Assembly (NCBI RefSeq): GCF_024385505.1
Contig: NZ_JANFLT010000006.1
Span: 434,001 to 498,000, forward strand
DNA: 64,000 nucleotides
Reading direction: 5' to 3'
From: Arthrobacter zhaoxinii
GTDB taxonomy: Bacteria; Actinomycetota; Actinomycetes; Actinomycetales; Micrococcaceae
In this document: positions 1-64,000 of the stretch, one piece after another
Layout of the letters: each line of letters begins with the position of its first letter
Numbering within the stretch: position 1 is the stretch's first letter
The notes under the pieces: generated by a model
Told to the model about the DNA's origin: nothing
Seen by the model: the letters and a program-made list of their open reading frames with translations, nothing else
Databases searched by the model: none
Position numbers and translations under genes: made by a program

Positions 1-1038
1 TACGGATTTGCCGTAGGTGTGGACCTTGGCGGCGGGTTCGGCAGCCAGGGCCAGGGGATAGGCCGCAAACAGGTCGCTGTTGCCCCCGCCGAGGAAGTTT
101 TTCATCACGGCAGCGCCGCCCAGGAGGGAGGTTGCGCCGAGCGGGAGGTCCAGGACCGCCCGCAGATGCTGCTCGAACTGTCCGGTCACGGATCCGTCCA
201 TGGTCCAGTGACCGGAATTGTGCGGCCGCATCGCCAGTTCATTGATCAGGAATCCCGGACCGCGTCCGGGGGTCTCGAAGAGTTCAACCGCCATCACGCC
301 GGTGACGTCCAGTTCCCCGGCCAGGCGCAGTGCCGCGGCCGCGGCCGCCTCCGCGACGGCAGGGTCCAGGTCAGGTGCGGGGGCAAGGACCTCGTCGCAG
401 ACGCCGTCGACCTGGATGGATTCGACAATCGGCCATGCCCTGCTCTCCCCACTGGGAGTGCGGGCCACGAGGGCGGACAATTCCCGGCGGAACGGTACTT
501 TCTCCTCCGCCAGCAGCGGGCCGGAACCGAACCAGTCGGCGCAGTCCAGGGCAGCCTCGGCGTCGGCCACAATGCGGACGCCCTTCCCGTCGTAGCCGCC
601 GCGCGGCGTCTTCAGGATCACCGGCCATCCGGTGGAACTGCCGAAGGACACCAGCTCCCCGGAGTCGAACACCTCGGCCCAGCGCGGATTGGGCAGTCCC
701 AGACGGTCCACGGCGGCGCGCATGACCAGTTTGTCCTGGGCATGGATCAGCGCGGCAGGGCCGGGCTGGACATTGATGCCCTTCTCCACAAGGGCCCGCA
801 GATGCTCACCGGGCACATGCTCATGGTCAAACGTCACAACGTCCACTTCGGCGGCGAAATCCGCCAGATCGGAGAAGTTTCGGTAATCACCCACTGTGGC
901 ATTGGCCACGGCCGCCACAGCGGACACCTCGGGGCCCTCGGCGAGCACGCGCAGCTCAAATCCGAGGGCTGTGGCCGCCGGGGCCATCATCCGGGCGAGC
1001 TGGCCGCCGCCTATCACGCCGATAATTGGGAAATCCAC
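1..1038 (-). CDS. purK: 5-(carboxyamino)imidazole ribonucleotide synthase, 3' end outside window
   Basis: ATP-dependent carboxylation of aminoimidazole ribonucleotide with bicarbonate, a cytoplasmic step of purine synthesis. The visible 346 codons begin with the PurK signature GVIGGGQLARMM, followed by the ATP-grasp motifs KTPRGGYDGKGV and, nearer the C-terminus, VELFETPGRG and INELAMRPHNSGHW, so the family call is secure. An in-frame stop lies two codons upstream, so GTG 1038 is the only plausible start. A TACGCT -10 sits exactly six bases before it, indicating a leaderless mRNA. The last few codons lie beyond base 1. The partner purE would be expected just outside the window. It is divergent from the gtrA gene. 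Confidence 0.95.
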   Translation of the reverse strand, partial: MDFPIIGVIGGGQLARMMAPAATALGFELRVLAEGPEVSAVAAVANATVGDYRNFSDLADFAAEVDVVTFDHEHVPGEHLRALVEKGINVQPGPAALIHAQDKLVMRAAVDRLGLPNPRWAEVFDSGELVSFGSSTGWPVILKTPRGGYDGKGVRIVADAEAALDCADWFGSGPLLAEEKVPFRRELSALVARTPSGESRAWPIVESIQVDGVCDEVLAPAPDLDPAVAEAAAAAALRLAGELDVTGVMAVELFETPGRGPGFLINELAMRPHNSGHWTMDGSVTGQFEQHLRAVLDLPLGATSLLGGAAVMKNFLGGGNSDLFAAYPLALAAEPAAKVHTYGKSV

Positions 1039-1044
1039 GCCTTA

Positions 1045-1050
1045 AGCGTA
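1045..1050 (-). promoter_or_regulatory. -10 element of leaderless purK
   Basis: On the minus strand TACGCT is followed by six bases (TAAGGC) and then the GTG start. This TANNNT-N6-GTG layout puts the transcription start on or next to the start codon. No Shine-Dalgarno is present. Confidence 0.6.
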
Positions 1051-1231
1051 CCGAAAAGGGTTTCAATTCCCGTCCGGCGGCCCCGCGTTCGTCCAGTACC
1101 CCGGGAAACTCCCATAAAGGGGCGGTAATATCGACAGTTGACCGCCGTGCGTCCGCGCGGCGGGTACGGGCAGTCGTCTACTCTTTCCGGGGTTTTCCGC
1201 AAGTGCTGCCGTGGATGGGCCTCGGAGGGTC

Positions 1232-1783
1232 ATGAATACATCGCTGTCAGATCGGCTTCGGGGCCTTGTGTCCCTTTTTTGGCGCGAGGTTGCCAAGTTC
1301 GGCACCGTCGGTGCCGTGGCGTTCGTCGTCGACAACGGCCTTACCCTCTACCTGATGCACGGACCAATGTCCGGCAGCGAGGTCAAGGCGCGCTTTGTGG
1401 GGGCCGTCGTCGCCACCATGGTGTCCTGGGTTGCCAACCGCTATTGGACTTTCCGCCGCCGCCGCAGTGTGGACAACGTCGGCAGGGAACTGGGACTGTT
1501 CATCCTCATCAACGGCGTGGGCATCGTTATTTCCACCGGTTTCACCTGGGTTGCCCGCTACCCGATGGGTATCGAGGACAAGAACATGCTGTTCCTCGCC
1601 GGTGTGCTGGGCATCGCCGTCGCCACCGTTCTCCGGTTCTTTGCGTACCGGTTCTGGGTCTTCAACGCCGAGCTGGACCAGGAACCCGGCTTTGAGCAGG
1701 ACCACGAGCTGCTCGACGAGCCCGCGGTCCAGCCCGGCCATGCCCACCACTACGGTGCGGCTAAGCCTCCAAGCGCTTCGTAA
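1232..1783 (+). CDS. GtrA-family membrane protein
   Basis: Small polytopic membrane protein of the GtrA/DPMS-like family, which helps move polyprenyl-linked sugars across the membrane for surface glycan decoration. The N-terminal segment has the family pattern KFGTVGAVAFVVDNG, followed by WVANRYWTF before a basic loop. Four hydrophobic segments fill roughly residues 20-145, and the acidic C-terminal tail is cytoplasmic or disordered. I chose ATG 1232 because CGGAGGG lies just upstream; GTG 1211 in the same frame is the alternative (7 residues longer). Its 3' end overlaps the convergent TIGR03089 gene by 23 bases. It sits by purK, as in mycobacteria. The lipid-sugar substrate cannot be told from sequence. 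Confidence 0.85.
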   Translation: MNTSLSDRLRGLVSLFWREVAKFGTVGAVAFVVDNGLTLYLMHGPMSGSEVKARFVGAVVATMVSWVANRYWTFRRRRSVDNVGRELGLFILINGVGIVISTGFTWVARYPMGIEDKNMLFLAGVLGIAVATVLRFFAYRFWVFNAELDQEPGFEQDHELLDEPAVQPGHAHHYGAAKPPSAS

Positions 1784-2495
1784 CCCGCTCCGACGCCAGC
1801 ACGCGCTCGTCCGGCTTCACTGAGGGCGCCGTCAGCACAACGGCGCCGCCCGAAGCCCAGGCAGCCACCGCTCCTTCCAGGATGAGCGGCAGGTCCGTGC
1901 CCGCAGCCAGCAGTACTTCAGCGTTGCCGCCTCCGGGTTCGAACAGGTCTCCGAGGTCTCCGTACGAGACGGTTCCGCTGAGCCTGCGCGCGTCCGTTGC
2001 GGCCGCGGCCGCCAGGGCGGGCTGGCCGGCGTCGGGCTGGCTGCCCTCCAGATACGTGTCGGCGTAGGAGCGCACCTCTGCGGCATAGTCGACGACGCCG
2101 GACGGCAGGTCCGCGCCGAACGCCAGCTCCAGCGCGCCCAGCGCAACCGCGACGACGGTGCCTGCGGCGCCGCTCTCCGGAGCCGCCGTCACAGTGACGT
2201 CGGCCGGCCCGCTTTCATTCGGTGAGCCGAGGATCACGGTGCAGCCGGTCTGCCAGGCGGCCAGGACCCACACCAGTGTCTTCCAATGGACGGGCAGGTC
2301 GAGCCTCAGGCGCAGGCCCGGCTCGGCATCGAGTTCGTCGACGAGGAAGTTCGAGGTCTTGGCCACCCAGTTGTCCAGCACCTTTCCTGAAAGCTCGATG
2401 CGCTCGCCGCCTTCGCCGTACCAGATCAGGGCAGGGGAAGTGGCCTGGTGCGTACGCAGCCCGGACAGTAGGGTGCCGACAGCAGACATGGTCAT
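1761..2495 (-). CDS. TIGR03089 family protein (truncated AMP-binding-like)
   Basis: A 244-residue protein of the actinobacterial TIGR03089 family, which resembles the N-terminal part of AMP-dependent synthetases. It has the substrate-side start (SPALIWYGEGGERIELSG, then LDNWVAKTSNFLVDEL) but lacks the adenylation P-loop (SGTTGxPK) and the C-terminal lid, so it is unlikely to adenylate anything by itself. Its function is unknown. The start ATG 2495 follows AAAGAGGG on the minus strand. It faces gtrA convergently and whiB2 divergently, a placement conserved in related genomes (Rv3268 region in M. tuberculosis). Confidence 0.8.
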   Translation of the reverse strand: MTMSAVGTLLSGLRTHQATSPALIWYGEGGERIELSGKVLDNWVAKTSNFLVDELDAEPGLRLRLDLPVHWKTLVWVLAAWQTGCTVILGSPNESGPADVTVTAAPESGAAGTVVAVALGALELAFGADLPSGVVDYAAEVRSYADTYLEGSQPDAGQPALAAAAATDARRLSGTVSYGDLGDLFEPGGGNAEVLLAAGTDLPLILEGAVAAWASGGAVVLTAPSVKPDERVLASERVTKRLEA

Positions 2496-2832
2496 GGAAA
2501 AAGCCCTCTTTCGTTGGTTCCTGCGGGCCGCGGGGATGCCCCGGCCTTACGTAACGGAGGGGACGCACAAGGCGCCGGATCATCGGATTTCCGGAACCCG
2601 GAACCAATGTGACCTGCGACGCGCCGGGCAAATGAGCAGAATCCCGGGCGTGGCGTTCCCCGCATCCGTCGATTGAACTCTATAGGATGCCTGAACAGCT
2701 TGACGGAGCCGTATTACACGCGTGTAATTAGGTATCGGATTTGTTCCAGCCATATGGGAGGACCCGCAGGGCCCAGGCCCTGTCGGCTCCACCACACAGC
2801 CGCCGCTGGAGCAGCAACACCGGGAGGACTCC
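2496..2832. promoter_or_regulatory. Divergent control region between TIGR03089 gene and whiB2
   Basis: A 337-base gene-free stretch. It holds a possible plus-strand -10 TAGGAT (2683-2688), a perfect 16-base palindrome (2713-2728), and the whiB2 Shine-Dalgarno GGGAGGA ending four bases before ATG 2833. A GC-rich hairpin lies near 2525-2550. No convincing ORF is seen. Confidence 0.55.
2713..2728. promoter_or_regulatory. Perfect 16-bp palindrome upstream of whiB2, candidate operator
   Basis: ATTACACG followed directly by its reverse complement CGTGTAAT. AT-rich half-site ends around a CGCG core are typical of dimeric repressor or activator sites. It lies about 25 bases downstream of the candidate -10 at 2683 and 105 bases before the whiB2 start. 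The bound protein is unknown. Confidence 0.5.
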
Positions 2833-3378
2833 ATGGGGCAGGCAGAAGAAACGCAGGACAGTACCGTCATCGCCGAGCAGGCTTCGGCCAGTTACGGCTC
2901 AAGGGGTGTCCCCGTCGACTGGTACGTGGATCCTGCAGACCCGGCTGCTGCCGAGCGCTACCGCCGGGAAACGGCCGGTTCCCTCGAGGACCAGGCCACT
3001 GTTTTCCTCGCGGCGCATGAGGCCCTGGCGGAGGCTCCCGCCGAAGAGGACCTGGTGCTGGACCCGCCCGTCTCGTTGTTCCAGGCGCCGGCCGAGTCCG
3101 ACAGCCGGCCCGTCTGGATCGGGCTGCCCGGCCTGGGCCAGGACTACGCAGACGAAGGCGAACTGGGGTGGCAGGCGGATGCCCTCTGTGCGCAGACCGA
3201 TCCCGAAGCGTTTTTCCCGGAAAAGGGCGGCTCCACCAGGGACGCCAAAAAGGTCTGCGCGGCCTGCAACGTCCGCTCGCAGTGCCTGGAATATGCACTG
3301 GCCAATGACGAGCGGTTCGGGATCTGGGGCGGACTGTCCGAGCGCGAACGCCGCCGGCTTCGGAAGCAGGCAGTCTAA
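2833..3378 (+). CDS. whiB2: WhiB-family [4Fe-4S] transcription factor, WhiB2/WhmD type
   Basis: Iron-sulfur transcriptional regulator. In mycobacteria the WhiB2 (WhmD) type controls septation and cell division. The C-terminal 70 residues hold the full domain: cysteines at 119, 142, 145 and 151 (C-x22-C-x2-C-x5-C), the turn GIWGG at 163-167 and a basic C-terminus RERRRLRK. The neighbourhood (glycosyltransferase, DUF5719, DUF3499, sahH) matches whiB2 rather than other whiB genes. Odd feature: about 110 extra acidic, low-complexity residues precede the WhiB domain, while most WhiB proteins total about 90. ATG 2833 has a strong Shine-Dalgarno, GGGAGGA, so the extension looks real. The stop TAA abuts the next reading frame as TAATT. 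Confidence 0.92.
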   Translation: MGQAEETQDSTVIAEQASASYGSRGVPVDWYVDPADPAAAERYRRETAGSLEDQATVFLAAHEALAEAPAEEDLVLDPPVSLFQAPAESDSRPVWIGLPGLGQDYADEGELGWQADALCAQTDPEAFFPEKGGSTRDAKKVCAACNVRSQCLEYALANDERFGIWGGLSERERRRLRKQAV

Positions 3379-6300
3379 TTCATTCGCAAGTCCATGTCTG
3401 TGCCGTAGTAGTAGCCCACAACGGTGCGGCTTATCTGCCCGAAACCCTTTCCGCGCTGAGAGCCCAGACCCGGCCGGCGGACTTCTACATAGGCGTAGAC
3501 GCCGGTTCCACTGATGCCAGTGCCTCACTGCTGCAGCTGGGCCTGCCGGTGGGGAGCCCGGTCATCGCCGCGCCCGCGAAAGGCGGATTCGGTGCAGCAG
3601 TGAAGGCCGGCCTCGCCGAACTCCCCGCCGGCAGGCGCACCGGTGATGCCCCCGAAGGCGGCGAGGGCGACGGCGGAGGAACCGTACAGGAATGGATCTG
3701 GCTGCTGCACGATGATTCGGCTCCGGATCCCGATGCGCTGCACGAGCTGCTCCTCGCTGTTGAACGGGCTCCCTCCGTGACCATTGCCGGTGCCAAGCAG
3801 GTGGAATGGAATAACGACCGCCTCCTGGTGGATGTAGGCGTCAGCATCAACAAATGGGCCGAACGGCAGACCCTGATCGACGCCGATGAGCTGGATCAGG
3901 GCCAGTACGACTCCCGCAGCGACATCTTTGCCGTGAACTCCGCCGGCATGCTGGTCCGCCGCGACGCCTGGGACCTGCTGGGTGGCTTCGATCCCGCCCT
4001 GCCCGGAAGCGGAGACGACGTTGACCTCTGCTGGCGGAACCGGCTGGCCGGAAACCGGGTGGTGGTGGTTCCGGCAGCACGCATGCGCCATGCGGGCAGC
4101 CGTCCCAACCCGGCCGCCTCCGCGTCCGCCGCTCGACGTGCGGAGATTTTCCTGCGGCTCAAGCACGCCCCTTTATGGCAGGTCCCGTTCCTGGCAGTGG
4201 GTGCTGTCCTGGGCGGCATCGGCCGCTTCTTTCTCGGGATGCTGGCCAAGGACCCCGGATATGCAGTGTCCTCGCTGCTCACCAGTACAGCCGCCGTCCT
4301 GCGCCCGGTGGACCTGTACCGCTCGCGGCGACGTGCCGCCGCGAGCAGGCGGCGCCCGCGCAGCGCGGTCAACGCCCTGCGCAGCGGCAGCAGGGAGGTC
4401 CGGGAGCACCGGCGGACCTCCCTACGGGATGCGTCTCCGTACGCAGCCGAACCGGGCAGCGCCGAAGACGTTCCCAGCGGAGACACCACCGATGACTTCG
4501 CCGCTTTGGAAGGTCCGGGCCGTGCCCCGGCGGGGCTTGGCGCCCTTGCGGCTGCCCTGCTGCTGACAGCATTATCGCTCGCCGGCCTGCACCGGCTCTT
4601 CGGCGCCTCCGCCGCTGCCGGCGGGGCGCTGCTGCCCCTGGGGCAGCGGATAGGGGACATCTGGGCGGCGGCAACCGGCTGGTGGGCACAGCTCGGCTCC
4701 GGCGCCCCCGCCCACGGCGACCCCTTCAACTATGTCCTCACCCTGCTGGCTGTTGCCGGATTCGGCAACGGCAATGCCGCCGTGCTGGTCCTGCTGCTGC
4801 TGGCTCTGCCCCTGGCCGGGCTGAGTGCATGGTTTGCGGCCGGTGCCTTCACCGGACACCGCGGGCTGCGCTTCTGGGCTGCCATGTTCTGGGCGGCTGT
4901 TCCCGCATTCCAGGTAGCCCTGGGCAGCGGGCGCCTCGGAGCCCTGCTGGTCCACCTCCTTCTTCCCCTGACGGTGCTCGCCATGGCCCGCGCCGTGGGT
5001 GCGGGTGCTCCCCGGCGGACGTCACCGCCTGCCGGGACTGCGTCCTGGACTGCCGCAGCCACCGCAGGGCTTCTCCTGGCCGCCGTCAGCGCTGCCGCGC
5101 CGCTGGTATTCGTGCTGGCCGCCGTCGCCGTGATCCTCCTGACCGCGGGGATGCGCCGCCGCGCGAAGACCCTGTGGTGGTCGCTGCTGCCCGCCGCCGT
5201 CCTCCTGCTCCCGCAGGTCCTCTCCGCGGCGCCGAACCTCCGTGCCGTCCTGGCGGATCCCGGCATGCCGCTGGCGTTTGTCCGGTCCGAGGCCTGGCAG
5301 CAGCTGCTCGGCTATCCGCTGGCCTTTGATCCGTCCGGCACCCTGGGCGGACTCCTTCCGAGCGGCCCCTGGCCTCTGGTCCTGGCCCTGGTCATCGGCG
5401 CTCCCGTGGCAGTCCTGGCCGCCCTTGCCCTGTTCCGGCCCCGGTCCGCCGCGCTGGCACGGCTGAGCTGGCTGCTGATCCTGACCGCCCTGACCCTGAA
5501 CGCCGCCGCCTCCTACCTGGGAACCGCCGCAGCCCCGGATGCCGTGGTGACCGCGTTCACCGGCCCGCTGGTCTCCGCCACCGTGCTGCTGCTGCTCTGC
5601 CCGGCCCTGGCAACCGCCGGCAGCCTCCTTTCCGGGACGCGCCGCCGCGCGGCGGTCCGCAGCAACCGTCTCCTGGCCGTCGCTCTGGGCACGGTGCTGG
5701 CCGTAGGTCCCGCAGCGAACCTGGGTCTCTGGGTGGTCCCGCAGTTCACGGGCACCGGTTTCCCCGGGACACAGACACGGGACGCCGCTGCCGCCATCCT
5801 GCCCGGAACCGACAACACTGTTCAGGCCGCGGAGGACCGCAGCCTGCCCGCAACGGCAGCCGATGCCGGCAGCGACGGGACACAGTCACGAAGCCTGGTG
5901 CTCCGCGTTGACCCCGAGGGCAGGGTCTCCGCCTCGCTCATGCGGGGCGGCGGAACAACGCTTGAACAGCTGTCCACCATTTACGCTGCGCGTAGCGTCC
6001 AGGGCACTCCCGGCGCTGAACGCCTGGCCGCCGACGACCAGGCGACCGCAGACCTCCGCCGCGCGGTTGCCGTCATAACGGCCGGCACGGGGGTGGATCC
6101 GCGGCCGGACCTTGCCCGCCTTGGTGTCGCCTTCGTGGTGCTTCAGGAGTCGGACACGGCCGCTGAGCTGCTGGCCGGACGGATGGATTCCGTCCCCGGG
6201 CTGTCCGCAGTAGGGCAGACCGGGTCCGGGTGGCTTTGGCGCGTAAGCGGACCGTTGAGTGCCGCCGGGACGGAAACTCCGTCCGGGGTTGGTGCCAGGG

Positions 6301-6806
6301 TCCGCATCGTCAATGCGGATGGCAGCACTGCCGCCGCGGTCCCGTCCCGCATCGAAGGCGTCAGCACCTCCATTCCGGCCGGTGCCGAAGGGCGGCGGCT
6401 TGTCCTGGCCGAACGTGCCGATGCCGGCTGGCAAGCCACCCTGGACGGCCGGCCGCTGACCGCCGCAGACGAGGAATGGGCGCAGGCCTTCGAGCTTCCC
6501 GCGGAAGGCGGCGAGCTGCACGTGGGCTACGTCAGTGCTGCCACGCCCTGGCTTGAGACCCTGCAGATCCTGGTGTTTGGCCTGACAGTGCTGCTGGCAC
6601 TGCCGACGCCGAACGGCCGTACGGTACGCCTCCCCGGCAAGCGGGCATCGCACGAACCGCAGGCGCCGGTTACCGAACCGCAGCCCGCTGCCGGCCCGGC
6701 GCCCCGTTCCGCGGAGCACATGGCGCCGGCGCAGAAGCACTTGCCCGTACCCTCCGGTGCAGGCCCGCGCGGGGCAACCCGGTCACCGGAAGGAAGCCAG
6801 CCATGA
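3378..6806 (+). CDS. Family 2 glycosyltransferase with large polytopic membrane domain; probable non-ATG start
   Basis: Envelope glycan glycosyltransferase. The cytoplasmic GT2 domain begins VHVCAVVVAHNGAAYLP and carries the acidic donor motif LLHDDSAPD and the acceptor-side motif GSGDDVDLCW. From about residue 390 of the full product there are a dozen or more membrane segments, then an extracytoplasmic region and a C-terminal helix. The first canonical start in this frame is GTG 3549, which would delete the first strand of the GT fold. The conserved coding reaches back to 3378-3387, where the only start-like codon is ATT 3378 (GCAGG seven bases upstream), overlapping the whiB2 stop as TAATT. 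Full length would be about 1142 residues. The 3' end overlaps the next gene (ATGA). The start is uncertain; the family call is firm. Confidence 0.85.
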   Translation: MHSQVHVCAVVVAHNGAAYLPETLSALRAQTRPADFYIGVDAGSTDASASLLQLGLPVGSPVIAAPAKGGFGAAVKAGLAELPAGRRTGDAPEGGEGDGGGTVQEWIWLLHDDSAPDPDALHELLLAVERAPSVTIAGAKQVEWNNDRLLVDVGVSINKWAERQTLIDADELDQGQYDSRSDIFAVNSAGMLVRRDAWDLLGGFDPALPGSGDDVDLCWRNRLAGNRVVVVPAARMRHAGSRPNPAASASAARRAEIFLRLKHAPLWQVPFLAVGAVLGGIGRFFLGMLAKDPGYAVSSLLTSTAAVLRPVDLYRSRRRAAASRRRPRSAVNALRSGSREVREHRRTSLRDASPYAAEPGSAEDVPSGDTTDDFAALEGPGRAPAGLGALAAALLLTALSLAGLHRLFGASAAAGGALLPLGQRIGDIWAAATGWWAQLGSGAPAHGDPFNYVLTLLAVAGFGNGNAAVLVLLLLALPLAGLSAWFAAGAFTGHRGLRFWAAMFWAAVPAFQVALGSGRLGALLVHLLLPLTVLAMARAVGAGAPRRTSPPAGTASWTAAATAGLLLAAVSAAAPLVFVLAAVAVILLTAGMRRRAKTLWWSLLPAAVLLLPQVLSAAPNLRAVLADPGMPLAFVRSEAWQQLLGYPLAFDPSGTLGGLLPSGPWPLVLALVIGAPVAVLAALALFRPRSAALARLSWLLILTALTLNAAASYLGTAAAPDAVVTAFTGPLVSATVLLLLCPALATAGSLLSGTRRRAAVRSNRLLAVALGTVLAVGPAANLGLWVVPQFTGTGFPGTQTRDAAAAILPGTDNTVQAAEDRSLPATAADAGSDGTQSRSLVLRVDPEGRVSASLMRGGGTTLEQLSTIYAARSVQGTPGAERLAADDQATADLRRAVAVITAGTGVDPRPDLARLGVAFVVLQESDTAAELLAGRMDSVPGLSAVGQTGSGWLWRVSGPLSAAGTETPSGVGARVRIVNADGSTAAAVPSRIEGVSTSIPAGAEGRRLVLAERADAGWQATLDGRPLTAADEEWAQAFELPAEGGELHVGYVSAATPWLETLQILVFGLTVLLALPTPNGRTVRLPGKRASHEPQAPVTEPQPAAGPAPRSAEHMAPAQKHLPVPSGAGPRGATRSPEGSQP

Positions 6807-8449
6807 GCAGGAAAACAACGGGCAGCGAACCGGGGGAGGCCCAGCACGGGTCCGAACCGGCGACTGCTCCTGCCGGCACGGCCGCAGCCCGCCGGGCGAA
6901 AACCGGCGGGGTACGGACCGCCGGGCGCTGGGCCGGGGGCATCCTGCTCCTGGCGGGCACAGGTGCCCTGGTGGCGGGCACCACGATCGTGGGCACCGGA
7001 ACGTCCGGCGGCGCCGTCGACGTCCCCTACGCGGAGGTGCCCGCCGGGCCGCTGACCGGTGTCTGCCCGCAGCCGCCGCGCCTGCTCTCCGGAAACGTGG
7101 CCGGCACCGACGCCGAGTTCAGCGCCGAGTCGACCTCGGCCAAATCCGTTGTGAGCGCCGTCGTCCTGGCCACTGCGGGAAACACGCCTCCGCCTGCCGA
7201 ACTGTCGTTCGTCACGGACGGTTCCGTCCTGAAGGCCGTCGGCGGCGGTACGGACGTGCCGCTCGCCGGGGCCCGGACCGCCGGCGTCGTGCGCGACCAG
7301 CCGGTGTCCGCGGCGTCGCTCCTGAGCGCGGAGCCTGCCGGTGACCTGCAGGTCACCGCCGGTGCCGCCATGACCTATACCGCTGCTGACGGCGACCTGG
7401 CCGGCGTAACCGCGGCCAACTGCCAGGCGCCGGCCAATGACCTGTGGCTGGTCGGGGCCCGTACCAATGTCGGTGCCACTGCGGTGCTGCAGTTGACCAA
7501 CCCGTCACAGACCGCGGCCGACGTCGACCTGGAACTTTACGGTGCGTCCGGCCCCGTGGAAGGCCCGGGCAGCAGCGGCATCGCCGTAGCGCCGGGTGAA
7601 ACCAGGTCCGTGGTCCTGGCCGGCCTGGCAGCAAACCAGGAATCCCTGGCCGTACGGGTGCGTAGTTCCGGCGGGCCGGTGGCAGCAGTGATTTCGCAGA
7701 ACCAGCTGCGCGGACTGACGCCCGGCGGCGTGGAGCTGATCCAGCCCACCGCAGCGCCCGGCCCGGCCCAGATTGTCAGCGGGGTCAGCATCCAGAACCC
7801 GGAGGCAACGCGCACGCTGGCGAAGGAGGAAGGGTATGCCTCGGTCACCCCGTCGCTGCAGATAGCCGTTCCGGGAGCCAGTGACGCCGTCGTGAATGTC
7901 CGTGTCTTCGGCAGCAAGGGCGAAGCCGTCCTGGAAGGCGGGGGAAGCTACAACGCAGCGGCCGGCACGGTGACCCGCCTGCCGCTGGATACGCTGCCCG
8001 AAGGTACCTACACGCTGGATATTTCATCCGACGTCGCCGTGGCTGCCGCGGCGGTGTTCAGCCGCGGCTCCGATGCCAAGGCCGGGACCGACCTCGCCGT
8101 CGCTCCTGCGGGCGAACGCCTGGGCAGTGAGCATCTGGCGGTACTGCCGTCGGCGGACACCACGTTGTCCTTTACGGCGCCGGGCGGGCCCGCCGAGGTG
8201 CGCCTCGCCGCGGTGTCGGCCGACGGCGCCCTCCTGGCGGAGAAGACAGTGCCGCTGGTCGCCGGCACCACCACCGCCGTCCGGCCGGGCGACCTGGGCG
8301 GTTCCGCCGCCGCGGTCCTGGTCAGTGCCACCGGATCCCCGGTCTACGGGGCGCAGGTCATCACTACGGGAGACACAGGAATCAGTGTTATGGTCCTGCC
8401 CCGAGGCACCGTGGGCGGCAGCCGGGTGCAGGTGGGTGTGGGCTACTAG
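6803..8449 (+). CDS. DUF5719 family secreted/membrane-anchored protein
   Basis: 548 residues, translationally coupled to the glycosyltransferase by an ATGA overlap. The N-terminus is a charged cytoplasmic tail of about 45 residues, followed by one hydrophobic helix (WAGGILLLAGTGALVAGTTIVG, roughly 46-67) with no clear cleavage site. The rest is an Ala/Gly/Val/Thr-rich, beta-predicted extracytoplasmic region with several domains. It matches the DUF5719 proteins that follow this glycosyltransferase in actinobacteria. A role as partner in cell-surface glycan assembly is inferred from the conserved linkage. No catalytic motif is seen. Confidence 0.8.
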   Translation: MSRKTTGSEPGEAQHGSEPATAPAGTAAARRAKTGGVRTAGRWAGGILLLAGTGALVAGTTIVGTGTSGGAVDVPYAEVPAGPLTGVCPQPPRLLSGNVAGTDAEFSAESTSAKSVVSAVVLATAGNTPPPAELSFVTDGSVLKAVGGGTDVPLAGARTAGVVRDQPVSAASLLSAEPAGDLQVTAGAAMTYTAADGDLAGVTAANCQAPANDLWLVGARTNVGATAVLQLTNPSQTAADVDLELYGASGPVEGPGSSGIAVAPGETRSVVLAGLAANQESLAVRVRSSGGPVAAVISQNQLRGLTPGGVELIQPTAAPGPAQIVSGVSIQNPEATRTLAKEEGYASVTPSLQIAVPGASDAVVNVRVFGSKGEAVLEGGGSYNAAAGTVTRLPLDTLPEGTYTLDISSDVAVAAAAVFSRGSDAKAGTDLAVAPAGERLGSEHLAVLPSADTTLSFTAPGGPAEVRLAAVSADGALLAEKTVPLVAGTTTAVRPGDLGGSAAAVLVSATGSPVYGAQVITTGDTGISVMVLPRGTVGGSRVQVGVGY

Positions 8450-8452
8450 CCC

Positions 8453-8965
8453 CTACAGCGGCCGGAACCTGCCGTACGCGGGATCCACGGTTTCCGGATC
8501 CATGCCCATCAGCACGGCCAGCTGCTCCACGATGACGTCGTGCACCAGCTCGCTCACGGGGACCAGCGAGCGTGCAGCGGTTTCGACGGCGTGCCGGTAA
8601 ATGGTGATGACCGCAGGCCGGTTCGGAGACGCCGCCGCGCCGGCGCCCAGCGGAATGGGCCCGCCGGAGCGTGCCAGCTCCTCGAGCCCCGGAGGAATCT
8701 CCTCCACCACAAACTGGTAGGTCTGGATCCGGTCGCCCCAGAGCCGTTCCAGCCGCTGGGCGGATTCGAGGACCCACTCGTCGAACCGTTCGGCGCGTGT
8801 GCGTGCACCGGCCAGATGCGGCGGGATGACGTCCCCGCGCAGGCCGCGGCCGTGCCGGTTGCGCCGGCGCTGCCGGAAGGACCGGGCGGGCGCGCCGGGG
8901 GAGGAGGCGGCTGCGGCACTCGATTCACCGTCGAGGCCCACCCGGAACGAGGATCCCTGAGACAT
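8453..8965 (-). CDS. Metallopeptidase-like (zincin-fold) protein with lost zinc motif
   Basis: 170 residues, corresponding to the conserved gene next to DUF3499 (Rv3259 position). It aligns with the Zincin_1 family: ITIYRHAVE and then the helix that normally reads HExGHHFG, which here reads EQLAVLMG followed by MDPETVD. All the metal-binding histidines and the catalytic Glu are missing, so it is probably not a peptidase. I chose ATG 8965 because a TAGAGT -10 lies seven bases upstream (leaderless) and the codons further upstream look non-coding. It is divergent from the DUF3499 gene and ends 3 bases from the DUF5719 stop. Confidence 0.75.
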   Translation of the reverse strand: MSQGSSFRVGLDGESSAAAASSPGAPARSFRQRRRNRHGRGLRGDVIPPHLAGARTRAERFDEWVLESAQRLERLWGDRIQTYQFVVEEIPPGLEELARSGGPIPLGAGAAASPNRPAVITIYRHAVETAARSLVPVSELVHDVIVEQLAVLMGMDPETVDPAYGRFRPL

Positions 8966-8972
8966 GTAAGAA

Positions 8973-8978
8973 ACTCTA
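8973..8978 (-). promoter_or_regulatory. -10 element of leaderless zincin-like gene
   Basis: On the minus strand, TAGAGT, then seven bases, then ATG 8965. It supports this start over longer in-frame versions. Confidence 0.5.
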
Positions 8979-9092
8979 ACCGCTGGCCCCGGGCCCCGGG
9001 ACCCCCTTTTTATAACCACCGCAGCCGGACCAGCCGCGCGGACGCCGGCAGCGGTTCCGGCGCGCCTGCGCGGGAGCCTGCGCACAAACGGG

Positions 9093-9098
9093 TAAAGT
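9093..9098 (+). promoter_or_regulatory. -10 element of DUF3499 gene
   Basis: TAAAGT, then eight bases, then GTG 9107. The spacing gives a leaderless or nearly leaderless transcript, and no Shine-Dalgarno is visible. Confidence 0.5.
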
Positions 9099-9106
9099 GA
9101 ATCTCC

Positions 9107-9496
9107 GTGGAATCCTTACGCCAGTGCTCCCGGTCAGCCTGCCGCCATCCGGCGGTCGCTACGCTGACCTATGTATATTCCGATTCCACCGCGGTGTTGG
9201 GCCCGTTGGCCACCTATGCCGAGCCGCACTGCTACGACTTGTGCGCGGAGCACTCCGCCCGGCTCACTGCACCGCTGGGATGGGAGCTTGTCCGCCTGAA
9301 CCTTGAGGGCCGGCCCCGGACACCTGGCCGCGACGAGCTCTCGGCCCTTGTGGATGCAGTCCGTGAAAAGGCCGCGAAGGCACCGGACGAGGACGGCCGG
9401 GAACCTCAGCGCAACACTAAACATGCCCTGGAGCGGCCGGCCGAAACCCCCGGGACCCGCAAGGCACACCTTAAGGTCCTGCGCGAGCAGAATTAG
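9107..9496 (+). CDS. DUF3499 family protein
   Basis: 129 residues. The N-terminal half has conserved cysteines and histidines (CSRSACRHPAVATL, then EPHCYDLCAEHS), suggesting a small zinc-ribbon-like fold, followed by a charged low-complexity tail. It matches the actinobacterial DUF3499 family (Rv3258c position); the molecular function is not known. GTG 9107 is the start because of the -10 just upstream. In many relatives a phosphomannomutase gene follows; here the next gene is a Trm112-like ORF. Confidence 0.85.
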   Translation: MESLRQCSRSACRHPAVATLTYVYSDSTAVLGPLATYAEPHCYDLCAEHSARLTAPLGWELVRLNLEGRPRTPGRDELSALVDAVREKAAKAPDEDGREPQRNTKHALERPAETPGTRKAHLKVLREQN

Positions 9497-9525
9497 GCAG
9501 CCCTCCCCGGGCGGCGTCCAGGCGT

Positions 9526-9560
9526 TAGGCTTGGCTGTGATGTGCCGCTCACCGCGGCAC
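9526..9560 (+). promoter_or_regulatory. Promoter and leader hairpin of the Trm112-like gene
   Basis: A -10 TAGGCT at 9526-9531 is followed by a perfect 7-bp hairpin, GTGCCGC (9542-9548) and GCGGCAC (9554-9560) with a 5-base loop, ahead of the Shine-Dalgarno AAGGAAG. Confidence 0.4.
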
Positions 9561-9586
9561 CCGATTTTCAAGGAAGTGCTGTATCA

Positions 9587-9772
9587 ATGGCCAGACTGAC
9601 AGCCGGACTCCTCGCCGTCCTGCGTTGCCCCGTCACCGGATCCGCCCTCGTCGAGGACGGTGACGAACTCGTGTCGTCCGTTCCCGGCGCAGACGGAATG
9701 CCGGTACGGTACCGCCTGGAGGAAGGAATTCCCGTTCTGCTGAAGGCCGCCGAACCTCGGCAGGAGGGCTAA
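9587..9772 (+). CDS. Trm112 family protein
   Basis: 61-residue small protein of the Trm112/YcaR family. The start [20 protein letters not shown] holds the CPVTG half of a zinc-ribbon-like fold, and the C-terminal half has the family pattern [11 protein letters not shown]. In other organisms Trm112 proteins bind and stabilise methyltransferases; the bacterial partner is unknown. ATG 9587 follows AAGGAAG at good distance; the upstream in-frame start lacks this. It sits just upstream of sahH, fitting a methylation-related context. Confidence 0.85.
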
Positions 9773-9812
9773 ACCCAGCCCGGTCCCGCCGCGAACCCGT
9801 GAGGATTCCAGC

Positions 9813-11297
9813 GTGAGCATTGACTTCAAAGTAGCCGACCTTTCCCTCGCCGAAGCCGGCCGTCACCAGATCCGCCTGGCTGAACACGAAATGCCGGGCC
9901 TGATGGCGCTGAGGCGGGAGTACGGGCCGAGCCGGCCGCTCGCCGGCGCGCGGATCGCCGGATCCCTGCACATGACCGTGCAGACGGCCGTGCTGATCGA
10001 GACGCTGACGGCCCTGGGCGCGGAAGTCCGCTGGGCGTCCTGCAACATCTTCTCCACCCAGGATGAAGCCGCCGCAGCGGTGGTCGTGGGCAGCGGAACC
10101 GTGGAGGAGCCTGCCGGTGTTCCCGTTTTCGCCTGGAAGAACGAGTCGCTCGAGGATTACTGGTGGACTGCCGAGCAGATCCTGACCTGGCCCGAGGGCT
10201 CCGGCGGCCCGAACATGATCCTGGACGACGGCGGCGACGCCACCCTGCTGCTGCACAAGGGGGTGGAATTCGAAGCCGCCGGGTTTGTTCCGGAAAACCC
10301 GCAGGACGACGACGAGGGCTACTCCTACGAGTTCACCGTGATCCTCGACCGCCTCCGCCGCAGCCTGGCCGAACATCCCGGGAAGTGGACCGCAATAGCC
10401 TCAGGCATCCGCGGCGTCACGGAGGAAACCACCACCGGCGTCCTGCGGCTGTACCAGCTGGCCGCCGAGGGCAGGCTGCTTTTCCCGGCCATCAACGTCA
10501 ATGATTCCGTCACCAAGTCCAAGTTCGACAACAAGTACGGCATCCGCCATTCCCTTCCGGACGGCCTGAACCGGGCCACCGACACCCTGATCGGCGGAAA
10601 GGTGGCCGTGGTCTGCGGCTACGGCGACGTCGGCAAGGGTGCCGCGGAAGCACTCCGAGGGCAGGGCGCCCGGGTGATCGTGACGGAAATCGACCCGATC
10701 TGCGCCCTGCAGGCAGCGATGGACGGCTACCAGGTGGCGAAGCTGGAATCCGTGGTGGAGCAGGGCGACATCTTCATCACCACCACGGGCAACAAGGACA
10801 TCATCATGGCCCGGCACATGGCTGCGATGAAGCACCAGGCGATCGTGGGCAACGTCGGGCACTTCGACAACGAGATCGACATGGCCGGACTGGCCCGGGT
10901 CCCCGGCATCCGGAAGGTCGAGATCAAGCCGCAGGTGCATGAATGGGTGTTCGATGAAGGCACCGACGCACAGCGCAGCATCATTGTGCTCTCCGAGGGG
11001 CGCCTGCTGAACCTGGGCAACGCCACCGGGCACCCGTCCTTCGTTATGAGCAATTCCTTCGCGAACCAGACCATCGCGCAGATTGAACTCTTCACCAAGC
11101 ATGGGCAGGCCAAGGCGGACGGCAGCCCGGAATACGCGAACCGGGTGTATGTGCTGCCCAAGGTGCTCGATGAGAAGGTGGCGCGCCTGCATCTGACGGC
11201 CCTCGGCGTCGAACTGACCGAGCTGACCAAGGCCCAGGCTGACTACCTCGGCGTGGACGTTGCCGGGCCCTTTAAGCCGGAGCATTACCGGTACTGA
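9813..11297 (+). CDS. ahcY: Adenosylhomocysteinase
   Basis: NAD-dependent hydrolysis of S-adenosylhomocysteine to adenosine and homocysteine, recycling the by-product of methylation in the cytoplasm. 494 residues, the usual bacterial length. Motifs: substrate site [24 protein letters not shown], the NAD-binding [13 protein letters not shown], the TTTGNKDI loop, and the family-diagnostic C-terminus KPEHYRY, whose Lys and Tyr reach the neighbouring subunit's NAD. GTG 9813 gives the canonical start. It overlaps nothing; a convergent RDD gene follows 22 bases later. Confidence 0.97.
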
Positions 11298-11319
11298 GTG
11301 GATCCGGCAGGTCCGCTGC

Positions 11320-12120
11320 CTAGTCGCTGAACGGCATGCGGTGCAGGCGCTCGCCCAGTTCCCCGGACTGCTGCCGCTGGCGGTCCAGCCGGACATAGTC
11401 GCGGTCCCGGCGTTCGGCGACGACGGCCCGGAGGTAGGCCTCCGGGTGCGTCCCGGGCGGCGGCTGCGGGGATACATGGGCAGTGGTTTCCCCTGCAAGT
11501 TCGGCGGCAAGCACCGTCCTCGCCGAACCGGTCATCCGGTCACTCTGTGCCAGGAAGCGGGAGATGCGTCGGGCAAGCCCGTCCGGCAGGCGCCCCATGT
11601 CTGCGAGGTCCGCCCAGCCGGCAAGCTCGGGCGGTGCCTCCACCAGCTGCGGCAGGGGTGCAACCACGCGGTCCCGGAGGGCGTAGGTGCCCGCCAGGAG
11701 GTCCCCGAGGCGTTTGGACTTGCTGTTGAACAGCGCCACCATAAAGGCCAGCGAACCGGCCAGCATGTAGATCTCGAGAACCGCGGTGAATGACCGGATG
11801 ATGGCGTGCCGGAACCGCACCGAACCGCCGTCGTCCCGGACTATCCGCAGGCCCATGGCCAGGCGGCCCAGTGACTTTCCGCGCGTCAGCGTTTCCACCG
11901 CGGCCGGGACCACCACGAACATCAGCACCACCAGGCTCAGCGACAGTGCCCGTGCCAGGGCCGGATCCGACGCCTCCACGGCCCTCGCGACCAGCAGCAA
12001 CAGGCCGACAAACACGAGGACCTGGACAACGACATCGATGAGGGCGCTGACCATCCGTGCGGCGAAGCCGGCAGGACGGAGTTCCAGGACCACTGCTTCG
12101 CCGGTAACAATGCTGCTCAT
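11320..12120 (-). CDS. RDD family membrane protein
   Basis: 266 residues. After a short N-terminus comes FAARMVSALIDVVVQ, the Arg-Asp pattern that names the RDD domain, and three or four hydrophobic helices (about 20-45, 58-80, 115-140). The C-terminal 110 residues are soluble and charged. A perfect GGGAGGA lies five bases before ATG 12120. It is divergent from the SpoIIM-like gene, a pairing seen in many actinobacteria, where both genes often sit next to MoxR and DUF58 genes. Transport or membrane-assembly roles have been proposed for the family; nothing more specific can be read here. Confidence 0.88.
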   Translation of the reverse strand: MSSIVTGEAVVLELRPAGFAARMVSALIDVVVQVLVFVGLLLLVARAVEASDPALARALSLSLVVLMFVVVPAAVETLTRGKSLGRLAMGLRIVRDDGGSVRFRHAIIRSFTAVLEIYMLAGSLAFMVALFNSKSKRLGDLLAGTYALRDRVVAPLPQLVEAPPELAGWADLADMGRLPDGLARRISRFLAQSDRMTGSARTVLAAELAGETTAHVSPQPPPGTHPEAYLRAVVAERRDRDYVRLDRQRQQSGELGERLHRMPFSD

Positions 12121-12162
12121 TTACGTCCTCCCGTGGTGATGGGCACCACTGTACCGACCCGT

Positions 12163-12168
12163 TAGGGT
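12163..12168 (+). promoter_or_regulatory. -10 element of leaderless spoIIM-like gene
   Basis: TAGGGT, six bases (GTAACC), then GTG 12175. The same arrangement occurs at rsmI. Confidence 0.6.
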
Positions 12169-12174
12169 GTAACC

Positions 12175-13167
12175 GTGGACCTCGATGCCTTCACTGCCGT
12201 GCACAGCGATGACTGGAAACGCCTGGACGAGCTGGTTGCCCGCCGCCGTCTCGACGGCCCGGAAGCGGACGAACTGCTCCGGCTCTATCAACGCGCTTCC
12301 ACCCATCTTTCCATCGTGCGGTCCGTGGCTCCCGAGGGGACACTCTCCGCTTCCCTTTCGATGCGCCTGTCCCGGGCCCGGACCCGGCTCACCGGCAGCC
12401 GGTCCAACTTCATGGAGGACCTGGCCAACTTCTTTGTCTATTCCCTGCCCGCAGCCTTCTACCGCGTGCGGTGGCTCACCGCGGCGGTGGGCGCCGCGTT
12501 CATCCTGGTGGTGTGGCTGACCGGCTTCTGGGCGGTCAATACGCCGGGTGTGCTGGCCGCGGCAGGCTCCGATGAAGAGGTTCGCCGCTACGTGGAAGAA
12601 GACTTCGTCAACTACTACTCCGAAAACCCTGCTGCCTCGTTCTCCGGCATGGTCTGGACCAACAACGCCTGGATTGCCGTGCAGGCGGTCGTCTTCGGGA
12701 TCACCGGGGTGTGGGTGCCGTGGATGCTCTACCAGAACGCCGTGAATCTGGGCATAACCGCCGGGATGATGGCAGCACACGACCGCCTTGACGTCTTCTT
12801 CATCTATATCCTGCCGCACGGGTTTATGGAGCTGACGTCCATTTTCATTGCCGCTGCGGCGGGGCTGCGTATTTTCTGGGCGTTCATTGCACCCGGACGG
12901 CGTACCCGACTGACCTCCGTTGCGCAGGAGGGACGCTCGCTCATGACGGTCGGCCTTGGCCTCGTCGTCGTCCTGTTCATTTCGGGGCTGGTCGAGGGCT
13001 TCGTCACGCCCAGCCCGCTGCCGGCCTGGCTCCGGCTGGGCATCGGGTTCGCCGTGTTGGCGGCGTACTGGGCCTACACGCTGATCCTCGGCCGCAGGGC
13101 CTACCTTGCAGGGCACCGCGGTGACCTGTCGGCGCGCGACGCCGGGGTGGAGCTGCGTACTGCGTAG
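12175..13167 (+). CDS. Stage II sporulation protein M-like (SpoIIM/DUF95) membrane protein
   Basis: 330 residues. The N-terminal soluble helical part (about 1-95) has the family start LDAFTAVHSDDWKRLDELV. Membrane helices follow near 103-125, 160-190, 195-240, 265-285 and 290-310. The family motif PHGFMELTSIFIAAAAG is present. In endospore formers SpoIIM helps engulfment. In non-sporulating actinobacteria such as this, the RDD-SpoIIM pair is a conserved module of unknown role, often linked to MoxR ATPases. GTG 12175 is fixed by the leaderless promoter. Confidence 0.88.
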   Translation: MDLDAFTAVHSDDWKRLDELVARRRLDGPEADELLRLYQRASTHLSIVRSVAPEGTLSASLSMRLSRARTRLTGSRSNFMEDLANFFVYSLPAAFYRVRWLTAAVGAAFILVVWLTGFWAVNTPGVLAAAGSDEEVRRYVEEDFVNYYSENPAASFSGMVWTNNAWIAVQAVVFGITGVWVPWMLYQNAVNLGITAGMMAAHDRLDVFFIYILPHGFMELTSIFIAAAAGLRIFWAFIAPGRRTRLTSVAQEGRSLMTVGLGLVVVLFISGLVEGFVTPSPLPAWLRLGIGFAVLAAYWAYTLILGRRAYLAGHRGDLSARDAGVELRTA

Positions 13168-13267
13168 CCCGGCTGCGCGGGGTGGCGTACGCCCGACCCG
13201 GTGCTGTCCCGGTAGGGTCGAATGTAAGACCAGCTCAGAGCAGTAAAGGGAAGTGAAAGAGGAAGCA

Positions 13268-14953
13268 GTGGCTAGCCAGGACGAAACCCCCACGCATCGA
13301 TCGACGGCCGGAGGGGAACCGCCCAACGGGACCGAGGCTTCGGCGCCGTCGCCGGAGGGTGCCCCCGCCGCACACGGTTCCTCCGCGGCCGGCTCACCCG
13401 AACCGGCCGGACCGGACGAGCACGCGGACTGGGACGCCGAGTTCAACGGCTCCACCGGTCCCGGCCGGACCGAAGCAGAGGCCACAGCGGACGCGGCGGG
13501 CGACGCGCCCGAAGCCGTGGAAGAGCCCGCCGAAGACAGCAGCCCGGAGGAGCCCGCGGACCCCGCGTCTCCGGACCTGCCCGCGTCCGAACACTCCGGC
13601 GCCGACGCTACTGCCGGCGCAGCCGGAACCGTCCCGGGCGGACACCCGTCGGTCGCCCAGCGCAGCCAGCTGCCCATGCGCCCTGCCAGCACCATGCCGG
13701 ACCTGAGCGGCTATGTCTCTGCCGCGGAGGACCGTGACACCGCGGAGGACGAAGACAACGCGGAGGACCGTGACAACGACGCCGTGGCCGCGGATCGTCG
13801 CGTGCCGACGCCCGAGGCCACCGCGGTCGGTGCTTCCGCCGTGGACGGGTCCGCCGCAGAGCGGCCCCATGCGGTTCCTGCCGGAGCCCATGAAGCCGGC
13901 CGGAACGAATCCGAGACGGATTCCGAAAAGGATTCCGACGCGCCGCAGGACGGGGACACGGAAATAGTCCGCACCGCCCACGACGACGACGCTTCGGCGG
14001 AGCCCGCCGAGTGGACCCGCACTGCCGTCACGCCGGTTGTCAGCGGCTCCAGCAGGAGCGACCGCGACACCGACGCGGACCGCGACGCCGATGCCGACAC
14101 AGACACCGACTCCCACGACACCGCCACCGAGGGCACCGGGAACAACCTGGATTCCGACGCCGACCCGGCACTGTCGTCGGCGGAAGCTGAGCGGCGTGCC
14201 CGGGAACGGGAAAAGGCCGCGGCCGGAAAACCCGTCCTGGCGCGTGTCCTCCAGGTCATGATTGCCGTGTTCTTCCCGGTGATGGTGCTGGCCGCGGCTA
14301 TCCGCGCCGTCTCGACGCCGTTGTTCCTCTGGGCCGAGTACCACCGTCCCGGATTCCCGGCAGACAGTTACGGCTTTTCCACTGATGACCGGATGACCTA
14401 CGGCTCCTATGCCATGGACTACCTGCTGAACTGGAGCGGCTCGCGCTATCTGGGGGATCTGGTCGGAGACGGCGGGGAACCGCTGTACCTGGACAGCGAG
14501 GTCAGCCACATGGCAGACGTCAAGACGGTGCTGACAGTAGCCTTCGTCGCTGCCACCGTGATGGCGGTCCTGAGCCTTTTCGCCGCACTGTATCTGGCCC
14601 GCCGCAGCCCGGGCGGCATCCGCCGTTCCCTGTTCTCCGGTGCCGTGCTCACGCTGGTGCTGGTGGCTGCCCTGGTGGTCCTCGCAGTCCTGGGCTGGGA
14701 GCAGTTCTTCACCCAGGTGCACACGATCTTCTTCGCCAACGGCAACTGGACCTTCCGCCTGGATGACACGCTGATCCGGCTCTTCCCGGCCCAGTTCTGG
14801 ATGGATGCCGGGATCACCATCGCCGCGCTGGTGCTGCTGACCTGCGCCGTCGTACTCGTCTGCTGCTGGCCCACCCGGGCGCGCCGGGAACGCGTGCGGC
14901 AGGCGCGGGAAGATGCCCGCCGCCGCTACGCAGAGTCCCTCGAGGCTCTCTAG
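13268..14953 (+). CDS. TIGR01906/DUF1461 integral membrane protein with long acidic N-terminal extension
   Basis: Residues from about 315 on form the known family: a membrane helix (LQVMIAVFFPVMVLAAAIRA), an external loop with YGFSTDDRMTYGSYAMDYL and the diagnostic SHMADVKTVL, then three more helices. The first 315 residues are very acidic, Ala/Pro/Asp/Glu-rich and repetitive, with Asp-Arg-Asp and Ala-Glu-Asp runs (near bases 13720-13790 and 14060-14110), and are probably disordered. Family members are normally about 200-250 residues, so this is an added domain. GTG 13268 has AGAGGAAG upstream; GTG 13253 is an alternative. A -10 TAGGGT lies at 13213-13218. Function unknown. Confidence 0.8.
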   Translation: MASQDETPTHRSTAGGEPPNGTEASAPSPEGAPAAHGSSAAGSPEPAGPDEHADWDAEFNGSTGPGRTEAEATADAAGDAPEAVEEPAEDSSPEEPADPASPDLPASEHSGADATAGAAGTVPGGHPSVAQRSQLPMRPASTMPDLSGYVSAAEDRDTAEDEDNAEDRDNDAVAADRRVPTPEATAVGASAVDGSAAERPHAVPAGAHEAGRNESETDSEKDSDAPQDGDTEIVRTAHDDDASAEPAEWTRTAVTPVVSGSSRSDRDTDADRDADADTDTDSHDTATEGTGNNLDSDADPALSSAEAERRAREREKAAAGKPVLARVLQVMIAVFFPVMVLAAAIRAVSTPLFLWAEYHRPGFPADSYGFSTDDRMTYGSYAMDYLLNWSGSRYLGDLVGDGGEPLYLDSEVSHMADVKTVLTVAFVAATVMAVLSLFAALYLARRSPGGIRRSLFSGAVLTLVLVAALVVLAVLGWEQFFTQVHTIFFANGNWTFRLDDTLIRLFPAQFWMDAGITIAALVLLTCAVVLVCCWPTRARRERVRQAREDARRRYAESLEAL

Positions 14954-14973
14954 GCCCCGACCGCAGGTCAGAG

Positions 14974-15019
14974 ACGCAGAAATCCCCCGGACCGGAATCG
15001 GTACGGGGGATTTCTGCGT
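14974..15019. terminator. Bidirectional terminator
   Basis: Perfect 16-bp stem: 14974-14989 pairs with 15004-15019 (arms begin ACGCAGAAATC and CGGGGGATTTC), loop 14 bases. It lies between the stops of two convergent genes and serves both. There is no long T run, but the A/T-rich outer arms help on each strand. Confidence 0.85.
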
Positions 15020-15025
15020 CCGGGA

Positions 15026-16834
15026 CTACTTCGCGTAAAGCTTGTCGACCACGTCGGAGTAATCCGCAATCACTGCATTGCGGCGCAGTTTCAGGGTGGC
15101 GGTAAGGTGCCCGGATTCCAGGGTGAAGTCCTTGGGCAGCACGCTGAACCTGCGGATCTGCTCCGCCCGGGAGACCGTCGCGTTGGCGGCGTCCACGGAT
15201 TCCTGCAGCAGCTGCTGCACCCGGGGATCATCGGCGGGGACCCCGTCCGGAGCGCCGTTCTCACGGCTCCACGCAGCAAGGGCCTCATCATCCAGGGTGA
15301 TCAGGGCGGAAATGAACGGCCGCCCTTCACCCACCACAATGGCCTGCGAGACGAGCCGGTTCTCGCGGATCTTTTCCTCCAGAGGGCCGGGAGCCACGTT
15401 TTTACCGCCGGCCGTTACCAGGAGATCCTTCTTGCGGCCGGTGATCCGCAGGAAACCGTCATCATCGAGGATTCCTACGTCGCCGGTCTTGAACCACTCG
15501 CCCTCGAAGGCGTCCGCGGTTGCTTCGGGATTGCGGTGGTAGCCCTTGAAGACCACGGCTCCGCGGACCAGGACCTCGCCGTCGTCGGCAATCCGGATGG
15601 TGGTGCCCGGCATGGGCAGGCCCACCGAGCCCACCCGTGTGCGGGAAACCTGGTTGACGCTCGCCGGGGCGGTGGTTTCGGTCAGTCCGTAGCCCTCCAG
15701 GACCGTGACGCCGCAGCCGCGGAAGAAGTGCGCGAGCATCGGGCTCAGTGCGCTGGCGCCGGAGATGGCGAAGGCGGCGTTTCCGCCAAGGACCGCGCGT
15801 ACCTTCGGGTAGAAGAGCTGTTCGAAGAGCTTGTGCTTGAGTGCCAGCGCCACTGACGGGCCGCGGCCGCCGCGGGCGGCCGAGTCCTGTGCCTCCGAGT
15901 AGGCAACAGCCACCTCGGCGGCGGCAGTAAACGCCTTGCCCTTTCCTGCGGCCTCGGCCTGCGCCTGGGCGCCGCTGTAGATCTTCTCGAAGATCCGCGG
16001 CACCGCCAGCAGGAAGGTGGGAGAGAAGGTCTTCAGATCCGCCATCAGGTCGGAGGCGCTGCGTGAATGGCCAACCTTGACGCCGGCGTGCAGGCAGCCG
16101 ACCTGGACGGCGCGGGCGAGCACATGTGCCAGCGGCAGGAACATCAGCGTGGTGGGGTTCGGAGCCTTGAGCATCTCCGGCAGCACTTCGCGGATGTTGA
16201 CGCCGAAGAGGGCGAAGTTGCCGTGCGTGATCTCGCAGCCCTTGGGCCGTCCGGTGGTGCCGGAGGTGTACACCATGGAGGCGGTGTCACTGAGGTTTGC
16301 GGTGCTGCGGGCTGCCTCCAGCGTGTCGTCGCTGACACTGCTTCCGGCGGCGGCAAGGGCGGTGAACGTGTCGGCGCCGTCGCCGTCGTTCATCATCCAA
16401 AGCGAAAACTCCCCGTCCAGGGCGGATGCGGCCGCGAGCACGACGGCGGCTTTGCGTTCGTCCTCCACGAACACGGAACGGGCACCGGAATCCTTGAGGA
16501 TCCACTCGACCTGGGACGGCGAGGAGGTTTCATAGATCGGGATGGTGACGGCGCCGGCGAACCAGTTGGCCATGTCCGCCACGGTCCATTCGTAGGAGGT
16601 CCGGGACATCACGGCGACGCTGTCTCCGGGGCGGACACCGGATCCGATCAGGCCCTTGGCCAGCCGGGTGACTTCCCCGAGGAACCGGGCGGCAGTGATG
16701 TCTTCCCAACTGCTGCCGTTCTTGACTGCGTACAGGACGCGGGAGGGATCTTTTCGATGCATCTGGAGCAGAAGATCCGTAACATTCGAATCTTCGGGAA
16801 GGCTAACCAGGAGGTCAGTGGCGGACTCGCGCAC
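15026..16834 (-). CDS. Long-chain acyl-CoA synthetase (FadD15-like AMP-dependent ligase)
   Basis: Activates fatty acids to acyl-CoA via an acyl-adenylate. 602 residues, full length. Motifs: the P-loop YTSGTTGRPKG, the A5-type GYGLTETTAP, the ADP-binding FKTGDVGILDDDG and a C-terminal lid with GRKKDLLVTAGGKNV. Overall similarity is to the actinobacterial FadD15 type. GTG 16834 has AGAGAGGA four bases upstream. It follows the pmt gene by 42 bases on the same strand and probably shares its transcript. A strong hairpin terminator lies just after it. Confidence 0.93.
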   Translation of the reverse strand: MRESATDLLVSLPEDSNVTDLLLQMHRKDPSRVLYAVKNGSSWEDITAARFLGEVTRLAKGLIGSGVRPGDSVAVMSRTSYEWTVADMANWFAGAVTIPIYETSSPSQVEWILKDSGARSVFVEDERKAAVVLAAASALDGEFSLWMMNDGDGADTFTALAAAGSSVSDDTLEAARSTANLSDTASMVYTSGTTGRPKGCEITHGNFALFGVNIREVLPEMLKAPNPTTLMFLPLAHVLARAVQVGCLHAGVKVGHSRSASDLMADLKTFSPTFLLAVPRIFEKIYSGAQAQAEAAGKGKAFTAAAEVAVAYSEAQDSAARGGRGPSVALALKHKLFEQLFYPKVRAVLGGNAAFAISGASALSPMLAHFFRGCGVTVLEGYGLTETTAPASVNQVSRTRVGSVGLPMPGTTIRIADDGEVLVRGAVVFKGYHRNPEATADAFEGEWFKTGDVGILDDDGFLRITGRKKDLLVTAGGKNVAPGPLEEKIRENRLVSQAIVVGEGRPFISALITLDDEALAAWSRENGAPDGVPADDPRVQQLLQESVDAANATVSRAEQIRRFSVLPKDFTLESGHLTATLKLRRNAVIADYSDVVDKLYAK

Positions 16835-16876
16835 TTATTCCTCTCTTTCTGTGCACTGAGCACATGGGTATTGAGA

Positions 16877-18520
16877 CTAAATCCAGCTGGGCATCCACAT
16901 ACGCAGCCGCCAGTCAGAATACGGGATGGTTTCCGCCGTCCAGACCGGCAGGAAGTATGCCGAGAGTGCCAGGACCCCGGCAGCGAAGCAGCAGACAATC
17001 AACAGTCCGGTGCGCCGCCGCTGCAGGCTGTCCGTGGGCCGGCCCAGGACCAGGCCAAGCACATACACCAGGGCGAGAACGAGGAACGGCTCGAAGGACA
17101 CCGCATAGAAGAAGAACGTGGTCCGTTCAGGATAGGCGAACCAGGGCAGGTAACCGGCAGCCACTCCGGACAGCACGGCACCGGCACGCCAGTCCCGCCG
17201 GCCCGCCCAGTAAAAGAGGACCACCAGGAGTGCGAGGGCCGCTGCCCACCAGATGAGGGGATTGCCTACCGAGGTAATCGCCGTCGAACAGCTGTCTGCT
17301 GCGCAGCCGCTCTCGCCCGTTTCGGCGCCCTCATAGAAAAACGAGGTGGGCCGGCCCATAAACAGCCAGGTCCACGCGGAGGACGAATAGCTGTGGTCCG
17401 CCGTCAGGCCGTTGTGGAACGCGTACGCGCTGCGGTGGTATTCGGCCAGGGAACGCAGCGGGGCCGGCACCCAGCCCCATCCTTCGTCCGGGTTCTGCGC
17501 CGCCCACTGCCGGTTGTACGCGTCCCGGGACAGCAGCCAGCCGCTCCAGCTGGCCGTATAGGTGATCAGCGCCGCGGGAATGAGGGTCAGGAACGCCGGA
17601 ACTCCGTCCCGGAGGAGGGCGGCTTCCCACTGGACGACGCCGGCAACCCGTCTGGCGCTGACGTCCCAGAGGACCGTCATCAGGCCGAAGACGGCGACGA
17701 AGGCCAGCGCGGACCACTTGGTGCCCACGGCCAGGCCGAGGCAGACACCCGCTGCGATCCGCCACGGACGCCAGAGCAGCCACGGCCCGTACAGGAGCGG
17801 TCCGCTGCCGGGGGAGATCGGCCCCCCGGAGCCTGCGGCGCGGGCGAGCGCACGTGCGAGCCGCAGCCGGCCGTCCCGGCGGTCCAGAAGGAGGGCGCCG
17901 AAGGCGGCCACAATCCAGAACGTCAGGAAGACATCGAGCAGGGACGTGCGGGAGTGGACCAGATGGTGCCCGTCCACGGCCAGGAACAACCCGGCGAGGG
18001 CGCCAAGGGCTGCGGAGGAGAACAGCCGGGCGGCGATAAGCCCCACCAGCAGGACCGTGACGGTGCCGGCCAGCGCAGCGCCGAAGCGCCAGCCGAAGGA
18101 ATTGTCCGAGCCGAAGAAGGCCATGCCCAGGGCGATCATCCATTTGCCCACGGGCGGGTGCACTACGTACTCGGGTTCGTTAAGCAGCACCTGGGGCCGG
18201 CCCGCAGTGAAGGACTCGTTGGCGTCCTCGGGCCAGGACCGTTCATAGCCCGACTGCAGCAGGGAGTAGGCGTCCTTGACGTAGTACGTCTCATCAAATA
18301 TCAGGGACTCCGGTTCACCCAGCCGGGTGAAACGCAGCACCCCGCCCAGCACGGCCATCAGCAGCGGCAGGATCCAGCCCGCCGCCCCCAACGGGACCAG
18401 GGCGTTGCCCAGCAGGCGTTCCCGCAGGGCTTCGAAGGTGTAGGCATGCTGTGGGGACTTGACCGGGGCCGGTGCCTCGCGGCGGGTCGTCGAGGTACCG
18501 GAGAGACTCACGCGCACCAC
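16877..18520 (-). CDS. pmt: Dolichyl/polyprenyl-phosphate-mannose protein mannosyltransferase (GT39)
   Basis: Multi-pass membrane enzyme that transfers mannose from polyprenyl-phosphate-mannose to exported proteins during Sec translocation (Rv1002c type). 547 residues. The first external loop has the catalytic acidic signature IFDETYYVKDAYSLL, with VVHPPVGKWMIALG after it, and DGHHLVHSRTSLLDVF is the conserved second loop; about 10-11 membrane helices follow. The start lies among GTG 18520, 18517 and 18511, close behind a minus-strand -10 (TAGAGT, 18521-18526). It is divergent from rsmI, as in many actinobacteria. Confidence 0.92.
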   Translation of the reverse strand: MVRVSLSGTSTTRREAPAPVKSPQHAYTFEALRERLLGNALVPLGAAGWILPLLMAVLGGVLRFTRLGEPESLIFDETYYVKDAYSLLQSGYERSWPEDANESFTAGRPQVLLNEPEYVVHPPVGKWMIALGMAFFGSDNSFGWRFGAALAGTVTVLLVGLIAARLFSSAALGALAGLFLAVDGHHLVHSRTSLLDVFLTFWIVAAFGALLLDRRDGRLRLARALARAAGSGGPISPGSGPLLYGPWLLWRPWRIAAGVCLGLAVGTKWSALAFVAVFGLMTVLWDVSARRVAGVVQWEAALLRDGVPAFLTLIPAALITYTASWSGWLLSRDAYNRQWAAQNPDEGWGWVPAPLRSLAEYHRSAYAFHNGLTADHSYSSSAWTWLFMGRPTSFFYEGAETGESGCAADSCSTAITSVGNPLIWWAAALALLVVLFYWAGRRDWRAGAVLSGVAAGYLPWFAYPERTTFFFYAVSFEPFLVLALVYVLGLVLGRPTDSLQRRRTGLLIVCCFAAGVLALSAYFLPVWTAETIPYSDWRLRMWMPSWI

Positions 18521-18536
18521 TCTATAGCCTGTCGCG

Positions 18537-18542
18537 TAGGGT
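18537..18542 (+). promoter_or_regulatory. -10 element of leaderless rsmI
   Basis: TAGGGT, six bases, GTG 18549. Only ten bases separate it from the opposite-strand TAGAGT of pmt, so the two promoters are back to back and may compete. Confidence 0.55.
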
Positions 18543-18548
18543 TAGAGG

Positions 18549-19454
18549 GTGGACTCGAGCAAGGTAACAAGCAGTAAGACAGGCACCATGTCAGGCATCG
18601 CAGAGAAGGACGCCGCAGGGCCCGGGCAGATTGTCCTGGCGGCAACACCCATCGGCAACATCGGGGATGCGACCAACCGGCTGATCGGGCTGCTGGAAAG
18701 CGCCGACATCATTGCCGCTGAGGACACCCGGCGGCTGCACCGGCTGGTCAGCGCCCTGGGTATCACCACGCGGGGCCGGATCATCAGCTACCACGAACAC
18801 AACGAGGCCTCCCGCACCGCGGATCTGCTGGAGATGGTCCGCGGCGGAGCCACCCTCCTGATGGTGACCGACGCCGGCATGCCGGCCGTGTCCGATCCGG
18901 GTTTCCGCCTGGTGGAGGCTGCGGCCGCCGAAGGGTTGACGGTCACGGCAGCCCCCGGACCGTCCGCGGTGCTGACCGCGCTGGCCCTGTCCGGCCTGCC
19001 GACGGATCGGTTCTGCTTTGAAGGTTTCCTGCCTCGGAAGCCGGGCGAGCGCAGCAGCAGGCTGGCAAAGCTGGCCAACGAGCAGCGGACCATGGTGTTC
19101 TTCGAAGCCCCGCACCGCCTTGAACCCATGCTGCGGGCCCTCGACGAGGCCTTCGGCGCGGGCCGGCGCGCCGCCGTCGCCCGCGAGCTCACCAAGCTGC
19201 ATGAACAGGTACTGCGCGGCCCGCTGCGCGAACTGCTAAAGTGGGCCGAAGCCGGCGACGTACGCGGTGAAATCGCCGTGGTGGTCGAAGGTGCGCCGGA
19301 CGCAGCGCCGGAACAGGCCGCAGACCACGTGGGCGCCGTCAACTCCCTGGTGGAGAAGGGCATCCGGCTCAAGGACGCCGTGGCCGCGGTTGCCGAGGAT
19401 GCCAGGATCAGCAAGCGTGAACTGTATTCGGCGGTGCTGGAAACGCGCAGCTGA
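18549..19454 (+). CDS. rsmI: 16S rRNA (cytidine(1402)-2'-O)-methyltransferase
   Basis: SAM-dependent 2'-O-methylation of C1402 in the decoding centre of 16S rRNA. 301 residues. Tetrapyrrole-methylase fold signatures: LAATPIGNIGDATNRL, AAEDTRRLHRLV, ISYHEHNE, VTDAGMPAVSDPGFRLV, and the family FFEAPHRLEPML. GTG 18549 is chosen because of the leaderless promoter; ATG 18588, 13 codons in, is the alternative and lies nearer the usual N-terminus. It is the only gene on its transcript. Confidence 0.95.
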   Translation: MDSSKVTSSKTGTMSGIAEKDAAGPGQIVLAATPIGNIGDATNRLIGLLESADIIAAEDTRRLHRLVSALGITTRGRIISYHEHNEASRTADLLEMVRGGATLLMVTDAGMPAVSDPGFRLVEAAAAEGLTVTAAPGPSAVLTALALSGLPTDRFCFEGFLPRKPGERSSRLAKLANEQRTMVFFEAPHRLEPMLRALDEAFGAGRRAAVARELTKLHEQVLRGPLRELLKWAEAGDVRGEIAVVVEGAPDAAPEQAADHVGAVNSLVEKGIRLKDAVAAVAEDARISKRELYSAVLETRS

Positions 19455-19556
19455 GCTGCACCTTCCGGGACTGCCTCCGTCGGTGCTGGGCAGATGCACA
19501 GTGTTTTCCGTTGTAGGCAGTGCACGACCGCATTTACAGGGACAGCCCCCGAAGCC

Positions 19557-19562
19557 TACGGT
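19557..19562 (+). promoter_or_regulatory. Candidate -10 of the succinate-semialdehyde dehydrogenase gene
   Basis: TACGGT about 60 bases before ATG 19624, giving a short leader that carries the Shine-Dalgarno GGAGG. Confidence 0.35.
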
Positions 19563-19623
19563 GAAAGGGAAACCGCGGGTACGACGCCCGTGATGGATCC
19601 GCTGAACTTTGGAGGCATTTCCC

Positions 19624-21105
19624 ATGGGTATTCCCGCAGACCGTGAAGCCGAACTCCTGGCCCGGGTCCCCACCGGTCTGTTGATTGACGGCCAGTGGCG
19701 GGACGCCTCCGGCGGACGCACGTTCGACGTCGAAGATCCGGCCACCGGCAAGATCCTGCTCAGCATCGCCGATGCCTCGACCGAGGATGGTGCGCTCGCC
19801 ATGGACGCGGCCGTGGCCGCACAGGAGGACTGGGCCCGGACGGCGCCCCGGGAACGCGGGGAAATCCTGCGCCGCGCCTTTGAGCTCGTGACGGAACGCA
19901 CCGAGGACTTCGCCCTGCTGATGACCCTGGAAATGGGCAAGCCGCTGGCCGAGGCCCGCGGAGAGGTGGCCTACGGTGCCGAGTTCCTGCGCTGGTTCTC
20001 CGAGGAAGCCGTCCGTATTTCCGGCCGTTACAGCACCTCCCCGGACGGCAAGTCGCGCCTGCTGGTGAACAAGAAGCCGGTGGGACCCTGCCTGCTGATC
20101 ACTCCGTGGAACTTCCCGCTGGCCATGGCAACCCGCAAGATCGCCCCTGCCGTGGCCGCCGGCTGCACCATGGTGCTCAAGCCCGCCAAGCTCACCCCCC
20201 TGACGTCCCAGCTGTTCGCCGCCGTCATGATGGAAGCCGGACTGCCGGCCGGGGTGCTCAACGTGGTGTCCACTACCTCTGCCGGTGACGTCACCGGCCC
20301 CATCCTCAAGGATTCCCGGCTGCGGAAGGTCTCCTTCACCGGATCCACCCCGGTGGGCCAGGGCCTGATCCGGGACGCTGCCGAAAATGTCCTGCGTACC
20401 TCCATGGAACTCGGCGGCAACGCGCCCTTCATTGTTTTCGAGGACGCAGACCTGGAGAAGGCCGTGGACGGTGCCATGGCCGCGAAGCTGCGGAACATGG
20501 GCGAAGCCTGCACCGCAGCCAACCGCTTCATCGTCCAGGACACGGTCGCGGACGAATTCGCCGAGAAGTTCGCGGCCCGCGTCGGTGCCATGACCACCGG
20601 ACGCGGCACCGAGGAGGACACCAAGGTCGGCCCGCTGATTGACGGCAAGTCCCGGGACAAGGTGCACGCCCTGGTCATCGAGGCGGTCGACGGCGGCGCC
20701 GTGGCCTTGGTTGGCGGGGAGCCGGTGGACGGGCCCGGCTACTTCTACCGGCCCACCGTCCTGAAGAACGTTGCCGCGGACGCACGGATCCTGAAGGAGG
20801 AGATCTTCGGGCCGGTGGCACCGATCGTGACTTTCTCCACCGAAGATGAAGCGGTGGCCCTGGCCAACAACACCGAATACGGATTGGTCTCCTACGTGTT
20901 CACGAAGGACCTGAACCGCGGACTGCGGATCGGTGAAAAGCTCGAATCCGGCATGCTGGGACTCAACGCAGGAGTGGTTTCGAACGCCGCCGCACCGTTT
21001 GGCGGAGTCAAGCAGTCCGGGCTGGGCCGCGAGGGCGGCGCTGAGGGCATCGAGGAATACCTGTACACCCAGTACATCGGCATCGCCGACCCCTTCGCCG
21101 GCTAG
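19624..21105 (+). CDS. gabD: NAD(P)-dependent succinate-semialdehyde dehydrogenase
   Basis: Oxidises succinate semialdehyde to succinate, the last step of GABA catabolism. 493 residues. Aldehyde dehydrogenase motifs are intact: ITPWNFPLAMATRK, the Rossmann FTGSTPVGQGLI, the catalytic-base region MELGGNAPFIVF, and the nucleophile in GEACTAANRF. The tail IEEYLYTQYIG fits the SSADH subgroup. ATG 19624 has GGAGG eight bases upstream; the in-frame TTG 19609 lies before that site and is rejected. No GABA transaminase is nearby, so the substrate is assigned by family only. Confidence 0.9.
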   Translation: MGIPADREAELLARVPTGLLIDGQWRDASGGRTFDVEDPATGKILLSIADASTEDGALAMDAAVAAQEDWARTAPRERGEILRRAFELVTERTEDFALLMTLEMGKPLAEARGEVAYGAEFLRWFSEEAVRISGRYSTSPDGKSRLLVNKKPVGPCLLITPWNFPLAMATRKIAPAVAAGCTMVLKPAKLTPLTSQLFAAVMMEAGLPAGVLNVVSTTSAGDVTGPILKDSRLRKVSFTGSTPVGQGLIRDAAENVLRTSMELGGNAPFIVFEDADLEKAVDGAMAAKLRNMGEACTAANRFIVQDTVADEFAEKFAARVGAMTTGRGTEEDTKVGPLIDGKSRDKVHALVIEAVDGGAVALVGGEPVDGPGYFYRPTVLKNVAADARILKEEIFGPVAPIVTFSTEDEAVALANNTEYGLVSYVFTKDLNRGLRIGEKLESGMLGLNAGVVSNAAAPFGGVKQSGLGREGGAEGIEEYLYTQYIGIADPFAG

Positions 21106-21121
21106 CCAGGCCCGCGGCAGG

Positions 21122-21155
21122 AAACCCGGTGACGCTGCGGCGTCACCGGGTTTTT
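21122..21155 (+). terminator. Rho-independent terminator after gabD
   Basis: A 14-bp stem (AAACCCGGTGACGC, 21122-21135, with 21140-21153), tetraloop TGCG, then a T tract. Confidence 0.9.
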
Positions 21156-21199
21156 GCTTCCCGCTGCACCCGGGTTCCTGCCCGCTGCACTGCAGCGGC

Positions 21200-23545
21200 T
21201 CACCCGTGCCGGAAGCGCAGAGCCAGCGACGGGGGAAGGAACCGGGCATGGAGCCGGCCGAGGAAACCCGTGCCGCGGCGCAGTTCCTCCTGCACGGTTT
21301 CCAGGTCCGCCCACACGGGAGCCGGTGCCGGTGCGCCGCGGCCTGCTCCGGCATACGCTTCCACCTCGAACGAGCTGCGGATACGGTTCAGCGCTTCCTC
21401 GGCGCGGGGCGACAGCCCGGCCTCCTGGGCCAGCCGGTCCGCATAGGTCCGTGGAGTGTCGGAGGTCCGGCCGGGATAGCCGTAATCGATGCCAAGATCC
21501 GCAAGTTCGTCCCAGACCGGACCCGTCCGGCCGTCTGCGGCGGCGTGCCGCCTTCGCGCGGCCCGCCGCCGGCGCATAGCCCACGGTGTCAGGACGGCAG
21601 CCGCTGCCGCAAGCGCGCCCAGCAGCGCACCGAGCCAGGCGGTTCCGCCCGCATCGCCCGGTTCGAGCACCGTTTCCGGTTCCAGCGGGGCTTCCTGCGG
21701 GAGCGCCGGAGCCGCTGCAGGCGTTCCCGGGAGGCGCGGATCCTCATCGTCGCGGATGGTGGCATCGGCAGGTGCCAATGGTTCCCGGGCGTAGACCGGT
21801 ACCGACCCGCGGGACGGAGTGGGCTCGAAGCGGACCCAGCCGGCTCCTTCGAAATACAGTTCAGGCCAGGCATGGGCGTCTGCAGAATCGACCTCGAATT
21901 CACGCAGCGGTTCGCCGTTGGGTCCGGTGCCGTCCGGTGTGTTGCCGGTGCTCTGCCCGGGGGCGTATCCGAGTGCCATCCGGCTGGGAATGCCCTCCTG
22001 CCGGGCCATCACTGCCATGGCCGCAGCGAAATGCACGCAGTAACCGGCCTTCCGCTCGAGGAACTCGGACAGGACCGACATTCCGTTCCCGTCATATCCG
22101 CCCTCCACGGGAGCTTCCAGCGAGTAGGAAAACTGCGGGCCGCGAAGATACCCCTGGATCGCCATGGCTTTGGCATACGGGGTGGATGCGTCCTTCACTG
22201 CCTCCGCGGCTGCGTCACGGATGTTTCCGGGAAGGTCCGCGGGCAGATCCGTGAAAACGGCGTCAACGCTGCCGCTGTCGGCTTCCGGAAGCCGTGCCAG
22301 CTCCTCGGGAGTAAGCTCCGGGGAAACGCTCAGGACCTGGTAGTCCTGCGGCGAGGCGCTGTCGGAGCTGTCGTCCAGGACAGTCATTGTTTTCGGGTCC
22401 CAGGACCAGTTCCCCTCGGCACCGGTCACTCCGAGCGGGTAATAGGGGGCCAGCAACCAGGGACTGGAATAGGTCCTGGAGCTGATCCGAGTCACCACCG
22501 GGGTGCTCCGCCCTCCTCCCGGCAGGGTGGAGGCATCCGGCGACATCGTGGAAACGCCTTCCCTGCGTTCTGCCGCGCGTATATCCGGGCCCCATCGGCT
22601 GCCCGAAAAATCCTCCAGGGTGGTGGACCGAAGATACACAGGATCCGTCGAAGACGTCGCATAGGTGATCCGCCCCGCGGATTGGGGCTGACGCAGGTCG
22701 CTGCCCAGGGAGACGACCGGATTCAGTCCGGTGCTGCCGGAGAAGAAGTTGAACCGGGTGCCTTCCGGGAAGGCGCCGCCGCTGAATCCCGGCAGGACTG
22801 CGGGCAGCAGCAGCGCCAGTGCAAGGGACGACGCGGAAACCGCGGTTGCGCGTGCCAGCCAGGGCCGCGGAACGCGGGTGCCGGGTCCGTGCTGTTCCCG
22901 GCGGGCGCCGGCCGCGAGCAGCACCACGTAGCCGGCGCCCGCGAGCAGGAAATACCCCGTACCCAGACTCTCGGGTTTCAGCACCGCGGGGAGCATGAGG
23001 ACAGCGAACAGGCCGAGCCCTGCGGTGGCCGGCATCCGGAGCGTGGCCGCCAGGGTATCGGTCAGCACAGCCACCAGCCCGATCCCGGCGCAGCACAGGA
23101 ACAGGATGCCCGGCAGCGGCTGCACGGGCGTGACCTCGGTGAGGATCACCGTGCGTGCCTCGGACAGCAGCGCATCCGCGCGGGCGAGGGTACCCGGACC
23201 GGGCAGGAAACCCAGGAATGAGGACGATGAAGCAAACAACCAGGTAAGGGTGCACGCCAGGACGGCCATACCGGATACCGGCACCAGCGGTTGCGGCACC
23301 CTGAACCTCCGTGCAGCGGCGGTGGCCGCCAGGGGAACGAGGACGGCGAAAAACAGCGGCGTCAGCCAGGACCAGCCTTCGATGACCCCGTGCACGCTGA
23401 GTGAACACAGCAGGACGGCCAGGGCACTTGCCGCGCCTACCGCAACGTTGGCCGCTTCACTGCTTCCCCGGGGAGCCGGGTCCGGCTCCTGCGGGCTCCC
23501 GGACAGCGGAGAGCCGGCTTCGGGGCGTGTCAGCAGGGCGCTCAT
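21200..23545 (-). CDS. Transglutaminase-like membrane protein (TgpA type)
   Basis: 781 residues. Five or six N-terminal membrane helices (about 30-220) are followed by a beta-rich region, then a transglutaminase core with the catalytic Cys in KAGYCVHFAAAMA, His in DADAHAWPELYF-like context (SADAHAWPELYF) and acidic FEPTPSRG, then one more helix near 620-640 and a cytoplasmic tail with DUF4129-like features. TgpA-type proteins act on extracytoplasmic peptides or peptidoglycan-linked substrates. ATG 23545 overlaps the upstream DUF58 stop (positions 23542-23544). Third gene of the MoxR-DUF58-TgpA operon. Confidence 0.9.
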   Translation of the reverse strand: MSALLTRPEAGSPLSGSPQEPDPAPRGSSEAANVAVGAASALAVLLCSLSVHGVIEGWSWLTPLFFAVLVPLAATAAARRFRVPQPLVPVSGMAVLACTLTWLFASSSSFLGFLPGPGTLARADALLSEARTVILTEVTPVQPLPGILFLCCAGIGLVAVLTDTLAATLRMPATAGLGLFAVLMLPAVLKPESLGTGYFLLAGAGYVVLLAAGARREQHGPGTRVPRPWLARATAVSASSLALALLLPAVLPGFSGGAFPEGTRFNFFSGSTGLNPVVSLGSDLRQPQSAGRITYATSSTDPVYLRSTTLEDFSGSRWGPDIRAAERREGVSTMSPDASTLPGGGRSTPVVTRISSRTYSSPWLLAPYYPLGVTGAEGNWSWDPKTMTVLDDSSDSASPQDYQVLSVSPELTPEELARLPEADSGSVDAVFTDLPADLPGNIRDAAAEAVKDASTPYAKAMAIQGYLRGPQFSYSLEAPVEGGYDGNGMSVLSEFLERKAGYCVHFAAAMAVMARQEGIPSRMALGYAPGQSTGNTPDGTGPNGEPLREFEVDSADAHAWPELYFEGAGWVRFEPTPSRGSVPVYAREPLAPADATIRDDEDPRLPGTPAAAPALPQEAPLEPETVLEPGDAGGTAWLGALLGALAAAAAVLTPWAMRRRRAARRRHAAADGRTGPVWDELADLGIDYGYPGRTSDTPRTYADRLAQEAGLSPRAEEALNRIRSSFEVEAYAGAGRGAPAPAPVWADLETVQEELRRGTGFLGRLHARFLPPSLALRFRHG

Positions 23546-24882
23546 ATCTGCTCCCCGCCCGCGTGGACGGACGGGCGGTCCTGGTCGAGGAGGGACCACG
23601 CAGCCGGCACCGGAGTTGCCGGGGTCACCGCAGCGGCAATCCACCCGGCGTCCCGGAGGATTTTCACTACCGGGTGCAGCCCGGCCGGCCGGTCCGTGAC
23701 CAGCAGAATCAGCGGCTGGCGGGCATACCGGGAGGCCGGGGCCAGGACGAGGGCTTCTTCGGTGGTCATCCGCCCCGCAACAACCAGCAGGGGTCCCGGT
23801 GCCTGGCCGGATCCGTCCAGTGCCGCAAACGGCACCGCAGCGTCCGGCGGACGCCCGGCCGACGCCGGCGGAACGGGCTCCAAGCCCAGGGCGGCCAGGC
23901 CCTCGGCGAGGTTCAGCACGCCGTCGGATCCGCGGAAACCGGTCTCGCTGCCGTCCAGGGCGGAGGGGGAGCGGGCCAGTCCCGGCCGCGAAAGCTCGTC
24001 GATAAAGCGCACGCTGAAGCCGGCCTCCGTGAAGAACACGGCACATGAGATAACGGCCGACACTGCCCACTCGAACGTTTCCGAGGTCAAGAGGTCGCCG
24101 TTGCCGGGAAGCGGTGCCGCTCCGTCAGCATAGGCGGGCAGGCGCTGGTCCAGCAGGATGGAAGCGGTGGGCGCTGTCACTGGTTCCTCCTGCCGGACCA
24201 TCAGTTCGCCGTGCCTGGCCGTTGCAGCCCAGTGCACGCGGCGCATCGGATCCCCGTACCGGTACTCCCGGGTGGACACATCGTCTTCACTGGGCGTTCC
24301 GCGGCGTCTGCTGGATGCGGTGCCGTCGGTGCCCAGAGACCCGAACAAGGACGACGGCGGGAGCTCAAGCGGTGCAGGAGCCACGGCCAGCCGGTCGGTT
24401 CCGCCGAGGGTGTGCACGGTCCTGGCCAGCCCCAGGGGATCGAGGAACTCGGCGGTTACCGGACCAATGCCGTAGAGTCCGCGCCGGCTCGACCGCAGGC
24501 GGTACTCGTAGGTGCTGCTTCCGTTCTCCGCCGCGTGGACGGCGGGAAACCGGAACACCGGGCTGGGCCCGAAGCGGAACGGCAGGCCCTCCCGCATCAC
24601 GGCTCCCGACACCGGTGCTCCCCGGCTCTGCACCCGCAGCGTCACGGTGGCTGCCGTCCCGGTCTCCACCAGCGGGGGTGCGAAGGTCCGTTCCACCTCA
24701 AAGCCCGGTTTGAACAGGCGCAGCAGGGCCGCAGCCAGGACCGGCAGCCCGAGCAGCAGGACCGCGAGGGCCAGCAGGTCCCGGCGTCCCAGTGCGGCTG
24801 CGCCGAGCAGCGCCGCCGCACTGGTACCCAGCAGGGCCCAGCCGCGGGGAGTGAAAAACCTCGTGACGGAGGCGGCTTCCAT
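23542..24882 (-). CDS. DUF58 domain-containing protein
   Basis: 446 residues. Two N-terminal membrane helices (about 12-50), a beta-rich region, then the DUF58 core with the hallmark DVSTREYRYGDPMRRVHW followed by a vWA-like fold. In MoxR operons the DUF58 protein is thought to be the client or partner of the AAA chaperone. ATG 24882 has AAAGG upstream. 44 bases separate it from the moxR stop, and its end overlaps the transglutaminase gene, so translation is coupled. Confidence 0.9.
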   Translation of the reverse strand: MEAASVTRFFTPRGWALLGTSAAALLGAAALGRRDLLALAVLLLGLPVLAAALLRLFKPGFEVERTFAPPLVETGTAATVTLRVQSRGAPVSGAVMREGLPFRFGPSPVFRFPAVHAAENGSSTYEYRLRSSRRGLYGIGPVTAEFLDPLGLARTVHTLGGTDRLAVAPAPLELPPSSLFGSLGTDGTASSRRRGTPSEDDVSTREYRYGDPMRRVHWAATARHGELMVRQEEPVTAPTASILLDQRLPAYADGAAPLPGNGDLLTSETFEWAVSAVISCAVFFTEAGFSVRFIDELSRPGLARSPSALDGSETGFRGSDGVLNLAEGLAALGLEPVPPASAGRPPDAAVPFAALDGSGQAPGPLLVVAGRMTTEEALVLAPASRYARQPLILLVTDRPAGLHPVVKILRDAGWIAAAVTPATPVPAAWSLLDQDRPSVHAGGEQI

Positions 24883-24926
24883 GGTGGCCTTTCGCTGGGC
24901 GGTGCGGCGGAGACGGGCAGGGGCAA

Positions 24927-25991
24927 TCAGCGGTGCAGGCGCTCCTGAGCTGCAGCGGTACGGGGGACTGCTACGGAGGTAATCACGGAAGCAATAACGT
25001 CTGCGGCGCTGATCCCGGCTCCCGCGGCCTTGCGCTGGAGCAGGAGCCGGTGGGCGAGGACAGGATCCGCCAGCCTCGTGACGTCGTCGGGCAGTACGAA
25101 ATCCCGGCCCTCGAGCGCTGCATATGCCTTGGCGGCACGGAGCAGCTGCAGAAGAGCACGGGGACTGGCACCCAGGCGCAGATCCGGATGTTCCCGGGTG
25201 GCACGCCCCAACGCGACCGTGTACTCCTTGACAGCAGCCGAAACGTAAATATCCCGGACCCGGGCGATCATTGCCGACGCCTCGCGGATCCCTACCACGG
25301 GGGTGATGCCGTCCAGGGGCGAGCCGGCCTGGTGGTGGTCCAGCATGTCCACTTCCGAGCGGGCATCGGGGTAGCCAAGGGAAAGCCGGGCCATGAATCT
25401 GTCCCGCTGTGCTTCCGGCAACGGATAGGTCCCCTCCATCTCGATGGGGTTCTGCGTGGCCACCACCATGAACGGCGCCGAGAGCCGGTGCGTGCCGCCG
25501 TCGACGGTCACCTGGTGTTCCTCCATGCACTCCAGCAGGGCGGACTGTGTCTTGGCCGAGGCCCGGTTGATCTCATCGGCGATCACCACGTTGGCGAAGA
25601 CCGGACCCTGGCGGAATTCGAACCGGTGGCTGTCCTGGTTGTAGATGGACACCCCGGTAACGTCCGACGGCAGCAGATCGGGGGTGAACTGGATGCGGCT
25701 GACGGTGCAGTCGATGGTCCGGGCGAGCGTTTTCGCGAGCATCGTCTTGCCGACGCCGGGAACGTCCTCCAGCAGTACGTGACCCTCGGCAAGCAGGACC
25801 GTAAGCACCAGCCGGGCAGCTTCTTCCTTGCCGTCTATGACGGTGTTGACCGCGGCGAGGATACCCTCGGCCGCAGCGGCGAAGGACTCTGCGTCAATGG
25901 TGGAGGAGGGGGACTGGAGAGTGGTGGGGGATTGCCGGGAAGGAAAGCCGTTGAGGGACGCTGCGGCGGCAGAGGAGAGCGGAGCGTCCAT
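24927..25991 (-). CDS. MoxR-family AAA+ ATPase
   Basis: 354 residues from ATG 25991. Walker A LEDVPGVGKTMLAK, Walker B VVIADEINRASAK, sensor region VVATQNPIEMEGTYPLPEAQRDRF and the C-terminal lid with GASPRALLQLLRAAK are complete. MoxR ATPases act as chaperones maturing vWA-domain partners; here these are the DUF58 and TgpA products encoded directly downstream. GGAAGG lies five bases before ATG 25991; GTG 25997 is only two codons earlier and remains possible. Confidence 0.95.
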   Translation of the reverse strand: MDAPLSSAAAASLNGFPSRQSPTTLQSPSSTIDAESFAAAAEGILAAVNTVIDGKEEAARLVLTVLLAEGHVLLEDVPGVGKTMLAKTLARTIDCTVSRIQFTPDLLPSDVTGVSIYNQDSHRFEFRQGPVFANVVIADEINRASAKTQSALLECMEEHQVTVDGGTHRLSAPFMVVATQNPIEMEGTYPLPEAQRDRFMARLSLGYPDARSEVDMLDHHQAGSPLDGITPVVGIREASAMIARVRDIYVSAAVKEYTVALGRATREHPDLRLGASPRALLQLLRAAKAYAALEGRDFVLPDDVTRLADPVLAHRLLLQRKAAGAGISAADVIASVITSVAVPRTAAAQERLHR

Positions 25992-26056
25992 GGACACCTT
26001 CCATGCTCGGCGGTGGCTGCTGCGACACGCGGGTCGCCCACGGGATAAACAGGCCG

Positions 26057-26078
26057 GGATATGCAGGCTGAGATATCC
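26057..26078. promoter_or_regulatory. Inverted repeat in the moxR-tatD divergent region
   Basis: GGATAT and ATATCC separated by 10 bases, in the 149-base divergent spacer, nearer the moxR side. A possible dimer binding site; no known consensus is matched. Confidence 0.25.
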
Positions 26079-26127
26079 GTGCGGTGAAGGCAGACAGTGG
26101 TTTGTCTCCTTAGGCTACTAGCTCACC

Positions 26128-26133
26128 TAGGCT
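26128..26133 (+). promoter_or_regulatory. -10 element of leaderless tatD
   Basis: TAGGCT, seven bases, ATG 26141, with no Shine-Dalgarno. Confidence 0.5.
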
Positions 26134-26140
26134 TAAGAAC

Positions 26141-27076
26141 ATGAGTAATCGAAGTGGATTTGTCCCGGGAAGCATACCGGCGGCCTACCTGCCGCCGGCC
26201 GAAGACGCCGGATCCGTCCGGCACAAGGGCAAAGGCTATCCGCCGGCGCCTGAGCCGCTGCCGGTGCCCGTCATGGATAACCATACGCATTTCGACTTCC
26301 CGGCCGACAACGGCGGAGGCGGTTTTACGGCCGCCCTTGCCGCTGCCCTGGATGCGGCAGAAGCCGCGGGCGTCTCCGGTGCCGTCCAGGTGGGAACCGA
26401 TCTCGAGTCCTCCCGCTTCACCGCTGCCGCCGTCGATTCCGATCCGCGCCTGCTCGGTGCAGTGGCCATCCATCCCAACGATGCCCCCGTGCTAGCCGGG
26501 GAGGGGACGCTGGAGCCGGCGCTCGCCGAGATCGAGGCGCTCGCCGCCCATCCGCGGATCCGCGCCATCGGGGAAACCGGGCTGGACTATTTCCGGACCG
26601 GGGAAGACGGCAGGGAACAGCAGCACTATTCCTTCCGCCGGCACATTGACATTGCCAAGCGCCTTGGACTTGCCCTGCAGATCCACGACCGCGACGCCCA
26701 CGACGACGTCGTCCGCCTGCTGAAGGAGGAGGGAGCCCCCGGCACGGTGGTCTTTCACTGCTTCTCCGGGGACACCGAGCTGGCACGTATCTGCAACGAC
26801 AACGGCTGGTACATGTCCTTTTCCGGAACGGTGACTTTCAAGAATTCGCACAATCTCCACGAGGCGCTCGCGGTTGCGGACCGGGAGCTGCTGCTGGTGG
26901 AAACGGACGCCCCGTTCCTCACACCCCATCCGCACCGCGGGCGTCCGAATGCGAGCTACATGGTGCCTTACACGGTGCGTTCCATGGCGGCCCGGCTGGG
27001 CGCGAACCTGTCGGAGCTGGGAGCGCAGCTTTCTGCAAACACGCTTCGGGCCTACGGATCCTGGGCCGAGGCATAG
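26141..27076 (+). CDS. tatD: TatD-family metal-dependent hydrolase
   Basis: Cytoplasmic TIM-barrel hydrolase; TatD proteins are 3'-5' DNases linked to DNA repair and quality control. 311 residues. Metal ligands appear in order: DNHTHFDFP, GETGLDYF, LQIHDRDAHD, VFHCFSGD and LVETDAPFLTPHP. The first 40 residues are a Pro-rich extension before the domain, common in actinobacterial members. ATG 26141 is fixed by a leaderless promoter. In this phylum tatD usually precedes rpfB and rsmA, as here. Confidence 0.92.
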   Translation: MSNRSGFVPGSIPAAYLPPAEDAGSVRHKGKGYPPAPEPLPVPVMDNHTHFDFPADNGGGGFTAALAAALDAAEAAGVSGAVQVGTDLESSRFTAAAVDSDPRLLGAVAIHPNDAPVLAGEGTLEPALAEIEALAAHPRIRAIGETGLDYFRTGEDGREQQHYSFRRHIDIAKRLGLALQIHDRDAHDDVVRLLKEEGAPGTVVFHCFSGDTELARICNDNGWYMSFSGTVTFKNSHNLHEALAVADRELLLVETDAPFLTPHPHRGRPNASYMVPYTVRSMAARLGANLSELGAQLSANTLRAYGSWAEA

Positions 27077-28587
<1,511 letters not shown>

Positions 28588-28593
28588 GCGGGC

Positions 28594-29820
28594 TCAGCCG
28601 GCAGCAATCCGGTGGGCCAGGGCAGCGGCGTGTGCTGCCCGGTCCCCGGCCCCGGCCGTGCGGAAGGACCGTTCGCTGTCCGCGAGATAGGCGGAACCGG
28701 CGTCGGCACGGCCGGTCCGCGCCAGGGCGAGGCCCAGATGGAGGGCCAGTTCGCCCGAGTCCTGGGGCGACAGTTCGTCCCGGTGGCTGTAGACGTCCGA
28801 GAGCATTCCGACCGCCCGGGAGTGCTCACCCAGCAGGTCCAGCAGGAGGCCCTGGCTGTGGGCCAGTTCCAGCTGCTCGGGACCGGAGAGCCCCACCACC
28901 GACATCGCCGCCTCGGCGTGCTCAATGCAGGCAAGTGTCTCGTCGTCGGAAATGCCCGCGGCGAGGCGCATTGCCGCCGTCGCGTTGTTGAACCGGGCCC
29001 ACAGTTCGACGTCGAACCCCGGCTGCAGCAGGTCCCCGGCAGTGCGGTGGTGCAGCAGCCCGGTGTGTATGTCACCGCGGCGGAACGCTACGGTGCCCAC
29101 CGCCCAGAGGGCCTTGCCCTTGGTCTGGCGGTCCACCCCCGTCTCCAGCAGCGGCAGGATCAGGGTGCGGCAGTAGCCCCAGGCCTCCTCGATCCAGTCG
29201 GCCTCGGCCAGGGCGGCAACCAGTGCCTCGCACGCTTCGAGGAAAGCCGCAGGTCCAACCCCTGAGCCCTGCACCTTCGCCACGGCCCTGCGGGCATGGG
29301 CAACTGCCGCCTCCAGTTCTCCGGCCCCCTGATGGGCGGCGGCGAGCAGGGTTTCGGCCTGCGCCGCCCGGGCAGAGTGCTCCAACGCCAGGGGATGACC
29401 GACCAGGCTGAACGCTTTTCCGATGCTCTTCCGATAGGCGTGGACGGTGCACAGGCAGCAGGCGGCCAGATAGGTCAGCTCCCACCACGCCGGCAGATCT
29501 CCCTCAGCCAGCGCAGCTTCCGCCCCTGCTCCCGCAAGGACACACGCCGTACCGTAGTCCCGCTCGTCCACCGCCTGACGGGCGGAGAGCTCAAGGAAAA
29601 GGACGGTCTCGTCCCCGGCGCGGCCCCCGCCCCGGCTGCCGGTACTGCCGGGGGCAAGCCGCTCGCACAGCATCCGGACCGCGCCCGGAACGGGTTCCCT
29701 GCGCCCGGTTTCCAGCAGGGAGATTTCCCGCGGCCGAAAAATCCCGTAGCCCAGCTGAGTCTGTGTCAGGCCACGCTGCTGCCGCTCCGACCGCAGCTTG
29801 TCACCGAATGATTTACCCAT
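28594..29820 (-). CDS. XRE-family HTH regulator with TPR-like C-terminal domain
   Basis: 408 residues. Residues about 5-60 form an XRE helix-turn-helix (KLRSERQQRGLTQTQLG, then ISLLETGRREPVP). The rest is an all-helical repeat region, Ala/Leu-rich, of the TPR kind (e.g. QAETLLAAAHQGAGELEAAV and LGLALARTGRADAGSAYL), as in peptide- or partner-sensing regulators. It is single-gene, convergent with rpfB and divergent from rsmA. The target is unknown; regulation of rpfB or rsmA is only a neighbourhood guess. Confidence 0.82.
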   Translation of the reverse strand: MGKSFGDKLRSERQQRGLTQTQLGYGIFRPREISLLETGRREPVPGAVRMLCERLAPGSTGSRGGGRAGDETVLFLELSARQAVDERDYGTACVLAGAGAEAALAEGDLPAWWELTYLAACCLCTVHAYRKSIGKAFSLVGHPLALEHSARAAQAETLLAAAHQGAGELEAAVAHARRAVAKVQGSGVGPAAFLEACEALVAALAEADWIEEAWGYCRTLILPLLETGVDRQTKGKALWAVGTVAFRRGDIHTGLLHHRTAGDLLQPGFDVELWARFNNATAAMRLAAGISDDETLACIEHAEAAMSVVGLSGPEQLELAHSQGLLLDLLGEHSRAVGMLSDVYSHRDELSPQDSGELALHLGLALARTGRADAGSAYLADSERSFRTAGAGDRAAHAAALAHRIAAG

Positions 29821-30057
29821 CGTCGATACCGCCGATCCCAGGGGTGCGGCACACTGTCGCCGGTGCCGGCAATGCGCTCGATGCTACCGGCGGGAGTCCG
29901 CCGTCGGCAGAGCAGGCCGCTGTTCCGGACGGCAAAACAGCGAAGTCCCCGGCATCCACCGTAACGACCGGTCCGTGCGCCGGGAACCGGGTCCGGGGGA
30001 CTGTCCCGAAACGACCCGCAGCCGGATGCCCGCACCCGGCTGCTGCGCCCGCTCGGC

Positions 30058-30063
30058 TAGTAT
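30058..30063 (+). promoter_or_regulatory. -10 element of leaderless rsmA
   Basis: TAGTAT, six bases (TACTGG), then GTG 30070. Confidence 0.6.
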
Positions 30064-30069
30064 TACTGG

Positions 30070-30954
30070 GTGAGAGAATCCGAACCCGCCCCCCGAACAC
30101 CCGTCCCCGCGCTCCTTGGCGCCTCGGATATCCGGGCGCTGGCGGAGGAACTCGGAGTCCGACCCACCAAGACGCTGGGCCAGAACTTCGTCATTGACGG
30201 AAACACCATCCGCCGGATTGTGGCTGCAGCCGATATTGCACCCGGTGAAACGGTGCTGGAAGTAGGCCCGGGACTGGGATCGCTCACCCTGGGCCTCCTC
30301 GACGCAGCCGAATCAGTGGTGGCTGTGGAGATTGATCCAGTCCTTGCCGGCAAGCTGCCCTCCACCGTGGCTGAACGGCGTCCGGAAGCGGCGGACCGCC
30401 TGCACGTTGTCCTCGGCGACGGCATGCGGATCAAGGAACTGCCCAGAGAACCCACCGCGCTGGTGGCGAACCTGCCCTATAACGTTGCGGTGCCCGTGGT
30501 GCTGCACCTGCTGGAGCACTTCCCGTCCCTGCAGCACGGCCTGGTCATGGTGCAGGACGAAGTCGCTGACCGGATGGCCGCCAAACCCGGCTCCAAGACG
30601 TACGGTGTGCCCTCCGTGAAGGCGGCCTGGTATGCACAGATGCGCAAGGCCGGCGTGATCGGAATGAACGTGTTCTGGCCCGCGCCGAAGATCGCTTCCG
30701 GGCTGGTGGGATTTGTCCGGCATGAACCGCCGCAGACCCGCGCCACCCGCGAAGAGGTGTTTGCCGTCATCGACGCCGCTTTTGCCCAGCGCCGCAAGAC
30801 GCTGCGCGCCGCCCTGGCCGGCTGGGCGGGCAGCCCCGCGGAAGCGGAGAAGGCGCTGCGTGCAGCGGGTGTGGACCCCAGCGCTCGCGGCGAGGTCCTG
30901 GACATTGCCGCTTTCGCCCGCATTGCCGAGGCACGGAAGCCGCTCATTGCCTGA
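30070..30954 (+). CDS. rsmA: 16S rRNA (adenine(1518)-N6/adenine(1519)-N6)-dimethyltransferase
   Basis: KsgA-type dimethylation of two adjacent adenines in 16S rRNA, late in small-subunit assembly. 294 residues with [13 protein letters not shown] motif [13 protein letters not shown], catalytic [10 protein letters not shown] and the C-terminal [15 protein letters not shown]. The start GTG 30070 is set by the leaderless promoter. ispE follows 19 bases later, a common actinobacterial pairing. Confidence 0.96.
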
Positions 30955-30973
30955 GGAAAAGGAACCTGTTGAG

Positions 30974-31936
30974 ATGTCCGGCCCGCGTTCCGTCCGCGTC
31001 CGGACCCCCGGGAAGATCAACGTCTCCCTGAAAGTGGGTCCGCTGCGCCCGGACGGCTATCACAGCGTGGCCAGCGTCTACCTGGCCGTGTCCCTTTTCG
31101 AGGAAGTAACGGCCACGGAGCTGGCAGCGGATGAGATCCGGCTGACGCTCAGCGATCCGGAGGGCCGCCTCCCGGAGGCCGGGATTCCGCTGGACGGGGA
31201 CAACCTTGCCGCCCGTGCCGCCCGGGCGGTTGCGTCCCGGGCCGGCAGGGACCGCGCGGGTGTGCACCTGCACATCACCAAGCGCGTACCGGTGGCCGGC
31301 GGGATGGGCGGCGGCTCGGCGGACGCCGCGGCTGCCCTGGTCGCCTGCAACGAACTCTGGAACGCAGGCCTGGGGCCGGCGGATCTGGCGGATCTGGCTG
31401 CAGGCCTCGGAGCCGATGTGCCGTTCGCCCTGCTGGGCGGCGCTGCCGCCGGGCTGGGGGTGGGGGACCGCCTCACCCCGGTCCCGGCCCCGCAGCAGCT
31501 GCACTGGGTCCTGGTACCGGCTGCCTACGGACTCTCCACTCCGCAGGTCTACGCCGCCGTCGACCGGCTCCGCGACGGGGCCGACGTCGCCGAACCCACG
31601 GAAGCGGACCCGGCAGTTCTCGCCGCCCTGGCAGACGGGAACACCGCCGCGCTGGCAGGCGTTCTAGCAAATGACCTGCAGGCGGCCGCGCTGGAGCTTG
31701 CCCCCGGACTCCGGTCTGTGCTGGAGGCAGGGATCGGGCTCGGTGCCCTCGCCGGCATGGTCTCCGGCTCCGGACCTACCCTGGCCTTCCTGACAGCGGG
31801 CGAAGCCGCCGCGTCCGCCCTGGCCGCCGCCCTGCGCGCCGAAGGGTATGACGCCCTGGCCGCCTACGGGCCGGCCGAGGGCGCCGTCGTGCTTCCGGCC
31901 GCCGAAACCACCGCACCTCAGACGTACAGAAAGTAG
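30974..31936 (+). CDS. ispE: 4-diphosphocytidyl-2-C-methyl-D-erythritol kinase
   Basis: GHMP kinase phosphorylating CDP-methylerythritol in the MEP isoprenoid pathway, which supplies the polyprenyl carriers used by the envelope genes in this window. 320 residues: PGKINVSLKVGPLRPDGYH, the ATP-binding PVAGGMGGGSADAAAAL and GMVSGSGPTLAFL. ATG 30974 has AAGGAA nine bases upstream; the frame continues further upstream without a plausible N-terminus. Confidence 0.95.
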   Translation: MSGPRSVRVRTPGKINVSLKVGPLRPDGYHSVASVYLAVSLFEEVTATELAADEIRLTLSDPEGRLPEAGIPLDGDNLAARAARAVASRAGRDRAGVHLHITKRVPVAGGMGGGSADAAAALVACNELWNAGLGPADLADLAAGLGADVPFALLGGAAAGLGVGDRLTPVPAPQQLHWVLVPAAYGLSTPQVYAAVDRLRDGADVAEPTEADPAVLAALADGNTAALAGVLANDLQAAALELAPGLRSVLEAGIGLGALAGMVSGSGPTLAFLTAGEAAASALAAALRAEGYDALAAYGPAEGAVVLPAAETTAPQTYRK

Positions 31937-31942
31937 TACCGA

Positions 31943-33835
31943 TTGGCACACCTGCTTGGTGCTGAGAACCTCAGCATTTCCTTTGGCACGCGCACCATCC
32001 TCGACGGTGTCTCCCTCGGCCTCGAGGAAGGCGACCGGATCGGCATGGTCGGCCGCAACGGCGACGGCAAGTCCACCTTGATGAGCCTGCTCGCTGAACG
32101 GCAGAGGCCCGACGACGGCCGGGTCACCCGCCGCCGCGACGTCACCGTGGGGTACCTGGACCAGACGGACGTGCTGGACGGGGACCTGACCGTCGGCCAG
32201 GCCATCGTGGGCGACGCCGCGGACTACGAATGGGCGTCCAACGCACGGATCCGCGACGTGATGAGCGGCCTGGTGCAGGAAGTCGACTGGAACGCCTCCG
32301 TCTCCTCGCTCTCGGGCGGGCAGAAACGCCGGGTGGCGCTGGCCAAGCTGCTCACCGGCGACGACGACGTCATCATGCTGGACGAGCCCACCAACCACCT
32401 CGACGTTGAGGGCGTGGCCTGGCTGGCCCGGCACCTGAAGCAGCGCTGGCGCCCCTCCGACGGCGGCCTGTTGGTAGTCACCCACGACCGCTGGTTCCTG
32501 GACGAAATCTGCACCCGGACCTGGGAGGTCCACGACGCCGTGGTCGACCCGTTCGACGGCGGGTATGCCGCCTACGTGCTGGCCCGCGCAGAGCGTGACC
32601 GGATGGCGTCCGTGGTGGAAGGCAAGCGCCAGCAGCTGGTCAAGAAGGAACTGGCCTGGCTGCGCCGCGGCGCCCCGGCCCGCACCGCCAAGCCCAAGTT
32701 CCGCATCGAAGCCGCCAACAACCTGATCGCGGACGTTCCCGAACCCCGCGACACGCTGTCCCTGAACAAGATGGCCACCGCGCGCCTGGGCAAGGACGTC
32801 CTGGATCTGGAGAACGTCTCCCTGACACTCGGGGACACCGACCTGTTCCGGAACATCACCCTGCGCCTGGCGCCGGGGGAGCGGCTGGGCCTGGTGGGTG
32901 TCAACGGCGCCGGCAAGACCACACTGCTGCGCCTGCTCAACGGCGACATCGAGCCCACCTCAGGCAAGCTTAAGCGCGGCAAGACCGTGCAGACCGCCGT
33001 GCTGTCGCAGGAGGTGAAGGAACTCGACGAGGTTGCCGACCAGCGCGTCATCGAGGTCATCGAAAACGAGAAGCGGGTCTTCAACGTCGGCGGCCGCGAG
33101 GTCTCCGCCGGCCAGCTCGTGGAGCAGCTCGGCTTCAGCGCCCAGCGGCAGTGGACCCCGGTCCGTGAGCTTTCCGGCGGTGAACGGCGCCGGCTGCAGC
33201 TGCTGCGCCTGCTGGTGGGGGAGCCGAATGTCCTGATGCTGGATGAGCCCACCAACGACCTGGACACCGACACCCTGGCAGCCGTCGAGGACGTGCTGGA
33301 CGGCTGGCCCGGTACGCTCGTGGTGGTCTCCCACGACCGGTACCTGCTGGAACGGGTCACCGACCACCAGATGGCGCTGCTCGGCGACGGAAAGCTGCGC
33401 GGCCTGCCCAACGGCGTGGACCAGTACCTGGAACTGCGCGGCGCCGCGCTGGCCGCCAACTCGTCTGCGTCCACCGCGGCCCGGGGATCATCCCAGGCTG
33501 CACGTGCCGCTGCGGCCGGTGCCTCCCGTCCCGGCGGTTCCTCGGCGTCCTCCGCGCCCTCCAACGGCGGGACGACGACGGCGCTGGCGGGCTCCGGTGC
33601 GTCCGAGGCCGAAAAGCGGGCGGCCAAGAAGGACCTGACCCGGATTGAACGGCAGCTGAGCAAGCTGACGGCGCAGGCGGAGAAGATCAACGCCCAGATG
33701 AACGACGCCACCCAGAAAGCGGGCGGCGCGGACTTTGAACTGATCGGCGAGCTCAACGCCAAGCTGCAGGCCGTGGCAGCCGAGCAGGAGGAACTGGAAA
33801 TGCAGTGGCTGGAGGCCTCGGAGCTGCTGGAATAG
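31943..33835 (+). CDS. ABC-F family ATPase (Uup-like)
   Basis: Soluble tandem ATP-binding protein with no membrane domain, of the ABC-F group that acts on ribosomes. 630 residues. Domain 1: GRNGDGKST, LSGGQKRR, IMLDEPTNHLD. Linker near 225-290. Domain 2: GVNGAGKTT, LSGGERRR, LMLDEPTNDLD. A Ser/Ala/Gly-rich stretch (about 505-555) leads to a C-terminal coiled coil (LTRIERQLSKLTAQAEKI), as in Uup. TTG 31943 lies 7 bases after the ispE stop, so it is the third gene of rsmA-ispE-abcF. Known antibiotic-resistance ABC-Fs cannot be excluded, but housekeeping linkage favours Uup type. Confidence 0.9.
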   Translation: MAHLLGAENLSISFGTRTILDGVSLGLEEGDRIGMVGRNGDGKSTLMSLLAERQRPDDGRVTRRRDVTVGYLDQTDVLDGDLTVGQAIVGDAADYEWASNARIRDVMSGLVQEVDWNASVSSLSGGQKRRVALAKLLTGDDDVIMLDEPTNHLDVEGVAWLARHLKQRWRPSDGGLLVVTHDRWFLDEICTRTWEVHDAVVDPFDGGYAAYVLARAERDRMASVVEGKRQQLVKKELAWLRRGAPARTAKPKFRIEAANNLIADVPEPRDTLSLNKMATARLGKDVLDLENVSLTLGDTDLFRNITLRLAPGERLGLVGVNGAGKTTLLRLLNGDIEPTSGKLKRGKTVQTAVLSQEVKELDEVADQRVIEVIENEKRVFNVGGREVSAGQLVEQLGFSAQRQWTPVRELSGGERRRLQLLRLLVGEPNVLMLDEPTNDLDTDTLAAVEDVLDGWPGTLVVVSHDRYLLERVTDHQMALLGDGKLRGLPNGVDQYLELRGAALAANSSASTAARGSSQAARAAAAGASRPGGSSASSAPSNGGTTTALAGSGASEAEKRAAKKDLTRIERQLSKLTAQAEKINAQMNDATQKAGGADFELIGELNAKLQAVAAEQEELEMQWLEASELLE

Positions 33836-33840
33836 GGCGG

Positions 33841-36657
33841 TCAGAACCTCCCGGAGCCGGCGAGGAACGAACCGCGCAGATCCATGGGATAGGTAATTAC
33901 GCCGGCAAAGCGGGTCCCGCTGGCACTTACGTACTGTAACCAGCCGCTCCGCTTCACCGAAAGGACCCCACTGTTGTCCCGGTAATGCCCCCGCACGGCG
34001 GCTAGCGCCGTCGTATCACTCCATCCCGCGGAAGCGGCAAGGACCGCCGCTCCGTCGAAGCTGCCCTTGCCGTTGGAGGGCTGGAAGTAGAGCTTGGCTC
34101 CGGACCGTCCCAGCAGCCCCGCCCGGCCGGACCCCGACATGTCGATCATCGTGATATTGCGGCCCTTCCATCCGGTCCCGATCGCGTAGCCGGCGCCGAT
34201 TGTCCCGCCGGCGCCCACCGGGTGCCGGCGCACTTCCCCTGCGGCGTCCAAGCCAATGACCGTGGGGTAAATGCCGCTCACCCACGGTCCTACTGTCATG
34301 GTTTTCATAGCCCATCCGTAAGCTACGACGGCCGGGGCCTCGAACCCGCCGTTCACCTTGCCCCGGTGCCACTCCAGATTTCCGTTGGTCCGCTGGACCA
34401 GGATGTCGGGGATACCGTCTCCGTTCCAGTCCGTGACGTGGAAGCTCCGGATGGTGCCCGCCTGCCAGCCGGTACCGTGTCGGACAAGAGGTGAGTATTT
34501 GCCGCCGCCATTGGACGCGGCGATCAGCAGTTCCCCGGCTGCGTTGATGATGACCAGGTCGGAGCCCGAGGAAATTGTCGGATTCGGGTCCACATGTACC
34601 TCGGCGATGTGGTTGTTCTGATAGGCGACGAATACCCGGCCGTCGGGCATTACCGCCAGCGGGGTACCGGCTCCGGTTTGGACCAGGACGGACTGGGTGC
34701 GTTCTTTTACATCGATTAGCATGACCGTGCTGCCGGAACTGTGAACAATCTTGCTGGTGCCGGGGACCGGATGGGCGCGGGCGGTTTGGTAGCCGGGTCG
34801 AGCTGTCCGGTTCCGGACCGCCAGCGTCTGCTGGAGGGTTCCGTTGGCGGGGTCGAGGCCCAAGAGCCCGTTGATGGTGGCCACATAGAGAGCGCCGTCG
34901 ACAATCATCGGCGAATACAGATCCCGGTGGCCCTTGAGATATGAGACCCATAGTGTCTGGTCCGTGCGGGCGTTATAGGCGAAGACACAGGCATCGCCTG
35001 TGTAATCGGCAATACCGTAGCCTCCTCGGCCCGAGGTCGTCCCGTAGGCGATGTCCCCGTGCCCGGAGAGCCCGACGATTGACTGCTCGGGGATGAACTT
35101 ATTCAGGACCTTCTGAAGACGGTTGGTCACCGGATCTATAACAGCGAGGGCGCCGCCGCGCAGACCGTATTCCGGTACGGTGCCCGCAAGTACTTTGCCG
35201 CCGGCAGCCGTCCAAGCGAACGGTCGGGACTGCATGTAGGTTGTTCGCAGATTAGCGACAAGCGTGAAGGCGGCGTCGCCCTCTGCTATCCGGCGGCGGT
35301 CGAAGGCGTACAGTTTCGCCGAACCATACGAGCCGATGTACAGACGGTTCTCGTCGTACTGCATCAGGTGTTCGATCTGCGCGATGCCTACCGTGTTGCT
35401 CGAACGCCAGCGTGCATCCGTGACGGGGTCAAGGGAAGCGATCCCGTCTCCTTGATAGCCGCCCAGATACAGCAGGCCGTGATCCGAACTGATGAGTGAC
35501 TGCACCTGAAGGGAACCTGCCAGCAGATCGGGGCGAATACGCCGGACCTCCGCCTTTGTCCTGAGTGAGTACTCAGCGACGACGGGCTCGCCGGAATGGC
35601 TACCTGCGACCAGGACCCTGTCGCCTGAAACGTAAATCGAGCGTGCGAGGGGTATACCCGTGGGGCACACAGCGGTCTCGGTCATCAAACCTGTGTCGGT
35701 CTGGAGCAGCAATGACCCAGCTGCACGCCAGGTGATATTTCCCTGGGCGGCGGAGAAGGGGCTGGAAAGTGGATTCAAATTATCGGCATTTATCCACGCG
35801 GCTTTCAGCAGATCGTAGACGTAGCGGCGCGTGGCATTAGTATTGTCCTCGGCAAAAACGATCAATTTGTCTCCGCATGCAACGATCTTGTGAACGAAGC
35901 CGACAGCGGCGGCATTCGGAATTTTGAGGACAGTCCGCCGGGTCGGGTCGTTCACAGGGAATGACACAATGTGGGGATTCTGGGACCCTGTTCCGACAAA
36001 GACCGTTTCCTTCCAGACGGCGAGAGCCTTCACATAGTCGGTCAGCTCGTCTAGTGGTGGGTAGGAGGTAAATTTCCGGTTCTTAGGATCGTAGCGCCAG
36101 ACAATTCCGCTCGGATAGGAACCACCCCAGAGCCCTCCGGCAGAGTCAAGGACAAGAGCGTACGTTCCGGACGCACCGGGAGTACTCACACCGAGCGACA
36201 CCAGTTTCCTGGTGGCAAAGGACCAGGACAAAATGGTGCCTTCGCTGGCTGCATATACGGTTCCTGTAGCGGGATCCCAGGCGAGGGTGGCAGCCAGCTT
36301 GTGTCCCTCCGGAGTGGTTTCAGCGTGCTCCCGTCGTCCCGTTGCTGCGTCGCAGACTTGGAACTGGTTGGTGCTTCCGGAGGTGGCGGTGACTAGCTTA
36401 GGTATCCCGGCGGTATCGGTGATCACCAGCATGTCGAGGAACGTCAAGGACGGGAAAGCATCCTTGTAGATCCTTTTGATTCCCGCTCCCGAGGCGACCC
36501 GGCGTAGCTCCGACGTGCCGGTGCCGAGAGCCGCAGGAGCGGACGGAGACCATGCCGTGGCGGAGGGGACAACCGGCGGACCCGCCGCCGTGAGGAAGCC
36601 GGTGGCGGCCGCCAGCGAAAGTACCGAGCGGCGGGACATGGGGGCAGGATTGGTCAT
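33841..36657 (-). CDS. Tat-exported beta-propeller/FG-GAP repeat protein
   Basis: 938 residues from ATG 36657, which has GGAAGGA five bases upstream. The N-terminus MTNPAPMSRRSVLSLAAATG is a twin-arginine signal (SRRSVLSL, then a weakly hydrophobic Ala-rich stretch). Residues about 60-690 read as beta-propeller repeats of the PQQ/WD kind, with recurring blade ends such as GTVYAASEGTILSW and DGALYVATINGLLGLDP. The last 220 residues contain FG-GAP/VCBS-like repeats, including a calcium-loop DWNGDGIPDILVQ near residue 740. Export folded, then a surface or binding role, is inferred. Base composition is visibly less GC-rich than its neighbours, especially 35.6-36.5 kb, suggesting acquisition. It abuts the ABC-F gene convergently. 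Confidence 0.8.
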   Translation of the reverse strand: MTNPAPMSRRSVLSLAAATGFLTAAGPPVVPSATAWSPSAPAALGTGTSELRRVASGAGIKRIYKDAFPSLTFLDMLVITDTAGIPKLVTATSGSTNQFQVCDAATGRREHAETTPEGHKLAATLAWDPATGTVYAASEGTILSWSFATRKLVSLGVSTPGASGTYALVLDSAGGLWGGSYPSGIVWRYDPKNRKFTSYPPLDELTDYVKALAVWKETVFVGTGSQNPHIVSFPVNDPTRRTVLKIPNAAAVGFVHKIVACGDKLIVFAEDNTNATRRYVYDLLKAAWINADNLNPLSSPFSAAQGNITWRAAGSLLLQTDTGLMTETAVCPTGIPLARSIYVSGDRVLVAGSHSGEPVVAEYSLRTKAEVRRIRPDLLAGSLQVQSLISSDHGLLYLGGYQGDGIASLDPVTDARWRSSNTVGIAQIEHLMQYDENRLYIGSYGSAKLYAFDRRRIAEGDAAFTLVANLRTTYMQSRPFAWTAAGGKVLAGTVPEYGLRGGALAVIDPVTNRLQKVLNKFIPEQSIVGLSGHGDIAYGTTSGRGGYGIADYTGDACVFAYNARTDQTLWVSYLKGHRDLYSPMIVDGALYVATINGLLGLDPANGTLQQTLAVRNRTARPGYQTARAHPVPGTSKIVHSSGSTVMLIDVKERTQSVLVQTGAGTPLAVMPDGRVFVAYQNNHIAEVHVDPNPTISSGSDLVIINAAGELLIAASNGGGKYSPLVRHGTGWQAGTIRSFHVTDWNGDGIPDILVQRTNGNLEWHRGKVNGGFEAPAVVAYGWAMKTMTVGPWVSGIYPTVIGLDAAGEVRRHPVGAGGTIGAGYAIGTGWKGRNITMIDMSGSGRAGLLGRSGAKLYFQPSNGKGSFDGAAVLAASAGWSDTTALAAVRGHYRDNSGVLSVKRSGWLQYVSASGTRFAGVITYPMDLRGSFLAGSGRF

Positions 36658-36740
36658 CTTGGTCCTTCCGGACGCGCGTCTGCAATCGGCAGGCCTCCGG
36701 GACAGGAGCAGGTCTAGCACACGGGGTCAAGTTGGAGAAC

Positions 36741-36777
36741 AGCAAAGACCCCAACCTGCATGGTCGGGGTCTTTGCT
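36741..36777 (-). terminator. Terminator downstream of the tetR-nudix gene
   Basis: Perfect 12-bp stem AGCAAAGACCCC (36741-36752) with 36766-36777, loop 13 bases, about 80 bases after the stop at 36858 and before the next minus-strand gene. Confidence 0.75.
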
Positions 36778-36857
36778 GCGGTCCGCAATGGCGGCTCTAG
36801 TCTTCTTCTCTTGTGTTTCTGCTGACGGAAAGGGAAAGTTCCGGATCCCTGAACCGC

Positions 36858-37943
36858 TTAGCCCAGCAGCATGGGCAGGATGTGCTCGCTCAGCAGCGGC
36901 GAGAGGTCGGTGCGTTCCGCTGCAGCCGTCGGCGCGGTCCAGAGAATCTCTTCAATCTCCGCGGCTGCAGCGGGCTGCGGGCTCCCCGCGGGAAGGGTCC
37001 ACGCGAACAGGCCGGCGTCTATGAACGTGTTTTCCTCGTTCGCTGCCGGACCGTACCAGCGGCCCAGATCTTCCAGCTCCGCGGCGGCAACGGTGAGTCC
37101 GAGCTCCTCACCGATCTCCCGTGCGGCTGCCTCGGCGAAGCTCTCGCCCGGCTCAAGCTTTCCGCCGGGCTGCATAAAGCGGGAGGTGCCGCGCTTACGG
37201 ACGAGTAGGATCCGGCCGTCGTCGTCGCGAACCAGGACTGCCGAAAGGCGCAGGACGGCGGGACCGGGCTCGTCGCCGCCGGCCGGGGCGGCAGCAGCGG
37301 AGCCGAGCACCGGCATGTGGGAGAGCTGCGGATCCTTCTGCAGCCCCGCCAGGCCGTTCCAGGACAGGTTCACCAGGTGCGCCGCCACGGTGGCCTTGTC
37401 CGGGGTCCGGGTGTCCAGCCACCACTGGCCGGTCATGGCCACCATGCCCACCAGCATCTGCGCGTACATCCCGCCGACTTCGGCGCTCAGGCCGCGGCTG
37501 CCGAACTCCTTGGAGAGGATGTGTTCCACGTGCCGGGTGATCCGGGACAGCAGGGTGGAAAATGTCCCTTCCGGCTGGGACGGAGGCGCGTCCCGGGTGA
37601 GGATCCGGAAACCGTCGGTGGAGTTCTCAATATAGTCCAGCAGGGCATAGGCGGCGCGTTCCAGCAGCACCCGGGGAGCGGCATCGGCGCTGAGCGACTC
37701 GGTCATCACCTCAAGCAGGCGGCGGAACTCAATGTCCACCACCTCGTTGTAGAGGCCCTCCTTGGAGCCGAAATGCTCGTAGACCACCGGTTTGGAAACA
37801 CCGGCCGCGGCCGCAATGTCCTCGATGGTCGCGCCGTCGAGGCCGCGCAGGGCAAACAGCCCGCGGGCCACCTCGATGAGCTGGGCGCGTCGCTGGATGC
37901 CGGTCATACGCAGGCGCGTGCCGCCCGCGGAAGTCTTTACCAC
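36858..37943 (-). CDS. TetR-family regulator fused to a Nudix hydrolase domain
   Basis: 361 residues in one uninterrupted frame. Residues about 13-60 are a TetR HTH (RRAQLIEVARGLFALRG, then ATIEDIAAAAGVSKPVVYEHFGSK), followed by an all-helical ligand-binding region to about 205. After an Ala/Gly/Pro linker, residues about 228-355 form a Nudix domain with a perfect Nudix box: GKLEPGESF, seven residues, REIGEELGL. The Nudix part may bind or hydrolyse a nucleotide ligand that controls DNA binding, as in NrtR, though that family uses another HTH type. GTG 37943 is set by the leaderless -10 TACACT. It precedes tRNA-Gln and glmU on the opposite strand. Confidence 0.88.
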   Translation of the reverse strand: MVKTSAGGTRLRMTGIQRRAQLIEVARGLFALRGLDGATIEDIAAAAGVSKPVVYEHFGSKEGLYNEVVDIEFRRLLEVMTESLSADAAPRVLLERAAYALLDYIENSTDGFRILTRDAPPSQPEGTFSTLLSRITRHVEHILSKEFGSRGLSAEVGGMYAQMLVGMVAMTGQWWLDTRTPDKATVAAHLVNLSWNGLAGLQKDPQLSHMPVLGSAAAAPAGGDEPGPAVLRLSAVLVRDDDGRILLVRKRGTSRFMQPGGKLEPGESFAEAAAREIGEELGLTVAAAELEDLGRWYGPAANEENTFIDAGLFAWTLPAGSPQPAAAAEIEEILWTAPTAAAERTDLSPLLSEHILPMLLG

Positions 37944-37949
37944 CGGACC

Positions 37950-37955
37950 AGTGTA
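37950..37955 (-). promoter_or_regulatory. -10 element of leaderless tetR-nudix gene
   Basis: Minus-strand TACACT, six bases (GGTCCG), then GTG 37943. Confidence 0.55.
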
Positions 37956-38072
37956 CCCACGCGGGTCCCTGGCAGACGGAGGGCGTGCCCGGGCGGTCGC
38001 GACTCAACTCGCGAACACCTCGGCTCCCGTGGCAGACTAAACTCTTGTGTGCGGGGCTAGCCACGCACATGG

Positions 38073-38144
38073 TCCGCCCTGGTGTAATGGCAGCACCCCG
38101 GCCTTTGGAGCCGTGGAGTATAGGTTCGAATCCTATGGGCGGAA
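38073..38144 (+). tRNA. tRNA-Gln(TTG)
   Basis: 72 bases without encoded CCA. The acceptor stem TCCGCCC (38073-38079) pairs with GGGCGGA (38137-38143), discriminator A. The D-arm region reads GGTGTAATGGCAGCA, the anticodon loop is CTTTGGA with anticodon TTG (reads CAA), and the T loop TTCGAAT sits in a perfect stem. A -10-like TAAACT lies about 30 bases upstream. Confidence 0.95.
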
Positions 38145-38219
38145 CGCTGTGCAGTGTGCCTGTGAGGGCAGCCGCGCACCAGAAATACGCCGGCCGTACC
38201 ACCGAGGAGCGCCATTTTC

Positions 38220-39731
38220 GTGACCACCAACGATGTCCGAACCAGTGGGGCCACCACCGGCACTTTGTCGGCAGTGATCGTCCTTGCAGCCGGCGCCGGC
38301 ACACGGATGAAGTCCCGGACCCCGAAGATCCTGCATCCCGTGGGCGGCATCTCGATGCTCGGCCACGCCCTCGCCGCCGCCTCAGAGCTGCACCCCCGTT
38401 TCCTGGCCGTCGTCGTGCGCCACGAACGCGACCTTGTCGCCGCGCACGCCGCCGAGCAGGCACCGGCGGCCGTCATCGTGGACCAGGACTCGATCCCCGG
38501 TACCGGCCGCGCCGTCCAGGTGGCACTCTCGGCGCTGGATGCCGCTGACGGGCTCGAAGGCACCGTTGTGGTGACTTACGGCGACACTCCGCTGCTTGAA
38601 GCGCAGACCCTGCGCAACCTGGTGGCCGTGCATGAAACGTCCGGCAACGCCGTGACCGTGCTGACCGCCAGGCTCGCCGACCCGACCGGCTACGGGCGGG
38701 TCCTCCGGGCCGAAGACGGCACCGTCACCGGGATCGTTGAGCACAAGGACGCCACTGACGAGCAGCGGGCCGTTCGCGAGATCAACTCCGGCATATATGC
38801 CTTCGACGCCGCGGTGCTGCGCAGCGCGCTGGAATCGGTCACCACCGCTAACTCGCAGGGCGAGATGTACCTGACCGACGTCCTGGGCATCGCCCGCGCC
38901 GCCGGCGGACGCATCAGTGCCGTTGTCACCGATGACACCTGGCAGGTGGAGGGCGTCAACGACCGCGTCCAGCTTGCCGCGCTCAACGCAGAACACAACC
39001 GGCGCAACCTGGATAAGTGGATGCGGGCCGGTGTCACGGTCGCGGATCCGGCGACGACCTGGATCGACTCGACGGTAACCCTGGCCGAAGACGTCACGAT
39101 CCTCCCGGGCACGCAGCTGCACGGCTCCACCAGTATCGCCCGGGACGCCGTCGTCGGACCGGACACCACCCTGACCAACGTCACCGTGGGTGAGGGTGCG
39201 CGCGTGGTGCGTACCCACGGGAGCGACGCCGTGCTGGGCGCCGGAACCAGTGTCGGACCGTTCGCCTACCTGCGCCCCGGCACCGTGCTGGGTGCCAGGG
39301 GCAAGATCGGCACCTTCGTGGAAACCAAGAACGCCGACATCGGCGCCGGGTCAAAGGTTCCCCACCTTTCCTATGTGGGGGACGCCACCATCGGCGAGGA
39401 GTCCAACATCGGCGCAGCGTCCGTTTTCGTGAACTACGACGGCGTCAACAAGCACCACACGACCATCGGATCGCATGTGCGCATGGGCAGCGACAACATG
39501 TACGTGGCGCCCGTCACGGTGGGCGACGGCGCGTACAGTGGAGCCGGAACGGTGGTCCGCAAGGATGTCCCCGCCGGTGCCCTCGCAATCAACGTTGCGC
39601 CTCAGCGCAACCTCGACGGGTGGGTGCTGGACAAGCGTCCCGGGACTGCCGCCGCGGAAGCTGCGGCGGCCGCGGCCACCAACACTTCTTCCTCAGTAAC
39701 TGATTCCCCCACGCGAGAAAGCGATCATTAA
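38220..39731 (+). CDS. glmU: Bifunctional UDP-N-acetylglucosamine pyrophosphorylase / glucosamine-1-phosphate N-acetyltransferase
   Basis: Makes UDP-GlcNAc, the precursor of peptidoglycan and of the surface polysaccharide. 503 residues: pyrophosphorylase domain with VLAAGAGTRMKSRTPKILHP, VTYGDTPLL and EGVNDRVQLA, then a left-handed beta-helix acetyltransferase domain (from about 260) with many hexapeptide repeats and FVETKNADIGAGSKVPHLSY. The C-terminal 40 residues are an Ala/Thr/Ser-rich tail. Start GTG 38220. The stop TAA overlaps the prs start as TAATG. Confidence 0.96.
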   Translation: MTTNDVRTSGATTGTLSAVIVLAAGAGTRMKSRTPKILHPVGGISMLGHALAAASELHPRFLAVVVRHERDLVAAHAAEQAPAAVIVDQDSIPGTGRAVQVALSALDAADGLEGTVVVTYGDTPLLEAQTLRNLVAVHETSGNAVTVLTARLADPTGYGRVLRAEDGTVTGIVEHKDATDEQRAVREINSGIYAFDAAVLRSALESVTTANSQGEMYLTDVLGIARAAGGRISAVVTDDTWQVEGVNDRVQLAALNAEHNRRNLDKWMRAGVTVADPATTWIDSTVTLAEDVTILPGTQLHGSTSIARDAVVGPDTTLTNVTVGEGARVVRTHGSDAVLGAGTSVGPFAYLRPGTVLGARGKIGTFVETKNADIGAGSKVPHLSYVGDATIGEESNIGAASVFVNYDGVNKHHTTIGSHVRMGSDNMYVAPVTVGDGAYSGAGTVVRKDVPAGALAINVAPQRNLDGWVLDKRPGTAAAEAAAAAATNTSSSVTDSPTRESDH

Positions 39732-40714
39732 TGAGCAGCGAGATCACCGCACAAGGTGAAAAGAAGCTTGTCCTTGCCACTGGCCGGGCACACCCGGAGC
39801 TGGCCGAGGAGATCGCACGCTGTCTTGACACGGATCTGCTGCCGCTGGCGTCCTATGACTTCGCCAACGGCGAGATCTACGTCCGTCCCGGTGAGAGCGT
39901 CCGCGGCACCGACGCCTTCGTGATCCAGGCCCACCCGGCGCCGATGAACAACTGGCTGATGGAACAGCTGATTACCGTTGATGCGCTGAAGCGGGCCTCC
40001 GCCAAGCGGATCACCGTGGTGTCCCCGTTCTATCCGTACGCCCGGCAGGATAAGAAGGGCCGCGGCCGCGAGCCGATTTCCGCCCGCCTGATCGCCGACC
40101 TGTACAAGACTGCCGGCGCGGACCGCATCATGAGCGTGGACCTGCACACCTCGCAGATCCAGGGCTTCTTTGACGGCCCCGTTGACCACCTGATGGCCAT
40201 CCCGCTGCTGGCCGACTACATCCGCACCCGCGTAGACGTCTCCAACGTCACGGTGGTCTCCCCGGACACGGGCCGTGTCCGTGTCGCTGAGCAGTGGGCC
40301 GAGCGCCTGGGCGGTTCGCCGCTGGCCTTCGTACACAAGAGCCGCGACCTTACCGTCCCGAACCAGGCCGTGTCCAAGCAGGTCGTCGGCCAGGTTGAAG
40401 GCCGCACCTGCGTGCTGATCGACGACATGATCGACACCGGCGGCACCATTGCCGGCGCCGTCAGGGTGCTCAAGGAAGCCGGAGCCAAGGACGTCATCAT
40501 CGCGGCCACCCATGCCGTGTTCTCCGACCCGGCCGCCCGGACCCTCGCCGAGTCCGGTGCCCGCGAAGTTGTGGTGACGAACACGCTGCCGATCCCGGCT
40601 GCCAAGCGCTTTGACCAGCTGACCGTGCTTTCAATTGCCCCGCTGATTGCGCGGGCCATCAAGGAGGTCTTCGAAGACGGATCAGTCACGAGCCTCTTCG
40701 ACGGCAAGGCCTAG
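39731..40714 (+). CDS. prs: Ribose-phosphate diphosphokinase
   Basis: Makes PRPP from ribose 5-phosphate and ATP for nucleotide, His and Trp synthesis. 327 residues: flexible-loop region SPFYPYARQDKKGRGREPIS, VDLHTSQIQGFFDGPVDHL and the PRPP-binding loop CVLIDDMIDTGGTIAGA. Translation is coupled to glmU by a one-base overlap. The glmU-prs order is conserved in actinobacteria and leads into rplY-pth. Confidence 0.97.
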   Translation: MSSEITAQGEKKLVLATGRAHPELAEEIARCLDTDLLPLASYDFANGEIYVRPGESVRGTDAFVIQAHPAPMNNWLMEQLITVDALKRASAKRITVVSPFYPYARQDKKGRGREPISARLIADLYKTAGADRIMSVDLHTSQIQGFFDGPVDHLMAIPLLADYIRTRVDVSNVTVVSPDTGRVRVAEQWAERLGGSPLAFVHKSRDLTVPNQAVSKQVVGQVEGRTCVLIDDMIDTGGTIAGAVRVLKEAGAKDVIIAATHAVFSDPAARTLAESGAREVVVTNTLPIPAAKRFDQLTVLSIAPLIARAIKEVFEDGSVTSLFDGKA

Positions 40715-40738
40715 CACTTACAGCACCGGCGAACCCAA

Positions 40739-40777
40739 CCGCCCGTCCGGACCGCACCTCGAGTGCCGTTCGGGCGG
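40739..40777 (+). terminator. Possible terminator after prs
   Basis: CCGCCCG (40739-40745) pairs with CGGGCGG (40771-40777), with a smaller GCAC/GTGC stem inside. No T tract follows, so it is a weak candidate. Confidence 0.3.
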
Positions 40778-40792
40778 GCGGACTTGTGCTGG

Positions 40793-40909
40793 TAGCATGG
40801 AGAGCGATGCCTAGGCGAGGGAGCGGCCCGGAGAATTCCGGACGAACTCCGTTATCGACGGTGGCTGGCAACTTCTGATCGTACAAAGGACCGTTATCCG
40901 GTCCGTACG
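40793..40909 (+). promoter_or_regulatory. rplY promoter and structured leader
   Basis: A -10 candidate TAGCAT is at 40793-40798, giving a leader of about 165 bases. It holds a stem-loop at 40880-40909: CGTAC, an AAA bulge, GGACCG, loop TTATC, CGGTCC, GTACG. Ribosomal-protein leaders often carry such structures for autoregulation; binding of L25 here is only inferred. Confidence 0.4.
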
Positions 40910-40969
40910 GTGCACTGTTCCGAAACCGGCGCCTGAGGCAACCACGGAACACCACTTACAGGAGTAGCA

Positions 40970-41578
40970 ATGTCTGAGCAGAAGCTCGCAGGAACCGCCC
41001 GCACCGAGTTCGGCAAGGGTGCAGCCCGCAAGGCCCGCGCCGCCGGCCAGATCCCGGCAGTCATCTACGGCCACGGCGCCGATGTTATGCACATCCTGCT
41101 GCCGGCCAAGGCCACCACGCTGGCCGTCCGCACCTCCAACGCCCTGCTGGAAATCGACGTCGACGGCGAGTCCCACCTGGCCCTGGCCCGCGACATCCAG
41201 CGCGATCCGATCAAGCAGATCATCGAGCACATCGACCTCCTGACCGTCCGCAAGGGCGAAAAGGTCGAGGTTGAGGTCAACGTCCACGTTGAAGGCGAAC
41301 TGGCTGCAGGCGACTCCGTCTTCAACCAGGAAGCCAACACGGTCCTGGTTGCCGCAGACGCCACCGACCTGCCGGAAACCATCGTGGTCAGCATCGAAGG
41401 CCGCAAGGCCGGCGAGCACATCTACGCCTCCGACCTCGTCCTGCCTGCCGGCGTCGAGCTGCTGCTTGATCCTGAGACCATGATCATCAACATCTCCGAG
41501 TCCACCGTTCAGGACCTGGGCGCTCCGTCCGACGAACAGGTTGCCATTGCAGCTGCTGAAGTCGGCGCAGAAGCGTAA
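40970..41578 (+). CDS. rplY: 50S ribosomal protein L25/general stress protein Ctc
   Basis: 5S rRNA-binding ribosomal protein. 202 residues, the two-domain TL5/CTC form: N-terminal RNA-binding domain (FGKGAARKARAAGQIPAVIYGHG, then DIQRDPIKQIIEHIDL) and a C-terminal beta domain with the family tail of acidic and alanine residues. ATG 40970 has CAGGAG upstream. pth follows after 66 bases with its own GAAGGAG site; co-transcription is likely. Confidence 0.96.
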   Translation: MSEQKLAGTARTEFGKGAARKARAAGQIPAVIYGHGADVMHILLPAKATTLAVRTSNALLEIDVDGESHLALARDIQRDPIKQIIEHIDLLTVRKGEKVEVEVNVHVEGELAAGDSVFNQEANTVLVAADATDLPETIVVSIEGRKAGEHIYASDLVLPAGVELLLDPETMIINISESTVQDLGAPSDEQVAIAAAEVGAEA

Positions 41579-41644
41579 CCCACTTCCGGGGTCTGCTCCC
41601 GGTAACGGAGCCGTCCGGTTCTTAGTGAAGGAGCAGTACCCGTA

Positions 41645-42232
41645 GTGAACAGCAACACCTGGCTTGTAGCCGGGCTCGGAAACCCCGGGCCCGGCTACAG
41701 CCGTAACCGGCACAATATCGGCCAGATGGTCCTCGACGAGCTGGCCTCCCGGATGGGCGGAAAGTTCAAGACCCACCGGTCGCATGCATCCATTGTCGAA
41801 GGACGCCTCGGCATCGGCGGTCCCCGCGTAGTGCTGGCCAAGCCGCTGACTTATATGAACCTCTCCGGCGGGCCAGTCTCGTCCCTGTCCCGCTTTTTCG
41901 ATATCGATCCGGAGCAGGTCGTGGCGGTTCACGACGAAATCGACATCCCTTTCAACACCGTTAAGCTCAAGCGCGGCGGCGGAGAAGGCGGGCACAACGG
42001 TCTCCGGGATATCAGCAAGGCCCTGGGCACCAAGGACTACCTGCGTGTCCGGGTAGGCGTGGGCCGTCCGCCGGGCCGCATGGACACGGCTGACTACGTC
42101 CTCAAGGACTTTTCCGGCACGGAGGCCAAGGAGCTGCCGTTCCTCGTAGGTGACGCCGCCGATGCCGTCGAGCTGCTCCTGGCGGAGGGGCTTACGGCCG
42201 CCCAGCAGAAGTTCCACGGCACCGGCGCCTGA
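41645..42232 (+). CDS. pth: Aminoacyl-tRNA hydrolase
   Basis: Releases peptides from prematurely dropped peptidyl-tRNA. 195 residues: VAGLGNPGPGYSRNRHNIG with the catalytic His, LAKPLTYMNLSG, VHDEIDIPFNTVKLKRGGG and GGHNGLRDI. GTG 41645 has GAAGGAG nine bases upstream. Last gene of the housekeeping block before the regulator array; a strong terminator follows. Confidence 0.97.
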   Translation: MNSNTWLVAGLGNPGPGYSRNRHNIGQMVLDELASRMGGKFKTHRSHASIVEGRLGIGGPRVVLAKPLTYMNLSGGPVSSLSRFFDIDPEQVVAVHDEIDIPFNTVKLKRGGGEGGHNGLRDISKALGTKDYLRVRVGVGRPPGRMDTADYVLKDFSGTEAKELPFLVGDAADAVELLLAEGLTAAQQKFHGTGA

Positions 42233-42358
42233 CGGTAGGGGACTAGGTACCGGCGGCACGGAATGGGGTAGTTTTCCAGCGTCGGGAATAGCGGGGAGCC
42301 ATTGTTTCGGTTCGGTTACCCGGCCTAAAATGTAACCAGCCTTCAGGGCTCCCAAAGC

Positions 42359-42421
42359 GGGGCCGACGTCGGGAGGCCTCCGAGACTGGGCCACCCCCAT
42401 CCCGGCGTCGGTCCCTTATTT
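42359..42421 (+). terminator. Rho-independent terminator of the rplY-pth transcript
   Basis: 16-bp stem with two G-T wobbles: 42359-42374 with 42400-42415. GGCC/GGCC pairs inside the loop, and TTATTT follows. Confidence 0.75.
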
Positions 42422-42442
42422 CCCAGCAGTACCGTCTACGGC

Positions 42443-42488
42443 CCGCCCGTCTGGTTGCAAATACATGTATTTGTATCTAGACGGGCGG
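42443..42488. promoter_or_regulatory. Concentric palindromes at the 5' side of the first regulator
   Basis: A perfect 16-base AT-rich palindrome (CAAATACA with TGTATTTG, 42458-42473) lies exactly at the centre of a 10-bp GC-rich inverted repeat (CCGCCCGTCT, 42443-42452, and AGACGGGCGG, 42479-42488). Both have their centre between 42465 and 42466. It could form one long hairpin or be an operator. Confidence 0.6.
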
Positions 42489-42586
42489 TCCTGTTGCACC
42501 GTATGCTCCAACCCACTGACCAGTTGCGAGCAGTGGTGTCCGGATCAGGACTCCATGCGGGCGTTGTGGGGGGCGTAGGCCGGCCG

Positions 42587-45202
42587 ATGGACAATGAGTC
42601 ACCTGTAGCCGAGCTGATCGGGCGTGCCGAGCTGCTCGACGACCTATGCGCTGCGCTGGCTGCCGGTGGTGCCGGAGCTGTCATCCTGGGCCGGCCAGGC
42701 GTCGGAAAGACCGCAGTGCTCCGTGCCGTAGCGGACCGGCTGCAGGCCGACTTCCACGTCATTCCGATCCGCGGCAGCGCCATCTCCGCCCGGACCCCGT
42801 ACGGGGCACTGGCCTTCCTGCTCAGCGGCCTGCCCGAAGGCGCGGAGCAGGATCCGCTGCAGCTGCTCCGGGAACTGAGCCGCAGCCTTACCGCCCGGGC
42901 CGGACAGGGCCGGATATTGGTCAGGGTGGACAATGCGGACCAGCTGGACCGGTTCTCCATCATGGTGCTGTCCCAGCTGCTGCGGCGGGGAACCATCGCC
43001 GTGCTGGCGGCCGCCTCGATCCAATGGGGAGCCAATCCTGAACTCGTAGGCCTGTGGAGCGAAGGACTCCTGGAACGAGTCGATCTCGAACTGCTGACCG
43101 AGCGGCAGACCCGCCAACTCATGCAGCAGATACTGGGCGGACCGGTGTCGTCCCTTGCCTCCGGAACCATGTGGCGGGAAACCGAGGGCAGTCCGCTGCT
43201 GGTCCGGCTCATGACCGCCGCACAGGTCCGCTGCGGAACCCTGGCACGCAGGGATGCCACCTGGGTCTGTACCGGCCCCTTCGTCCGCACCGGGGAAGTC
43301 AGCGAAGTGCTTAACAAGGTGCTGGACCGGCTGGGTGCAGCTGAACGGCGGCTGGTGGAAGTCCTGGCGCTGTGCCGAAGTCTTCCCTTGTCCACCGTCC
43401 TGGAAATGTTGCCGGCGCCGGGGGTTGATGCCCTTGAAGAACAGCAGATCATCTCCGTGGCAGGGACGCCGGCAGCAGTCCGGCCCGGAGCGTGGATTCC
43501 CGGAACGGTCATAGCGGAAAGCATGGCGCCCGGCCGGAGGCGGAAACTTTGGGAAGACATCTCGGCGCTGATTGCCTCCGAAGATTTGGACGGCGACGAA
43601 CTGACGGCATTCGCGGACTGGACACGGTCCTGCGGGGAAAATCTCCGTCCGGCGGACATCCTCCGTGCAGCGCGCACCGCGAACAGGCGCGCGGATCCCG
43701 CAGCGGCACTCAGGTTCGTCCGGACCGTGCCCGCGGCGGTGCGCAGCCAGGATCTGGTCCTGGAAGAGGTCCGCGCCCTGCACTTCATGGGGCATCTGCA
43801 GGAAGCCCTCCGCGTCTTCCGGGACGCGGAGCCCCGGCTGGTCCCGGAGGAACGTTTCAGTTATGTGCCGTTGCTGCTGCTTCACAGCCGGACGCAGGCA
43901 CGCCTGCCCGGGGCCGGAGACCCGCATGAGACGCTGGCCGCTGTCGAGGCATCATGCCCGGCGGAAGGGGAGCACCCTGAACTTGCTGCGGCGCTGGTCC
44001 TGGCGCAGGGCGCATTGGCTGCGGACGGGGGCCGCCTCGGGGAAGCACCGGAGGTTCCGGACCGCCTCGCGCGGCTCGCCGCGGACGGCTCGCTGACTCC
44101 TGCCACCCGGACGGAGGCGGCCGCGCTGTCCGCCCTTGTGCTCGCCCTGGCCGGACGGAACAGCGAGGCACTGCAGGCACTCAGGCAGCTGGGGCCGCCG
44201 GAGAACTATGCCGTCAGTCCCGCGAACGCGGGGGAGGTCTGCACCCGCATTTTCGATGCCTACGTTGTATCGGGTGAGTTGGAGCAAGCTGCTGATTTCG
44301 TTCGGTCCTTCAATGACAGCGGAGTCCGGCCCTCCTACCAGGGCAGCGGCGGGGAGCTGGCCGTGGCCGTACTCGCATCATGGCAGGGACAGGACGGTGC
44401 AGCGCGGCATGCGCTCTCCGGCGGTATCGGGCAGCTCCGTGTCCACGATCCGCAGGACATGCTGCCCCTGGCACAGACCCTGGCGGCTTACGTCCGCCGG
44501 GAGCAGCCCCCGGAAGGTCCCGGAATGCCGGGCAGGGAACAGGGCCCCAGCCAGCATCCCGGCTACGTTCGTGATTTCCTGAACCGCTATTTTTCTCTCC
44601 TGGCAGGTAATGCCGTAAACGACGAGGCCTGCGCCCGTCTGCGCGGCGAAGCGGCGTCTGCCCGGGCGAAAGGGTATGCGGCGCCGGCACTATTGTTTCT
44701 TTCAGCAGCAGTGCGGACGGGTGACAGGCAGGCAGCTGCCGAGATCCTCGCGACGGCACACGAGGTGAGCGGAAGGTTCAGTGAGCTGTTGGCGGATTTT
44801 GCTGCCGGGATCCTCCGCAATGACCCCGCCCTGCTGCTCAGCGCGGCTAAGGGGTTCAGCGACCGCGGGCAGTACCTGCTCTCCCGGGATGCGGCGCAGG
44901 CGGCGGAGGACAGGTTGGCTCACGCCCGCACCGCGGAGCGGAAAAAGCTGGCCAGAACGGCACGGACCCTGATTAACGCCAGCCTGAGGCGAATGCACCA
45001 AGTCGGGGGCCGCGCAGAAACTCTGGCGGAATTGAGCCAATTCGAGGCAGATCTTGCGCATCGTGCGGTTACGATAGCCACCACCACGCAGATCGCCGGA
45101 GAGCTGAACCTGTCTCCGCGAACTATCGAGTGGCACCTGGGAAAGATCTTCGCAAAGCTCCACGTCTCCGGCCGTTCCGAGTTGGCGGAGATTCTGGTCT
45201 AG
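42587..45202 (+). CDS. Large ATPase/LuxR-type regulator 1 (type A, divergent HTH)
   Basis: About 871 residues from ATG 42587. The P-loop NTPase domain comes first (GRPGVGKTAV at about 35-44, Walker B-like RILVRVDNADQLD) with the family-typical PYGALAFLLSGLP between them. The middle is a long all-helical, TPR-like region. The C-terminal HTH recognition part is LSPRTIEWHLGKIFAKLHVSGRSEL, but the usual LTxRExEV first helix is replaced by FEADLAHRAVTIATTTQIA. It belongs to the STAND/MalT-like LuxR group, which switches on effector or partner binding; the effector is unknown. The start is uncertain: no good Shine-Dalgarno, and the frame stays open to TTG 42455. First gene of a two-gene operon. Confidence 0.85.
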   Translation: MDNESPVAELIGRAELLDDLCAALAAGGAGAVILGRPGVGKTAVLRAVADRLQADFHVIPIRGSAISARTPYGALAFLLSGLPEGAEQDPLQLLRELSRSLTARAGQGRILVRVDNADQLDRFSIMVLSQLLRRGTIAVLAAASIQWGANPELVGLWSEGLLERVDLELLTERQTRQLMQQILGGPVSSLASGTMWRETEGSPLLVRLMTAAQVRCGTLARRDATWVCTGPFVRTGEVSEVLNKVLDRLGAAERRLVEVLALCRSLPLSTVLEMLPAPGVDALEEQQIISVAGTPAAVRPGAWIPGTVIAESMAPGRRRKLWEDISALIASEDLDGDELTAFADWTRSCGENLRPADILRAARTANRRADPAAALRFVRTVPAAVRSQDLVLEEVRALHFMGHLQEALRVFRDAEPRLVPEERFSYVPLLLLHSRTQARLPGAGDPHETLAAVEASCPAEGEHPELAAALVLAQGALAADGGRLGEAPEVPDRLARLAADGSLTPATRTEAAALSALVLALAGRNSEALQALRQLGPPENYAVSPANAGEVCTRIFDAYVVSGELEQAADFVRSFNDSGVRPSYQGSGGELAVAVLASWQGQDGAARHALSGGIGQLRVHDPQDMLPLAQTLAAYVRREQPPEGPGMPGREQGPSQHPGYVRDFLNRYFSLLAGNAVNDEACARLRGEAASARAKGYAAPALLFLSAAVRTGDRQAAAEILATAHEVSGRFSELLADFAAGILRNDPALLLSAAKGFSDRGQYLLSRDAAQAAEDRLAHARTAERKKLARTARTLINASLRRMHQVGGRAETLAELSQFEADLAHRAVTIATTTQIAGELNLSPRTIEWHLGKIFAKLHVSGRSELAEILV

Positions 45203-45221
45203 GAACCGACGGGGGAAGAGG

Positions 45222-47921
45222 ATGCACGGGTTCAACCCGCGGCCGCTGATGGGCAGGGATGCCGTCCTTTCCTCCGTGCTCGAGAGTCTGCGCCGGCCCG
45301 TCGGACACGGCGCCGTCGTCGCCGGGGAAGCAGGTCTAGGGAAGACCGCCCTGGCGGCGGCTGCCGCACAGGAGCTGCAGGATTCGATGCCCGTCCACTG
45401 GGTCTATGCCAGCCCGGCCCTGAAGGCCGTGCCGTACGGGGCGCTGGCTGCCCTCCTGCCGGACCTCGCGCCGGGGCAGACCGGGTCACCGCTGGCGGTC
45501 ATGCGTGCCCTGATATCCCGGTTGTCGGACCCGGCGGGCGGTGGACTGCCCGCCGCACCGCAGCTCCCCGAACCCCTGGTCATCGTCGACGATGCACACG
45601 ACATCGACGGGCCGAGCCTCGACCTGCTCGCCCAGCTGCTGGACGCCGGACACATCCGGCTCCTTGTCCTGACCCGGTCCTTTCCGGATATATCCGGGGT
45701 TCTTCCGCATACATGGGACGGTCAGCTGACCCGCCACGGCCTGCTGCCGCTGGACGAGCGGGAAGTGCTGAAGCTGTGCCAGCAGGAGCTTCAGGGCCAA
45801 ATCAGCACGACCGCAGCCGTTGAGCTGGCCCGCCTTGCCGGCGGAAACCCGATGTACCTGCTGGCGCTGCTTGACGAAGCGGTGCGCCGCGGCTTCCTGG
45901 TCCAGCGGCATGGCATCTGGGTCGTGACCAACAGCGAGGTCCCGGTGGGCGGACGCGTGGGTGACCTCGTGAAGACACAGATACGCGGCCTGGACCTGCC
46001 GGACCGCACAGCTTTGGAAATGATCTGCCTTGCCGAACCGCTGCCGCTGCCGGCTGCCTTCCGGCTGGGGCTGCATGACTCGGTGGACCGCCTCACGAAT
46101 GCACTGCTGGTGAAGATCTCTGGCGATGTCCACCAGGTCCTGCGTCCGATGCACCCGATCTATGGAGAAGTCGTCCGCGGCATGGTTCCGGCGGCACGGA
46201 GCGCCCGTCTCCTTGATCAGCTGCGGCACGCCATGGAAGGGGTGGAGACGGAGGAGGAGGGACTGCTCCGCCGCATCTCGTGGGCGGTGGCCCTGGGGGC
46301 GGAGGTCCCGGAGCATGAGCTCCTATGTGCGGCGGAAACCGCGAACAACCGCTCCGATCCCCGGCTGGCCCTTCGCCTGGCAGCTGCCGTGGGAAACGGA
46401 GAACTGCGGATACCGGCACAAATCCAGGCGGCGCGCGCACTGCTGGTGCTCGGGGAACCCGGGCCGTCAGCCGCAGCGTTGGAAGGAACACTCGAGCAGG
46501 CACCCGATCTGCACGCCGTGAAGCAGGCGATGACGGTGCACGTCCAGCTCGCCCTGACGGCCGCTGAGGGAACCGGCTGGGAAGTTCCGCTGGCCCGCGA
46601 ATGGACCCGGGCAACGGACCGGCTGTCCGGCAGCGAACCTCCCCAGGCGGTGGAGCGGGCCCGCTGCGGCGCTCAGATGCTCGGCATCCTGCACCGGGTC
46701 AGGGAGGGCGACTATGTCTGGGCAGAACTGGAACTGGCTCAGGTGCTTCGTTCCGCAAGGGCGAGCATGGACCATGAGGCGGTCCTCTTTGCCGAGGCAC
46801 TGACGGCTGAGGTTCTGGTGGCAACGGGACGGGCGCAGACCGCACTCGAACACAGCACGGCTGCCATGAGGATGCTGCAGGAAGGCACCGGGGAATTGCA
46901 GCTTATGGGTTCGTTCGTCCTGCACCGGCACCTTGCCGTGCTGCTGTGGCTCGGCGAATGGGAACAGCTTAAGCGCTCCGTCGGTTCTGCGGATTCACTT
47001 GATCAACGGGCCCTCCTGCATTCCGGCGGCGTGGTCGACTTTGCCCTGGGTTTGAGCCGCCTGCGCTCCAGTGCCCTCGAAGACGCCCTCAAGGACTTTT
47101 CCGCTGCGGCGGAAGCTGCGGCGATCGCTGATCCCGAGGGAATCCTTCCCCTGTCGCTGGCTTTGGGTTCCTTTGCCGCCGGCAGTCTCGGCCAGCGGGA
47201 CCTCGCCGGGCGGCTGCTGGAGGAGGCAGGACGGGTATCCCCGCGGGGGCCGGAGCCTAGCCGGGTGCTGGCCGACGGGATCCTGGCGGGCGGGCGTTTT
47301 GCACGGGATTCCGACGACGCCTCTCTGCAGAAACTGCGGGATCTGGCTGCGCAGGCGCAGGAACGGTCCTTCACTTCGGTGGAATTCACCCTTCGGCACC
47401 TTTCCATGCGGCTGGGCTGCTTCGACGATGCCGGACGCCTGCTGAAGGTCACGGAAGGATTCGAAGGACCGCAGGCAGGTGTGCTCAACCGGGTGGCCCG
47501 CGCCGTGGTCGATCAGGACAGCGCGGCGCTTCTCGCCCTGGCTGCCGACCCCGATCCGGAACTGGACCTGCTCCTGGCCGGGCAGTGCCTGGCCGAGGCG
47601 CAGCGCGTGGCCCGCAGGAGTAACGACAAGGCCACACTGAACCGGATCCAGCGCCTGGCGGGCCGGCATGGAAGCCGCAGCCGAGGCTCGCTTCCCGGGT
47701 TGACCCGCCGGGAACTCGATGTTGCCGCACTGGTCGCGGCCGGACGTCGCAACGCCGACATCGCCGGCACACTGAACCTCTCCGTCCGCACCGTCGAAGG
47801 ACACATTTACCGGACGTACGAAAAACTCGGCATCAGCCGCAGGGAAGAACTCAAGGCAATGTTTCCTCTGCTGGACCAGCCATCCGGAGGAGCGCGGAAC
47901 CGGCCTATGGCCGCCGAGTAG
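45222..47921 (+). CDS. Large ATPase/LuxR-type regulator 2 (type B)
   Basis: 899 residues. N-terminus LMGRDAVLSSVL, Walker A GEAGLGKTAL (35-44), Walker B LVIVDDAHDID, a winged-helix-like LRPMHPIYGEVVRGMVPAARSA that it shares with regulator 5, then helical repeats and a canonical LuxR HTH: LTRRELDVAALVAAGRRNADIAG and LSVRTVEGHIYRTYEKLGISRR. ATG 45222 has GGAAGAGG upstream, only 19 bases after the stop of regulator 1, so the two are co-expressed and may work as a pair. After its stop comes the shared box that begins the next transcription unit. Confidence 0.9.
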   Translation: MHGFNPRPLMGRDAVLSSVLESLRRPVGHGAVVAGEAGLGKTALAAAAAQELQDSMPVHWVYASPALKAVPYGALAALLPDLAPGQTGSPLAVMRALISRLSDPAGGGLPAAPQLPEPLVIVDDAHDIDGPSLDLLAQLLDAGHIRLLVLTRSFPDISGVLPHTWDGQLTRHGLLPLDEREVLKLCQQELQGQISTTAAVELARLAGGNPMYLLALLDEAVRRGFLVQRHGIWVVTNSEVPVGGRVGDLVKTQIRGLDLPDRTALEMICLAEPLPLPAAFRLGLHDSVDRLTNALLVKISGDVHQVLRPMHPIYGEVVRGMVPAARSARLLDQLRHAMEGVETEEEGLLRRISWAVALGAEVPEHELLCAAETANNRSDPRLALRLAAAVGNGELRIPAQIQAARALLVLGEPGPSAAALEGTLEQAPDLHAVKQAMTVHVQLALTAAEGTGWEVPLAREWTRATDRLSGSEPPQAVERARCGAQMLGILHRVREGDYVWAELELAQVLRSARASMDHEAVLFAEALTAEVLVATGRAQTALEHSTAAMRMLQEGTGELQLMGSFVLHRHLAVLLWLGEWEQLKRSVGSADSLDQRALLHSGGVVDFALGLSRLRSSALEDALKDFSAAAEAAAIADPEGILPLSLALGSFAAGSLGQRDLAGRLLEEAGRVSPRGPEPSRVLADGILAGGRFARDSDDASLQKLRDLAAQAQERSFTSVEFTLRHLSMRLGCFDDAGRLLKVTEGFEGPQAGVLNRVARAVVDQDSAALLALAADPDPELDLLLAGQCLAEAQRVARRSNDKATLNRIQRLAGRHGSRSRGSLPGLTRRELDVAALVAAGRRNADIAGTLNLSVRTVEGHIYRTYEKLGISRREELKAMFPLLDQPSGGARNRPMAAE

Positions 47922-47936
47922 TTTTCGCTGGAAACA

Positions 47937-47981
47937 CCAGTAGGTTTTACTCGGGCGCCGCCATTGCGGGGTTCGTAGCGT
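47937..47981 (+). promoter_or_regulatory. Shared activator box and -10 of regulator 3
   Basis: Inverted repeat CCAGTA (47937-47942), 5 bases, TACTCG (47948-47953); -10 TAGCGT at 47976-47981. The T of TACTCG is 28 bases before the T of the -10, the same as at 50525 and 56276. Centred near -42 from the likely start, a position typical for LuxR-type activators next to the -35. Confidence 0.6.
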
Positions 47982-47997
47982 TGTAGCCGTTACCCAC

Positions 47998-48200
47998 GGT
48001 TCCGTGTGCGGTTGCGGCAGGGGGCTTAGCCCGCAGCCTGCGGCGCACGGGAACCTCGGGTCCCACATACGGAGCCGGCGGCGTCGATGCCCTCTGAGAC
48101 CGGGGCGTCCCCCCAGCCGCCGCCGGCTCCTTCCCGAACGCCTATCCGCCGACGCTGCGAATGCCGGCATCAACAGCACCGCGCAACCGGTGAAGGAGCC
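47998..48200 (+). promoter_or_regulatory. Candidate RNA switch in the leader of regulator 3
   Basis: The leader (about 218 bases) folds into hairpin 1 (47998-48009 with 48043-48055, one bulge and one wobble) and hairpin 2 with perfect 13-bp arms, 48071-48083 (GGAGCCGGCGGCG) and 48118-48130. The 3' arm continues into GGCTCCTT (48125-48132), which is the exact complement of AAGGAGCC (48193-48200), the Shine-Dalgarno of the gene. Hairpin 2 and Shine-Dalgarno pairing therefore exclude each other. No known riboswitch family is recognised. Confidence 0.45.
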
Positions 48201-48205
48201 GTTCG

Positions 48206-50404
48206 ATGGAAGCTGCCGGACGCCGCGAAAGCCTTGAAGGCAGCCAGCCGCTACCCCGTTCCGCATCGGTGCCGGCCCAGGTTCAAAATGCGGCGGCAGG
48301 AGCCCTCCAGGCGCTGTCCGAAGACAAAAGTGTTCTGGTCACGGGCGCCGCAGGGACAGGGAAGTCCACTGTCATGGCCAGTATCCTGGCGGGCCTCGGC
48401 AACGACTACTCGGTGCTGCAGCTGCGCGGGACTGCCTCATGGGCGGGAAAACCCTTCAACGGACTCTTGTGGCTCCTGAGCGAGCTGCCGCCGGAGTCCC
48501 TGTCCGATCCGGTGTATGTGCTCCAGTTCCTCCGAAAGGCTTTCCAGGAGAAGGCCGCCGGCCGCCGGCTGGTTCTCGCCGTCGAAAATCCGGCGGACCT
48601 GGACGCCGCCACGGCGGCCGTTCTCCTCCAGCTGTGCAGGGCCGGGTCGGCGCTCTTGCTGGCCACAGCCCGTGACCTGTCCGCCTGCAGCGGGGAGCTC
48701 GTCCGGTGGTGGGCCGAAGGCTCGGTCCATCGGGAGTCCCTGGAGCCGCTGCGTCCCGGCGCCACCCGGGTACTGCTGGAGGAACTGGCGGGCGGTCAGG
48801 TCTCTCACCGGCTTGTGGCCCAGGTGCAGAGAAGGAGCCGGGGAAATCCGCTGCTTTCGTCCATGTTTCTCCGGGAACAACTGAACGCCGGGACGGTGCT
48901 GAAGCGGCACGGAACCTTTGTGTGGACGGGGGCGGTGTCATATTCCGGAGCCCTGGCCGACCGGGTGGCAGCGGAAACCGTCGCCCTGTCCCCGGCGGAA
49001 CGCTATGCGGCGGATGTCCTGGCGGTCACCGGGGCCCTGCCCCCGCTCCTGCTCCTGCGGGTGGCCGATCCGGTCGCCGTGGAAAGGCTCGAGCAGGATC
49101 TGCTGATCGTCTCCGGTCCAGCCGGTACCGTCCAGCTCAAGGATCCGCTGCTCGAGGAGGCGGCGGCAGCACTGGTCCCGCCGGGCCGTGCCGCCGAAAT
49201 CCGGTCCCTGTTTGCCGGCGTCGTCAGCTGGGTCCCCGGTTCCGGCCCGCAGGCGCCGGAGGCGGCCCGCAGGAGGGCGGCTGCGGCCGCGGTTCGGGAG
49301 GCGGCGGATCTATCCCGCCGCGGCCGGTGGGAGGAAGCTGCCGCAGCCGCCCGGCGATGCCTGCAGGCAGCGGATGAACAGGGAGTCGAAGACAGCGGAG
49401 GGCCGGACCTGCTGTCGGACCTTTTCCACGTGTTCCTGCAGTGCGGTGACCTGCGCGAGGCTGAGGACCTCCTGTCGCGGTTGGATAAGGCAACCGAGGG
49501 TGCGGAGCTTCACGGAGGCAACGACCTATGCGCGGGTACCGTCCAGGTTCTCGGCGGGCGTGCCGACCGTGCCCTGGATTACCTGCGGCGGGCCATTGCA
49601 CAGTTCGAGGCAGACGGAACCGCGCAGCTGCTTCCCCTGGCGCATTCCGCCGCAGCCTATGCCTGCATCCTGCTTGATGACATTGACACCGCATACGGTT
49701 ACCTCGCTGCAGCGGTCGATCCCGGTCCGGCCGGAAAGGATCTTCCGGCGGCCTCTGATTCGGCGGAAACCGCCCAATGGGCCGCACTTACCCGACGCCT
49801 TACCGGGCTGTGCGCTGTCCGCGGAGTGACCGGCGGGCCGGGACCTGCCGCGGCCGGAGCGGATTTGGACCTGCCCGGAGCTCTGCTGGTGCTGGCCACC
49901 GCCGCCCTGCACGGCCACCCGGGAGCAGCCGAAGAGCTCGGTGAAACGGCAACCGGCTGCAGCGGGGACGCTGCGCAGTTGTACCTGGAGCTCGCTGAGG
50001 CGCTCACGGCGTCGGAGCCCGAAGGTCTCTGCCGGGCAGCAGAACGGGCCTATCAGCTGGGTCACTACCTGACGGCGTACGAGGCAGCCCGCAGTGCGGT
50101 CCGCCTGTCCCGGGCGCAGGCAGACCGCGCACGGCTGCGCGCTGCGACCCGAATCGAGAACGCCAGTTACCGGATGCTGCGGACAGCCAATTCGGTGTCG
50201 GACCGGCTGTCGGAACTGTCCGATTTCGAGCAGAGACTGGCACTGGGCGCAGCCGCCGGGTCCAGCAGTTCCCACCTGGCTGCGGCGCTGCATCTCTCAC
50301 CCAGGACGGTGGACTGGCATCTCGGCCGCATCTTCCAGACGCTACGTGTTTCCGGCCGCGCGGAACTGCGCGAGTGCCTCGAAACCGAACACCAGCACGA
50401 GTGA
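48206..50404 (+). CDS. Large ATPase/LuxR-type regulator 3 (type A, divergent HTH)
   Basis: 732 residues, the shortest of the five. Walker A GAAGTGKSTV (47-56). The Walker B position reads LVLAVENPADLD, with Glu-Asn where the others have Asp-Asn, so hydrolysis may differ. PFNGLLWLLSELP is the type A signature. The helical middle is shortened. The C-terminus LSDFEQRLALGAAAG, then LHLSPRTVDWHLGRIFQTLRVSGRAEL, resembles regulator 1 and likewise lacks the LTxRE helix. ATG 48206 has AAGGAG seven bases upstream. It is alone on its transcript; no type B partner follows. Confidence 0.88.
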   Translation: MEAAGRRESLEGSQPLPRSASVPAQVQNAAAGALQALSEDKSVLVTGAAGTGKSTVMASILAGLGNDYSVLQLRGTASWAGKPFNGLLWLLSELPPESLSDPVYVLQFLRKAFQEKAAGRRLVLAVENPADLDAATAAVLLQLCRAGSALLLATARDLSACSGELVRWWAEGSVHRESLEPLRPGATRVLLEELAGGQVSHRLVAQVQRRSRGNPLLSSMFLREQLNAGTVLKRHGTFVWTGAVSYSGALADRVAAETVALSPAERYAADVLAVTGALPPLLLLRVADPVAVERLEQDLLIVSGPAGTVQLKDPLLEEAAAALVPPGRAAEIRSLFAGVVSWVPGSGPQAPEAARRRAAAAAVREAADLSRRGRWEEAAAAARRCLQAADEQGVEDSGGPDLLSDLFHVFLQCGDLREAEDLLSRLDKATEGAELHGGNDLCAGTVQVLGGRADRALDYLRRAIAQFEADGTAQLLPLAHSAAAYACILLDDIDTAYGYLAAAVDPGPAGKDLPAASDSAETAQWAALTRRLTGLCAVRGVTGGPGPAAAGADLDLPGALLVLATAALHGHPGAAEELGETATGCSGDAAQLYLELAEALTASEPEGLCRAAERAYQLGHYLTAYEAARSAVRLSRAQADRARLRAATRIENASYRMLRTANSVSDRLSELSDFEQRLALGAAAGSSSSHLAAALHLSPRTVDWHLGRIFQTLRVSGRAELRECLETEHQHE

Positions 50405-50513
50405 GATCCGGTATTTCTTTCCACGGACACCCTGTTGCAGGTGGTTTAGGCCGGTAATTACGTAGCCCGGCACGGCCATCCACGGGTCATTTCCAAGTAA
50501 CCGCGTAGCGGAA

Positions 50514-50558
50514 CTAGGGTGCTCTACTCGTGTAACGCCGGGAAGGCGTTCCTACGCT
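50514..50558 (+). promoter_or_regulatory. Shared activator box and -10 of regulators 4-5
   Basis: TACTCG (50525-50530) with a degenerate left half CTAGGG (50514-50519) at the same 5-base spacing; -10 TACGCT at 50553-50558, again 28 bases from the T of TACTCG. Confidence 0.55.
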
Positions 50559-50577
50559 GGTGCACAGCAGGAGCGCC

Positions 50578-50763
50578 TTGACGGGCCGCCGGTGGGTGGA
50601 CATCCCCGGGGTGCAACCGAGTCCTGCTACTGAACCTGAACCTGAACCTGAACAAGAAGAACCTGAACCGACAGAAACCGGGTCTCCCAAGTGCAGCCAC
50701 ATGATGATCAGCAATCCCTGCTCCGCAGCTCCGGCAGTACCTCCGGCCTTCCGGCAGCGATGA
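50578..50763 (+). CDS. Candidate leader peptide, Pro-Glu repeat, coupled to regulator 4
   Basis: A 61-residue ORF not recognised as any family. TTG 50578 has CAGGAG five bases upstream. The product begins MTGRRWVDIPGVQ and then carries an acidic Pro-Glu repeat (EPEPEPEQEEPEPTE) encoded by a hexanucleotide repeat around 50626-50670. Its stop overlaps ATG 50760 of regulator 4 as ATGA, like other coupled pairs in the window. It begins about 13 bases after the predicted transcription start. It may be an artefact, in which case regulator 4 would start at GTG 50691. Confidence 0.4.
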   Translation: MTGRRWVDIPGVQPSPATEPEPEPEQEEPEPTETGSPKCSHMMISNPCSAAPAVPPAFRQR

Positions 50764-53438
50764 CTCCTGCCGGGGCGCCCGGCACGGCCGGCCAGGCGGC
50801 CCAGCCGGTCATGATCGGCAGGGCAGGAGTCGTTGAAGAGATTCTGCGGAACCTCGCCGGGGCAACACCGGGAACCGGCTGCCTGCTCGTGGGCGAACCC
50901 GGGATCGGCAAGACCGCAGTCATGCAGCACGTACTCCGGCACCTGCAGGAGGACACCTACATTGTGCAGGTGCGCGGCTCGGAATTCGCCGGCCGGACAC
51001 CGTTCGGCGCCCTGACGTTCCTGCTCTCCGACCTGGATCCCGAGCTTTCCGAGCACCCGGTGATGATCCTGCGCGGACTTACCCGGCTGGTGACGGAGCG
51101 CGCCGGCGGGCGTCCCGTCCTCCTGACCGTGGACAACGCTGAGGAACTGGATGAATTTTCCGCCATGGTGCTGACCCAGCTGGTGCTCAACCGCAGTGCA
51201 GGCATGCTCGTCGCCTTCCGCGACTTCAGCTCGGCTCCGGCGGAATTCGCCGGTCTGTGGCGCGACGGCGTCCTCGCGCGGGTGGACCTGGAACCGTTGA
51301 GCGTTCCGGAAGCCGGCGCCTACCTCGGCTCCCTGCTGGGCGGCACGGTCTCCCGTGCCGCCGCCGTTGCCATCAATGACTACGCCGGCGGCAACCCGCA
51401 TCTGCTGACGCTGGCACAAACGGACTTCCGGGATGCCGGGCGGCTCAGGCAGCACAACGGCAGGTGGATCCTGGCCCCCGGGGAGGACATCCGCGGCGGA
51501 CGGGTTGCCGGCGCGGTGATGGGTAACCTGGCGCACCTTTCACCCGCCCAGACCCGGCTGCTCCAGCTGCTGTCCATGGCGGAATCGCTGCCGCTGCCCC
51601 TGGTTCTCGCCTGGCTCGGCAACACGGACCTGGACGCACTCCAGGAACAGGGAATCGTCGCCCTGGATACGCGTCCGGTGCCGGATGTACTGATCTCCAA
51701 CCCCGTGGTGGCGCGGTCGGTCCGGGCAGGATTGACGTCGGCACAGCAGCGTCAGCTCTTTGAAGAGCTGGCCCCGTCGTTCAACACCGGACTGGTCCTC
51801 GATCCGCTTGTCCTGGCCCGCTGGCTCGACTGCATCGGTGAAGTTCCGGGCCGGGACCTGGCTGTGGGGGCTGCACGGCAAGCCACCGCACTGGGCCTGC
51901 CGGAAACAGCCGTCCGGCTGATTTCGGCAGCTTTCAGCGGGAATGAAAACGCCGGGGCGGTCATCGAGCTAGCCCGTGCACGGACGGCACAGGGCGAATA
52001 CGGTGCAGCACTCGGAGTACTCGCCCGCTTCCGGGGCAGCGATGCGGTCCCGTCTGCCGGGGACCGGATCCGCCTGACGCTCGCCGAATGCCGGGTCCTG
52101 TGCATTGAGGCAACCGGGCTGCGGGATCCGCGCTCAGCCGAAGCCGCAGCAGAGCCCACCCGGATGCGGCACACCGACCTCTTTGAACAGGTTGAACGGG
52201 AGATCGCCGAGCTGGACGGGGCGGCCGGGGCCGACAGTGCCAGGCGCGAACTGGCCCTCGCCCGTGCCGAATGCCACTCGGCCCACGGCCGGTTCCTGGT
52301 GAACGCCTCCTACCTGGCCGGCCTTGAGTTCCCGGATGCGGACTTCCGGATCCTGCGTGCGGCCTGGCTGAGCGAAGCCTGGAGCATGACCAACCGCCAG
52401 GACGACGCCGTCGAACTTGCGGGGACGGTGGAACGGATGCTTGAGGGAACGAGCGCCGATGTCCGCGCCGGCGTTGTCGGCAGGCTGCTGCACACCTATC
52501 TGATCACGGGGGCGCTTTCCGCCTGTGAACGGCTGCTGGCCGGAACCACCGGTATGGAGGGCACACACGCCGAGTTGGCCGAGGGATTGCTGCACGCCTT
52601 CGCCGGCAGGCCGGAACCGGCGCTCGCTGCACTGACCCCCGCGGTAAATCAGCTGATGGTCAGCGGGCCCGCTGCCTTCCTGCCCCTTGCGGCAGCGGCA
52701 GCAGCGTACTGCCACGCCGTGGAGGAGCGAAGCGAGGACGCCCGCCGGTACCTGCAGGTGCAGCGCTCAGCGGCCGACGGCGGACCCTGGGCGGTGCGCC
52801 GCGGCGCCCGGCACTTCGCCGCCCTGGCGGAGGCAACACTCGGCGGGGAGACCGGCAGCGCCCGCTTTGTTTCGCTCGCTGCGCAGGACCAGCGGCGCGG
52901 CGCCTACGCGTACGAGCTCCTTGCACGGTTGACGGCTATGCGGCTCGGTGATGCGGAAAGCCTGGACGATGTGCTTTCCGCTGCCGCAAACCAGCAGGGG
53001 GACTTCGCGGCGTTGTGTGAGCTCTATGCCAAGGGCCTGGGCAACGGCGACGCCCAGATGCTCCTGCGGGCATCGGAGCTGGCAGCCGGAGCCGGCCACG
53101 TCCTGCTGGCCCGCGAAATCTCGGAGCACGCCCTGGGCATCGCCTCCGGTGCCGGAGACCGGGCCACCGTCCGCTTCATCCACCGGAGCCGAAGAACCGC
53201 GGCGCCGGACGCGCCGGCAGAGGCCGCAGACGAGTTCCTCGGCGCCCTCACCGCCCGGGAACGCTCGATCGCCAGAAAAGCCGTGGCCGGCACCAGCAAT
53301 AAGAAGATCGCGGAGGAACTTGGGATTTCGGTTCGAACCGTTGAAGGACATCTATACCAGGTGTATTCGAAGCTCCACGTCGGCAGCCGGCGGGAGCTGG
53401 CACGCACCATCGCGGAGCAGGCAGGGGCAAAGAAATGA
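50760..53438 (+). CDS. Large ATPase/LuxR-type regulator 4 (type A)
   Basis: 892 residues from ATG 50760. Walker A GEPGIGKTAV (45-54), Walker B VLLTVDNAEELDE, type A signature PFGALTFLLSDL, and LVAFRDFSSAPAEFAGLWRDGVLARVDLEPL-like sensor region (only key parts read), then a long helical region. The C-terminal HTH is canonical: LTARERSIARKAVAGTSNKK, then ISVRTVEGHLYQVYSKLHVGS. Overall it is closest to regulator 1 within the array. GTG 50691 in the same frame is the alternative start, but ATG 50760 overlaps the stop of the small upstream ORF. The stop overlaps the ATG of regulator 5 (ATGA), so 4 and 5 are made together. Confidence 0.88.
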   Translation: MTPAGAPGTAGQAAQPVMIGRAGVVEEILRNLAGATPGTGCLLVGEPGIGKTAVMQHVLRHLQEDTYIVQVRGSEFAGRTPFGALTFLLSDLDPELSEHPVMILRGLTRLVTERAGGRPVLLTVDNAEELDEFSAMVLTQLVLNRSAGMLVAFRDFSSAPAEFAGLWRDGVLARVDLEPLSVPEAGAYLGSLLGGTVSRAAAVAINDYAGGNPHLLTLAQTDFRDAGRLRQHNGRWILAPGEDIRGGRVAGAVMGNLAHLSPAQTRLLQLLSMAESLPLPLVLAWLGNTDLDALQEQGIVALDTRPVPDVLISNPVVARSVRAGLTSAQQRQLFEELAPSFNTGLVLDPLVLARWLDCIGEVPGRDLAVGAARQATALGLPETAVRLISAAFSGNENAGAVIELARARTAQGEYGAALGVLARFRGSDAVPSAGDRIRLTLAECRVLCIEATGLRDPRSAEAAAEPTRMRHTDLFEQVEREIAELDGAAGADSARRELALARAECHSAHGRFLVNASYLAGLEFPDADFRILRAAWLSEAWSMTNRQDDAVELAGTVERMLEGTSADVRAGVVGRLLHTYLITGALSACERLLAGTTGMEGTHAELAEGLLHAFAGRPEPALAALTPAVNQLMVSGPAAFLPLAAAAAAYCHAVEERSEDARRYLQVQRSAADGGPWAVRRGARHFAALAEATLGGETGSARFVSLAAQDQRRGAYAYELLARLTAMRLGDAESLDDVLSAAANQQGDFAALCELYAKGLGNGDAQMLLRASELAAGAGHVLLAREISEHALGIASGAGDRATVRFIHRSRRTAAPDAPAEAADEFLGALTARERSIARKAVAGTSNKKIAEELGISVRTVEGHLYQVYSKLHVGSRRELARTIAEQAGAKK

Positions 53439-56173
53439 CGTACTGGGGGCAGGGCAGCCAACTCTTCGGACGGGACCGGGAACTCACCGAGGTGACCAGC
53501 CGGCTGCTGGACCCCGGGCTGCGGGGCGTCGTCCTGCTTGGAGCTGAGGGAATCGGCAAGTCCTACCTTGCTGCTCACGCCGCTGAGCACCTGAGTTCGA
53601 TGATGGCTCCGTACTATGTGAGCGGAAGCCCCGTGTTGTCCCGCATGCAGTACGGCATCCTCTCCACGTATCTGGGATCCACCACCGCCGCCGACATGGA
53701 ATCTCCACTGGCTGTCCTGCGGACGGTGCGGGCCCACTTCCAGCGGCTGACGGAAACCAGTGGCATGCAGACCCTTTTGGTAGTGGACAATGCCCAGCAC
53801 CTTGACGAAGCCAGTGCCCATCTGCTGACCCAGCTGGCCATGTCCGGGGAGCTTCGGCTCATGGTGATTTCCCGTGCGCGGGCACCCAGAATCCACGAAC
53901 TGCTCTCGCTGGCCCGGGACGGCCTGCTCGCCCGGGTGGATCTGGGGCCGTTGTCCGCGCAGGCTGTCCACGAGTTCTGCGTCAGCGCTCTCGGCGGGCC
54001 GGTGCTCCAGGCCTCCAGCACGGTGCTGCATCGGATGTCCCGCGGCAACCCCCTGTATGTGAAGGAACTGCTGACCGGGGCACGGCTGCAGCAGCGGTTG
54101 GTGGAAAGGAACGGTGCCTGGTTCCTCACAGGGGAATCGGACTCTGCGGACACGCCGCTGGCGGACCTGATCAAGACGATGCTCGCTTCCCGCAGTCCCG
54201 CGGAGCGCAGCGTGCTGGAGACGACGGCGCTCGCCGTGCGCCTGCCGCGGTCGGTGGTTTCGGCGGTTTCCGACGATGAAGCCGTGCGTTCGCTGGTGAT
54301 CGACGGTCTCCTGGAGGTCCTCCCGGACCGGGATGAATCAGCACATCTTGTGCAGCCGCTGCACGAGGAAATCATCCGGAGCCTGGTCCCGGCGGCCCGG
54401 AGCGCGGAGATCCGTGCAAAAGTCCTGAGCCGCTACGACCCGAAAACGCTGATCGATTCAAAGGAACCTTCCGGCCTCGACATCCTGCTCCGCCATGCCG
54501 AGTGGGCGCTGGACTGCGGGGAACAGCTCGGGCCCGAAGACCTGCTCGCGGCGGCGCGCGCGGCCAACGACATGGGGGACGCAGCACGCGGGATGCGGTT
54601 CGCAGCCGCGGTCCGCCCGCTGCCCTTCCGGCGGGAAGCGGACGTGGAACTTGCCGTCGCGTATGCCCGGCAGGGCAGCTACGGTCGGGCCCGCACCCAG
54701 TTGGACGCGCTGAAGAGCGGGACGGACGACGCCGGCGCCTGGACACAGCTCAGCATGCGGCGGGCGGTATTTACGGGCGCACTGATGCTCCGCCAGACCA
54801 ATGCTGAGGGCCGGACGTTGACTGCCCTGTCCGAGAGATGGGTTGAAGCGGCAACAGCGCTGGCAGTCCGGGCAGATGCTTCCGCAGGAACTCCGGCCGG
54901 AGTCCGTGCGGGGGCGGAATTGCTTGCTGCCGCTGCGCTTCTCCTGGACGGCAGCTACACCGAGGCCCGTAGCTGCCTGGCCGGGCTCGCTACGCAGGAA
55001 GCTCCGGACCCCGAACAGGCCCTTGTTTTCCACGGCCTCTATGCAGAAGTCCTCACGGCGTGCGGCGACGTGGAAGCAGCGCTGCAGCAGGCGCAGGACG
55101 CCGCAGACCTGCTCGACGCCAGCTCCGGACAGCTGTGGAGCTATTCCGGGTTTGTGTTCGTGCGCCATGCCTTCGCCCTGCTCCATGCCGGCCGGTTTAC
55201 CCAGTTGGAGCAGCTTGCCGCCCGGGTCCATTCCGGACCGCGGCACCTGTTGACCGCCATGGGCGGGACGCTGGGGGTTATCGAGGGCGCCCTTGAAATT
55301 CACCGGGGGAGGCTGCATGAAGGACTGAGGCGCCTGCGGCCTGCGGTGGAATCACTGCGGGACTGGGATCCCGAGCTGCTGCTTCCCTATGCGCTGGGGC
55401 TCGCAGGCTACGCATCGGCAGTGGTCGGCGACGGGACGCCTGCCGCCGGATCCGGCTCCCGGATGACGGCGCCGGGATACACCGGTCCCCGGCATTTGTG
55501 GCTTACCGCCCAGGCATACGCCGCTGCAGCCGAGGCATCGCAGTCCACCGAGGGTCCAACCCCCGACAGGCTTGCCGCGCTTGCCGCTGAAGCACGGGCC
55601 GCAGGACTGCTCAGCAGCGAAAAAGACATTCTCGAACTGTGCCTTGCCGTCGGGGACCTGGCCCAGGTGGGCCGCCTCGCCGAACTGACCGCGGACCTCG
55701 ACGGCGGGGAGGCCCGGGCGCTGCATACTTATGCCGCCGCCGTGGCTTCGGGTAACCCGGACCGGATGGTCGCGGCCGCCGAGGACGCCATCCGTGCGCA
55801 GAAGTACCTGGTAGCCGTGGAGAGCATCGGCCATGCCATCCGGTTCTACGGCAACCACGGAAACCTGCGCCGGCAGCGCGCGCTGATCCAGCAGCTGCGG
55901 CGCCGCCGGGAGGAACTGGCCGGTGTGACCGTCTCTTACCTCAGCCCGTCACTGCACCTGGTCCGCCTGACCCGGCGTGAACATGAAATTGTGGATCTGC
56001 TGCTCTCCGGCGCCACGACCAAGGACATTGCCGGGCATTTCACCCTCTCCCAGCGGACGGTGGAGGGGCACGTCTACCGGATCTACGTGAAGCTGGGAAT
56101 CAGCCGCAGGGCGGACCTCGACGCGGCCTACCGTGCCCTGGAACCGGGACCCCGGACGGCGTCCCTGCTCTAG
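53435..56173 (+). CDS. Large ATPase/LuxR-type regulator 5 (type B)
   Basis: 912 residues. N-terminus LFGRDRELTEV, Walker A GAEGIGKSYL (36-45), Walker B LLVVDNAQHLDE, then the type B motif LVQPLHEEIIRSLVPAARSA shared with regulator 2. Helical repeats fill about 340-830. Canonical LuxR HTH at the end: LTRREHEIVDLLLSGATTKDIAG and LSQRTVEGHVYRIYVKLGISRR. It overlaps regulator 4 by four bases. It is followed by a 20-base palindrome and then the promoter of the exopolysaccharide cluster. Confidence 0.9.
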   Translation: MTYWGQGSQLFGRDRELTEVTSRLLDPGLRGVVLLGAEGIGKSYLAAHAAEHLSSMMAPYYVSGSPVLSRMQYGILSTYLGSTTAADMESPLAVLRTVRAHFQRLTETSGMQTLLVVDNAQHLDEASAHLLTQLAMSGELRLMVISRARAPRIHELLSLARDGLLARVDLGPLSAQAVHEFCVSALGGPVLQASSTVLHRMSRGNPLYVKELLTGARLQQRLVERNGAWFLTGESDSADTPLADLIKTMLASRSPAERSVLETTALAVRLPRSVVSAVSDDEAVRSLVIDGLLEVLPDRDESAHLVQPLHEEIIRSLVPAARSAEIRAKVLSRYDPKTLIDSKEPSGLDILLRHAEWALDCGEQLGPEDLLAAARAANDMGDAARGMRFAAAVRPLPFRREADVELAVAYARQGSYGRARTQLDALKSGTDDAGAWTQLSMRRAVFTGALMLRQTNAEGRTLTALSERWVEAATALAVRADASAGTPAGVRAGAELLAAAALLLDGSYTEARSCLAGLATQEAPDPEQALVFHGLYAEVLTACGDVEAALQQAQDAADLLDASSGQLWSYSGFVFVRHAFALLHAGRFTQLEQLAARVHSGPRHLLTAMGGTLGVIEGALEIHRGRLHEGLRRLRPAVESLRDWDPELLLPYALGLAGYASAVVGDGTPAAGSGSRMTAPGYTGPRHLWLTAQAYAAAAEASQSTEGPTPDRLAALAAEARAAGLLSSEKDILELCLAVGDLAQVGRLAELTADLDGGEARALHTYAAAVASGNPDRMVAAAEDAIRAQKYLVAVESIGHAIRFYGNHGNLRRQRALIQQLRRRREELAGVTVSYLSPSLHLVRLTRREHEIVDLLLSGATTKDIAGHFTLSQRTVEGHVYRIYVKLGISRRADLDAAYRALEPGPRTASLL

Positions 56174-56186
56174 GCAATCCTGCACT

Positions 56187-56206
56187 GGCGGGAGTGCACT
56201 CCCGCC
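56187..56206. terminator. Perfect 20-bp palindrome after regulator 5
   Basis: GGCGGGAGTG followed directly by CACTCCCGCC. It can form a compact GC hairpin ending the regulator 4-5 transcript, though no T tract follows, so an operator role is also possible. Confidence 0.5.
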
Positions 56207-56264
56207 CCACGCGTAGCAATGCAGGTAGACGCCCTCCGGCGCAGAGCCCGTCCATCCCTCCAAC

Positions 56265-56309
56265 CGAGTACCCGGTACTCGTGCCCGCAGCAGACGGTCC
56301 TCCTAGATT
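56265..56309 (+). promoter_or_regulatory. Shared activator box and -10 of the exopolysaccharide operon
   Basis: Best copy of the box: perfect inverted repeat CGAGTA (56265-56270), 5 bases, TACTCG (56276-56281), extended to CGAGTACC/GGTACTCG around a single central C. -10 TAGATT at 56304-56309, 28 bases from the T of TACTCG. Confidence 0.65.
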
Positions 56310-56358
56310 GATGCCCGTTGGATAACTGTTGGTTTGGAAAAGGAATGACGGTCTCGTT

Positions 56359-58065
56359 ATGGGTGCTGATATACACCCCCGGCTTATGCCGGGTGCCCCG
56401 GCATTGGGAGCGTTGCCTCCGGCAGCCGGCACCGATGCTGCCGGTACGCAGCTGACCACTGATCCTCAGCCCGTGACGGCCGGACCGGCTGCCGGTCCGC
56501 TGCCGACCCGTTCCGCGGAGACTGGCGCGGTGACGGCCGATGTGCTCGCAGCGCCTCCGGCCGTGTTGCCGGGGGAATCGTTCGTCTTTCCCAGCTTCAC
56601 CGCCCGGCGGCCGTTCGGCAGGACCGGCCACCCCAGAAGTGCTGCCGTTGCGTGGAACCGCAAATACTCACGGATCATCACCGCTGCGGATGCAGTGGTG
56701 GTGTTCGCGGCGGCACTGGCCGGACACCTGGTGTGGTTCGGCCTGGCACCGGCACCGCTGAAGATCGGCTCGTTCACCACCACGTACCTTGTCGTCTCCG
56801 TGGTGGTCGGCTGTGCCTGGATGCTGGCCCTGCACGTCTACCGCAGCCGCGATCCCCGAATTACGGGCATCGGCACCGACGAATACAAGCGCGTCGTTAA
56901 CGCCAGCGTAGTCCTGCTGGGCGGCCTGGCCCTGGCCACGGTGGTCTTCCAATTCGATGTGTCCAGAGGGTACTTCGGACTGGTTTTCCCTGCCGGGGTT
57001 GGCGGCTTGATCTGCTCCCGGTGGCTTCTGCGCCAGTGGCTGCAGGCCCAGCGGCAACGTGGGCGGTACCTCTCCAAAGTCGTGGTGCTGGGGCGCCCCC
57101 GGGACGTGCGGTACGTCGTCCACCAGATCAACGCCAAATCCCGTGCCGCCTACCAGGTGGTGGGTGTGGTTTTGACGGGCAGGCAACGGGCGTGGCTCGA
57201 CGTGGACGGGACGCGTCTGCCGGTGGTCTCCGACGAACATAAAGTGGTTGACGCCGTGGCCCGGCTCCGGGCCGATGCCGTGATTGTTGCCGGTCAGACC
57301 AAGGGTGGAAGCCGTTACGTCCAGGAACTCGGCTGGGAGTTGGAGGAATCGTCGACCCAGCTGATCCTGACCACCGGGCTGACGAACGTAGCCGGCCCGC
57401 GGATCCATTCCCGTCCGGTGGAGGGCCTGCCCCTGATGCATGTGGAGCTGCCCCAGTACACGGGGGGCAAGCATGTCCTGAAGCGGGGACTGGACATTGT
57501 CCTCTCCGGGGCAGCCCTGCTGGGCCTGGTTCCCGTCTTTCTTCTCCTGGCCGTCCTGGTCCGCCGGGACAGCCCGGGACCGGCGCTCTTCCGGCAGGAA
57601 CGGGTGGGCCGTGGCGGAGAAGTCTTCGAGATGCTCAAGTTCCGGTCCATGGTGCAGACCGCCGAGGATGACCTGGCCGGCCTGCTGGACCGAAACGAGG
57701 GCTCGGGGGTGCTGTTCAAAATGCAGCAGGATCCCCGTGTCACCCGCGTGGGCCGCTGGATGCGGAAGTACTCCCTCGATGAACTGCCGCAGCTGTGGAA
57801 CGTTTTCCTGGGCCATATGTCCCTGGTCGGCCCCCGCCCCCCGCTGCCCCGCGAAGTGGCCCAGTACGGCAACCGGGTGCACCGCCGCCTGTACATCAAG
57901 CCAGGACTCACCGGCATGTGGCAAATCAACGGCCGGTCGGAACTCAACTGGAAAGACGGTGTCCGGCTGGATCTGTACTACGTCGAAAACTGGTCGCTTG
58001 CCGGCGACCTCATCATTCTCTGGCGCACGGTGCAGATGCTCCGCCGGCCAGTGGGCGCGTACTAG
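56359..58065 (+). CDS. Polyprenyl-phosphate sugar-1-phosphate transferase (WcaJ/exopolysaccharide type)
   Basis: Membrane enzyme that loads the first sugar phosphate onto the lipid carrier to start a repeat unit. About 568 residues: a disordered N-terminus of about 100 residues, four membrane helices (near 115-210), a CoA-binding-like Rossmann region (KVVVLGRPRDVRYV), a fifth helix (IVLSGAALLGLVPVFLLLAVL) and the catalytic bacterial-transferase domain with FRQERVGRGGEVF, KFRSM, YSLDELPQLWNV, LVGPRPPLP and KPGLTGMWQINGRS. ATG 56359 lacks a good Shine-Dalgarno; TTG 56329 in frame is an alternative. First gene of the cluster, directly under the shared box. Confidence 0.9.
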   Translation: MGADIHPRLMPGAPALGALPPAAGTDAAGTQLTTDPQPVTAGPAAGPLPTRSAETGAVTADVLAAPPAVLPGESFVFPSFTARRPFGRTGHPRSAAVAWNRKYSRIITAADAVVVFAAALAGHLVWFGLAPAPLKIGSFTTTYLVVSVVVGCAWMLALHVYRSRDPRITGIGTDEYKRVVNASVVLLGGLALATVVFQFDVSRGYFGLVFPAGVGGLICSRWLLRQWLQAQRQRGRYLSKVVVLGRPRDVRYVVHQINAKSRAAYQVVGVVLTGRQRAWLDVDGTRLPVVSDEHKVVDAVARLRADAVIVAGQTKGGSRYVQELGWELEESSTQLILTTGLTNVAGPRIHSRPVEGLPLMHVELPQYTGGKHVLKRGLDIVLSGAALLGLVPVFLLLAVLVRRDSPGPALFRQERVGRGGEVFEMLKFRSMVQTAEDDLAGLLDRNEGSGVLFKMQQDPRVTRVGRWMRKYSLDELPQLWNVFLGHMSLVGPRPPLPREVAQYGNRVHRRLYIKPGLTGMWQINGRSELNWKDGVRLDLYYVENWSLAGDLIILWRTVQMLRRPVGAY

Positions 58066-58115
58066 CAAGTTCCTTTCCGGCTTCGGCTGGTCTCACCACT
58101 AAGAAAGCGGAAACC

Positions 58116-58229
58116 ATGAAGAACACAGTAGTCGCCGGTGATGGCCGGGGGCCTTCTATCTCCCCGCACAGCGGACCGGAGCGGACCTGCACGCGGTTGA
58201 CGGACCAGGTTCCAGAGCAAAGGGCTTAG
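58116..58229 (+). CDS. Possible 37-residue protein
   Basis: ATG 58116 follows GAAAGCGGA, and the frame stays open to TAG 58229, two bases before the next gene's ATG. The product (MKNTVVAGDGRGPSISP at its start) has no recognisable motif, signal or membrane segment. The tight fit to the downstream start argues for translational coupling; the short length argues for caution. Confidence 0.3.
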   Translation: MKNTVVAGDGRGPSISPHSGPERTCTRLTDQVPEQRA

Positions 58230-58231
58230 CT

Positions 58232-59539
58232 ATGCGTATCCAGATGCATGATTTTTCCGGTCATCTCTTCCCAGCTGAGCTGTCGCGTGAACTGGTGGCC
58301 CGTGGGCACTTCGTGGACCACGTGTATTCGACCCAGTACGCCAGCGGGAAAGGGACGTTGGAACGGACAGCGGATGATTCGGAAAGGCTCAGGTTTTCAC
58401 CGCTGACCGCGGAGCAGCCGTTCCAGAAGTACAGCCCGCTGGGGAGGGTCCGTTTCGAACGGTCCTATGCAGCGGTGTGGCAGGAACACGTCCGGGCTAC
58501 TGCACCTGACTGCGTTGTGGCCTGCAACATGCCGTTGTTCGCCCTGGACGCCTTCCGGCGGACCGCTGCCCGCCGGAAACAGCCCTGGCTGCTCTGGCAC
58601 CAGGACCTCTTCAGCAATGCCATTTCCGAGGAGCTCAGCCGGCGGCTGCCCGGGCCGGCTGCCCTTGGCGGCCGTGACCTGGTGCGCCGCATGGAGGCGG
58701 GGGTGGTGCGCTCAGCCACGCAGGTGGTGGCGATCGGTGAGGAGTTCCGCCAGGCCTACCGGCTCTGGGGATTGACCACGGACCACGTAACGGTGATCCC
58801 GAACTGGGCGCCGCTGGATGAGATCACGCCGCGTCCACGGGAAAACGCCTGGTCGGCACAGCATCTGCCGGCCGGGACGGAACTGCGGCTGCTGTACGCA
58901 GGAACCCTGGGCCGTAAGCACAATCCGTTGCTGTTGGCCGGGCTGCTGCGGTCGGCGCTGGCCGCAGGTCTGCCTGCACGGCTGATCGTGGCCTCGGAAG
59001 GGGACGGGATCGAGATGCTGCGGGAGGACCTTTGCCAGGAACCACAGCTTCCGGTCACGCTGCTGCCCTTCCAGCCGGCAGCAGAGTTGCCGGATATGTT
59101 GGGGTCAGCTGACGTTTTGGTAACCATCCTGGAGCCCGGGGCCTCCCGCTTCTCCATTCCCAGCAAGGTCCTCTCTTCCCTCGCTGCCGGCCGGCCTGTG
59201 CTGGGACTGATGCCCGAAGACAACCCTGCTGCCGCTGACATCCGGGCTGCAGACGGGTTTGTGGGTCCCCCCACTGACTTCGGGATCGCCGGAGGCGTGG
59301 GATGGCTGCGCCGGTTGCACCGGAATCCGGCGGCTGCCCAGGCGGTGGGAGACAAGGGGCGCGCCCTGGCGGAGACAAGGTTCGGCATCGGGCCCATCAC
59401 TGACCGCTTCGAAGCGGTGCTGCGGACCACGGTTCCCGGGATTCCGGAGCCGGATGGGCAGCCGGAGGCCGGTGCCGCGCCTCGGCTTCGCCCCGCTCAT
59501 GCTGCCTCCCCGCGGGGCTTTTTGCGGAAGGTGTCCTGA
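58232..59539 (+). CDS. Family 4-like glycosyltransferase (WcaI type)
   Basis: Cytoplasmic retaining glycosyltransferase, probably adding a sugar to the lipid-linked repeat unit. 435 residues. N-terminal acceptor domain with HDFSGHLFPAELSRELVARGH and LWHQDLFSNAI; C-terminal donor domain with VIPNWAPLDEI, LLYAGTLGRKHNP and a SADVLVTILEPGASRFSIPSKVL-like nucleotide-sugar site (SIPSKVLSSLAAGRPVL). The sugar and linkage are unknown. The stop overlaps the next start (TGATG). Confidence 0.88.
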   Translation: MRIQMHDFSGHLFPAELSRELVARGHFVDHVYSTQYASGKGTLERTADDSERLRFSPLTAEQPFQKYSPLGRVRFERSYAAVWQEHVRATAPDCVVACNMPLFALDAFRRTAARRKQPWLLWHQDLFSNAISEELSRRLPGPAALGGRDLVRRMEAGVVRSATQVVAIGEEFRQAYRLWGLTTDHVTVIPNWAPLDEITPRPRENAWSAQHLPAGTELRLLYAGTLGRKHNPLLLAGLLRSALAAGLPARLIVASEGDGIEMLREDLCQEPQLPVTLLPFQPAAELPDMLGSADVLVTILEPGASRFSIPSKVLSSLAAGRPVLGLMPEDNPAAADIRAADGFVGPPTDFGIAGGVGWLRRLHRNPAAAQAVGDKGRALAETRFGIGPITDRFEAVLRTTVPGIPEPDGQPEAGAAPRLRPAHAASPRGFLRKVS

Positions 59540-60264
59540 TGCTTCGGCACGAGCTGCCCCCGGGGTCCCCTGAGGACAGTCAGCGGCAGCAGGACGGCCA
59601 GGGGCCGGAGGACAACGGGGGAACCCGGCTGCCGCGTCGTCATCCTCCGGTGATTGATCTTTCCCAAGCGCCCGGGACAGGTGAATCATGGGGGCGGCCA
59701 CGGGCAGTGGTGTACCTCTGGTCCGCCTGCGAACTGCTGTTCGTGTCGAACCCGTGGCAGATCAGTTCGCGCCTGCGCGTAGCTGTGCTGCGGGCGTTTG
59801 GTGCAGAGATCGCCGACGGCGTCATCTTCCGTCCGCGGACACGAGTGAAGTCACCCTGGAACCTGCACATCGGAGAGCGCAGCTGGATCGGCGACGGCGT
59901 CTGGTTCCACAACCAGGACCACATTTATGTGGGCGCTGACGTCGTGATTTCCCAGGAAACGTTCCTCACCACGGGCAGTCACCGCGTGCGCAGCGACATG
60001 GGGCTGATTACCAGTCCCATCCGGATCGGTAACGGCGCCTGGATCACCTCCCGCTGCATCGTGCTCGGCGGCGCACGGATCGGCGAATCCGCGGTTGTAC
60101 AGCCGATGACAACCGTCAAAGGCGAGGTGGGAGCCAACCGTGTGTTCGGAACGCCGCTGCCGCCGGTGGAACTGGGCGACCGGTTCGCTCCGGTAAAAGA
60201 GCCCCGTGAAGCTGATCTCCGTGCAGCCAATGCCGGTGAAGCCGAGCCGCGGGAGCGGGCATGA
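59539..60264 (+). CDS. Hexapeptide-repeat acyltransferase (WcaF type)
   Basis: Left-handed beta-helix O-acyltransferase, expected to acetylate sugars of the polysaccharide. 241 residues; the first 60 are a polar lead-in, then hexapeptide repeats (GVIFRPRTRVKSPWNLHIGE, WIGDGVWFHNQD) with the active-site region TTGSHRVRSDMG and IRIGNGAWITSRCIVLGG. The N-terminal part has the WcaF-type helix LWSACELLFVSNPW. ATG 59539 overlaps the upstream stop. Confidence 0.88.
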   Translation: MLRHELPPGSPEDSQRQQDGQGPEDNGGTRLPRRHPPVIDLSQAPGTGESWGRPRAVVYLWSACELLFVSNPWQISSRLRVAVLRAFGAEIADGVIFRPRTRVKSPWNLHIGERSWIGDGVWFHNQDHIYVGADVVISQETFLTTGSHRVRSDMGLITSPIRIGNGAWITSRCIVLGGARIGESAVVQPMTTVKGEVGANRVFGTPLPPVELGDRFAPVKEPREADLRAANAGEAEPRERA

Positions 60265-60299
60265 ACGGGGCGGGGAGGAACGGCCGGGAGCATCCGCAA

Positions 60300-61067
60300 C
60301 TACGGAGCAGGCTCCTCAATGACGTCCTCGAGGAGAGGGAGAATTTTCGAGGCGAGGTAGGCATGGCCCTCATCCGTGGGATGGATCCCGTCCGTGCCGA
60401 TCAGTCCGTCTTCGGAGCCGGCAAACCAGCCCTCGGCGAGGGCATCAATGTAGACGACATCCTCATCGGACGCGGCCCGGGCCATCGCATCATTATTGGC
60501 GGAGATGAAGTCAGGAACGTCGGCGTCCACCCACACGGGTCCGACAACAACAACCTTCGCGTCGGGAGCAATGTTCTGGATGTCGGAGTAGAGCGACTGT
60601 GCAGCGTCGTACATCGTGTTGTCGTCCTGCCGGCCGTCGTTGCGGCTGCCGAAGACCAGCACAACATCAGCGGTGGGGCGCAGCCGGAGGGTGGCAGCCT
60701 CCCGGAAAACCAGGTCGGTGGTGCCGCGGGCCAGATAGCCGGATCCGGGCTGGGCAATCACATTCAGCTCGACGCGGGAGCCCTGGTCATAGAAGCGGGT
60801 GCCGACCACCTTGGTCCAGTTGGCGGATCCGTTGCCGCCCTCGGCGGAGCCGCCCACATAGGAGTCACCCAGGATATCGATCTGGGGAACCTTCTCCACG
60901 GGTTGCGTCGTGCGGGCAGGGCGAGGAGCGCCGTTCGCCTCCTGCGACTGGGACATCGCGTAAAAAGTCAGCAACCCGGCGGCGATGACGAGGCCCACGA
61001 ACCCAAGGACTCGGGGCCACCGGCGGATGGAATGTGAAGTTCGGCGATTATCGCGTCGAGTTGGCAT
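60300..61067 (-). CDS. Membrane-anchored SGNH/GDSL hydrolase
   Basis: 255 residues. A basic N-terminus and one membrane helix (VLGFVGLVIAAGLLTFYAM, about 20-38), then an external SGNH domain: block I ILGDSYVGG with the Ser nucleophile, block III GSRNDG, block V DGIHPTDEGH with Asp and His. It is probably an esterase removing acetyl groups from the surface polysaccharide, given the acyltransferase next to it. It lies on the opposite strand inside the cluster. ATG 61067 follows TAATAT by exactly six bases (leaderless). Confidence 0.88.
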   Translation of the reverse strand: MPTRRDNRRTSHSIRRWPRVLGFVGLVIAAGLLTFYAMSQSQEANGAPRPARTTQPVEKVPQIDILGDSYVGGSAEGGNGSANWTKVVGTRFYDQGSRVELNVIAQPGSGYLARGTTDLVFREAATLRLRPTADVVLVFGSRNDGRQDDNTMYDAAQSLYSDIQNIAPDAKVVVVGPVWVDADVPDFISANNDAMARAASDEDVVYIDALAEGWFAGSEDGLIGTDGIHPTDEGHAYLASKILPLLEDVIEEPAP

Positions 61068-61147
61068 TCCTAAATATTAGCCGAGCGGCGTCTCCGGATA
61101 AATGCTTATCGCAAACAACATAATACTTATTTCAGGGGGGAAACTAC
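61068..61147. promoter_or_regulatory. AT-rich divergent promoter region
   Basis: 80 bases, far richer in A/T than the surroundings, between the SGNH gene (minus -10 TAATAT at 61074-61079) and the next glycosyltransferase (plus-side CATAAT near 61118). A G-run (GGGGGG) serves as Shine-Dalgarno for GTG 61148. Confidence 0.5.
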
Positions 61148-61990
61148 GTGAACAAAATACCTGTTACCGTGTTAATTCAAACAAAAAACGAGGAAAGGGG
61201 AATTATCGCCTGCCTGGCCGGTCTCAAAGAATTTGACGAGGTTATTGTTGTTGATTCCAACAGCACCGACCGCACCGCTGAGCTGGCCAAGGAAGCCGGC
61301 GCTTCGGTCATCAACTTCACATGGGACGGCAGATTCCCGCAGAAAAAGCAGTGGATGATCACCCAGGTGGACACCCGGAACGAGTGGTTGCTCGTAATGG
61401 ACGCAGATGAGTTTCCCACGCCGGAACTGGCCGCCGAACTCCGGTCCATAGCCGAAGACCCTGCCGAAGTCCGGGTGGCGTTTGACGTGCCGGTGGCCTA
61501 CCACTTTGCGGGTGCGGAGCTGAAGCACGGACACCGCGTGGTGAAGCGGACTTTCCTCCGGCAGGGGATGAACTCCTACCCCAACATCGATCTGCTGCAT
61601 TTTCCCGGTATCGGCGAACAGGAAGCGCACTACCAGCCGGAAGCGCACGGTCCCGTGGGAAGGACCACCGGCAAACTGGCCCACAATGACCTGGATCCGG
61701 TCCGGACATGGTTTGACCGGCACAACCTCTATTCGGATTGGGAAGCCTCGATCCGCACCCATGCCGAAACCCGGGGCAGCGTCCGCGCGTCCAAGACCAG
61801 CCAGGGGCGCCGGTTCGATGCGCTCCCGCTGAAACCGCTGGTGTTCTTTCTTTACAGCTATGTGCTGCGCCGGGGGTTCCTGGACGGCAGGCCAGGGTTC
61901 GACTATGCGCTGGGCCTGTCCATGTATTACTGGCAGATTGGGCTGAAATCGCGGGAACTGCAGCGGGAGCAGACGGCGGACCATGGATAA
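61148..61990 (+). CDS. Family 2 glycosyltransferase (WaaE/KdtX-like)
   Basis: 280 residues. GT-A start VTVLIQTKNEERGIIACL, nucleotide motif VVDSNSTDRTAELA, donor-metal MDADEFPTP and a C-terminal region with KPLVFFLYSYVLRRGFLDG, a partly hydrophobic membrane-associating helix. Similar to LPS/capsule transferases of the WaaE type. GTG 61148 has GGGGGG upstream. The first bases are AT-rich (Asn/Lys/Ile codons). It overlaps the next gene by eight bases. Confidence 0.88.
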   Translation: MNKIPVTVLIQTKNEERGIIACLAGLKEFDEVIVVDSNSTDRTAELAKEAGASVINFTWDGRFPQKKQWMITQVDTRNEWLLVMDADEFPTPELAAELRSIAEDPAEVRVAFDVPVAYHFAGAELKHGHRVVKRTFLRQGMNSYPNIDLLHFPGIGEQEAHYQPEAHGPVGRTTGKLAHNDLDPVRTWFDRHNLYSDWEASIRTHAETRGSVRASKTSQGRRFDALPLKPLVFFLYSYVLRRGFLDGRPGFDYALGLSMYYWQIGLKSRELQREQTADHG

Positions 61991-63206
61991 CACAGCAGAT
62001 ACTCAGCACCGCCGCCTCAGCATCCTGCAGGTCGGGGGACTGGCAGGCCCGGGTGCGGCCGCGGGAGGAGTCTGGGCGGTTGCCCGGACCCAGAGGGCAG
62101 CCCTGGCGGGACTTGGCGAAACCGTCGAACTGGTGGGCGGCTGGCTGGGCAGGGTGCCGAAGACCGATAACACTGCGAACGGCGAGGACCCGGTGACGCT
62201 GTTCCGGGTTCGGCGGCCGTTCCCCGGCGCCCGCCTGCGCGGACTGGTGAGTCTGCGCCTTCCCCGTTACGTGGCGGCACGCGCCGCATCATCGGACGTG
62301 GTCCAGGTTCATTTGTGCCGCGATTTCATCACCACCGCGGCTACGGTGCTGCTCAGCCGGAGAAACACTCCGGTCATTGCACAGTCCCACGGGATGCTGG
62401 TGCCCTCGCGCTCGCTGCCGGTACGGATCTACGACACTGCCATCACGCGGTGGCTGGTCCGCATTCCGCGGCTCTGGCTGACGCTGACTGAGGATGAGGA
62501 ACGCGGTCTGCAACAACTGGGCGTCGATCCTGTGCGGATGCGCCGGGTGGTTAATGCAACGGTTGCCTCCGACCACGTGTGGTCGGATCCGGAGCAGCAG
62601 GTGTTCCTGTTCGCTGCGCGGCTGGCTCCCCGGAAACAGCCCGCGGTGTTTGTCCAGGCGGCTCTGGAAGCGCTCGACCGTGGACTGGACGCGCACTTTA
62701 TCCTTGCCGGCCCTGACCAGGGGGAGGCCGCCCGGGTTCGGGCCATGATCGCCGCATCGGCACATGCGGAACGATTCGAGGTGTCAGGGGAACTGACTCC
62801 GGCGCAGGTGCAGAGCGCCATGGCCGCCTGCACGGCGTATGTCCTGCCGGCCTTAAACGAGCCGTATCCCATGTCGGTAATCGAGGCAGCGGCTGTGGGA
62901 ACACCGCTGATCGTGACTTCCGAATGCGGTCTTGCGGATGACCTCTATGAGGGTGATGCTGCAGTGCTGGCGGAGCCGACAGCAGATGCGTTCTGCCGGG
63001 CCATGCTGAATGTCGGCGCTGACCCGGACCGCCGGATTGAGCTGGGAGCAAACGCGCGCCGGGTGCATCAGCGGCTGTGGTCTGCTGAACGGCTGGCTGA
63101 GGAGCTCCGCAAACTCTGTTTGGAGGCTCTCGAAGAGACGGCCGGAAGTAGTTGGGAAACCATCAAGCCTGCCGAACCTGTCCAGCAGAACGGAGGCCGG
63201 CTATGA
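61983..63206 (+). CDS. Family 4 glycosyltransferase
   Basis: 407 residues. Gly-rich N-terminal loop VGGLAGPGAAAGGVWAVART, acceptor region HLCRDFITTAATVLL, donor-domain VFLFAARLAPRKQPAVFVQAA, and the C-terminal ALNEPYPMSVIEAAAVGTPL with the Glu-x7-Glu arrangement of GT4. Overlaps the upstream glycosyltransferase and the downstream polymerase (ATGA), so the three are translated together. Confidence 0.9.
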   Translation: MDNTADTQHRRLSILQVGGLAGPGAAAGGVWAVARTQRAALAGLGETVELVGGWLGRVPKTDNTANGEDPVTLFRVRRPFPGARLRGLVSLRLPRYVAARAASSDVVQVHLCRDFITTAATVLLSRRNTPVIAQSHGMLVPSRSLPVRIYDTAITRWLVRIPRLWLTLTEDEERGLQQLGVDPVRMRRVVNATVASDHVWSDPEQQVFLFAARLAPRKQPAVFVQAALEALDRGLDAHFILAGPDQGEAARVRAMIAASAHAERFEVSGELTPAQVQSAMAACTAYVLPALNEPYPMSVIEAAAVGTPLIVTSECGLADDLYEGDAAVLAEPTADAFCRAMLNVGADPDRRIELGANARRVHQRLWSAERLAEELRKLCLEALEETAGSSWETIKPAEPVQQNGGRL

Positions 63207-64000
63207 GGACCAATCAGCTAGGACGTCGGCCTGCCCCCGTTTCCGGCGGCCCCGGGGCTGACACGCGGCCCGGCGTACGCACCGCCGTCGCGCTTGTGGC
63301 CTTTCTGCTGTTCGCCGTGGTCTTTCCGTTGGAGATCCGGGATGCCGGGGCCGTCTATTTCACCGACGCCGACTTCCTGATCCGCTATGCCGTGGCGCTC
63401 TATGCGGCCGTGAAGCTTGCACTGCTGCTGTGGCACAGCGACATACGCCCCATGGCTGCGGTGTTTTGGATTTTCGTCTACACCGGCATGGGACTTGCAC
63501 CGTTGGCCCAGCTGACCACCGGCCGTTCCACGGCCGTGGCCGTGCAGGTGGACGACGTTGCACTGACAACAACCAGCCTGCTCACGTTGGTGGGATGCGT
63601 CTGTTTTGACGTCGCCTACCACCTGAGGCTGCGCAAGCACGGACGCGAACCGCAGCTGCGGTTCCGGACGCTGCGCAGCATGGACGTGCTGCGCGTTTTC
63701 TCGGTAGCGGCAGTGGTGGCCGCACTGGTTTACGTCGTCCAGGCAGGCGGCCTGTCGGTGTTCTTCCTCAGCCGCCAGGAAGCAGGCCATGCGCTGGATG
63801 AAATCAGCCCTGACAGCGGGCATGCCCTGCGCGCCATCATTTCCTCTGCCGGGTCAGTCGGCTGCCTTACGGCGCTGATCTTCTACCTGCATGTCTGGCG
63901 CACCCGCGACCGCGCACTGGCTGCAGTGGACGGTCTCCTTATGGCTGCGCTTCTGGCGATGAACATTGTGGTCAACAATCCCGTTTCGAATTCCCGTTAC
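63203..64000 (+). CDS. Polysaccharide polymerase-like membrane protein, 3' end outside window
   Basis: 266 codons visible from ATG 63203, which has GGAGG seven bases upstream and overlaps the previous stop. Hydrophobic helices recur at about 28-45, 57-77, 82-105, 115-135, 155-175, 205-225 and 235-255, with basic loops between. The pattern, late place in the cluster and the partial motif NNPVSNSRY (a feature of oligosaccharide repeat-unit polymerases) point to a Wzy/O-antigen polymerase. The end of the gene is not in view. Confidence 0.75.
   Translation, partial: MRTNQLGRRPAPVSGGPGADTRPGVRTAVALVAFLLFAVVFPLEIRDAGAVYFTDADFLIRYAVALYAAVKLALLLWHSDIRPMAAVFWIFVYTGMGLAPLAQLTTGRSTAVAVQVDDVALTTTSLLTLVGCVCFDVAYHLRLRKHGREPQLRFRTLRSMDVLRVFSVAAVVAALVYVVQAGGLSVFFLSRQEAGHALDEISPDSGHALRAIISSAGSVGCLTALIFYLHVWRTRDRALAAVDGLLMAALLAMNIVVNNPVSNSRY

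Follow-up and report, generated by a model that had tools for sequence, protein, structure and literature searches.

We propose, with a probability of roughly 0.7, that three promoters in Arthrobacter zhaoxinii belong to one small regulon, governed by a MalT-like activator from a neighbouring array of regulator genes (most likely REG4/REG5) and probably by a second layer made of RNA. That REG3, REG4-REG5 and an exopolysaccharide operon have a common type of promoter is well supported by the comparisons below. The genes, promoter parts and RNA copies given with coordinate ranges here lie on the forward strand of the window, by which we mean the whole stretch of 64,000 nucleotides that was analysed.

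The array comprises REG1 (42587..45202; its open reading frame opens at 42455, with the ATG at 42587 the likelier start), REG2 (45222..47921), REG3 (48206..50404), REG4 (50691..53438) and REG5 (53435..56173), the last of which overlaps REG4 by 4 bases. All five proteins have ATPase and GerE matches, with an N-terminal AAA/STAND-type ATPase and a C-terminal GerE helix-turn-helix (HTH), and so are STAND/LAL regulators of the LuxR type; AAA_16 and GerE are above cut-off in REG1, REG2, REG4 and REG5, and in REG3, where the ATPase match is weaker, GerE is above and the ATPase below. The HTHs are of two types, WHL in REG1 and REG3 and GHxY in REG2, REG4 and REG5. Conservation is highest in the HTHs of REG4 and REG5, when identities are taken from the best match in each genome's loci and not forced to the syntenic gene. 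Since this conservation tracks that of the whole proteins, it points weakly to the binder; REG4/REG5 would be the likeliest proteins to bind the boxes described next. The exopolysaccharide cluster begins with a gene for an exopolysaccharide polyprenyl glycosylphosphotransferase (56359..58065; TIGR03025, 413 bits, cut-off 295.6).

Boxes had been predicted at 47937, 50514 and 56265, each with the T of TACTCG 28 bases before a TANNNT-type, -10-like hexamer. All three dyads are at these places, and the GG and TC(G/C)TA said to be shared around the -10 are found at every site. P3, upstream of REG3, has the box CCAGTA-N5-TACTCG (CCAGTAGGTTTTACTCG, 47937..47953), followed after 22 bp by the hexamer TAGCGT (47976..47981). 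P4, upstream of REG4-REG5, has CTAGGG-N5-TACTCG (CTAGGGTGCTCTACTCG, 50514..50530) and TACGCT (50553..50558). PE, upstream of the exopolysaccharide operon, has CGAGTA-N5-TACTCG (CGAGTACCCGGTACTCG, 56265..56281), whose arms are exact inverted repeats in the window, and TAGATT (56304..56309). By eye, none of the window promoters has a recognisable -35 element at a 17 bp spacing.

When up to 3 mismatches are allowed, the window contains 4 matches to the full pattern where 0.55 are expected (100 shuffles, largest 3); one of the 4 is the 56265 palindrome read on its reverse strand. With at most 1 mismatch there are 3 matches in the whole genome, all exact (two of the predicted sites and C6:513754, outside the window), and 0 for a backwards control; P4 is missed by this search because it has 2 mismatches. 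In the 3.5 Mb genome, a promoter profile that includes the three window sites gives four strong sites, at 30.0-32.5 bits, and a next match of 12.6 bits, among the 150 of 1326 first-look candidates that were scored. P4 reaches 30.3 bits with this profile, which was built partly from P4. The four are P3, P4, PE and a site on a decayed duplicate 23.5 kb beyond PE. A chance frequency across the genome would have spoken against the original prediction; the genome-wide scan found strong sites limited to the locus and its decayed duplicate. Shuffles, the backwards control and the gap in profile scores rule out chance occurrence of the boxes, and with just four strong sites a large scattered regulon in this genome is ruled out as well. 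The pattern CTACTCG-N22-TANNNT gained, beyond the exact sites, only the known P4, and the dyad alone, at up to 1 mismatch, is not enriched genome-wide (27 places vs 117 for the backwards control).

Across the genus, the box, a 22-23 bp spacer and the -10 are kept at the same intergenic places in 26 of 29 genomes for P3, 29 of 29 for P4 and 24 of 29 for PE, as scored with a matrix refined on these same promoters. Such recurrence speaks against a chance origin, and the three places persist while the intergenic spacers diverge. Scores exceed 18.5 bits in 79 of the 87 P3, P4 and PE stretches; the control maximum is 10.2 (1109 stretches). P3 is weak or altered in three genomes (G005, G013, G014) and PE in five (G001, G005, G012, G013, G017), and 3 of 62 profile matches in the genus lie away from the locus (G003, G008, G023). 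TACTCG, the right arm, varies least, and each promoter conserves a left arm of its own. The left half of the second box had been called degenerate, a description that we would replace: the P4 left arm is a conserved variant, CTAGGG or CTGGTG in 28 of 29 genomes and TTGGTA in one, which rules out decay.

Further half-sites, which the original prediction overlooked, stand upstream of the boxes in direct orientation: CGAGTA at -22 from the P3 box (47915..47920, overlapping the REG2 stop), CAAGTA at -20 from the P4 box (50494..50499) and CAGGTA at -43 from the PE box (56222..56227). Half-sites of this kind were part of neither the scoring matrix nor the profile. Upstream of 83 own-genus promoters, left after those scoring 18 or less were dropped (9 of 92 regions), we count 76 direct half-sites, where base shuffles give 4.2 (at most 14 in any of 1000), and 2 reverse ones; a downstream control gave 2 forward and 3 reverse. 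Above 17 promoters of other genera, a set from which 4 of 12 matches, weak and partial ones (three at L165, one at L150), were left out and in which all 9 of a second set were kept, there are 17 direct half-sites against 1.06 expected (maximum 7) and 4 reverse. Within the genus, 61 of the 83 promoters have one or more upstream half-sites; in other genera 12 of the 17 do and 5 show none. The other-genus half-sites cluster helically (permutation p 0.00015). Several sites in ordered, roughly helical spacing thus lie upstream of the -10, as in MalT-like multi-box promoters; in the own-genus phase test the 19 offsets were typed by hand with near-identical ones merged, the period of 10.5 bp was our choice and relatedness was uncorrected. 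Direct orientation with such spacing is what a MalT-like oligomeric activator would lead one to expect.

The locus also contains two copies of a structured hairpin RNA, likewise absent from the original prediction, one between pth and REG1 (42357..42418), with promoter-like sequence upstream, and one in the leader between P3 and REG3 (48069..48133; loop TGAGACC). Two copies are present here in 29 of 29 genus genomes, and in three of them (G006, G011, G015) copy 2 precedes the best PE box. The RNA occurs in 155 of 295 sampled genomes of the family, and an order-wide sample of 297 genomes gave matches in that family only. At 12 of the 17 other-genus promoters it lies just downstream of the box. 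In 19 copies from other genera, found with a structure model and then realigned without it, 99.2% of cells are paired and 9 pairs have two-sided changes, with 0 of 500 shuffles as high. G-U outnumbers C-A by 27 to 1 in other genera and by 49 to 16 in the own genus. Pairs covary on the transcribed strand, with two-sided changes beyond shuffles; a pair-type covariation measure was not above shuffles, which reached it in 137 of 500 and in 474 of 500 cases. Covariation supports an RNA structure. Copy 1 is probably an sRNA gene; a scan for sigma-70 and terminator consensus sequences at this copy found none. By eye, the promoter-like sequence recurs upstream of copy 1. Rfam covariance models, 6C included, gave no match at gathering score in the scanned stretches. 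One scan, of 8 loci, stayed empty up to an E value of 1, and the weak matches in other scans (snoRNA, microRNA and isrG models) were far below threshold. A known Rfam family is ruled out by the scans of these stretches.

The hairpin loop GAGACC is complementary to GGTCTC, and all 29 genus genomes have GGTCTC 1-4 nt before a GTG that is in frame with REG4. In the window, a GGGTCTC element and this GTG (at 50691) occupy 50680..50693, and a GGTCTC element with the probable ATG (56359) of the priming glycosyltransferase occupies 56350..56361. Among hexamers 2-6 nt before an RTG in the sequence downstream of 104 box promoters, GGTCTC ranks first; promoters scoring 12 or less (5 of 92) had been dropped from this ranking. 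It precedes an in-frame glycosyltransferase start in only 8 of 28 PE leaders. GGTCTC is absent from the 450 nt that follow PE in all 8 clade B genomes and from the 450 nt that follow P3 in all 12 clade A genomes. Among the 17 promoters of other genera, 11 lack it in their first 300 nt. We grouped clades A, B and C ourselves by identity and not from a tree.

Other readings of the boxes have to be weighed. The differing P4 left arm leaves room for further binders. The two arms might be contacted by different members of the array or by a REG4-REG5 heterodimer, the left arms (CCAGTA, CTRGKG, CGAGTA) deciding which regulators act at each promoter. The constant right arm set against promoter-specific left arms would fit this, as would the overlap of the REG4 and REG5 genes and the two HTH types of the array. 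However, the exact inverted repeat at PE suits homodimeric contact, and we regard the idea as a credible minority view. We think it unlikely that the boxes are the target of a regulator that does not belong to the array, such as another response regulator of the LuxR type, with the array a passive member of its regulon. The boxes are tied to REG4/REG5 by indirect links only, many LuxR-type HTHs favour related half-sites, and five box loci (L170, L171, L174, L175, L176) have no match to an array protein in the fetched stretch. Against this, all four strong sites of the genome fall within about 32 kb, in and beside the locus, and multiple direct half-sites suit an oligomer. Moreover, of the 20 RNA loci in other genera, 17 have LAL genes near the module and 14 have a similar glycosyltransferase, in stretches fetched for holding the RNA or the box. 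A role for the box as a repressor's operator that overlaps the promoter is more improbable still. A protein around -42 would block RNA polymerase too, and repressor and activator look alike from sequence alone, but the lack of recognisable -35 elements and the phased upstream half-sites, which are typical of activators, argue for activation.

The hairpin, for its part, might be a mere transcription terminator or repeated palindrome without any link to GGTCTC. We take this seriously without favouring it. Stable GC-rich hairpins can serve as terminators, T-rich sequence follows copy 1 in several genomes (by eye), the loop complementarity covers just 6-7 bases and many hairpin leaders lack GGTCTC. 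Yet the loop and internal-loop sequences are conserved across genera, unlike those of simple terminators, and both the two copies at the locus and the element before the REG4 GTG recur throughout the genus, this element being the first-ranked hexamer before start codons.

Several known systems offer partial parallels. LuxR-dependent class II promoters have a lux box dyad centred near -42. Our promoters resemble them in this position and in having no visible -35 element, but differ in box sequence and length (17 bp), in the extra upstream half-sites and in depending, as we suppose, on STAND regulators and not on acyl-homoserine-lactone receptors. LAL regulators such as AbsR2 of Streptomyces are usually tied to antibiotic clusters; the NCBIfam model TransRegAbsR2 (NF050132) matches REG3, REG4 and REG5, the three array proteins scanned, at 52, 90 and 88 bits, far below its cut-off of 850, which places them outside that equivalog. 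The 6C RNA of Actinobacteria and other sRNAs with C-rich loops share GC-rich stem-loops with runs of C in the loops; our hairpin differs in its link to a LAL regulon and in giving no 6C match in the scanned stretches. The MalT regulon has a large ATPase with a LuxR-type HTH and several sites per promoter, but here the box is CGAGTA/TACTCG, a dyad at -42 is combined with phased direct half-sites, and the regulon would be a regulator array with an exopolysaccharide operon, not maltose genes. The NCBIfam MalT model (NF003420) matches only the HTH regions of REG4 and REG5, at 24.5 and 26.2 bits against a cut-off of 537, so that neither falls within the MalT equivalog; when solved structures were searched with the REG5 sequence, likewise only HTH regions matched. 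Cooperative binding by multimers of Escherichia coli MalT is described in passages of two reports (PMC4381067, PMC10427625). Our literature search found nothing relevant on LAL arrays with exopolysaccharide genes in Arthrobacter, or on such an RNA.

If our preferred reading is correct, P3, P4 and PE would be bound by an ATP-dependent, oligomeric, MalT-like activator of the LuxR family, most likely the REG4/REG5 pair. In this class II type of activation the dyad at about -42 would stand in for the -35 element, and cooperative binding would come from at least one further direct half-site upstream, on roughly the same helix face. We infer that there is a single activator, its identity and its place in the array, that it activates and does not repress, that it oligomerises, and where transcription starts. 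Since the regulon would include the array itself (REG3; REG4-REG5) along with the exopolysaccharide operon, activation would be self-reinforcing. In the likely second layer, the hairpin RNA would be transcribed from some box promoters and from its probable own gene beside REG1. Its loop could pair in cells with GGTCTC at the start codon of REG4 and, in some genomes, at that of the glycosyltransferase or of a small leader ORF, and so exert its effect.

One promoter design common to a sensor-regulator array and to slime genes, travelling with a structured RNA, suggests a two-layer switch. It is tempting to extend this to much of the family, at slightly less than even odds in our estimate: phased multi-box promoters of STAND-type LuxR regulators, several of them making a new class of hairpin RNA whose GAGACC loop pairs with GGTCTC at the translation starts of a core regulator and, in some genomes, of the priming glycosyltransferase or a leader ORF, would couple self-activation to RNA control of exopolysaccharide. 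To our knowledge, a binding site or regulon has been defined for few STAND transcription regulators. Here, sequence from dozens of genomes is enough to read off the site, its multi-box grammar and a four-site regulon, and the grammar may offer a way to find the targets of these orphan sensors. If the hypothesis is true, a STAND activator and a structured RNA at start codons would jointly set exopolysaccharide production in a large bacterial group.

The promoters that precede REG3, the REG4-REG5 pair and the exopolysaccharide (EPS) operon, here P3, P4 and PE, carry a common box, and this box promoter is real and conserved. As the original prediction had it, the dyad CNAGTA-N5-TACTCG and a -10-like hexamer occur at window positions 47937, 50514 and 56265, each hexamer standing 28 bases downstream of the T of TACTCG. 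The genome-wide scan proposed with that prediction bore it out. With up to one mismatch, the full pattern has three matches in the whole genome, all exact (47937 and 56265 in the window, and C6:513754), versus zero for the backwards control. A sequence-only profile, built from 22 promoters to gauge regulon size, gave four matches in the same genome at 30.0-32.5 bits, the next at 12.6 bits (150 of 1326 first-look candidates scored). P4 has two mismatches to the full pattern. The exact dyad CNAGTA-N5-TACTNG is restricted to the same three places; the loose dyad alone (up to one mismatch) is found at 27 places versus 117 for its backwards control and is therefore unenriched genome-wide. The site at C6:513754, 23.5 kb beyond that at 56265, lies behind a remnant of the REG5 C-terminus and in front of a truncated glycosyltransferase gene. 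It is part of a decayed duplicate (L005:1432-2272, or G000:C6:513432-514272) in which box and -10 are intact.

The window (G000:C6:434001-498000) belongs to a 3.5 Mb genome. All five tandem LuxR-type regulators, REG1-REG5, match a GerE HTH and an ATPase, though the REG3 ATPase match falls short of the cut-off. REG4 and REG5 share a four-base overlap, and the closest named relative of REG5 is from Arthrobacter yangruifuii (83% identity, in a search that may omit the window's own records). The EPS cluster after REG5 begins with a polyprenyl glycosylphosphotransferase gene (NCBIfam 413 bits, cut-off 295.6). Within the cluster, on the minus strand, is a GDSL-type lipase-like gene (60300-61067; NF045548 167.6 of 300 bits, below cut-off). 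Directly upstream of REG1 there is a near-perfect long inverted repeat (42440-42490); a genome of the same species (L044) shares it, and the other relatives that were viewed did not show it.

All 29 genomes of the genus have a REG5 relative (E 1e-60 or better). Their loci were fetched, genes mapped and intergenic stretches scored with a two-block weight matrix. Scores above 18.5 bits were obtained for P3 in 26, P4 in 29 and PE in 24 of the 29 genomes, against a maximum of 10.2 bits in 1109 controls drawn from those loci, although the promoter scores are optimistic because the matrix was refined on those same promoters. The two blocks and their 22-23 bp spacing have been retained while the spacers diverged. 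Exceptions are G005, G013 and G014 for P3, and G001, G005, G012, G013 and G017 for PE, the last without a glycosyltransferase match following. The left arm differs by promoter; that of P4, which had been called degenerate, is in fact conserved as CTAGGG or CTGGTG in 28/29 genomes. One genome, G014 (L061), apparently has 23 rather than 22 bp at all three promoters (the third, whose dyad has N4, judged by eye), and it looks as if the spacing had shifted in all of them together. Four relatives (G001, G004, G012, G015; loci L069-L076) have REG2 and REG3 some 18-27 kb apart through other DNA. In these a box-like site stands on each side of the intervening DNA, scoring 13.8-20.8 bits on the REG3 side.

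A profile search of the genus gave matches at E 0.01 or better in 26/29 genomes, 59 of 62 being at the REG/EPS locus or, for one, the decayed duplicate. The other three are weak (18-21 bits) and belong to clade B, the clades being groups by identity (G003:C1:3422950, G008:C1:3576415, G023:C1:232439); they are possible further regulon members. Under stricter filters (E 0.001), 40 of 295 sampled family genomes, in 9 of 32 genera, were matched.

Single arms of the dyad (half-sites such as CGAGTA) recur upstream. The 62 bp preceding 83 promoters of the genus hold 76 direct half-sites, in 61 promoters, and 2 reverse ones; base shuffles gave a mean of 4.2 and a maximum of 14, and the downstream control 2 forward and 3 reverse. 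They lie mostly near -20 to -22, -41 to -43 and -51 to -54. Seventeen promoters from other genera, whose half-site positions lay outside the model, have 17 direct and 4 reverse (shuffle mean 1.06, maximum 7), five of them lacking a direct one. A permutation test for clustering with a period of 10.5 bp gave p 0.00015 in other genera and 0.007 for 19 hand-grouped offsets in the genus, both uncorrected for kinship; the best-fitting period is closer to 11 to 11.5 bp.

What might bind these boxes? The HTHs of REG4 and REG5 are the most conserved of the five, and in most loci from other genera the regulators immediately preceding the module best match the REG4, REG5 or REG2 type. This makes REG4 and REG5 candidate binders, but the evidence is suggestive only, because their whole sequences are likewise the most conserved. 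It had been proposed that one activator serves REG3, REG4-REG5 and the EPS operon. A shared regulon of these is well supported; the single activator is putative. Passages of PMC4381067 and PMC10427625 describe MalT as multimerising with inducer and ATP and binding several boxes cooperatively. On sequence grounds the Arthrobacter system resembles this multi-box mode, although it is not the MalT equivalog. A 2012 census of actinobacterial LuxR proteins gives counts for Arthrobacter (PMC3466318), and a term search of the main text gave nothing for exopolysaccharide, tandem or binding site.

The promoters are accompanied by a conserved hairpin RNA. A model from seven copies places two at the REG/EPS locus in 29/29 genomes; there is a third strong match in G004, and weaker ones (28-39 bits) lie elsewhere in G003, G009, G021, G023 and G026. 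Copy 1 is located upstream of REG1, in the window between this gene and pth (42357-42418). In the relatives viewed, a promoter-like sequence (TTGTTT followed by CCTAAAAT or similar) recurs with it, along with a small 5' hairpin, and it is probably an sRNA gene; an Rfam search of the scanned stretches gave no match at gathering scores for the hairpin. Copy 2 (48069-48133) occupies the REG3 leader, past P3, as it does throughout clade A (12 genomes). In the remaining 17 it follows REG5, past the best PE box in 14 and ahead of it in 3. A second model, built on 27 copies drawn from copy 1 and copy 2 alike, matched 155 of 295 sampled family genomes at E 1e-4, in 19 of 32 genera; at E 1e-5 an order-wide sample gave 15 of 297 genomes, all of the same family.

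Nineteen copies from other genera, detected by the model and then aligned afresh without its help, pair in 99.2% of cells (22-60% in slid controls), and nine pairs change on both sides, a number unreached in 500 shuffles; further pair types were within the shuffles (474 of 500 as high). The mixed set from the genus pairs in 94.2%; the eight distinct copy-1 rows lose three pairs of the inner helix, and its further pair types were also within shuffles (137 of 500 as high). G-U pairs exceed C-A pairs in both sets (27 to 1 in other genera, 49 to 16 in the genus), and the plus strand is therefore the likely RNA.

For 12 of the 17 promoters from other genera, an RNA copy occurs no more than 300 nt past the box, that of L170 scoring weakly (33.9 bits). 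By eye, it starts directly past the likely start region in L167 and L177, with a terminator-like hairpin and T-run after it in L167. LAL genes were matched in 17 and a similar glycosyltransferase in 14 of 20 loci (19 fetched on the best RNA match, L167 on both RNA and box). Another ten, of which nine had been retrieved by the box and one by the RNA, gave LAL matches in five; in the other five (L170, L171, L174, L175 and L176) no window protein that was tried had a match. All these figures express linkage and not frequency, because loci were picked for holding RNA or box.

GAGACC is the conserved loop sequence, and its reverse complement, GGTCTC, is possibly a target of the RNA. It stands 1-4 nt before a GTG in frame with REG4, with no intervening stop, in 29/29 genomes (50681-50686 in the window), at 33 to 132 nt from the -10. 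After PE it precedes a glycosyltransferase-frame ATG in 8/28 leaders (here 56350-56355, likely start ATG 56359), and in five genomes of clade C it stands ahead of a short ORF (58-76 codons) in the leader. Of all hexamers placed 2-6 nt before RTG in the 300 nt that follow 104 box promoters, GGTCTC comes first both by promoters (49, the runner-up 26) and by groups (12 of 26, the runner-up 10). Its absence downstream of 11/17 other-genus promoters, and from the PE leaders of clade B (eight) and the P3 leaders of clade A (12), counts against the target reading. The accompanying hairpin RNA is the most novel element of the system.
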